From positions 1 to 35,973 of the forward strand of contig JABWCA010000009.1 of the NCBI GenBank assembly GCA_013359345.1: a stretch of DNA of 35,973 bases, written 5' to 3'. This DNA is from Ignavibacteriaceae bacterium. GTDB lineage: Bacteria > Bacteroidota > Ignavibacteria > Ignavibacteriales > Ignavibacteriaceae. The stretch's first letter is position 1, and each line of letters starts with the position of its first letter. The notes beneath the pieces are model-generated. The model saw only the letters and a program-made list of their open reading frames with translations, did no database searches and had not been told where the DNA came from. A program made the position numbers and the translations under genes. Positions 1-35,973 of the stretch are shown piece after piece.

Positions 1-772
1 CCTTTTTAAGCACAAATTTGCCGGACCCAAAAATATCGGGATGGCGTTACAATTTTATGTTCGGATTCATGAAAAATTACAACTTTTTAGCCGCATCATG
101 CAGCATGATGGTATCCAACTGATATCCGGTTCCTGAAATTGAACTTTGTTTATTCACCCGCACACGTTTAAAACCTCGCGGGTTAGGATTGAAAGAACCG
201 TACGATCGTCTGGTGAATACTTTGTTTCGGGTAAAACTCACGAGGTCGCCGGCACACGTTTTTCATTACAAGGCCCGTTCTCCGTTTGAGCTGAACCCGG
301 AATGTCCTATCGGAGAATGGCAGAGAATTTATAATTGCCGGGCGCTTTGAATGAACAGACATTCCGGGTTTTAAATTTTTTGAAAGGTTTTTGTAATTGT
401 GACGTGGCAAAAATTAAGACCCGGCAGGTTATGTATGTAAGAGGTTGCTCATTATGGGGTTTCTGCCTCGTTCAGATAAAACCAGCCGGGTCGTTGGCAC
501 TCGTTTTTTCGGGTTTGCTCATAATAGACGTATTTCACCTATTCTGACTCCGGAGGAGTCACACAATACTAGCAAATCAACAAAACATTATTGCCGCGTC
601 TCCGGACGGAGTCGCACAATCTCCGGTTGAAGGTTACATATGCAAGGGCGGTTAACACCAACGGCAACAGATGGCAGGAAACAGGAAATCAGGATTCAGG
701 AAAGAATTACGATCAATCCGCTACAGGCGGTCAGACACCAACAACGAACCACGATCCACGAAAAACGAAATT
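1..772. repeat. Repeat-rich intergenic region
   Basis: No convincing gene is present here. The stretch is built of words found again elsewhere in the window. Positions 34-72 resemble 32012-32049. Positions 284-668 are a long repeat whose second copy is at 4231-4634. Positions 670-705 are a CAGGAAA-type microsatellite also seen near 3587-3640 and 4785-4815 and, reversed, near 32085-32105. Short open frames exist on both strands but they run through these repeats and have no recognisable protein features. There is no obvious terminator for the ribBA gene that ends at 773. Confidence 0.75.
284..668. repeat. Long dispersed repeat, copy 1
   Basis: This is a direct repeat of 4231-4634, about 385 versus 404 bp. 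It opens with a perfect 13-bp inverted repeat, AACCCGGAATGTC at 294-306 and GACATTCCGGGTT at 358-370, with a 51-nt loop. It then has a GACCCGGC word, a pair of GACTCC...GGAGTC hairpins near 546-615, and a tail ending in a GGTTAA-CACCAACGGCAA word. The arms and hairpins are conserved between copies while the sequence between them has diverged, which points to a structured element and not to a coding sequence. Confidence 0.8.
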
Positions 773-1999
773 CTATAACCCCGTTTCAGGCAGCTCAAAT
801 ATAAGATGCCCCATCTTATCCCTCTTTGTTGAGAGATATTTGTAGTTGTTTTTGTTGGGTTTAACCACAATCGGGATTCTTTCCACGATCTCTATGCCGT
901 AACCTTTAAGCCCGACAATCTTTTTGGGGTTATTTGTCAGAAGATTTACACGCTTCACACCAAGATCCATAAGAATCTGGGCACCCAGTCCGTAATCCCG
1001 AAGATCGGGTTTAAAGCCGAGTTCTATATTTGCCTCAACGGTATCGCGTCCGTGTTCCTGAAGTTTGTATGCCTTAAGTTTGTTAAGAAGACCTATACCG
1101 CGGCCCTCCTGACGCATATATACCACAAGTCCTCTTCCGGCTTCTGATATCAGTTCAAGCGATTTATTAAGCTGATCGTGACAGTCACATCTTAATGAGG
1201 AAAAAACATCACCGGTCAGACATTCTGAGTGCATTCTTGTAAGAACTGGCTCATCAGTGGTGATATCACCCTTAACAAGAGCGAGGTGTTCCTTGCCGTC
1301 AATAGTGCTTTTGTAAAGATGGAGTACAAAATCACCGTGGGCGGTGGGGAGATTGATCGAGGTTTCACGGGAAATGAATCTTTCTTTTCTTACACGGTAT
1401 TCGATAAGATCTTTTACCGTCAGGATTTTCAGCCCGAACTTCTCTGCCATTTCGATAAGCTGGGGAAGACGGGCCATTTCCCCGTCCTCCTTCAGAATTT
1501 CACAAAGTGCCCCGCAGGGATATACGCCCGCGAGTGTGCAAAGATCTACCACAGCCTCGGTATGTCCAGCGCGTCTCAGAACTCCCTCGCTCATGGCTCT
1601 GAGGGGGAAAATGTGTCCGGGAACCGCAAAATCATCCTTGGTTGCGTCAGATTCTACAAGTCGTCTTATGGTGACTGCCCTGTCTGAGGCAGAAATGCCC
1701 GTTGTTGTTCCGTTTACGGCATCAATGGAAACGGTGAACTGTGTGCCGTGAAGAGCAGAATTATTCCCGGTCATCATGGGGATGCTGAGTTCATCAAGCC
1801 TCTCCCCTTTCAGTGATACGCACAGCAGACCGCGTCCCTGCGAGATCATGAAATTGACTTTTTCGGGTGTTATAGCTTCGGCCGAACAGACAAAATCGCC
1901 TTCGTTTTCTCTGTCCTCATCATCCACAACAATGAGGATATCGCCTTTTTTTATAACTTCAAGAGCCTCTTCAACAGAACAAAAAACGGATTTATCCAT
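773..1999 (-). CDS. ribBA: Bifunctional DHBP synthase / GTP cyclohydrolase II
   Basis: Catalyses two entry steps of riboflavin synthesis in the cytosol: ribulose 5-phosphate to 3,4-dihydroxy-2-butanone 4-phosphate (N-terminal half), and GTP to the diaminopyrimidine precursor (C-terminal half). The 408-residue length is normal for the fusion. The RibB half shows the acidic DDEDRENEGD loop at 26-35 and HTE at 146-148. The RibA half shows HSECLTGD at 257-264, zinc-ligand cysteines C260, C271 and C273, the QEGRGIGL segment near 298-304 and LTNNP at 354-358. All key residues appear present, so both activities are expected. It is the last gene of tgt-yajC-ribBA and starts 5 nt after the yajC stop. 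No FMN riboswitch is visible in front of it, as expected for an internal operon gene. Confidence 0.97.
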   Translation of the reverse strand: MDKSVFCSVEEALEVIKKGDILIVVDDEDRENEGDFVCSAEAITPEKVNFMISQGRGLLCVSLKGERLDELSIPMMTGNNSALHGTQFTVSIDAVNGTTTGISASDRAVTIRRLVESDATKDDFAVPGHIFPLRAMSEGVLRRAGHTEAVVDLCTLAGVYPCGALCEILKEDGEMARLPQLIEMAEKFGLKILTVKDLIEYRVRKERFISRETSINLPTAHGDFVLHLYKSTIDGKEHLALVKGDITTDEPVLTRMHSECLTGDVFSSLRCDCHDQLNKSLELISEAGRGLVVYMRQEGRGIGLLNKLKAYKLQEHGRDTVEANIELGFKPDLRDYGLGAQILMDLGVKRVNLLTNNPKKIVGLKGYGIEIVERIPIVVKPNKNNYKYLSTKRDKMGHLIFELPETGL

Positions 2000-2004
2000 A
2001 AAGA

Positions 2005-2349
2005 TTAGTCTTTCTTAGAACCCTCAGATGAAACTTCTTTATTAATGACATTAGCTATGGCGCTTTTGTCAAACTTCATTTTTACGTTATCAGCAACTTT
2101 TATCAGAACAACTTTATCTTCGATGCCGGCAACTTCACCGTAAATGCCTGATGAAGTGAGAACTTTATCGCCTTTTTCAACCGAATTGAGAAGTTTTTCT
2201 CTCTCTTTAGCTCTCTTCTGCTGAGGTCTGATGATCATGAAATAAAATATCAGGAATATTGAGCCGAACATGATAAGTGTGCTTATCCACTGCCCGTCTC
2301 CGCCTTGTCCGCCCGCCGGGGGGGCACCCATTAAAAATAAAAGGTTCAC
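2005..2349 (-). CDS. yajC: Sec translocon accessory subunit YajC
   Basis: Small inner-membrane partner of the SecDF-YajC complex that assists Sec-dependent export. The 114-residue protein has a short N-terminal periplasmic stretch rich in Gly and Pro, one transmembrane helix at about 21-40 followed by the family signature IIRPQQKRAKER (about 39-50), and a cytosolic domain with GDKVLTSSGIYGEV (about 60-73). It lies between tgt (4-nt gap) and ribBA (5-nt gap). The tgt-yajC pairing is widely conserved in bacteria, usually followed by secD and secF, but here ribBA follows instead. Confidence 0.96.
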   Translation of the reverse strand: MNLLFLMGAPPAGGQGGDGQWISTLIMFGSIFLIFYFMIIRPQQKRAKEREKLLNSVEKGDKVLTSSGIYGEVAGIEDKVVLIKVADNVKMKFDKSAIANVINKEVSSEGSKKD

Positions 2350-2353
2350 TTGA

Positions 2354-3502
2354 TTAGCCTCCGTTTTTCAGTTTATGATGAAATGAAACTATTTTAACGG
2401 TCTCCTTCTTCCACTCGGAAAAAGTGCCGTTCAGAATCTGTTTTCTTGCCTCTTTGAGCAGATTCACAAAAAAGTAAATGTTGTGCACCGATGCCAGTTC
2501 ATATGCAAGCAGCTCCCTTGCCGAAAAGAGATGCCTGATGTATGCCTTTGTGAAATTACGGCAGGTGAAACAGCCGCAATCAGGATCAAGCGGTGTAAAA
2601 TCCTCTTTATACTGGGAGTTCGAAATTATGAAACATCCCTTATTTGTGAAGATATATGCGTTGCGCGCGTTGCGGGTCGGCATTACGCAGTCGAACATAT
2701 CAACCCCGCGCTCAACCGATTCGAGCAGGTTTTCGGGTCTGCCCACACCCATTAAATATCTTGGTTTCTCCTCAGGCATGAAATCAGTAGTAAACCCGAC
2801 CATATCATACATTATCTCTGCAGGTTCACCCACTGCGAGTCCGCCGATTGCGTAACCGTCAAAATCAAGCGGAACCAGTTCCTTTGCCGATCTTTCCCTC
2901 AGCTCCTTGAACGTGCTGCCCTGTACAATCCCGAACATATACTGATCATAACCATACTTCCCTTTGCTGCTCATGAAAGCCTCTTTGCAAAGGGTTGCCC
3001 ATTTGGTTGTTAGTTTGATCGATTTTGCAGCGTAGTCAAAATCACATGGATAAGGGGTGCACTCATCAAGCACCATCATGATATCCGACCCGATCGATCT
3101 CTGTATATCGACAATCCTCGCGGGAGTGAAAAAATGCTTTGAACCATCCAGGTGCGACTTAAACTCCACTCCATCGGGCTTCAGCTTCCTGAAATCAGAC
3201 AGACTGAAAATCTGGAATCCCCCGCTGTCGGTCAGAATTGCACGGTCCCAGCTTATGAAATTATGCACTCCTCCCGCTTTTTCGAGAAGATCCGTTCCCG
3301 GACGCAGGTAAAGATGATAAGTGTTGTTGAGGATAATCTTTGTATCAATCACATTTTTAAGATGTAACTGACTAACTGCCTTTACGGTACCCTGAGTACC
3401 CACGGGCATGAATACGGGGGTTTCAACTATTCCGTGAGCAGTTTCAAAAAAGCCTGCACGCGCTTTGCTGCTTTGATCTTTCGCTTGAAGAGTAAATTTC
3501 AA
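2354..3502 (-). CDS. tgt: tRNA-guanine (queuine) transglycosylase
   Basis: Exchanges guanine-34 in GUN-anticodon tRNAs for the preQ1 base during queuosine formation. The 382-residue length is standard. The base-binding aspartate is in TDSGGFQ (D92), the nucleophile is D271 in FDCVMPTR, and the zinc site is C309-x-C311-x2-C314 with H340. The start is a TTG codon: an in-frame TAA lies immediately upstream, the next in-frame ATG (M32) would remove the conserved N-terminal strand, and MKFTL matches the family's usual beginning. It is the first gene of the tgt-yajC-ribBA operon. Only about 40 nt separate it from the downstream-repeat DNA at 3541, so its promoter must lie in or next to the repeats. 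Confidence 0.97.
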   Translation of the reverse strand: MKFTLQAKDQSSKARAGFFETAHGIVETPVFMPVGTQGTVKAVSQLHLKNVIDTKIILNNTYHLYLRPGTDLLEKAGGVHNFISWDRAILTDSGGFQIFSLSDFRKLKPDGVEFKSHLDGSKHFFTPARIVDIQRSIGSDIMMVLDECTPYPCDFDYAAKSIKLTTKWATLCKEAFMSSKGKYGYDQYMFGIVQGSTFKELRERSAKELVPLDFDGYAIGGLAVGEPAEIMYDMVGFTTDFMPEEKPRYLMGVGRPENLLESVERGVDMFDCVMPTRNARNAYIFTNKGCFIISNSQYKEDFTPLDPDCGCFTCRNFTKAYIRHLFSARELLAYELASVHNIYFFVNLLKEARKQILNGTFSEWKKETVKIVSFHHKLKNGG

Positions 3503-3679
3503 TTAATAACAATTTTATTATTCAGACTTTAAATTTACTCATTATTTGGCTGTAATAAAAGGAAATTCAGAATCGGGAAAGAGAAGGCAGGAAACAGGAA
3601 AGCAAGATTCAGGAGACAGGAGATCAGGATTCAGGAAAAAGGAAAACACAAAGTATGAATGTATGAAGGGTATGAATGT

Positions 3680-4215
3680 ATGACAATAACTTTGAACCCG
3701 AACCTTGAATGAAAGGGATGGGCTTCGCCTGAATGGTCTGAATGAATTGTATGGCTGTATGAGAAGAATCTTGAACATCGAACCTTGAACTTTGAACCCT
3801 GAGTCTTGAATGAAAAGAATGGGCTTCGCCTGAATGGTGTGAATGAATTGTATGGCTGTATGAGAAGAATCTTGAACATCGAACCTTGAACTTTGAACAT
3901 CGAACCTTAAATGAAAAGAACGGGCTACGCCTGAATGAATCAGAATGAATGAACTGTATGGCTGTATGAAAAGGACTTTGAACTTTGAACCTTGAACATC
4001 GAACCTTAAATGAAAAGAATGGGCTTCGCCTGAATGAATCAGAATGTATGAACTGTATGGCTGTATGAAAACAACTTTGAACCTCGAACCTAAAATGAAA
4101 AGAATGGGCTTCGCCTGAATGAATCAGAATGAATGAACTGTATGACTGTATGACTGTATGACAAGAACCTCGAACCTTGAACATCGAACCTTGAACATCG
4201 AACTTTGAACTTCGA
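3680..4215. repeat. Imperfect tandem array, unit about 100 bp
   Basis: Five imperfect units can be indexed by the core GGGCTTCGCC (one variant GGGCTACGCC) at about 3719, 3821, 3922, 4021 and 4106, giving spacings of 102, 101, 99 and 85 bp. Each unit contains the core, a GAATGAATTGTATGGCTGTATGA-like segment and a block of TTGAAC/CGAACC sub-repeats. An 8-mer CTGTATGA is repeated three times near 4139-4162. Unit lengths are not all multiples of three, which argues against a protein repeat. The same unit appears on the opposite strand at 8440-9165. Confidence 0.85.
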
Positions 4216-4230
4216 ACTTTTACCGATACC

Positions 4231-4634
4231 GTTTGAGCTGAACCCGGAATGTCCTATCCGAGAATGGAAGTGAATTCAGATTGCAGAAATTTTGATTAAA
4301 AAGACATTCCGGGTTTTAAATTTTTTTTAAGGTTTTCGTAATCGTGATGTGGCATAAAATTAAGACCCGGCAGGTTCTGTCTCTAAAAGTTTGCGTATTA
4401 GGGCAGTTTTCGCCTCATTTAGGTAAAACCATCCGGATCACCGCGCCCATTTTTGATGTTTCCCCCTTTCCGGCATCAAATAATTCCGTAATAAGAAAGT
4501 TTTCCCAAATTTTTACCCCGGAGGAGTCACACAATACAAGCAAAACCGTAAAAGATAATCACCCCGACTCCGGACGAGTCGCACAATCTCCGGTTAAATT
4601 GCACCTATGCTCGGTCGGTTAAAACCAACGGCAA
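4231..4634. repeat. Long dispersed repeat, copy 2
   Basis: Second copy of the element at 284-668, in the same orientation. The 13-bp inverted arms are intact (4241-4253 and 4303-4315) with a 49-nt loop that shares little sequence with copy 1. The paired hairpin unit lies near 4510-4595, and the tail again ends in a GGTCGGTTAAAACCAACGG word at about 4612-4630. Confidence 0.8.
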
Positions 4635-4690
4635 TAAAAAAAACAACAGGCAGGAAATCTGTAGAGACGCAATGCTTGCGTCTCCAAAAT
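4615..4690. repeat. Composite palindrome module
   Basis: Contains a TCGGTTAAAACCAACGGCAA word, an A-rich linker, CAGGAAATCTG and then a perfect hairpin GAGACGCAA-TGC-TTGCGTCTC (9-bp stem). The same order of parts occurs on the opposite strand at 31725-31803, and the hairpin half recurs at 32085-32150. This is typical of REP-like or BIME-like mobile palindromes; no associated transposase gene is in the window. Confidence 0.75.
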
Positions 4691-4865
4691 AAAGACCGAA
4701 TGTTAAAAATGAGTTAAAACCGATAAGGAACAAAGACATCTTTTCCGTCGGTTAAAACCAACGTCAATAGATAACAGCAAAACAAGGAAGCAGGAGCTCA
4801 GGATTCAGAAAGCAAGAGGCAGAAAATAACCCTGAAACTTGAAGAATTCAGATTGACCGGCTAAT

Positions 4866-4951
4866 CTGACTCCGGAGGAGTCACACAATACTAGAAAAAC
4901 CGTAAAAGATAAGTACCCCGACTCCGGACGGAGTCGCACAATCTCCGGTTC
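4866..4951. repeat. Twin-hairpin repeat, third copy
   Basis: A GACTCC-GGA-GGAGTC hairpin followed by CACACAATAC, a spacer of about 30 nt, then GACTCC-GGAC-GGAGTC followed by GCACAATCTCCGGTT. The same two-hairpin unit sits inside both long repeats (about 546-627 and 4510-4595). Here it occurs without the upstream 13-bp inverted repeat, so it behaves as an independent module. Confidence 0.75.
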
Positions 4952-5255
4952 AGATTACGGGAATCTGCGACGGGGATAAAACAGGAATTAAGGAAACAGA
5001 AAACAGAATGTATAAATCTATGAAGGTATGAATGTATGATGGGTATGAATGTATGATGGGTATGGTTGTATGTTTGGTATAACCAGTCGGGAAAAGCCCC
5101 CCGGACTGCAGAGAGAGCAAGCTTTTACAGGAAACAACGTTGAAAATTGAACTTTGGAAAAATTGAAACCCCTTTCATCTTCGTTCTGAATCAATAATGT
5201 TGCGGATGCTGCCACTGTTGCACATTGTTGCACACTGATCCGCTGCGGCGGACTG

Positions 5256-6035
5256 TTACTTACTGTTTCTCGCCAGTCGTAGTCCCAGATTCCAGGCACC
5301 GATTGTGGGGTTATCGTAACTTCTGTCCCTCCCATTAAGGATTGCCTGGCTGCTCATCCAGTTTCCTCCACGGGTTACCCTCTCACTGAGCACAAAAGGG
5401 GCCTCGGTAAGGATATCAGCCTCAGTTGCATTTTCACTGTAAAAGTCCCAGCACCACTCCCTTACATTTCCCGCCATGTCGTAAAGACCAAGTTCATTAG
5501 GGAGCTTTAATCCGACGGGATGTGTCTTATCCCCCGAGTTTTCTTTGTACCACGCAACCTCTCCGACTTTATTGCTTCCCGGAAAGAGATAATTTTTTCT
5601 TTGTGTCCCGCCTGTTGCAGCAAACTCCCATTCAGCTTCACGGGGCAAACGGTAACCATTTGCTGCGGGATTAAAACTTACAATGCCCTCTTTTATGCTG
5701 TATGCTTTCTCAAGATTATATTTTTCGCTGAGCCTGTTGCAGAATTCGACAGCGTCGTACCATGTAACTTTTTCCACGGGTAGATTTTTCTCACCGGTAA
5801 ACTTCGAAGGATTTTTACCCATCACGCTTTCCCAGAATTCCTGAGTCACTTCATATTTCCCGATGAAAAAATCTGGCAGTGTAACCTGAACTGTGGGTTT
5901 AACCCTCTCCTGCTCATTTTTACCAGCAGTGAAAGTACCGCCTGTGACAGGAACCATTTCATAACCATCAGGAGATTGCGGGTATGCCTTTATTGAGATG
6001 ACTGTTATCAGAATCGTTAACAAAAGTGTTTTCAT
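5256..6035 (-). CDS. Exported SUMF1/FGE-fold protein, catalytic Cys absent
   Basis: A 259-residue protein with a signal peptide (about 1-20, ending AYPQ) followed by a formylglycine-generating-enzyme fold. Family motifs are clear: MVPVTGGTFTAG (27-38), YEVTQEFW (61-68), GYRLPREAEWEFAA (127-140), GLYDMAGNVREW (183-194), RGGNW (222-226) and GLRLAR (251-256). In true FGE enzymes two cysteines just after the RGGS motif do the oxidation. By position they would be S228 and about L233 here, so sulfatase activation is unlikely. I infer a ligand-binding or structural exported SUMF1 domain. It stands alone, flanked by repeat DNA on both sides. The ATG at 6035 has a weak GGAACC ribosome site. Confidence 0.88.
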   Translation of the reverse strand: MKTLLLTILITVISIKAYPQSPDGYEMVPVTGGTFTAGKNEQERVKPTVQVTLPDFFIGKYEVTQEFWESVMGKNPSKFTGEKNLPVEKVTWYDAVEFCNRLSEKYNLEKAYSIKEGIVSFNPAANGYRLPREAEWEFAATGGTQRKNYLFPGSNKVGEVAWYKENSGDKTHPVGLKLPNELGLYDMAGNVREWCWDFYSENATEADILTEAPFVLSERVTRGGNWMSSQAILNGRDRSYDNPTIGAWNLGLRLARNSK

Positions 6036-6468
6036 TACTGGTTCCGGTATTAAATGGTAAAATATTCTGATTAAAAATAAAAACTGCTTTTCTGATTTAA
6101 CCCGATATCATCCTTTTAGCAATTTTTATTCTCACCCGCAATGCTGCCGGCGAGCACTGAAATATGTATGATGATATGGTTTGTATGTGTATATAGTTAC
6201 AACCATTAACATCGGACAATCATTAACCGTGTTGATCCGCTACCTGTCCGCCGTGTGCGGAATCCGTAAAATCCGCGTTGCTATTGTTATGCTGCCAACG
6301 AAGAACCCCGGCACTAAGAACCAAGCACTGAAAAAAATCTGCGTTTTCTTCCATTTATGCCGTCCATTCATTCTCCGCCGGGGAAGACAATCACTCAGTT
6401 ATGTCTCTTTATGCTGAGTCGGGTAACGGGCAATCCGCCTCAGGCGGAGAGGCTGACAACTATCAACT
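6036..6468. repeat. Intergenic region with REP-like words
   Basis: No gene is visible. Positions 6228-6290 carry a CTGTCCGCCGTGTGCGGAAT word that recurs at about 32230-32255. Positions 6430-6460 carry a TCCGCCTCAGGCGGA palindrome followed by GAGGCTGACAAC, similar to a word at about 32335-32355. Related TCCGCC/GGCGGA words occur near 715, 5237 and 8838. The open frame at 6181-6417 runs through these words and has no protein features. Confidence 0.65.
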
Positions 6469-6888
6469 TTACTTCAGTGCTTCCTTGCTCTTTGTCTCGA
6501 TCTTAGAAAATTTCCAGACGCCATCCTTTTTAACCAGAGTATTCAGACTAACGGTTGTATTATTTACAAAATCGGCACCGGCTTTTTTAACTATTACCTG
6601 AGTTATTTCAACCTCTGCGGTATCCTTTTCAACCTTAAGAACTTTCACATCTTTCAGAGTTGTTTCCAGATCATACTGCTGGAATACATCTTCAAAAACC
6701 ATCTGAACGGCATGGATTTCATCTCCCTCAACATCGAGTGTGCTGAGGAATTCATTCATATCTTCTTTATTAAGCGCTGCAACCTGTTTCTCGCAGGCAG
6801 CCCTTATATCCTTTTCGTCAGATGATCCGCATGAAGTGATTAATAATGCAGAAAAGAAAAGCAGTAAATATTTCCGGAAGTTTTTCAT
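6469..6888 (-). CDS. Predicted lipoprotein, DUF-type, paralogue A
   Basis: A 139-residue protein with a lipoprotein signal: a hydrophobic helix then LLITSC with the lipidated cysteine at C20. The mature part, about 120 residues, has alternating helix and strand and resembles the small NTF2-like/SnoaL-type fold (helix with CEKQVAALNKED, a short second helix, then strands such as VKVLKVEKDTAEVEIT and KKDGVWKFSK). That fold assignment is inference. It is clearly paralogous to the lipoprotein at 9222-9638: shared blocks are SCGSSDE, CEKQV, YDLE, KKAG-x-DF-x-NN and KKDG-x-W-x-FS. Function unknown; a periplasmic membrane-anchored accessory protein is likely. Confidence 0.85.
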   Translation of the reverse strand: MKNFRKYLLLFFSALLITSCGSSDEKDIRAACEKQVAALNKEDMNEFLSTLDVEGDEIHAVQMVFEDVFQQYDLETTLKDVKVLKVEKDTAEVEITQVIVKKAGADFVNNTTVSLNTLVKKDGVWKFSKIETKSKEALK

Positions 6889-7121
6889 CAGTCGCCTTTA
6901 AATGTTTAAAATTAATATCCGTAAATTTACATAATTCTGAATATCTGAAAATCAGATTTTTTCTTTTCATCAGACCCCCGCGCTTAATTTAGTTCCGGTT
7001 TCATCACCTCTTGTCAATTCACTGTACCATGTTTCATCAGCAGATACCGTTTATCAGACCATCACCGCTCCGGATGCCCGGAATCGTTTTATTTGTATAA
7101 ATAAAGAATAAAAGATTGGAT

Positions 7122-8387
7122 ATGACACGACTTTTTATTTACACACTGACACTTATGTTAACCATTGCTGCCAGCGCGCAGTGGAAAAAAATCAATTCGC
7201 TCCCCGAAGATCTTTATGCCGCGGTTCTTGTGAAAGACGGATATATTTTTGCGGGGGGAACAGATAATGTTTACAGATCAAATGACGGCGGAAATTCATG
7301 GATTACGCTGACTAACGGACTCCCCGATATGCCTGTGGCAGAGGACATGATTTCGGTAAATAATGTAATTTACATCGCCACATATGGTAAAGGCGTTTAC
7401 AGATCATCAAATAACGGAGAATCGTGGAGCGCTTTTAATACAGGGCTTTCTGATCTCGCAAAGTACGGATTGACACTTTTTTATGACGGTAATTATCTCT
7501 ACCTCGGAACCTCGGGCGATATGGTGTACCGCTCATCTGCCCCGTTCAATAACTGGGAACAAAAATCTAACGGCATACTCTGGAGGGTATCAGGTGAAGC
7601 CTATGATTTTGTTAAAGACGGTGACACTTTGTATGTCGGAACCGGTGGCAACGGCGTTATTTACAGATCACTGAATAATGGTGAAAACTGGACTGAAATG
7701 GAGCTATTTTCTGCAGGAATGCAGGTGAGAACTCTGCTGAAAGTCAATAACTCCCTGATTGCAGGCTACCAGTACGGAGTAATGAAAAAGAAACCGGGCG
7801 AAAACTGGACGCGCCACTACAACGGGATCAATCTGACTGATGCAGCCATGTTTATGCGTATAATAAATCATAACGGCTATCTCCTTTCAGCCAATACAAA
7901 ATCACTTTCACCCAGGGGACGTTTCTATTACTCAACCGACAATGGTGAAAACTGGACTGAAATGAGCGAGGGGTTCGCAGATAACGAAGTGATTATGGAT
8001 ATGCATCTCAATGGAAAAACGCTTTACGGAATGACAGTTTCAGGTATCTGGAGGAGAAATGTTGAAGAAATTACAGGTATTGATCTTCCCAACCCGGTAA
8101 CGCCGGTGACTTACGATGCTGTTGCAGCATATCCCAATCCGTTTAATCCTGCAACTACCATAGAGCTGAGTCTCACTGAACCGGCATCTCTTAAAATGGA
8201 GATCTTTAACGTAATCGGGCAGAATGTTTTATCCGGAAATATCAGGAATTTCAGCGAGGGTGTCAACCGGATACCTGTGAATCTCTCGGGCAATAATTCG
8301 GGATTCTACTTTGTAAAATTCTCAGGAATCGGGGAAAAATCCGGCAGGAAAATAAACCTGATGCAGAAGCTGGTTCTCACAAAATGA
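7122..8387 (+). CDS. Asp-box (BNR-like) exported protein with T9SS tail
   Basis: A 421-residue protein with a signal peptide (about 1-19, ending ASAQ), a beta-propeller-like body and a C-terminal type IX sorting domain. Asp-box motifs S-x-D/N-x-G-x-x-W recur: SNDGGNSW (53-60), SSNNGESW (95-102), and later SLNNGENW and STDNGENW. These mark beta-propeller blades as in sialidase-like and photosystem-assembly-like folds, though no catalytic residues can be assigned. The tail begins AAYPNPFNPATTIEL at about 335-349 and ends GFYFVKFSG...KLVLTK, the classical Por/T9SS type A signature. It is therefore predicted to be secreted or surface-anchored through T9SS. A TTG at 7116 is an alternative start; ATG 7122 gives the better signal peptide. 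Confidence 0.9.
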   Translation: MTRLFIYTLTLMLTIAASAQWKKINSLPEDLYAAVLVKDGYIFAGGTDNVYRSNDGGNSWITLTNGLPDMPVAEDMISVNNVIYIATYGKGVYRSSNNGESWSAFNTGLSDLAKYGLTLFYDGNYLYLGTSGDMVYRSSAPFNNWEQKSNGILWRVSGEAYDFVKDGDTLYVGTGGNGVIYRSLNNGENWTEMELFSAGMQVRTLLKVNNSLIAGYQYGVMKKKPGENWTRHYNGINLTDAAMFMRIINHNGYLLSANTKSLSPRGRFYYSTDNGENWTEMSEGFADNEVIMDMHLNGKTLYGMTVSGIWRRNVEEITGIDLPNPVTPVTYDAVAAYPNPFNPATTIELSLTEPASLKMEIFNVIGQNVLSGNIRNFSEGVNRIPVNLSGNNSGFYFVKFSGIGEKSGRKINLMQKLVLTK

Positions 8388-9221
8388 TTTTCAGGGTGAA
8401 TGGCAGGAATCCTGATCTGCTGTTCACCCCCTTTTTTAAGGTTCGATGTTCAAAGTTCGATGTTCAAGATTCTTGTTATATAGCCATACAGCTCATTTCT
8501 TCATACCCCCTACTAATTCATACAAACATACATTCTGATTCATTCAGGCGAAGCTCATTCTTTTCATTTAAGGTTCAAGGTTCAAAGTTCTAAGTTCAAG
8601 GTTCTTGTCATACAACCATACAGTTTATTCATTCTGAGTCATTCAGGCAAAGCCCATTCTTTTCTCCCGTTATTGGTGCAGGAGTGCGTGGTGCGTTGTT
8701 GCAGCAATCCAATAGATACACAAATAAAGCAGATTAACACGGATTGTTCTCACGTTCTCAGTGCGGGAGTGTGTATAGTGTGGCTGTAACAATGTTCCGG
8801 ATCAATCCCCGGCAGGGTGAACAGTCCATTTCAATCTCCGCCGGAGGCGGACAATCTTAAATTTGTTCAAAATTCAAGTTTTTGCTCATACCCCCATACA
8901 AATTCATTCAAAAATACATTCTGAATCATTCAGGCAAAGCCCATTCTTTTCATTTAAGGTTTGATGTTCAAAGTTCTAAGTTCTAAGTTCAAGGTTCAAG
9001 GTTATTGTCATACAGCCATACAGTTCATTCATACCCCCATACAAATTCATTCAAAAATACATTCTGAATCATTCAGGCAAAGCCCATTCTTTTCATTCAA
9101 GATTTGGGATTCAAAGTTGTTGTCATACATTCATACCCTTCATACATTCATACTTTCTATTTTCCTGTGTCCTGTTTTCCGGGCGTCTCACTAATCCCTA
9201 AGCTGTAGAACTTTCACTGCC
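8388..9221. repeat. Repeat island, inverted copies of the 100-bp unit
   Basis: After the terminator, the 100-bp unit found at 3680-4215 appears on the opposite strand: GGTTCAAGGTTC words, CATACAGCCATACAG words and CATTCAGGC-A/G-AAGC cores near 8545, 8645, 8930 and 9070. Between the two blocks (about 8665-8870) is unique sequence plus a TCCGCCGGAGGCGGA palindrome near 8838. The open frames at 8384-8593 and 8961-9194 lie within the repeats and are not credible genes. Confidence 0.75.
8393..8437 (+). terminator. Candidate rho-independent terminator
   Basis: GGGTGAA at 8394-8400 pairs with TTCACCC at 8423-8429, with an inner CAGG-AAT-CCTG stem, followed by CC and a run of six T. It lies 6 nt after the stop codon of the T9SS-tailed protein. 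Confidence 0.6.
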
Positions 9222-9638
9222 TCAAAGTTTCTTCAATTCCTTAACTGATGTCTCACTAAAAAGCCATTTGCCATCTTTTTTATTCATCGTGTTAATGCTT
9301 GTAATCCTGTTATTTTCAAAGTCAGGACCGGCTTTTTTAATGGTGGTTATTGTCATCTCAATTTTTGCAGTGTTATCCTTAACCTCAATCACCTTAAAAT
9401 CATTTATCTCCTGTTCAAGATCATAAAGTTTAAATATCTGTTCACTCATTGCTTTTGTAACGTCGTAAAACCTTGCATCGGGATCAATGGTTTCCATTAA
9501 TCCGTCGAGATCCTCATTGTTCATTGCTTCGACCTGTTTTTCACAGACAGCTTTAAGATCGCCTTCATCTGATGATCCGCATGAATTAAGGAAAAATGAA
9601 CCGGTTAAAAGCACTAATGCCAGTATGATCTTTTTCAT
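9222..9638 (-). CDS. Predicted lipoprotein, DUF-type, paralogue B
   Basis: A 138-residue lipoprotein, C20 in the lipobox FFLNSC, whose mature domain matches the lipoprotein at 6469-6888 along its length (shared SCGSSDE, CEKQV, YDLE, KKAG-x-DF, KKDG-x-W). The two genes lie on the same strand about 2.3 kb apart and bracket the T9SS-tailed Asp-box gene and a repeat island. The family looks like a small NTF2-like fold, but I cannot name a function. Confidence 0.85.
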   Translation of the reverse strand: MKKIILALVLLTGSFFLNSCGSSDEGDLKAVCEKQVEAMNNEDLDGLMETIDPDARFYDVTKAMSEQIFKLYDLEQEINDFKVIEVKDNTAKIEMTITTIKKAGPDFENNRITSINTMNKKDGKWLFSETSVKELKKL

Positions 9639-9749
9639 CTATTAAACCTTCTGTATCATTATGAAATTGCCGGCAGAAAATGCCGTTTTTTGAATGGGAA
9701 TATCGGTTTATTTATCCTGTTATCAAAATAGTTGTTGTCCGGGATAAAC

Positions 9750-9786
9750 AAAAAAAGCCGCCGGCTGATGTTATCACCGACGGCTT
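9750..9786 (-). terminator. Rho-independent terminator of the Hsp20 operon
   Basis: On the minus strand AAGCCG-T-CGG pairs with CCG-G-CGGCTT (one mismatch) around a 12-nt loop, followed by TTTTTT. It lies about 20 nt beyond the stop codon at 9808, at the end of the two-gene Hsp20 operon. Confidence 0.8.
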
Positions 9787-9807
9787 ATCCTGGCTGAACA
9801 ATAATCG

Positions 9808-10230
9808 TTATTTTATTTCGATTGTTCTCGGTTTTATTTTATCACTTTTTGCCATCCTGACCAGCAGTAAACCATCATTCAGCCCTGCCTCAATTGTATC
9901 GGGATTAACCGAGTCTGAAAGCCTGAACTTTCTGTAATAGTTGGCCACCTCACTCTCCTGGAGAATAAACTTTCTCCTGGCGGCGTCTTCATAGTTTATT
10001 CTGCCCATGATCAGAAGATTTCCCTTCTCAAAACGGACTTTAATATTCTCTCTTGAAACGCCCGGCATGGCTGCTTCTATGTAGAAATTATCGTCATCTT
10101 CAAACAGATTTACTTTGGGTTCTGTCCATCTCTCTTTTTCGAACGATTCTTCCCAGCTTCTGATGCTTTGAACAGACACCGGATATTGCGCATCATCTGC
10201 ATTTTTCGGAATCAGTGAACTTCCTTCCAT
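9808..10230 (-). CDS. Small heat-shock protein (Hsp20/alpha-crystallin)
   Basis: A 140-residue ATP-independent holdase that should bind unfolding proteins in the cytosol as an oligomer. The alpha-crystallin domain spans about 38-128 (PKVNLFEDDDNFYIEAAMPGVSRENIKV to GLNDGLLLVRMAK), after a short variable N-terminal arm, and the C-terminal IEI motif (137-139) is the usual oligomer-docking I-x-I. It follows the Hsp20 at 10239-10646 with an 8-nt gap and has a good ribosome site (AGGTGAT) before its ATG, so the two form an operon. The domain lacks the usual A-x-x-x-G-V-L, with G-L-L-L in its place, suggesting divergence from its partner. Confidence 0.95.
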   Translation of the reverse strand: MEGSSLIPKNADDAQYPVSVQSIRSWEESFEKERWTEPKVNLFEDDDNFYIEAAMPGVSRENIKVRFEKGNLLIMGRINYEDAARRKFILQESEVANYYRKFRLSDSVNPDTIEAGLNDGLLLVRMAKSDKIKPRTIEIK

Positions 10231-10238
10231 GATATCAC

Positions 10239-10646
10239 CTATTTGATTTCGATAGTTCTTTCTTTTAACTCTTCTTTTTCATTTCTTTTGACAGTAACGC
10301 TGAGAACGCCATCTTTTAATTCAGCCGAGACCGAATCCCTGTCAATATCATTGAGGAGCTTTACTTTTCTGACATACTCTCCGCCGGTTCTTTCAGTGAA
10401 ATAGTATTTGGTTTTTTCCTGATTTCTCTCAATGGTTCTTTTTGCCGTGAGAGTAAGTATATCATTTTCGAGCTTCAGGCTGATATCTTCGTTTTTGAAT
10501 CCCGGTAAATCTGCAACCAGATTGATCACACCATCCTGCTCATAAATATCGAGAGGAATTACGAATGAATTGAAAACTCTGTTATCATCGGCAAAAACAT
10601 TTCTGAAACCGTATCTTTTTGCAGGAACACAATGTGCATTGTACAT
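10239..10646 (-). CDS. Small heat-shock protein (Hsp20/alpha-crystallin)
   Basis: A 135-residue Hsp20 holdase with the alpha-crystallin domain at about 31-121 (PLDIYEQDGVINLVADLPGF through ELKDGVLSVTVKR) and the C-terminal I-x-I at 132-134. It is the first gene of the operon with 9808-10230. The ATG at 10646 has GGAG 7 nt upstream. A -24/-12-like promoter element lies about 60-75 nt upstream (10708-10723) and is shared with the third Hsp20 of the window. Two different Hsp20 proteins encoded together may form hetero-oligomers, as IbpA and IbpB do in E. coli. Confidence 0.96.
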   Translation of the reverse strand: MYNAHCVPAKRYGFRNVFADDNRVFNSFVIPLDIYEQDGVINLVADLPGFKNEDISLKLENDILTLTAKRTIERNQEKTKYYFTERTGGEYVRKVKLLNDIDRDSVSAELKDGVLSVTVKRNEKEELKERTIEIK

Positions 10647-11187
10647 ATATTTATCTCCGTTTAAGGTTATTTGATTTATTTTATTTATTTCAATCTGCCC
10701 TTATATATACAAATGCCGTGCCAAAGACTTTTTCATACACTTTCTAATGCCATTATGTCACACCGCACCGCAATAATGGCGGTTCATGACAAGATTCAGC
10801 TAGTTCTGTCAGTTTTTCAAATCGGATGATCTTTTAACCCCCTTTCACAAAAGTATTTGCCGAAGGTTTTCTAAAAACTCAACAGTTCAAATTTTTGCAA
10901 TCAGTGTATTCTTTGTTCTGTAATTCACTGCAGAAAACCCGCCACTCAAAAGTATTTGTAATTATTAATTTACAATAGTGCTTACCGGGGAGAATGAAAC
11001 ACCCGCTTTTTTAAGATATCAAGTTGTGTGATGAAGAGGTACCGGGTAGTCTGAAGGCAGAAAACTGTTTTTAAATTCATTCATACCCACATACAACCAA
11101 AAAAAAACTTCTGCTCACAGTAAGGTAATACGCAATGTCCTTTAACATATTTCTGTGATTATTAACCCTGTCTTTTTATCTTTTGAT
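10647..11187. other. Intergenic region between divergent genes
   Basis: Apart from the Hsp20 promoter element at 10708-10723 I see no gene or RNA. A short remnant of the CATTCATACC/CATACAACC repeat word lies at about 11075-11100. No CIRCE element (TTAGCACTC-type inverted repeat) is visible. The promoter of the TPR gene at 11188 is presumably here but not recognisable. Confidence 0.6.
10708..10723 (-). promoter_or_regulatory. Sigma-54-type (-24/-12) promoter candidate, Hsp20 operon
   Basis: On the minus strand the sequence reads TTTGGCACG-GCAT-TTGTATATA. This fits the sigma-54 consensus TGGCAC-N5-TTGC except for T instead of C at the -12 position. The same string with a different 4-nt spacer lies in front of the Hsp20 gene at 34492. 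The expected transcript start is about 10698, leaving a leader of about 50 nt. Confidence 0.65.
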
Positions 11188-13182
11188 ATGTTTAAAATTC
11201 TTTTTTCTCTGTTATTATTAACTGCAGCAGCAACAGGTCAGAACCATGATCTCAAGACTGCAATTGATGATTACAATAAAGGTAAGTACAAGGAAGCCGC
11301 GGTTATTTTTGAAAAATATATATCTTCCGGCACCGGGGAAAAAGATATCTATCTGGCAGCCGCCGAGTGTCATTTAAGATTGAATGATTTCAATAACGCC
11401 ATCATTGTGCTTGAAAAATACCGGAAAACATTCGGTGATGATTATAATACCACGTACACACTTTCTCAGGTTTATGCACGCAATGGGAACTACAGAGAAG
11501 CTGTAAAGCTCTTGATTGAATTGACAAAACTCCACCCCGATTCTTCATCAGCAAAACAACTTCTTTCTGATGTTTTTCTCTCATCAGGTGTTGCCGATTT
11601 TGAAAACAAAGACAGCATTTCAGCCGAAATAAACTTTAAAAATGCATTATTATATGCCCCGTTAAACAAACAAGCGAGAGTTAACCTTCTTCTGCTCCTT
11701 TTAGGATCAAAAAAATATAATGATGCACTTCCTTTTGCGTCAGACGGATACCGTTATTTTAAAGGCGATAATACTTTTGCACTCATGTATTTTGAAAATC
11801 TCATCGGGCTTGAGAAATTTTCAGAAGCTCTGCCTGTGCTTGAGCAAATTGCCTCTGCCAAGCCTGAAGACCTCAGGATACAACTCAATCTCGCTCTGCT
11901 TTACAGATTTAACAATCTGCCTGAAAAAGCTAAACTTACATACGAACATCTCAGAAAGAAATTTCCGGGAAACAAAGAGGTTTATGATTCCGAGATTTCC
12001 TTTTACGAACTCTTCTCTGAAAATGAAAAAATAATCGAACTTTATAAATCCTATCTAGAACTTAATCCTGATGATAAGGAGACCGGGTTACGACTGGCAA
12101 AGAAGTATGAACAAACAGGTAATTTTGAAAAAGCACGTGAAATTTTCAGATCTCTTGACTCTGTGGCTGATGATAACTTCATAAAAATTCTGATTGCAGA
12201 GAACTATTTTCTCGAGGAAAAAAAAGATGAAGCAATCAAAGTATTAAAATCTGTGGTTGAAAGCCGGAGTGCAGATGCAACTGTATATATGCTGTTATAT
12301 GAATATCTTGAAAAAAACGGCAATCACACAGATGCGGTACTTATTATAAGTGAAGGTCTAAATAAATTTCCGGCATCGCTTGAATTGAATCTTGAATCTG
12401 CAAAAATTTATTATGAAGCGGGAAAACCCGATAGTTCTCTCATAAGGCTTGAAGAAATAAGAGGTTTTTCAAAAGAAATTCCCGAAATCCCGTTCTATAT
12501 CGCCCTGATTTACCAGGGGAAAAATGAAATAAAGACTGCAATACAAAACTTTACAAGAGCCATAAGGGGTGCCATAAGGGGTACTGCAGAACTTCAGACG
12601 TCTTTAGCCGGTTCATTTTCCGGTCAGGTTATTACAAACCCCGATAGTGCCGCCGCACTGCAGAAAAAATCAGAAAAATTTAAATTGTATAAAGAGATCA
12701 TCTATTCATCTTTTGCCGGATTATCTCAGGTCTGTAAAGAAAGCGAATTTCTTGATGTTTTAGAAAATCTTATAACAGAATTTCCTCAGGCTGCACTCTT
12801 GTATATTGAAAAAGGGAAATTTTATATGCGGACGGCAAAACCTGAGCTTGCCCGTTCGGAATTTGAAAAAGCAAATATTCTCTCTCCATCCACTAATGAA
12901 GTGCAGCAGGCCCTGGCCGAGTTTTATGAGTCATCCGGCGAATTGGGAAAAGCCCTCGATTCTTACAGACGGGCTGGTTCACTTGATGAGGGAAATCCTT
13001 TCTATTACCGTAAGATAATTGATCTGGCCGCTTTAACCGGGCAACTGAATGAAATTTGCGATTACTGGCTTCAGATATATAAAACAAAAAAAGAAGACAA
13101 ACTGCTGAAAGAGTTTCTGATTGAGGCTCTGCACAAAGCAAAAAGAACAAAGGAGGCGCTTGATGTAATTAACTCAAAATAA
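11188..13182 (+). CDS. Exported TPR-repeat protein
   Basis: About 664 residues starting MFKILFSLLLLTAAATGQ, a signal peptide cleaved near residue 17, followed by tandem tetratricopeptide repeats through most of the length. Recognisable repeat consensus stretches include YNKGKYKEAAVIFEKYI, GNYREAVKLLIELTKLHPDS, GNFEKAREIFRSL and ELGKALDSYRRAGSLDEGNPFYY. Such solenoids bind partner proteins in the periplasm; no enzyme domain is visible. A GTG at 11155 would add 11 residues, but the ATG at 11188 begins a clean signal peptide. No strong ribosome site precedes either. A 12-bp tandem duplication at 12559-12582 gives the local repeat AIRGAIRG. It has no close operon partner and stops 175 nt before the convergent barrel gene. 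Confidence 0.88.
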   Translation: MFKILFSLLLLTAAATGQNHDLKTAIDDYNKGKYKEAAVIFEKYISSGTGEKDIYLAAAECHLRLNDFNNAIIVLEKYRKTFGDDYNTTYTLSQVYARNGNYREAVKLLIELTKLHPDSSSAKQLLSDVFLSSGVADFENKDSISAEINFKNALLYAPLNKQARVNLLLLLLGSKKYNDALPFASDGYRYFKGDNTFALMYFENLIGLEKFSEALPVLEQIASAKPEDLRIQLNLALLYRFNNLPEKAKLTYEHLRKKFPGNKEVYDSEISFYELFSENEKIIELYKSYLELNPDDKETGLRLAKKYEQTGNFEKAREIFRSLDSVADDNFIKILIAENYFLEEKKDEAIKVLKSVVESRSADATVYMLLYEYLEKNGNHTDAVLIISEGLNKFPASLELNLESAKIYYEAGKPDSSLIRLEEIRGFSKEIPEIPFYIALIYQGKNEIKTAIQNFTRAIRGAIRGTAELQTSLAGSFSGQVITNPDSAAALQKKSEKFKLYKEIIYSSFAGLSQVCKESEFLDVLENLITEFPQAALLYIEKGKFYMRTAKPELARSEFEKANILSPSTNEVQQALAEFYESSGELGKALDSYRRAGSLDEGNPFYYRKIIDLAALTGQLNEICDYWLQIYKTKKEDKLLKEFLIEALHKAKRTKEALDVINSK

Positions 13183-13356
13183 AGATCACACTCCCCACTA
13201 AACACTTTGCTTGTAAAATCATTAACTCTCCACAGATTTTTCTTATCTGTAAAGTTTTATAAACTTTCCCCGCTGAACCAAAATGTTACGGGTTTAACTT
13301 TTACATCATGCAATCAGGATTCAATAGGAAATCTCATGATGCCGTAATAATATATT

Positions 13357-15123
13357 TCAGAATCTGTAACTCCAGGTAAAACTTCCGGTGTATTCACTGA
13401 ATGTATTTGAATTATTGCCTTTTCCTGAGAAAAACGACCCTCTGAACATTACGCCCACAGTGCTTCCTGTGAACAAAGGATAATTTGACTGAATCACTAT
13501 GACACTTGTTGCACTGGCATCAGAATTAGTAAACGCATAAGAGAGAGAATTGTTTAATTTGTCATCAAGCATTTTGTAATTAACTCTTGCATTCACCGTC
13601 TGGGAGTTATTATTTCCCCGGGGACCCAGGTCAACGGTATTTAATGAAGCAGTGAGGTTTGTACTAAGTTGTTTTGAAAAATTTGTTGTAATACCAAAGT
13701 TATAGCCCTGAGAATTAACTTCATTATCACCTCTTATTCTGCTCTTTGTGGCAAAGGTCTGAGTTGTGATATTTGTATTCAGAGAGTGGCTGAACCCAAA
13801 TGCATCTAACTGATAATTAATGTTTGCTCCCACGTTATATCCCCCGTTATCAACCTTTATGGTATCATTATTGGCATCGTTGAGCATCGAATTAAAATTT
13901 GTATTAACGGTTATACTAAGTGATCTCAAAGGTCTTACTGCAAGAACAAAACCATAGTTATCTCTCACAGTGGTAAAAAGTTTCTGCTGTATTATATTAT
14001 CATTTTGCCTCTGATAATTTGTCTGAACTGTTATTAATCCGCTCAGAACATTAAAGCTCAGTGATCCGTTAATAATCTGTCTGTCATTCAGGATCGAGGC
14101 TATGCCAAGAGATGTATAGCCTGGGCCAACAATAGTATAGGCGAGTCTTGCATTCCCGAGTTGAGAGTTATACCCTAATTCAGTATGAAGAGCATAGTCG
14201 GCATTTGTTGTTATCCTGGGAGTGAATACATCACGCATGAACTCTGGAACATCTTTTGAATCTATCTCATCGCTGTACATATCTTTGGTGAACAGGCTTG
14301 CAGAAAGTTCACTCTTTATTTTGAGCGAATTTTCAAAGAGATTAAGACCCCAGTTCACACCCATGATCAGATTTTCCTCAGGTGTTACTCCAACATAGGA
14401 GGTATCTGCCCTCAAAGACCCCCCTGAACCGGGAATGGAATCTATCTGCTGGAAAATCATTCTGTTGAGTGAATTCTGATCGTCACGGCTTCTTAAAATA
14501 TTAATATCAATATGATCACCACCGCCATCCCCTATTCCGAGTTTCCCTGCAACCACATAACGGGAGTAGGTTGAATTAAACGCCCCGAGCTCTGTGGCTC
14601 TTTGTGTCTGCCCTGCAATAAGCTGAAACCGGAGAATACCAGGGTAAAGCTCCAGCCCGCCGCCTCTGACCATAACATCAGAAAGTGTAAAGCGTGACAT
14701 CTGGTGCGTGAAATCTCCTATATGTGCAACACCCCATCCCCATGCCGGATGCAGTGCTATTGTATTAATATTCTGACGCGCTGCACTTCCTTCTGTAGAA
14801 AGAAAAAGATCAAAGTTTACACTGAAATTATTAAAAAGAGAGATGGTTGGTCTGAAATAGATTCTTCCGGTCTGTCCCGGGCGCCTGCTTTCTTTCCCTG
14901 AAATACCATAAAGTTCACCAAAAGCCCCGAATTCACCTGAAATTCTAACCTGATCAAGCACATCACCCCAGAAATCTGATTCTTCCTCCCCTGCCTGATG
15001 GTATAATTTCATGAATGCCGCAGAATCAAGCGGCGGTTCACCCGGGAAAAGACTTGAATCGATCTGTGAATACCCTGTGAGATTGATAATCATTACGAGA
15101 GTAAAAAGTAAAAGTACTTTCAT
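13357..15123 (-). CDS. Outer-membrane beta-barrel protein of the giant-protein operon
   Basis: A 588-residue protein with a signal peptide (about 1-19, LTGYSQ) and, after a short plug or linker region with PPLDSAAFMKLYHQAGEEE, a long series of amphipathic strands. It ends in WSYRF, the terminal aromatic signature of outer-membrane barrels recognised by the BAM machinery. Strand-like segments such as GRIYFRPTISL, FSVNFDLFLS, FRPTI, SLSITVNTNFNSML and TGSFTWSYRF support a barrel. It is the last gene of the operon: its ATG is 1 nt after the stop of the FN3 gene, with GGAGAG as ribosome site. I infer it anchors or exports the two upstream products. I do not recognise a named family. Confidence 0.8.
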   Translation of the reverse strand: MKVLLLFTLVMIINLTGYSQIDSSLFPGEPPLDSAAFMKLYHQAGEEESDFWGDVLDQVRISGEFGAFGELYGISGKESRRPGQTGRIYFRPTISLFNNFSVNFDLFLSTEGSAARQNINTIALHPAWGWGVAHIGDFTHQMSRFTLSDVMVRGGGLELYPGILRFQLIAGQTQRATELGAFNSTYSRYVVAGKLGIGDGGGDHIDINILRSRDDQNSLNRMIFQQIDSIPGSGGSLRADTSYVGVTPEENLIMGVNWGLNLFENSLKIKSELSASLFTKDMYSDEIDSKDVPEFMRDVFTPRITTNADYALHTELGYNSQLGNARLAYTIVGPGYTSLGIASILNDRQIINGSLSFNVLSGLITVQTNYQRQNDNIIQQKLFTTVRDNYGFVLAVRPLRSLSITVNTNFNSMLNDANNDTIKVDNGGYNVGANINYQLDAFGFSHSLNTNITTQTFATKSRIRGDNEVNSQGYNFGITTNFSKQLSTNLTASLNTVDLGPRGNNNSQTVNARVNYKMLDDKLNNSLSYAFTNSDASATSVIVIQSNYPLFTGSTVGVMFRGSFFSGKGNNSNTFSEYTGSFTWSYRF

Positions 15124-15124
15124 T

Positions 15125-17089
15125 CTACTCTCCTTCCTCTGTTACAGCAACGTAACTGCTCCACTCACTTTCGTTTTCTGAGGTATCAACAGCCCTGACC
15201 TTATAAAAATACTCTTTTGTTCCGCTTTTATCAAGAAAATTAGTTTCATTAAGAGGTTCAGAATTCATTTTTTCATAGTTGCCATTTGGCAGGGATGATC
15301 TGTAGACATTATACCCTTTAAGGTCAGGTTCCACTACTCTGATCCAGTTCAGTTTAACCCCGACCTGAGAATTCACTGCAGTTAAAAAAGGCACAGCCGG
15401 AGGAGCAAAAAGATCTTTCACAGTAACAGGTGCACTTTCTCCAAAACCGCTTGCATTTCCTGAAGTATCAATTGACTGCACCAGATAAGTATATGTCTTT
15501 AAGAGTACACAACTATTATCCGTATAGGTTGCCGGGAAATTTTCCAGCGTTACAAGCAGAACAGGCTGAGCGTCTCCTTCACGGCGGAAGATCTTCATGA
15601 GAGCAACATCACCAGCAGCAGAATTTCCGGATGAAACTTCAACTCTGTTTCCCGGTTTGAGAACAGCTGTAACAGGAGAGGGTGCCGGGGGAGCATCAAC
15701 GTCTGGCACAGTAACAGTCACTATTTCACTTTTCACACTTTCATTTTCAGAGAAATCAACCGATGAGACAGAGAAGTTAATACTGCCTCCTGATGAATAT
15801 CCTCTGCCGGCATAACCTGAGTCTGTAAAGCTTAACGTCTGTGTAAATCCTGCGAGTGGCATTATATCTTTTGTTTCTCCCTTATAAACACGATAACCTG
15901 CCACATCTTTGGAAGAAGATGCCTTGATTGACAACACCACTTTGCCCTGATCAAACTTTATCCCTGCAATTGAAGGCGGTAAAGGCGGGGTTGTATCTTC
16001 AACATATACATTTGCCACACTGCTCAGGGGGCTCTCAGATCCTCCTTTCGAAACTGCTGTAACATAGTAAAAATACTGAACCCCGGATCTTACTGTGCTG
16101 TCACTGAACTGAGGATTTGAATAGGCAATCAGCTGCCTGTTCAACTTAAGTGAATCGCCCGATATATTTTCTTTCCTGTAAAGATTATAACCAGTGATAT
16201 TCTGATCAGGAGAGATATTCCAGTAAAGAAGCACTGTTCCGGAGTTCAAACCTGCATTAAGCCCTCCGGGCGGTTCCGGAGAACTCTCCTCATCATTAAG
16301 CAGCACAACAATTTTTGACGGATTACTCTCTCTGCCTGCCGGATCAACTGCTGAAACATAATACTCATATCTGATATTTTCATCCGGTCTGAGATCAGTA
16401 AAAACTTTTTCAGAGTTGTCATCCCTGATTATTATACCCTGATTGATCTGGCTGAATGCACCTTCTCCGGTTTTTCTGTAAATCCTGAAATTTGTTGCAA
16501 TATTGTTTTTATCCTTCTCCCATGAAGGGTAATCCCATTTGAGAGTGACAACACCTTTTACTGATTTCACAGATAAATTCTCCGGGGAAGCCGGTAAAAC
16601 CGGTGTGGCGGTTACCTTCTTTGTGAATTCGCTTAATTTTTCACCCTCATAAGAGTAATATTCAATTTTGTATTCGTAAGATTTGCCTGCAACTACATCT
16701 GAATCCTCATACAGTCTTCCCGCTACAAAGGCAGCACCCGGGAAAAGGAGTGTCAGGATAGTGGAATTAAAACTGTTTCCCTTCAGAGCTCTTATAAGCT
16801 GAATCTCATTATCTGCATCAACAATTCTGTTTATGGCAGCAAAATCAGACCCGATTATGGAAATGGCCTCGGCTGAACCCTCAACCGCTTTCAGAGGCAG
16901 GGTATCATTCAATACTTTATACTCACTCCCCTCAGATTTTCTTGAGATGATGATATACTCGCCTCTTTCAGGTGCAGTTGTAAAATATAAAATTGCCTTT
17001 GATTCATTGTACATGTAAATAATATCTCGCTCCTGAGCACTGAGACTGATTACAATTAAGGCAAAGAAAGATAAAAGCAGTTGAAACAT
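15125..17089 (-). CDS. Exported fibronectin type III repeat protein
   Basis: A 654-residue protein with a signal peptide (MFQLLLSFFALIVISLSAQ) and about five FN3-type domains. Hallmarks are VxLxWD/N strands (VVTLKWDYPSW, TVLLYWNISPD, VKLNWIRV), GYNLYRKE / GYRVYKGE / GYNVYRSS strands, and Y-x-Y-x-V-x-A-x-D/S endings (YEYYVSAVDPAGRES, YFYYVTAVSKGGSES, YFYKVRAVDTSENES). The start is fixed by context: ATG at 17089 overlaps the giant-gene stop as TGATG and has GGAGGAGG about 8 nt upstream. An upstream ATG at 17107 would add six residues but has no ribosome site. No T9SS tail is present. FN3 arrays typically act as extracellular spacers or binding modules. It is the middle gene of the operon, translationally coupled to both neighbours. 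Confidence 0.88.
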   Translation of the reverse strand: MFQLLLSFFALIVISLSAQERDIIYMYNESKAILYFTTAPERGEYIIISRKSEGSEYKVLNDTLPLKAVEGSAEAISIIGSDFAAINRIVDADNEIQLIRALKGNSFNSTILTLLFPGAAFVAGRLYEDSDVVAGKSYEYKIEYYSYEGEKLSEFTKKVTATPVLPASPENLSVKSVKGVVTLKWDYPSWEKDKNNIATNFRIYRKTGEGAFSQINQGIIIRDDNSEKVFTDLRPDENIRYEYYVSAVDPAGRESNPSKIVVLLNDEESSPEPPGGLNAGLNSGTVLLYWNISPDQNITGYNLYRKENISGDSLKLNRQLIAYSNPQFSDSTVRSGVQYFYYVTAVSKGGSESPLSSVANVYVEDTTPPLPPSIAGIKFDQGKVVLSIKASSSKDVAGYRVYKGETKDIMPLAGFTQTLSFTDSGYAGRGYSSGGSINFSVSSVDFSENESVKSEIVTVTVPDVDAPPAPSPVTAVLKPGNRVEVSSGNSAAGDVALMKIFRREGDAQPVLLVTLENFPATYTDNSCVLLKTYTYLVQSIDTSGNASGFGESAPVTVKDLFAPPAVPFLTAVNSQVGVKLNWIRVVEPDLKGYNVYRSSLPNGNYEKMNSEPLNETNFLDKSGTKEYFYKVRAVDTSENESEWSSYVAVTEEGE

Positions 17090-20000
17090 CAGCGGATCCT
17101 CCTCCATGTAATATCACTTCTGATCAACCCGTCCTGAGTGACTGCATAAGCACCTGCCCATATTTCCTGATTGGATCCTAGTGTTGGTCTTACCAGACCG
17201 CCGTTTCCGATATTAGTCCACCCGGTGATATCCTGTCTGTTCATTTTTGTTCCAAGACAATAAAATACATTATAACTAAGTGATGATTGTACTGGTGTAA
17301 TCTCCAGTCCCTGGGTACCAAAACCTAAATTAATCAGCCCCGAGATACCGGGTTTGAAAAGTACATCAGAGATGGTCACCGGACCCACAATATTAAAATC
17401 TCCGGCAATATTGTTATTATTTACTGCCCTGATATTAATATAAAACCCTGTATTTTTAGGAAGCAGTGAAATTATACCAACCGGTAATCTTATTATTCCG
17501 TTGTTGGGTATCGTGCTGACAAAATCCAGCCTCTTCCAGTTAATAATGCCGCTGCTGCCCGGATTTGTACCGATTGAATACTGATAATGATTTATTCCCG
17601 ACTCAATATCAACGGCAGTTCTCCTGAAAAACAGGTTTACGTTTCCACCCGCAATATTACCGGAGCCTCCGGGAGGAATTCCCATGAAGAAGTTCACAAC
17701 CGGCTGAGAAGGTTTTGAATTGTCATCAAAAGCATAAGAAGATGAAATCAATATTGCACTCCGCGCATTTGTATTTTTTATGCTTCTCACTTCAAAAACA
17801 AGTTTTGTATTACCTGAAAGTGCAATATTTGGAGGCAGCTGAAATGTTACGGATGTGTTCATTCCATTATTGACCCACCCGGCAGTAAGTGAGGTTGTAT
17901 CGTTTGTACGGTATACCCGGTACTCGTAACCAATTATACCTTGTGAATTATTTACACGCCATTGTAATTTATATCTTGGTCTGCCATCCTGAGGTCTTTC
18001 GGTACCGGGAAGCGGAATTCCAACTGAACCTGTCATTGCCCCTGAAAAAGATTGTGATGTATTTACTGCCTGGTTTATTACCGGTTCAATCAAAACAGGA
18101 ACGGCCGGGAGAACTGTATCAATCTGTATACGGGCGGTGGAACCACTCTGACTGGTTAGCCCCGCCTGATTTGTTGCTCTTACATTTACATAATAAGCGG
18201 CATTATTTTGAAGATTCAGCCCCTGCAGTATAAGTGATGTCAAAGATCCCACATTTTGCCAGTCACGAACCTGATTACCGCCGGGTGTTGTACCTATTGA
18301 ATACTGATAACCGGTGATTCCTGATTCAGGATCATTGGATGACCAGTTAACACGAATATTATTTGTCTGAAATAATAAATAATGAGATGAACTTCCTGCC
18401 CCTGAAAGTGTGATATCAGGAAGAGTGACAACCGGTAAAGTTGGCGGTGTCTGATCAGGCGGAGTAGATTGAGTTGTAGCTCCGACAAAATTAGAAGCAC
18501 CTACAGGCCCGATGTACATCAAAGGGCTCATCAGAGTTCTGTAGCTCACAAACCCGGCTTTATTTCTTACCCTGACGTGAATAGTCCTCCTGACTGATTC
18601 ACCGTCCACTTTATCTGCAAATAAATAACTTGAAATTTCTGCCGACTTGCCAAGGCTAAGAAATCCTGTGGTTCCGGGATTTGGTGAAGATCCATCTGCT
18701 ATTTTAACAGCAATCTCCGAGATTCCGTCAGGATGGGAGGCAGTAAACCTGTAGTTCTGCTTATTATAAAATCTGTTGTTTGCATAAGTCATTGTAATAT
18801 CAGAAACTGAGGGTAAAGTCAGACTGCGTGCAGCCAGATTTCTTTTCTGGATCAATTGCGTCAGACTTGGAGCGGTGTTTTGTACTTCGGGTGCCTGATC
18901 CGCCTTCCAGTATATATATCTGTCAACCACATCATACAAATTCACTGTCATCTCTTGACGTCTTTCAAAGATTGCATTAAGCTGGTCTGAGTAAAACTGA
19001 TGGTTTTGCATGACAGGATTAAATTTGGAATTAAACTCCCGCCTCAAACCGGCCATAAGTGAATCTGTTTTTGCCAGAACGAGCTGCAAGGCGGCTCTTG
19101 GTATATCAAGATATAGTTTTGCGGATTCATCTTTGGCCAGCCTCCATTTCTGATCATCAGGGAAATTTATCCACTGAGCAAGGAATTCTGATTCAGAATA
19201 ATTTAATCCGGCAAGTCGCTTAACCCTCCACCAGCGTGAAAATGCTCTTGCAGCGAGATCCTGACCTGAATAATATCTTGGTTTTGGTGTATTCACGCCT
19301 ATACCCCAACCCGAAGTTGGTTCTGTTACATACTCTATGATATCCTGTTTTGAAAAGGCTTCATGTGCAGCAGCCCAGTTTGAGTTGAAGAAATCAGATT
19401 TTGCATCCTGTTTCTCTCTCCAGTAGTAATAGCCAACCAGTCCGTAAAAATCCTGAACAGATTCCATCAGAATTTTATAATTACTGCCGAGCTTTATGAA
19501 TTCATTATCCGGGGCTGAAAACAGATTATCAAAACGCTGTATAGCCGATTCGATTTGTGAAAGATTGTTCTTAAACAATGAATCATATCTTGATGCTTCT
19601 TCTCTCAGTCTGTTCATGTGCGATGCATTCGACTGTTCAAAACCTGAATTAAGATTAAAATCAGGACCACCGATTAATACAGGAACTTTTTCACCGTTAA
19701 TTATTGTGAAAGATGTAATCTGCGGCTGACTGAAATTAGCAGTCTGAAGCGGATTTGAAAGTTCAGGAAGCTGATATGCCGGCGGAACGGTTATTGTGGT
19801 GCTCAGGGTGGCAAGCTTGTTTGCCAGAGCTGTAAGATTCTGGTTAAACTGAACTATGGCACCATCAATCTGCGGTATTTTTTCAAGTATCTGATTCCTC
19901 AGATCAGTAAGCGCAGCTGCATCTCCCGTTAATATTTCCTTAAGCGTGTTCAGATATGTTATCATAAACGGATTAATAGCAGGATTAACTCTGGCAGTCT

Positions 20001-23000
20001 CCTCATTAATCATAGTAGTTATCCAAAGCCTCCACTCATTGGCAAGGGCGGTGTTAAAAGATCTTGCACGCATGCAGATATCAAGCATCGCCTGTGATGC
20101 CTGCTGGATAGTCTGGTCGCTGATTCCAACCAACGGTTGTGGTCTGTTCTGCATGGCAACACGTGCAGCCTGTGATGCCTGAGTCAGATCATTCCCGATG
20201 TTTCTTGCCTCTTCAATCAACTGATCCATCGCTTCATCCCTTCCAAAGCCTCCTCTGAAACCATCCGAACCAATCCTCATCCATACGCTGCCGTCCCAGC
20301 TTATAAAAAGCACAGTTATTCTGAGTGAGGCACCTCCGTAAAGGTAAAAATCAGGGCTGCCAAGAAGAACACCCTTAACTGTGCCTCTGGCTGCAGCAAT
20401 TCCGCCAAACACTTTTGCATCAATAAACACTTCAAAATAGGCACCCCAGTCAGCACTTGGCCTGTACCATACTTTAAGTTCCATACCGGTCTGAACACTC
20501 ACAATCCAGAAATTAAAGCCCTGTGACATACTCGTGGAGGCATAAAAACCTTTGCTTCCGGTGTAAAAATCACCCGACCCTCTTATCATATTGATTATTG
20601 TATAATTTGCTCTGCCAACCACACCCCAGTTATCCTGGGCATAAATGAAAAAGTTCAGTCTTGCATCGGCATTTATCAGCGAGGCCATCCGTAATTCAAC
20701 ATTAAGGGATCCCTCGGCAAAGGCATGTGTAAACCCGACGGTGAGACTTATATTGCCCTGGATTCTGTCATTCTGCCCAAGGAACACCGCTCTTCCTGTA
20801 AGGTTAAAATTTGTTTCGGAAATTGTAAGAAGAACTCTCCCGCGTGCCGCATTACTTGTCCCGAATTCAAAGGCTCCGTAAATAAGGACAGCAAATGACC
20901 CTGGTGAGGCATATATTGCTCCTTTAGTATTGTTGTCAAGACCGCATCGCTGCTTTACAAGTTCAATATCTTCGTTAGCAGGATTCAGGAAAAATCCGCC
21001 GCCCAGCCCGGTGAGAAATATACCCGGTCCTATAGAGATTCTGAGCCCGTCTGTTACAGCGAGGAAAATGCCCGCACTAACTTTATTCTCTGCTCTTGCA
21101 AGTTTACCTATTACCTGAATGTCATACTGATTTTTTATTTTCCCGTTTCCGGCAAACATCAGATAAAAGCTGTTGCCCTGAGTTTTGTAAGTAATATCAG
21201 CAGCAAATTTAACCATCCCCGATTTCAGATTAAACTGAGCATTGCGAACAAGAAGGTTTAACCCGTTATCAGATTTTCTTGTATAAACCAGAAACTCATC
21301 AACACCGCCGCCGCCTATTCCGGCAATATCTATCGTTCCGCCAAATCTCACAAAACTCTTAACCGTAACATTTTCATTTGTGACGTTGCCTGAACTGCTG
21401 CCTGATGCCAGGTTCCCCGATCTTACACTTATTGTTGTTTCGCTTGTGCTCATTGCAAAGGAATTAACGGAAACACTGACTATATTTTGTATGTTAAGTG
21501 AGCCGCCCGTAATCATTCCGTTGAGATTCTCAATTGTACCGTCAGACCTTATACCCAGATTCTGGAAATTCAGACTCCCTGCAACAGCATTAAAGTTTGC
21601 TGCGGCACCGCCGCTCATGGTAATCTTAAAATTACCATTCTGAAGTGATTCAGACTGGAGGCTGCTGATATTAAGCCTGAGATTTCCGAATTCTATATCG
21701 TTAAGTCCGGAGCTGGTTACTGATCCAAAAGAATACCCGCCTGTGAATGAAAGTGTAAAGCCGGGGGTAACCGTATTTCCTGACTTACTGCCAAACCTTA
21801 TGTATTTATCAGGATTATTCTGGAAATAAAAGGTGGAAACAAGTTCAATGTTTGAATTTCTGTAATTATCAAGATTCAGATTAATTGCCAGATACTGCGG
21901 GTCAAATTTACCCACCCAAAGGTTGAATTCTGTTCTGTCATTATTTCCGATACCATATTCTTCATTAAAAACTACAACTTTTGCCCCGCCTGAAATACTC
22001 CCGTCTGTTCCTACTTTTACATTAAAAAACTGACTGCTTGTATCTGCCGGTGCAGGCAGTTTAACAAAACCGTGCACATCAAGGTAATAAATGTTACCGG
22101 CCGATGTTACCGCAAGTTTTGAAAGTGCAAGACGGTTTTCGACAACGTAAGTGGTCTGAGTTAAGAGATTTGCTCCTGACATACTTATGCTGCCGTTAGT
22201 ACCCACCCTGAAACCATAAAACTGACTCTTCTTACCCATGAATGTAATTTCACCACTCATCGACATATACAGAACATCGTTCTCATAACTGAAAGAGACA
22301 GCCTTATAATTTTCAATATTTTTAAGTTCAAACTCAGCCTTGAAAAGTCTGAATCTTTGCGCTGCAGATGGCAGGGTAATATCGATCTGAGGAACGGTTA
22401 TCCCGCTTTTGTTGATCCTCAGTCCGGCAAATGAGACATTAAAATCCTGAGAAAGTGACGGCGCTGAAATGATTCCGCTCATCTGAAGTTCAAAATCATT
22501 TTCACTGAATGAAAGAGAAATTGCCGGCTGGCCGTTTATACTCTGAGGCTGAAATCTTGCCACTGATACAGGAATCTGAGTTCCCGGTATGTGTGAAAAA
22601 TCGAATCCGAAATTAAATGTCCCGTTCTGATACATGGCTGTGAAATGGATGGCAGAAGTATCTGTGCCGTTTCTGAAGAAACCTGATTTAATATCTCCGC
22701 TCAGCTTAAAACTTTTTGAAGCACCAAAATCAAAACTAAGCCCCTGAAGCTTAAACTCGGCAAATGATCCGAATTTTACTGATTTAATATATCCGGTATT
22801 AGCCAGATATGTTTGCGAAAAATTGCCGAGTGAAACCGTTCCTGAAAGACCCTGATCATTTATTAAGATCCTTTCAATATTTGCCTCCATACCACCCAGA
22901 GCCTGAGGAAGTGAAACCAGCCCCGATGTTGTGAATTCGTAACCGCTGCCTTCTCTTGCAAATCCGAGACTTGTAAGTTTGAGGGGTATTCCCCGCGGAC

Positions 23001-26000
23001 TCAGATCAAGCAAAGGTGCCTGAGGGTTTGATGCAGCAACATTTATGCCTCCGCTTACAAATTCAAACGTACTCTGGTTCACAACTACATTGAACTGAAT
23101 ATCAAACTCTGGAGACGAAGGCTGATTATATTTTAAGGCCGGTACAACAAGTTTTACTGTCTGACCTTCCTTATTACTGATTCTGAGTCCGTTATCTGTC
23201 AGTTCCGTTGCTATCAGAGTATTATCACCTTCCCGGAGTATCAGATATGCTGCATTTGCAGAGCCCAGGGGAAGACGCTCAGGAACAGTTACTGCAGCCA
23301 GAAGATTATCTGGAACAAATCCTGTGCTGTCAAGAAATGCTATTCTTTCGCTGTTTTTGTAGAAAGACATTCTTCCGCTGCGTACTTTGAATCCGGAATA
23401 GCCTAGTTCACAGTTATCCTCAAATTTTAAGACAAGGGTGTTAAAATCCTGATTATTGTATCTGAATGACATTCCCGTTTCACCGCTCAGCGCAATTTTA
23501 TCAGATGCAATTGTTACAGTTGATGGCATTGTTAAAAGCAGTGAGTTATTTTGGGTGATCGAAAAATCGGGAGCCACTGCCGCCCATTTTAATCCACCCG
23601 TTTCCAGACCCACATAAAACGCAAAAGCACTGTTTATGGTGACCGAACCGCTTTTATATGTGAAATCATTAAGATCAATAAGGAAGTTATCAAATGTTGC
23701 AGCAGCATTTCCCCCGCCCTGGAAATTTAGTGCCGATGTTCCTGAAAACCTGAAGCCATCCTTGTTTAAAGAGGCTTCATTTACTGTAAAATTAAAAACA
23801 GGCTTTGCTGCAGGCAGCCCTATTGTGAACGGATCCGTGATCCCTATGCTGCCGTCAAGTATTTTTCCTTCAAGAAGATCGAGCGAGATATTTCCCGCGC
23901 CGGTTATAGTGTTTCCTTCACTTAAAGGCATTGAAAGATTTGCCGCAAGATCTATTCTCACATATTGTGAATCTTCTTCACTACTGAAATGGAGGTCTGA
24001 AGTTGTGACGTTTAAGACAGCCTTGCCTAATTTGAAATCGCATTCAGGCACAAACCCGAGAATACTTCCGGAGATCATTCCTTTACTGTTTAATTTTAAA
24101 TCATTATCACCGAGCACAGTTGATCCGTTGCTGTTCTGGCATCTTAAGACCTCAGGGAGTACGAGATTTCCCTTTATCCTTACGTCAACAACCTGTTCAT
24201 CATTCTGATCCCTGCTCAGAGAACCGCCCACTTCTTTAAGGATATAACCGCCTCCGCTGCTCCCGAAAGGAATGAATAACTGGCTTCCGGGAAAAGTCAC
24301 TTTTTCAATCGTTCCGGTTACATTGCTGCCGTCAAAACCGGCATCCAGAACATAGACTTTAAGACCTTTTAACTGCTGTGGGAACTTGCCGGGAAAACCA
24401 GGGAATGTGAGCTCAAAATCGTATGAAAATGCAAAATCATCCCAGCTTATTGTGAGGGGATCAAAGATGTTAACTGAGAAGTTTGGCATTCTGAAATTGA
24501 GCGGTTTCAATCCGAATCCTTTAAAATCTATTGCCGGAAGTGAAAGGTTCGGCAGCGATAGCGCAGGGAAATTGAGTCCCAGTTTACCGATTCTTATATC
24601 ACTGAGATTGGGTATGCTGAAATTCAATTCCGGAAAATTAAGATTAATGTCAAGATCAATATCAAAATCCCAGCCCAGTTCCGGTGAAAATGATAACCGG
24701 GGCAGTCTGAAATCGAGCAAGTCAAGATTTAACTTCCCGAATGAAAGTTTTGGCAGTGAATCAGGGAGATCAACACTGAAATTGATCACTTCAAAAGAAT
24801 TATTGCTCACTCGCAGAGTTGTTGAGGCTCCGTAAGATTTGGTTTCAGTCAGTTTCAGCCTTAACCCGCCCGTTACTGATATATCAAAATCGGGTACACT
24901 GAAATTCACCAGATCAGTATTTACGGTTCCTGTTACGTTAGTTAATTCAAGTGCAAGACGGTCTGAATTCTCAACGAGGAATATTTTTTTATCCGTATTA
25001 AAATTAAATTCAGACTTCAGATATCCGGTCTCTTCTATCTGCAATGCAAGATTTTCACTCCCCAGTTCGGTTTTAAAGAGTGTGAGTATCCCCCCGAACT
25101 TAACTTTGGAAACACCATTTTCATTTTTGTATTCAAACCGCTTGAGTTTATAGGGGATCCCGGCTTTAGTCAAATCAAAGAGGCTGAGTTTTTCACCCGG
25201 AATTTCAACTTCGATCCGCCCAAGTTGAAGACTGAAATCCGTTTTATCAACAGTTATGTCAAATTCAATCAATAACTCCGGTATTACAGTACCGCTGAAT
25301 TTCAGTCCGGGAAATACTGCAGGTACCGGCACATTTTCCCTGGTTCTGATTCTTATATTATCACCTGCCTCTTCAAAATTAACCAAAAGCGAGTCATTGC
25401 TGTCTCTTAACTGAATATAACCTAAATCGCTTCTTGGGAGCGGAAGTTTTTCCGGCAAAAATGTTGTGACAAGATTGATGGTTGAAATGTTAAAACCGGA
25501 TGATGAGAGGGTGGCAATTATATTGTTATTGAGGAGAAAATTAATTTCACCTGATGTGATTTCCCGTTCAGTGAGTCCTAATTTGAATCCGTTTATGAAT
25601 TCAGCTCTCAGATCGTAAGTTTTTCCGTCATATCTGAGGTATGCGCTTCCTGTGCCAGAAATTGCAAGTCCGTCTTTGGTCAGTTCGAGAGTGTCGGGCA
25701 TGTTTATCATCACACCGTTTGTCTGAGGCGGGCTGTTATTCTTATCAGTGAATGAAATTACAGGATTTCCTCCTTCCAGAAGTGCAAGAATCCCGAACCC
25801 ATTATCAAACACGATTCTCCCCCCTTGCATTCCGGTTTCAGAAAAACTGAATTTTACCTCATCAAAAGTTACACCTGTGCCGCCCCCCTGACCTATATTT
25901 GCGGTGCTTCTTCCGTTAATTTTTATTCCGTCTTTGCCTATTTGCATCGAGCTCAGATTAAAACTCATCACCGGATTTTCTTTAGGATAACTAAGGGTGT

Positions 26001-28629
26001 ATGGAGTTGATATCTCACTATTAAATTCATTCAGGGTATTTCCCAGCACATCATAAACAAAACTTACATCAGCCTGAAGCTCACCGCCGGCAAAACGGCT
26101 GAGATCAACCCTTGCTGAACCACTCAGAATCACTTTCTGCCCATCCTGTCCGGAACTGAACTGCAGACCGGAGTTAACCACAGTAAAAGAAAGACTTCCA
26201 ACTTTCAGGCTGCATGAAGGAACAATATTCTGAACCTCGCCCGTAATATTCCCAGAGCCGGTAAGCAGGAGGGTTGAACTCATAAGGTCAAGCTCTGGTG
26301 CGGTACCTTCACATCCGAATGCTCCCTGCGGAAGTATTAATCCGCCTTTTAATCTCAGTTCAGGATTAAACGAAAATCCGCCTGAACCAAAAGGAGCTTC
26401 AATCTGACCGGAGAGTTCCCTGACTTTTAATTTTACTCCCCCTGCAAGAGGCATCTCCGCTCCTGTGAATGTAACCGGAGGGATGTTAATGCTTAAACCA
26501 TTGAAATCAAGATTTGCATTCAGATTAATTGCAGGATTAAGTAACTCGTCAGGTGTCCCCTGTGGCAGATTCGGCAGGCTTATTTTCACTCCGAAATTCA
26601 TATTCAGGTTTCCCCCCAGAAGATTATTAATCAGGTTGGTAAGAGAAACAGCAGCGCCGCCCGAGCTTCCGTTCAGAAATTCCAGCCTGATCCCCTGAAA
26701 TTCAAAAAATCTGCTTCCGGTACCCGTTACCGGGTTAAGACCATTGAAAGAAGGCAGAGTAATTCCTGCAGGTGTTAGTGTGACACCTTCAAATGGCCCG
26801 ATTGAAAAGCCGCCGAAACCGGGGAACCTGTATGCCATGTTAAAATCAATTCCGAAATCCCACTGCCCGTTCAGGAATGTAAGACTATTTAACTGAACTC
26901 CGCTCAGATCAATATTCATAAACCCGAGGCTTAATGAATTCTGACTTGTAGTGTTAACCGGAGTTGTACTGATTACTGAGAAAACGCCATTCCCGATATT
27001 GGCAGCCATGGCTGCCCTGTAATTCAGAAAACCCGGTAAATTAATCCCGAACTCAGAATTCAGATTAAGCTCAACAGATGAAACGCCTGAGACCGGATTA
27101 AAAGAGAAATTGCCGGTCACATTTCTGAGTTTTAGTTTTATATATTCGGATGCGGCCGGAAACGGCAATATATCCAGTGGGGTATTACAATTAATGGTTC
27201 CGCTCATTTCACCGTCTGATGAAATAGTCACCCCGGTTATTTCGCAAACAGAATAATTATTGAATACAACAAGTTCACCACTCAGCCGCAAAAAAGCATT
27301 CGGATATGAAATATTTAACCTTGTGAGATTCAGTTTTGCCGTTTCATTACCAAATGAGTAAACGGGTAATGCTGATGACCCTTCAAATTCAAGTGTGCCA
27401 GTGAGTGCTCCTGTTGCACTGACAGTCAATTCACCCTGAGGATTAAGAGGTGTAACAACCCCAGGTAATTCTATTCTCCCGCCTATCCGGATTCCATTAA
27501 ATGGTGTAAATTCAAGTAATTCAGGTTTAAAAAACTCTGAGATCAATGATGCCGGTAAGAAATCAGGCTGAAGGTTTGTGTGAATCCGTCCGGCCGTGAA
27601 ATTGAAATTTGTATAACTGCCTTTAACAAAAGTCAGATTTTCAACTGTAACGCTGATGACCCTTTCTGCTCCGTCAGAAAGTCTCAGGCGTAAATCAGTG
27701 GTTCCGTTCATTACAAAATTTTCTGCATCCTGAGTGATCTGTAATCTGTCATAAGAATCAAACCATGCAACATTCCTTATCAGATTTACAGCCAGAAACG
27801 GCAGCGCATTAGGATCCTGTTCACCGTAATCATAAATAAAACTCCATTGCTCACTGCTTCCGTTGTTTGAGGTGAGCGGATTACCGGGATCATCAGTGAC
27901 TCTTACTCTCCATGCATACTCCTTCCCCTTTACAAGCGGGAGTGCATCCTGAGGATACTGATAGAATGTTCCCGATACCAATGTTGCCTCATGGTGAGGC
28001 GGATTTGCAGAGAGTGCCTGGCTTATCGTCTGGCCGCTGAGTCTCTCAACTATCAGAAGATTATAATTAGCGTTAACAGTTGCCGGCAGATTAACCGGCG
28101 CCCACTGAAAAATAGGATATTGCTGATTAAATGATGCGCCGTTTGCCGGGGCAAAAAGCACAGGTGCATCAGGATAAATTATGTTTATAACACCGTAAGA
28201 CTCGGTTAAAACCTGATTGTTCGTGCTGATTACGCTTGAAATAACATCAAATGTTCCTTCGGGGAAACGGTTTGTTCTTAATACCTGCTGATAAGTTGTA
28301 TTATCGAATTTTACGTCTCGCCAGTCAATAACCTTTGTGCCGGCATAGACTTTACTGGCAGGCCCTGCGGGAAAACTTTCAATTCCGCTCCTCGCTCGTA
28401 CAAGTTCACGGTTTTGAGAATCCTTTATTACAAGCTGCAGACGGTAATCAACCGGAGAGGTTCCAAGATAATTTACCGTAAAGACCGATGCCTCAGGGTT
28501 TCTTGTCCACTCTGACAAAAATGATGTTGGTGAAGGATCAAGTACTAAAAGTGAATTCCACATGTTGTTCTGGGCATGGCTAAGCACAGTTAGTATCATT
28601 GCTATAAAAAGGGTGTAAACTCTTTTCAT
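17089..28629 (-). CDS. Giant exported multidomain beta-rich protein
   Basis: An unrecognised protein of 3,846 residues, one of the largest expected in a bacterial genome. Start 28629 gives the signal peptide MKRVYTLFIAMILTVLSHAQ; an ATG at 28680 would add 17 polar residues. Visible parts: Ig/FN3-like N-terminus (about 25-240, including a YPIFQWAPV strand and EYAWRVRV); beta-rich segments to about 580; a duplicated module (about 590-1180 and 1320-1902); more beta-rich sequence with a Gly-rich TGLGGGFFLNP stretch near 2545; a helical, coiled-coil-like domain (about 2798-3245); and FN3-like repeats to the end with paired YQYSIGTTPGG / YQYSIGTNPGS motifs. Cysteine pairs suggest disulfides outside the cytosol. 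There is no T9SS tail and no enzyme motif. The N-terminal part may relate to TANFOR-type domains and the Gly-rich part to DUF6603-type proteins, both uncertain. First gene of the coupled operon. Confidence 0.85.
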   Translation of the reverse strand: MKRVYTLFIAMILTVLSHAQNNMWNSLLVLDPSPTSFLSEWTRNPEASVFTVNYLGTSPVDYRLQLVIKDSQNRELVRARSGIESFPAGPASKVYAGTKVIDWRDVKFDNTTYQQVLRTNRFPEGTFDVISSVISTNNQVLTESYGVINIIYPDAPVLFAPANGASFNQQYPIFQWAPVNLPATVNANYNLLIVERLSGQTISQALSANPPHHEATLVSGTFYQYPQDALPLVKGKEYAWRVRVTDDPGNPLTSNNGSSEQWSFIYDYGEQDPNALPFLAVNLIRNVAWFDSYDRLQITQDAENFVMNGTTDLRLRLSDGAERVISVTVENLTFVKGSYTNFNFTAGRIHTNLQPDFLPASLISEFFKPELLEFTPFNGIRIGGRIELPGVVTPLNPQGELTVSATGALTGTLEFEGSSALPVYSFGNETAKLNLTRLNISYPNAFLRLSGELVVFNNYSVCEITGVTISSDGEMSGTINCNTPLDILPFPAASEYIKLKLRNVTGNFSFNPVSGVSSVELNLNSEFGINLPGFLNYRAAMAANIGNGVFSVISTTPVNTTSQNSLSLGFMNIDLSGVQLNSLTFLNGQWDFGIDFNMAYRFPGFGGFSIGPFEGVTLTPAGITLPSFNGLNPVTGTGSRFFEFQGIRLEFLNGSSGGAAVSLTNLINNLLGGNLNMNFGVKISLPNLPQGTPDELLNPAINLNANLDFNGLSINIPPVTFTGAEMPLAGGVKLKVRELSGQIEAPFGSGGFSFNPELRLKGGLILPQGAFGCEGTAPELDLMSSTLLLTGSGNITGEVQNIVPSCSLKVGSLSFTVVNSGLQFSSGQDGQKVILSGSARVDLSRFAGGELQADVSFVYDVLGNTLNEFNSEISTPYTLSYPKENPVMSFNLSSMQIGKDGIKINGRSTANIGQGGGTGVTFDEVKFSFSETGMQGGRIVFDNGFGILALLEGGNPVISFTDKNNSPPQTNGVMINMPDTLELTKDGLAISGTGSAYLRYDGKTYDLRAEFINGFKLGLTEREITSGEINFLLNNNIIATLSSSGFNISTINLVTTFLPEKLPLPRSDLGYIQLRDSNDSLLVNFEEAGDNIRIRTRENVPVPAVFPGLKFSGTVIPELLIEFDITVDKTDFSLQLGRIEVEIPGEKLSLFDLTKAGIPYKLKRFEYKNENGVSKVKFGGILTLFKTELGSENLALQIEETGYLKSEFNFNTDKKIFLVENSDRLALELTNVTGTVNTDLVNFSVPDFDISVTGGLRLKLTETKSYGASTTLRVSNNSFEVINFSVDLPDSLPKLSFGKLNLDLLDFRLPRLSFSPELGWDFDIDLDINLNFPELNFSIPNLSDIRIGKLGLNFPALSLPNLSLPAIDFKGFGLKPLNFRMPNFSVNIFDPLTISWDDFAFSYDFELTFPGFPGKFPQQLKGLKVYVLDAGFDGSNVTGTIEKVTFPGSQLFIPFGSSGGGYILKEVGGSLSRDQNDEQVVDVRIKGNLVLPEVLRCQNSNGSTVLGDNDLKLNSKGMISGSILGFVPECDFKLGKAVLNVTTSDLHFSSEEDSQYVRIDLAANLSMPLSEGNTITGAGNISLDLLEGKILDGSIGITDPFTIGLPAAKPVFNFTVNEASLNKDGFRFSGTSALNFQGGGNAAATFDNFLIDLNDFTYKSGSVTINSAFAFYVGLETGGLKWAAVAPDFSITQNNSLLLTMPSTVTIASDKIALSGETGMSFRYNNQDFNTLVLKFEDNCELGYSGFKVRSGRMSFYKNSERIAFLDSTGFVPDNLLAAVTVPERLPLGSANAAYLILREGDNTLIATELTDNGLRISNKEGQTVKLVVPALKYNQPSSPEFDIQFNVVVNQSTFEFVSGGINVAASNPQAPLLDLSPRGIPLKLTSLGFAREGSGYEFTTSGLVSLPQALGGMEANIERILINDQGLSGTVSLGNFSQTYLANTGYIKSVKFGSFAEFKLQGLSFDFGASKSFKLSGDIKSGFFRNGTDTSAIHFTAMYQNGTFNFGFDFSHIPGTQIPVSVARFQPQSINGQPAISLSFSENDFELQMSGIISAPSLSQDFNVSFAGLRINKSGITVPQIDITLPSAAQRFRLFKAEFELKNIENYKAVSFSYENDVLYMSMSGEITFMGKKSQFYGFRVGTNGSISMSGANLLTQTTYVVENRLALSKLAVTSAGNIYYLDVHGFVKLPAPADTSSQFFNVKVGTDGSISGGAKVVVFNEEYGIGNNDRTEFNLWVGKFDPQYLAINLNLDNYRNSNIELVSTFYFQNNPDKYIRFGSKSGNTVTPGFTLSFTGGYSFGSVTSSGLNDIEFGNLRLNISSLQSESLQNGNFKITMSGGAAANFNAVAGSLNFQNLGIRSDGTIENLNGMITGGSLNIQNIVSVSVNSFAMSTSETTISVRSGNLASGSSSGNVTNENVTVKSFVRFGGTIDIAGIGGGGVDEFLVYTRKSDNGLNLLVRNAQFNLKSGMVKFAADITYKTQGNSFYLMFAGNGKIKNQYDIQVIGKLARAENKVSAGIFLAVTDGLRISIGPGIFLTGLGGGFFLNPANEDIELVKQRCGLDNNTKGAIYASPGSFAVLIYGAFEFGTSNAARGRVLLTISETNFNLTGRAVFLGQNDRIQGNISLTVGFTHAFAEGSLNVELRMASLINADARLNFFIYAQDNWGVVGRANYTIINMIRGSGDFYTGSKGFYASTSMSQGFNFWIVSVQTGMELKVWYRPSADWGAYFEVFIDAKVFGGIAAARGTVKGVLLGSPDFYLYGGASLRITVLFISWDGSVWMRIGSDGFRGGFGRDEAMDQLIEEARNIGNDLTQASQAARVAMQNRPQPLVGISDQTIQQASQAMLDICMRARSFNTALANEWRLWITTMINEETARVNPAINPFMITYLNTLKEILTGDAAALTDLRNQILEKIPQIDGAIVQFNQNLTALANKLATLSTTITVPPAYQLPELSNPLQTANFSQPQITSFTIINGEKVPVLIGGPDFNLNSGFEQSNASHMNRLREEASRYDSLFKNNLSQIESAIQRFDNLFSAPDNEFIKLGSNYKILMESVQDFYGLVGYYYWREKQDAKSDFFNSNWAAAHEAFSKQDIIEYVTEPTSGWGIGVNTPKPRYYSGQDLAARAFSRWWRVKRLAGLNYSESEFLAQWINFPDDQKWRLAKDESAKLYLDIPRAALQLVLAKTDSLMAGLRREFNSKFNPVMQNHQFYSDQLNAIFERRQEMTVNLYDVVDRYIYWKADQAPEVQNTAPSLTQLIQKRNLAARSLTLPSVSDITMTYANNRFYNKQNYRFTASHPDGISEIAVKIADGSSPNPGTTGFLSLGKSAEISSYLFADKVDGESVRRTIHVRVRNKAGFVSYRTLMSPLMYIGPVGASNFVGATTQSTPPDQTPPTLPVVTLPDITLSGAGSSSHYLLFQTNNIRVNWSSNDPESGITGYQYSIGTTPGGNQVRDWQNVGSLTSLILQGLNLQNNAAYYVNVRATNQAGLTSQSGSTARIQIDTVLPAVPVLIEPVINQAVNTSQSFSGAMTGSVGIPLPGTERPQDGRPRYKLQWRVNNSQGIIGYEYRVYRTNDTTSLTAGWVNNGMNTSVTFQLPPNIALSGNTKLVFEVRSIKNTNARSAILISSSYAFDDNSKPSQPVVNFFMGIPPGGSGNIAGGNVNLFFRRTAVDIESGINHYQYSIGTNPGSSGIINWKRLDFVSTIPNNGIIRLPVGIISLLPKNTGFYINIRAVNNNNIAGDFNIVGPVTISDVLFKPGISGLINLGFGTQGLEITPVQSSLSYNVFYCLGTKMNRQDITGWTNIGNGGLVRPTLGSNQEIWAGAYAVTQDGLIRSDITWRRIR
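17092..17105 (-). promoter_or_regulatory. Strong ribosome site for translational coupling
   Basis: The minus strand reads GGAGGAGGATCCGCTGATG, in which TGATG joins the stop of the giant gene to the start of the FN3 gene. The purine-rich site lies inside the last codons of the giant gene, so it can only be used by ribosomes arriving at, or initiating near, its end. It decides the FN3 start at 17089. Confidence 0.8.
22925..26862 (-). repeat. Internal protein duplication within the giant gene
   Basis: Residues about 590-1180 and 1320-1902 of the giant protein align over their length. Anchors are W590/W1320 (G-x-WDF-x-ID), cysteine pairs C773/C806 and C1497/C1530 (32 residues between in both), KENPVMSFN against AKPVFNFT, LPEKLPLPRS against VPERLPLGSA, and LFDLTKAGIPYKLKRF against LLDLSPRGIPLKLTSL. 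The offset is 722-730 residues. DNA similarity is low, so the duplication is old. Confidence 0.85.
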
Positions 28630-29366
28630 ATTTCTCTTTTGTTTGTTTGCAGCTGATTTATTATTGAGCGGAGAGTGCAAATTATTTATTTATACTTTTT
28701 TTTGCAAGAATAAAACTGCAAAAATATTAATTCAGGATAAAATTATCTGATTCTTGCACAAAAAAGCAAGTTAAGCGATAACAGATTTTATCTGAATAAT
28801 TTCAAAACGATATTCAATTATGGCCTTGCAAACTGTCTTTTATCCGAATCATGAGTAATAATCATAAGAATCATTTTGACTGATTTTCACATCCTGAGAG
28901 GAAAAAACCGATTCAAGGCAACGTGTAATCCTGCAATGACCTGATTTTGTAACTGTTTTATTTCTCACTTTTTATCAAAGAATCAATTTAAGGAGAATTT
29001 ATTTATCAGTTTCGGTTACAATTTAGTAAGTCTTCCGGTATGAGTGATATAAGAAGAAATTACCCTCATCGTGTTCACATATAATAATGAGCTTCTCTTT
29101 CAGTTAAGATTCAGTTTAAGAAGCAACAGAGCAATGAATCTGTAATCATCATCTCATTATACAAACCCTGATAAGCCAAAGGCCTCCCAACTTTCACTGT
29201 TTCAGCTTACATTTCCTGATACTCTGTGTTAAGCAACAGATAATCTGCCGGTCTCTGGCACGCGTTAACACTTTTTAAGACCCCGGGTAAACGGATTACA
29301 ATCCTGAGCATTCTTTTCATTTCCCCCTTATTTTGTTTATTTTTATGCAAACAACATCGGTTTTTT
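28630..29366. other. Gene-free region between divergent transcription units
   Basis: About 735 bp of AT-rich sequence between the divergent giant-protein operon and the cyclase gene. No repeat words of the kind found elsewhere are present, and no RNA gene is recognised. The giant gene has a modest ribosome site (AGAGAAAT) right before its ATG. On the minus strand a TTGCAG...TATAAA pair near 28690-28725 could be a promoter, but the spacing is poor. The short minus-strand frame at 29207-29392 overlaps the cyclase start and looks non-coding. Confidence 0.55.
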
Positions 29367-31553
29367 ATGCAGCTCAAGAATCCAAAGATCATCAGGCAGC
29401 TCCTGGTTATTAATGCAATCGCAGGGTCAGTTCTGCTTCTGGCAGGAATTCTCCTGAATATCCCCTACAATACCCTCGACCACAAAATTAACGATCTGTT
29501 CTATTCATTTGCCCTGAGCCAGGGGAAAGGGCCGCAGATAAGTAACCGTGTTGTGCTCCTTAACATAGATGACCAGACCTATAAACTGATAGGACGTAAC
29601 TCACTCGACCGTAAAGTCATAGCCGATGCAAATAACACTCTGGCTATGTATACTCCTAACGCTGTGATTTATGACATTATTTTCCCGCAGCCTTCTGATC
29701 ACGAAGCTGATTCTGCGTTTTCAGAGTCGATCTCAACGCTCGGCACAGTGTATCTGCCGGCCGGTTTTGCTCTGGATAAAGAACCGAAGGAGTTCAGGTG
29801 GGGCAATGGCGTTTTTTATGAAAGGCTGCATGATGAATATCTTCAGAAGCCGGAAGAGCTGAATTCAGGATCACCTTATGTCGCTTCAAGAGCGCTGGCT
29901 CAGTACGATGATTTTGCGGCGGCGGCTCACAGCAGCGGACATATTAGCTCCTTCCCCGATGCAGACGGAATTTACAGGCATTATCCTCTCCTGGTAAAAA
30001 TTGATTCTCTCTTTTTTCCGACTGTGACACTCCAGGCATTCCTTGATAATATGGGTATCGCCTTCTCTGAGCTTAAGATTAACTGGGGTGAATCAATAAC
30101 CGTGCCCGCTAAAAAAGAAAGTTTTCTCTCTCAGGATCTCAAAATACCGATAGATGAATCGGGTAATGTGTTTATTCCCTACCCCATAAAATGGAACGGG
30201 TTTAAGAATAAAATGTCGCTCCACAAAATGATGGAAAGAAGCCTTGATGAAGATCTGAATGATGAAATGACCGAAACTTTTGAAGGCAGCTATGTTTTTG
30301 TGGGTGATATTTCAAGCGGAATTTCTGATCTTGGAAATACAACTCTTGAAGCCGATGTCCCTCTTGTTTACATTCACTCATCCCTCATGAATTCAATGTT
30401 AACTGGGAATTTTTATTCCAAATGGAGTTCTCTGAGCGTCTGGCTCTCTCTTATACTCGTATTAGTTCTCCTTACACTCTCGGCTTTGCCTAAAAATAAT
30501 ATCTTTCAGCATGGGGTTTTTCTGGGCGGAATTCTGATATTCACGGGGATTACTTTTTACAATATTCTGAATTTTCAACTGATGCCGCTTGGCACTATTC
30601 TTGTTATGGTCACCCTCTTTTACGCCACTCAGACCATCATGCTCCAGCTTATTATTTCACGTCAGGAAGCCTTTATTAAAGATGCCTTTTCACGATATCT
30701 GAACGCGAAAGTGATAGACAGACTTATAGATGATCCCGAATTGCTGAAACTCGGCGGTGAAGAGAAGGAAGTGACTATACTGTTTACCGATATAGCCGGT
30801 TTCACATCCATCTCGGAGCAGCTCAAACCGGCTGATCTTGTCTATCTGCTGAACAATTACCTCACTGAAATGACATCAATAGTGACACTCAACGGCGGAA
30901 TGGTGGATAAGTTCATCGGCGATGCAATCATGGCAGAGTTCGGAGCACCGCTGAAGATGGATAACCCGGCTGATGGCGCAATTGCCACAGGGCTCATGAT
31001 GCATGATAAACTCAAAGAGCTCAACGCGCAGTGGCAGAAACGCGGACTCCCCCCCGTCTGGATGCGTGCAGGAATTAACACCGGCAGAGTGATAATCGGG
31101 AACATGGGCTCTGAGCAGGTCTTTGATTACACTGTGATTGGTGACCCGGTAAATCTCGCTTCGCGCCTTGAAGGTGCAAATAAATACTACGGAACACACC
31201 TTATGATATCGGAATCGACATTCAACATAATGTCAAAAGATAAATTCAGATACCGGATACTCGATTGCATTAAGGTCAAAGGAAAGGATAAACCCGTAAA
31301 AGTATACAACATCTACGGAAAAACCGAAGATCAGATACCTCAGTCAGAAATTGATTATTGCAGTTTATATGATCAGGCCTTTGAACTTTATCTTAAGATG
31401 GATTTTGATTCATCAGTTGAACTGCTCAAAAAATGCCTTGAGATTAAACCGGATGATAAGGCCGCTTCAGAAATGATTATCAGAAACAACTATCTTATTG
31501 CGGTTCCTCCCCCGCCCGATTGGGACGGGTCTTTTACCATGACAAGCAAGTGA
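29367..31553 (+). CDS. CHASE2-domain transmembrane adenylate cyclase (class III)
   Basis: A 728-residue membrane sensor predicted to make cAMP. Order: N-terminal transmembrane helix (about 14-34), periplasmic CHASE2 sensor (about 40-340, with NRVVLLNIDDQTYKLIGR and NAVIYDIIFPQPSDHEAD), three transmembrane helices (about 350-425), and a class III catalytic domain (about 466-645). Metal-binding D475 (FTDIAGFT) and D519 (KFIGDAIMAEFG), purine-selecting K515, and transition-state residues N596 and R600 (DPVNLASRLEG) are present, so it should be active, most likely on ATP. A C-terminal helical tail (about 655-715, EIKPDDKAA) resembles one or two TPR units. The ATG lacks a clear ribosome site. It stands alone, divergent from the giant operon, so its effector cannot be read from context. 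Confidence 0.94.
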   Translation: MQLKNPKIIRQLLVINAIAGSVLLLAGILLNIPYNTLDHKINDLFYSFALSQGKGPQISNRVVLLNIDDQTYKLIGRNSLDRKVIADANNTLAMYTPNAVIYDIIFPQPSDHEADSAFSESISTLGTVYLPAGFALDKEPKEFRWGNGVFYERLHDEYLQKPEELNSGSPYVASRALAQYDDFAAAAHSSGHISSFPDADGIYRHYPLLVKIDSLFFPTVTLQAFLDNMGIAFSELKINWGESITVPAKKESFLSQDLKIPIDESGNVFIPYPIKWNGFKNKMSLHKMMERSLDEDLNDEMTETFEGSYVFVGDISSGISDLGNTTLEADVPLVYIHSSLMNSMLTGNFYSKWSSLSVWLSLILVLVLLTLSALPKNNIFQHGVFLGGILIFTGITFYNILNFQLMPLGTILVMVTLFYATQTIMLQLIISRQEAFIKDAFSRYLNAKVIDRLIDDPELLKLGGEEKEVTILFTDIAGFTSISEQLKPADLVYLLNNYLTEMTSIVTLNGGMVDKFIGDAIMAEFGAPLKMDNPADGAIATGLMMHDKLKELNAQWQKRGLPPVWMRAGINTGRVIIGNMGSEQVFDYTVIGDPVNLASRLEGANKYYGTHLMISESTFNIMSKDKFRYRILDCIKVKGKDKPVKVYNIYGKTEDQIPQSEIDYCSLYDQAFELYLKMDFDSSVELLKKCLEIKPDDKAASEMIIRNNYLIAVPPPPDWDGSFTMTSK

Positions 31554-32415
31554 TTTGTTTTAATATTATTCTTATTTTGTGAGCGAATATCTGAATGAAG
31601 AAACATTGCATGCAGCGGTCAGAATTTTCTATGTTCATGCTCCCGCTAAATCTGTCACTCAATGCTCCGTATAGTCTGATACGCAAATGGGACGATCCTG
31701 CTCTCTCATGCTCCCATCGCGGAGGCGCAAGCATTGCGTCTCTACAGATTTCCTGTTTCCTGTTATTTAATCTATTGCCGTCGGTTTTAACCGACGGACC
31801 AGATTCTCCCCCTCCTCGCGGTTTTAACCGCATTAATTGAAATTATACATATTATTTAAAGTGGCTAAAGCCAATCATTCTATGCTCCTATCCCGTTGAC
31901 TGAAGTCAACGGTAATAGATAAATTTTAATTTATATTGCCCCCGGTTTAATTATTTCCCGGGGTTTTAACCGCATTAATTGTTCATTACAGCTCAATGTA
32001 CCGTCCTGGGTTATCGGGATCGGCGTTACATTTTTGTCTGGATTCGTGAGTTGCTCTGGGGTGTTACTGTTTTCCTGCATCCTGTTTCCTGCATCCTGTT
32101 TCCTGTTAAAGACGCAAGCATTGCGTCTCTACGGATTTCCTGCTTCGTCTAATCATCTTGCAGCACAAATGTACCGACAGAACCACGCCCTCCCGCACCA
32201 AGTACTGATTAAAATATTCGTGTTAATTCGCACCCTGTCCGCCGTGTGCGGAATTCGTTCCTTGTCCGCCGAAGGAGGAATGAGTGTTTCCAAAAATAAA
32301 TCCACGTGAATCTGTAAAAATCTGCGACTTGTCCCCCGCAGGCAGACAGGCTGACAACGAACAATCAACAACGATTTTTCCTTATATTTGTAATTGTTTA
32401 AAAAATAAAGTTGAC
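31554..32415. repeat. Palindrome-rich intergenic region
   Basis: A dense cluster of short palindromes and repeat words: a composite module (31725-31803), CCGTCGGTTTTAACCGACGG (31778-31797), GCGGTTTTAACCGC (31818-31831) and a near copy at 31961-31974, TGGCTAAAGCCA (31862-31873), CCGTTGACTGAAGTCAACGG (31893-31912), a word shared with 34-72 (32012-32049), a second GAGACGCAA hairpin (32085-32150), and CTGTCCGCC words shared with 6228-6290. Open frames here (31534-31833, 31595-31840, 32034-32309, 32153-32473) run through the repeats and are rejected. Confidence 0.75.
32383..32390 (+). promoter_or_regulatory. Candidate Bacteroidota-type -7 element
   Basis: TATATTTG matches the Bacteroidota housekeeping -7 consensus TAnnTTTG and lies 26 nt before the chosen start of the TPR-CHAT gene. 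No TTG is found at the expected -33 spacing, so this is tentative. Confidence 0.35.
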
Positions 32416-34305
32416 ATGGCATTAATGAAATCACTTCTGTTTGTAATAACCCTTTCAGTAACTCTTTATTCACAAAGCTTTTATGAACTTAACCGCAGGG
32501 TTGAAAACTTTTTCAGAATGAGTAATTTTGCGGCTGCAGAGGTCTTTGCAGAACAAGCCTATGAAGCGGCAAAAAAAGAGTTTGGCACATCAGATACAAA
32601 TTATCTCAAGGCTGCCAATAACCTCGCCACAGCTTATTTAAGGCGGCTCCGCTTTTATGACGCTGAAAAACTGTTCATCGAAACTCTTGAACTCAAAAAG
32701 AAAACAGGCGGAACTAACAACTACTCTTATGCCACCTCGCTTTACAACCTTGCCGATTTATACAAAACCTGGCGCAAATTCAGGCTGGCTGAGAAATATT
32801 TTCTGCAGGCGGCCGATATAGATATGAGGGTTGCAGGTGAAAATTCCTCATTGTATGCACAGGATCTCGATAATCTCGGTACACTTTATATCTCCATGAA
32901 AGATTTCGATAAGGCTGCTGCATACCTCCTCAAATCTGCTGAAATCAGGAAGAAGCTTGCCGGCGGCGATTCCCCCCTTTACGCAATATCGCTCCTTAAC
33001 TATGGGAATATGTTCATTCAGTCTGAAAGGCCTGATTCTGCTGAAAAGTATGTTTTTGAGTCTTCTGAGATATTCAGAAAGGTATTGGGTTCCGTTCATC
33101 CATATTATATCAATGCGGTCGGCTACCTCGGAATGATTGCTGATGAAAAGAAAGAGTACAAAAAATCAGACTCCATTTATGCAAAGGCAATCGAATTCAT
33201 CATTGCATCGTCCGATAAAAATAACCCCGAGTACACTTTTTACCTCATGAAACGGGGCAAGGCCAATATCAAACTGGGCCAGCTTAAAATAGGCGCCGAT
33301 TATATTTATGAGGCTTTCACTCACCGCAGCAAAATTTATTCATCATTCAATCCCCTGCGTCTTGAAGCCACATATCTCATGGCTCTTGTAAATTATAAAA
33401 TGGAGCTCTATGATCAGGCAGAAAAGTATCTTGCAGAAGTTTTCATGAATCTTTCAAACGCAAGAGAGTATCTTTACCCGGCTATGGAAACCAGTGAGCT
33501 GGAGGAAATTTACACAATTGCCGTTGATGCCTATTCCCTTTACAACTCCCTCATAATGAATAAAAACGGCAGCGATCCTAAAATCGGAATCAATATTATC
33601 GATAACAAAATGCTCATTGATCTGATGAATCCGGCATCTTTCGTAATAAAAAGAGAGCTGCTGAATCTTGAACTCATTGACAGGGAGAAAAAGGGTGAAC
33701 TTAACTTTTCTGACTGGATCAAAAACCTTGACCACTCCGCACGCCTGGCACTGCTTCCCGGGCAGGCACTGGCAGGATGGGGTGTTAACGCCGATTCACT
33801 CATCAAATTCACCGAAAATCTGCGGAACGATCTTGTAAAAAAATCACCGGCTTTTGATGAGATGTATGTAAGCTTCATGAAAAACTGGGAGATCATTAAA
33901 AAGCAGTTTGAACAGGATGAAGTGCTCGTTTATATAATAAGAACTTATGATGCAGTCTCTCCTGATCCCGGTAAGATTGTTTACACCGCCATTGTGATTG
34001 ACCGCTTCTCGGGTGATCAGCCTAAAATCATAAAGCTTAATGATGGGAATATGCTTGAAGGCTCATACCTGAAATACTACACATCAGACAGCCCTTTCTA
34101 TGAGGAAAAGATAATTAACTTTGAAAACTACTGGAAACCTCTTGCGGATGTTCTTGAAGGCAAAAAGAAGGTCTGGTTTTATGGTGAGGGAGTATATGCC
34201 TTAACAAATCCGGCAAATATCCTGAATCCTGAAAAGGATGAGAACTTTGCAAAATTGTATGAATTTACCCCTGTATCTGATCTCATTACCCTCCTGAATA
34301 AATAA
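32416..34305 (+). CDS. Exported TPR protein with truncated CHAT-like end
   Basis: About 629 residues. The start at 32416 (or ATG 32425) gives the signal peptide MKSLLFVITLSVTLYSQ; a GTG at 32284 would translate repeat DNA and is rejected. Residues about 20-340 are kinesin-light-chain-like TPRs of about 42 residues (NYLKAANNLATAYLRRLRFYDAEKLF, SYATSLYNLADLYKTWRKFRLAEKYF, LYAQDLDNLGTLYISMKDFDKAAAY). Residues about 490-629 match the first part of a CHAT (caspase-like) domain as seen in TPR-CHAT proteins: EVLVYIIRTYD, YTAIVIDRF, ENYWKPLADVLEGKKKVWFYGEGVYALTNPANIL, EFTPVSDLITLL. The protein stops there, before the segment that would carry the catalytic His and Cys. A good terminator follows within 13 nt. 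I infer a non-proteolytic pseudo-CHAT or an eroded gene. Confidence 0.85.
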   Translation: MALMKSLLFVITLSVTLYSQSFYELNRRVENFFRMSNFAAAEVFAEQAYEAAKKEFGTSDTNYLKAANNLATAYLRRLRFYDAEKLFIETLELKKKTGGTNNYSYATSLYNLADLYKTWRKFRLAEKYFLQAADIDMRVAGENSSLYAQDLDNLGTLYISMKDFDKAAAYLLKSAEIRKKLAGGDSPLYAISLLNYGNMFIQSERPDSAEKYVFESSEIFRKVLGSVHPYYINAVGYLGMIADEKKEYKKSDSIYAKAIEFIIASSDKNNPEYTFYLMKRGKANIKLGQLKIGADYIYEAFTHRSKIYSSFNPLRLEATYLMALVNYKMELYDQAEKYLAEVFMNLSNAREYLYPAMETSELEEIYTIAVDAYSLYNSLIMNKNGSDPKIGINIIDNKMLIDLMNPASFVIKRELLNLELIDREKKGELNFSDWIKNLDHSARLALLPGQALAGWGVNADSLIKFTENLRNDLVKKSPAFDEMYVSFMKNWEIIKKQFEQDEVLVYIIRTYDAVSPDPGKIVYTAIVIDRFSGDQPKIIKLNDGNMLEGSYLKYYTSDSPFYEEKIINFENYWKPLADVLEGKKKVWFYGEGVYALTNPANILNPEKDENFAKLYEFTPVSDLITLLNK

Positions 34306-34317
34306 TTTTCTGACGGT

Positions 34318-34349
34318 GGTGTGTCCGCAAAGACACACCCTGCCACTTT
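34318..34349 (+). terminator. Rho-independent terminator after the TPR-CHAT gene
   Basis: A perfect 8-bp stem GGTGTGTC (34318-34325) / GACACACC (34332-34339) around CGCAAA is followed by a T-rich tract ending in TTTTT. It separates the TPR-CHAT gene from the Hsp20 gene. Confidence 0.75.
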
Positions 34350-34419
34350 TTACTCAACAAAGTCACACTATTTGACAGATCAACTGTCATTTTGGCATAT
34401 TTTTACCCTTAAAACGCTT

Positions 34420-34435
34420 TGGCACGCTTGTTGTA
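34420..34435 (+). promoter_or_regulatory. Sigma-54-type (-24/-12) promoter candidate, Hsp20
   Basis: Reads TTTGGCACG-CTTG-TTGTATATA, identical outside the 4-nt spacer to the element in front of the Hsp20 operon at 10708-10723. GG and GT are 10 nt apart as in -24/-12 promoters (consensus GC at -12). The expected transcript start is near 34445, leaving a leader of about 47 nt. Confidence 0.65.
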
Positions 34436-34491
34436 TATATATGATCAGAAAACGATAACAAATTGACAACAACAACAAAATGGAGGTTAAT

Positions 34492-34950
34492 ATGTCATTA
34501 GTAAAGTTTAATCCGACCCGCGAACTTCTCAGCATGGAAAGAGAACTCAATAAACTTTTCAACTCTCTTTCGGGCAGAATGTGGAACGAATCAAAAGATA
34601 GCGAAGAGTTCGAAAATGCAGTCTGGAGCCCTCTGACCGACGTGGTTGAGAATGATCATGAATATCTGCTTAAGATGGATTTACCCGGTATCAATAAGGA
34701 TGATGTAAAGATATCTGTCGTCGATAGAAAGCTTTCAATAAGCGGCGAGAGAAAAACAATTGATGAGAAAAAGGATGCTAAATTCCACAGGATCGAAAGA
34801 GCATACGGTAAATTCTACAGAACTTACTCTCTGCCCGATGAGGCTGATTTTGAAAAAATTGAGGCATCATTCAGGGAAGGTGAACTCACAATAACAATCC
34901 CCAAAGCAGAAGAAAAGAAACCGAAAGAAATCAGTATCAAATTATCATAA
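34492..34950 (+). CDS. Small heat-shock protein (Hsp20/alpha-crystallin)
   Basis: A 152-residue Hsp20 holdase. After an amphipathic N-terminal arm (FNPTRELLSMERELNKLFNSL) the alpha-crystallin domain spans about 45-138 (WSPLTDVVENDHEYLLKMDLPG to FREGELTITIPKAE), and the C-terminal I-x-I is ISI at 147-149. The start is set by context: an in-frame ATG at 34480 overlaps the ribosome site TGGAGG (34481-34486), which is correctly spaced for ATG 34492. It is monocistronic, with its own promoter candidate upstream and a strong terminator downstream. It belongs to the classical Hsp17/IbpA-like type and is more canonical than the two paralogues at 9808-10646. Confidence 0.96.
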   Translation: MSLVKFNPTRELLSMERELNKLFNSLSGRMWNESKDSEEFENAVWSPLTDVVENDHEYLLKMDLPGINKDDVKISVVDRKLSISGERKTIDEKKDAKFHRIERAYGKFYRTYSLPDEADFEKIEASFREGELTITIPKAEEKKPKEISIKLS

Positions 34951-34969
34951 AAGGTAAATCCCCCGAACG

Positions 34970-34999
34970 AGGCTGCCGATCCTTCCGGCAGCCTTTTTC
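34970..34999 (+). terminator. Rho-independent terminator after Hsp20
   Basis: AGGCTGCCG / CGGCAGCCT, a 9-bp GC-rich stem with a short loop, is followed by TTTTT. It lies 20 nt past the Hsp20 stop codon. Confidence 0.9.
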
Positions 35000-35056
35000 G
35001 TTTACAGACACAAAGGCAATATTACGGTGATTAAATTATTAACTGCGTGTTCAGGC

Positions 35057-35341
35057 TTAATTACCTTTCCCGGTCATGCTTTCTCCCCTTCTCCCTCGCT
35101 TCTTCCTGATAAATGCGCTTCTCTTTACAAGGTTATCAATTAAAAGATAAAGTCTGCCGGGAAGAGATGCATTTACATAGCCATCACGCAAACCCGCCGG
35201 GAGCAGACTGCCAAGTATAATCAGAATGAAACTCCCCGCCCTGAAATATACCGTTCCTTCATCAGAAAAAATCTGAAGCACTGCTCCTGCAACCGCTGCA
35301 AGTCCGTATAACTCCTTTCTCTGATACCATTTAACTTTCAT
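35057..35341 (-). CDS. Small membrane protein, holin-like in shape
   Basis: About 94 residues from ATG 35341 (GTG 35350 would add three). A basic N-terminus (MKVKWYQRKELYG) is followed by two hydrophobic helices (about 12-26 and 33-48), a short loop (AGLRDGYVNASLPGR), and a very basic tail (RKKRGRRG). Its start overlaps the stop of the gene at 35331-35648 by 11 bp, so the two are probably co-translated. I do not recognise a family. The size, two helices and charged tail, together with the coiled-coil partner upstream, resemble phage holin or lysis modules, but this is inference. Confidence 0.55.
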   Translation of the reverse strand: MKVKWYQRKELYGLAAVAGAVLQIFSDEGTVYFRAGSFILIILGSLLPAGLRDGYVNASLPGRLYLLIDNLVKRSAFIRKKRGRRGESMTGKGN

Positions 35342-35648
35342 TTTTTCCACTTTTCACCCTCCTTCCGTTCACCTTTGTGAGCCCTATTATCTGCTCCCTG
35401 ATCAGGTGAAGCTGCTTAAGTGTTTCCACCTTGTTATCATCAAAAGTATCACGGAGCATGTCAATTTTCACTCCAATTTCATTCATCAGCTTTTCATCTG
35501 CCATTTTCAGCATAGTCAGCTCCCCCTCAATTTTTTCTATCCTTTTCTGATCGCTTTCTCTTATCTGTCTGAAAAGCGCCGAAAGAATTATCACAATCAG
35601 GCCCCAAGCCGCTGAGCTCAGCAGAAACACATCTTTTGATATCTCCAT
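35331..35648 (-). CDS. Membrane-anchored coiled-coil small protein
   Basis: A 105-residue protein with one N-terminal transmembrane helix (about 8-27, LLSSAAWGLIVIILSALF) followed by an extended charged helix (about 28-95) with heptad-like hydrophobics (RIEKIEGELTMLKMADEKLMNEIGVKIDMLRDTFDD). This topology resembles small phage or lysis-associated membrane proteins (DUF2730/XhlA-like shape), but no family can be named. It follows the partial gene at 35657 by 8 nt and overlaps the next gene, forming a three-gene unit. An AGGGGCGGGA stretch precedes its ATG. Confidence 0.6.
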   Translation of the reverse strand: MEISKDVFLLSSAAWGLIVIILSALFRQIRESDQKRIEKIEGELTMLKMADEKLMNEIGVKIDMLRDTFDDNKVETLKQLHLIREQIIGLTKVNGRRVKSGKNES

Positions 35649-35656
35649 TCCCGCCC

Positions 35657-35973
35657 CTAAAAAAGATAAGGTATTGTCCTGAAAAGGAGACTCGTAAGGA
35701 AAGACATAGTGCCATCGCTTTTATCTTTCTCTGCAGGATTGTTTATTCTGTTTAGATCTTTAAGCAGATTATAAAGACTCAGCTCATAACTGTTATCATC
35801 GCCGATGGCTTTCTGCCTCATTTGCTCAAGATCTGTGAGTCCCTTTATTCCTTCAAGCCGGTCTTTTCTCTGAAGGTCTGCCACCCTCAGCTCCGCATCA
35901 TCGCGTGCGTTTTTCTCTTTAACCAGCAGACCAATCAGATTATTGGCACCGGCAAGAGGAAATTTCGGACTCT
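35657..35973 (-). CDS. Partial hypothetical protein, runs off the window
   Basis: The frame stays open from the stop at 35657 to the right edge of the window, so the GTG at 35884 is probably not the true start. The visible 104 residues begin SPKFPLAGANNLIGLLVKEK and continue with a charged helical region (RVADLQRKDRLEGIKG, DLEQMRQKAIGDDNSYEL), ending FRTIPYLF. No family is recognised. It is the upstream member of the three-gene small-protein unit. Confidence 0.6.
   Translation of the reverse strand, partial: SPKFPLAGANNLIGLLVKEKNARDDAELRVADLQRKDRLEGIKGLTDLEQMRQKAIGDDNSYELSLYNLLKDLNRINNPAEKDKSDGTMSFLTSLLFRTIPYLF

Follow-up and report, generated by a model that had tools for sequence, protein, structure and literature searches.

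A four-gene module that encodes a giant exported protein, an FN3 protein, a predicted outer-membrane barrel and a TPR protein was found in the window, i.e., the whole stretch of 35,973 nucleotides that was analysed, which is one whole contig of an Ignavibacteriaceae genome of 454 contigs. The module most likely builds a very long surface protein structure and, judged from linkage and co-inheritance, the four genes almost certainly form one functional unit.

Gene organization in the window

The original prediction had described three same-strand genes as an operon, and this operon is real: giant, FN3 protein and barrel follow one another in this order on the minus strand. The number of genes had to be raised to four, as the TPR gene belongs to the set too. 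The features are as follows:

28629-17089, minus strand: giant exported protein, 3,846 aa (open reading frame; orthologues at the same place in 34 loci)
27820-28572, minus strand: N-domain of the giant, residues 20-270 (in all giants with the N-terminus covered by sequence)
25123-27297, minus strand: 725-aa unit A, residues ~445-1169 (internal profile-profile match, unit HMM)
22930-25122, minus strand: 725-aa unit B, residues ~1170-1900 (internal profile-profile match, unit HMM, all-beta AF2 model)
20356-21252, minus strand: conserved beta domain R3, residues ~2460-2758 (sequence conservation)
18127-18378, minus strand: C-terminal Ig/FN3-like domain, residues 3418-3501 (PF25788, E 6.4e-7)
17089-15125, minus strand: FN3 protein with its start at TGATG, 654 aa (GGAGGAGG upstream; orthologues adjoin the giant)
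15123-13357, minus strand: predicted outer-membrane barrel, 588 aa, C-terminal WSYRF (sequence), 26 strands (model)
11188-13182, plus strand: TPR protein, 664 aa, with export signal (convergent with the barrel)

Both junctions were read as originally described. At the TGATG junction ATGGAGGAGGATCCGCTGATG, the TGA of the giant (17091-17089) and the ATG of the FN3 gene (17089) have a common A, and the GGAGGAGG site lies 8-9 nt 5' of this ATG. Because of this overlap and the position of the GGAGGAGG site, the FN3 start was placed at M7 of the mechanical open reading frame, which gives 654 aa. At the 1-nt gap between the FN3 and barrel genes, the TAG stop is followed by a single A and then by the barrel ATG. 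The N-termini of the giant, the FN3 protein and the barrel (LSHAQ, LSAQ and GYSQ) look like cleavable signal peptides, in agreement with the export signals that had been assigned to them by reading the sequence. In none of the three was a T9SS tail found, as had also been claimed, when searched with the Por_Secre_tail, CHU_C and type B models of Pfam and NCBIfam at E 0.1.

The organism itself uses T9SS tails, as a neighbouring gene of the window (7116-8387, plus strand), which encodes a BNR/Sortilin-like protein, matches Por_Secre_tail (PF18962). This gene and that of an exported FGE-sulfatase-type protein (5256-6035, minus strand) are ordinary in the group.

Conservation of gene order

Homologues of the barrel, the giant and the FN3 protein were searched in 59 relatives, where the matches fell at the same places; linkage was read from 20-kb stretches and named contigs, and loci were counted by contig. 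The order giant-FN3-(TPR)-barrel on one strand was found in 34 contig-distinct loci. They come from Ignavibacteriales, Melioribacteraceae and further families of this class, and one of them, L158, is a Gemmatimonadota contig; in addition, L160 has FN3 and barrel genes, and L157 has an FN3 gene and a weaker barrel match. The same order in so many loci shows that the gene set is not due to chance, although the count of 34 does not equal that of independent events because it was made by contig in related genomes. A rotated order, barrel-giant-FN3-(TPR), was present in 8 loci from other classes of Bacteroidota, with the TPR gene after FN3 in the three loci where the DNA extends far enough. An early reading in which FN3 had been lost in these classes was discarded, as longer DNA showed FN3 3' of the giant. 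Hence the predicted co-occurrence of the genes in order holds, and scattered homologues were not found.

Rearranged or split cases were seen in G012, G018b and the genus g89. In the latter, a 6.4-kaa giant and its FN3 gene lie far from any barrel, so that the tight coupling that had been postulated is usual but not absolute. In L191 and L174-L175, giants of ~6,400 aa, in which the 725-aa unit occurs up to five times, adjoin FN3 and have no barrel beside them. No further gene recurred consistently in the flanks of the module loci.

The TPR gene accompanies the module in 23 loci: it is convergent with the barrel in the window and in five relatives, lies on the same strand between FN3 and barrel in 14, and is 3' of FN3 in three. 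It is a separate gene whose product has a Sec signal, as read from its sequence, which suggests a periplasmic location. Searches of a defence library returned a generic TPR match alone.

Co-inheritance of the module genes

Pairwise distances of the barrel and the giant N-domain were correlated across 26 loci (r=0.87), as were those of FN3 and giant (r=0.76) and of barrel and FN3 (r=0.66); none of 2000 permutations reached the r of any of the three pairs, and the correlations partly reflect the common descent of related sequences. In G018 and G038, which carry two subtypes each, the barrel and giant of a locus resembled those of other loci with this subtype more closely than the second copy of their own genome. 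Among the 297 genomes of the phylum that were surveyed, a strong-class barrel was present in about 70, and in all 19 of those that encode a 725-aa unit. These data support the proposal of a cell-envelope assembly that includes a barrel of its own, and show its genes to be co-inherited.

Architecture of the giant protein

The giant consists of an N-domain, tandem units of ~725 aa, R3 and a C-terminal extension with Ig-like domains. Units A and B are alike (profile-profile E to 5e-59), and their number is usually 2, as in the window giant, with ~1.4 in G062 and 5 in G070, a 6.4-kaa relative. Lengths reach 6,423 aa, and shorter giants of ~1,400-2,200 aa are devoid of the 725-aa unit. R3 was detected in every long giant with sequence for this region and in some shorter giants, and links both (E 2e-9).

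The N-domain is fused to the N-terminus of the barrel in one clade. Short proteins consisting mainly of an N-domain are encoded beside the barrel in L093 (13084-14721) and L135 (7758-8756), as if this domain also worked as a separate subunit. Its first half is distantly related to TANFOR (TIGR02542), with sub-threshold matches in 4 of 29 relatives (best E 3.7e-8); every match was below the curated cut-off, which was exceeded in none of 297 genomes, and we regard the N-domain as a distant TANFOR relative. DUF928 (PF06051) was rejected, with a best score of 24.6 bits compared to a gathering score of 26 and a match to the second, Ig-like half alone.

The 725-aa core had no match in Pfam, NCBIfam or PDB sequences, and PDB sequence searches with profiles of the giant, the N-domain and the barrel gave nothing significant. 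Thus, the giant could not be assigned to a characterised family with another function, and no known export signal besides the Sec signal was found in it. An AF2 model of residues 1170-2330 was all-beta (58 percent strand, pLDDT 76.8, pTM 0.40), and core strands alternate in hydrophobicity, with a mean odd-even hydropathy difference of 2.48 vs 1.64 in shuffled sequences. Foldseek matches of the core to Rhs and DDB1 (probability <=0.2, TM <=0.08) and the best viral one (probability 0.57, TM 0.10) were rejected as noise. As Foldseek produced no meaningful match for this core (pTM 0.40), a filament shape is tentative.

The barrel and the FN3 protein

AlphaFold2 modelled the barrel from a 25-row alignment with 26 long strands (pLDDT 81.7, pTM 0.65). 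Its best PDB folds in Foldseek were MtrB (6r2q_B, top match, TM 0.47), FimD, PapC and AlgE, which suggests that the barrel is a wide channel, without its family being given by these fold matches; porins were among its further neighbours. The window barrel had no sequence match in Pfam, NCBIfam or PDB, and one distant relative showed weak, generic barrel matches. For the FN3 protein, matches were obtained to PF18370 and to FN3 linkers known from carbohydrate-active proteins.

Comparison with known systems

The original prediction knew of no named system of this composition, and none turned up in Pfam, in NCBIfam, among PDB sequences or in the open-licence literature searched, which yielded no description of such a module. 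SprB-SprF and TXISS resemble it in outline and differ from it in their defining features. In SprB-SprF, an adhesin with a type B CTD is handled by a PorP-like barrel and the T9SS (PMC9143113). Both there and in the module, a giant repetitive protein is encoded beside a dedicated barrel, which anchors it at the surface in SprB-SprF and may do so in the module; however, SprF/PorP is a 14-strand barrel of the FadL family, whereas the module barrel is predicted to be 26-stranded and has no family match, and T9SS-tail models did not match the giant, the FN3 protein or the barrel. TPR parts go with outer-membrane barrels in TXISS and in exopolysaccharide export, and TXISS/Slam combines a TPR part with a Sec signal, an outer-membrane barrel and cargo alongside (PMC8406197). 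The barrel there is, however, a 14-strand DUF560 with mainly lipoprotein cargo (PMC8406197), whereas the TPR protein of the module is encoded by a separate gene and no Pfam match to DUF560 was obtained for the barrel or 20 relatives.

The chaperone-usher barrels FimD and PapC share with the module a wide barrel fold and, if the module works as proposed below, a surface filament, but their cargo is pilins instead of the one giant chain proposed here, and usher or chaperone families of Pfam and NCBIfam had no match in the module proteins or the barrel relatives. MtrB has 26 strands, the number predicted for the module barrel, and was the top Foldseek match. No Pfam match to the MtrB/PioB family was found for the barrel or its relatives, and the four module proteins contain zero CXXCH haem motifs.

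Proposed function and alternative explanations

For the location of the giant, the direction of its transport, the mechanism, the function and the role of each partner, we infer the following. All four proteins would reach the periplasm via their Sec signals, and the wide barrel would serve as a dedicated outer-membrane exit and/or anchor. The N-domain of the giant would dock on the periplasmic side of the barrel, with the TPR protein as a periplasmic adaptor that guides or holds the giant there and the FN3 protein as an accessory surface or adaptor subunit, while the 725-aa units would be length-setting spacers in an all-beta filament. If the units stacked with a rise of 4.8 A per strand, 2,300 aa would by our own estimate reach well beyond the width of the periplasm. 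It is quite possible, at somewhat less than even confidence, that the barrel provides export, anchoring or both for the giant, with the TPR protein as adaptor and the FN3 protein as accessory. Linkage, the co-occurrence of unit and barrel, the distance correlations, the N-domain-barrel fusion, the wide-channel folds, the TPR gene and the variable unit number argue for this; the g89 pair without a nearby barrel, the giant core's want of a structural match, a giant in which Sec is the one export signal recognised and an MtrB TM of just 0.47 argue against it, and the Ig-like N-domain could be a generic adaptor. The adhesive or scaffold role and the fixed ratio that were first proposed are conjectural.

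The all-beta core with alternating hydrophobic strands is also compatible with a giant that never leaves the periplasm and acts there as a bridge or scaffold, e.g., with a hydrophobic beta groove along which lipid or glycan would reach a wide barrel in the manner of TamB-TamA or Lpt-LptD. LptD is likewise 26-stranded, and the N-domain is probably periplasmic, because it stands before the barrel in the fused clade. We consider such a bridge unlikely, as the giant had no profile or structural (beta-taco) match to TamB, LptA or AsmA, its length reaches thousands of residues, and a patchy distribution with <=3 copies per genome fits an accessory trait; no TamB was found in the organism's own genome. 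Similarly improbable is a barrel that acts as a small-molecule or polysaccharide pore or exporter, with giant, FN3 and TPR proteins surrounding it as a complex for surface capture or as a matrix. AlgE, MtrB and porins among its Foldseek neighbours, the matches of the FN3 protein and the pairing of TPR and barrel, which is typical of exopolysaccharide exporters (PMC8406197), are consistent with it, but the module lacks synthases and glycosidases as well as a TonB plug and haem motifs.

An even less likely reading takes the module as the outward-facing portion of a sensor that spans the envelope. Clusters with N-domain, FecR and CHASE2/cyclase proteins contain a barrel of 800-930 aa that is related to the module barrel, and in the window the giant has a CHASE2/cyclase gene immediately upstream; yet in none of the other loci read was this gene seen beside the four-gene module, in which a FecR gene was not found either. 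CHASE2 was accordingly rejected as a fifth member. In the window (29367-34305, plus strand) it is divergent from the giant and followed by a TPR protein gene whose product looks CHAT-like at its C-terminus. The clusters themselves (L131, L132, L133 and L134), with an N-domain protein, a FecR-domain protein, the 800-930-aa barrel and CHASE2 plus adenylate/guanylate cyclase, are distinct from the module and look like a trans-envelope sensor; barrels of their class recur across the phylum.

Returning to export and anchoring by the barrel, a more specific form of it, which we hold to be rather doubtful, is that Bacteroidota and Gemmatimonadota have an undescribed outer-membrane system for T9SS-independent export and display, in which a translocon of 26 strands and its TPR adaptor would move and anchor single chains of 1,400-6,400 residues recognised by their N-domain. 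The giant core and the 26-strand barrel represent two protein families absent from the libraries searched, and the module is a testable candidate for placing very large proteins outside the cells of T9SS-bearing phyla without a T9SS tail.
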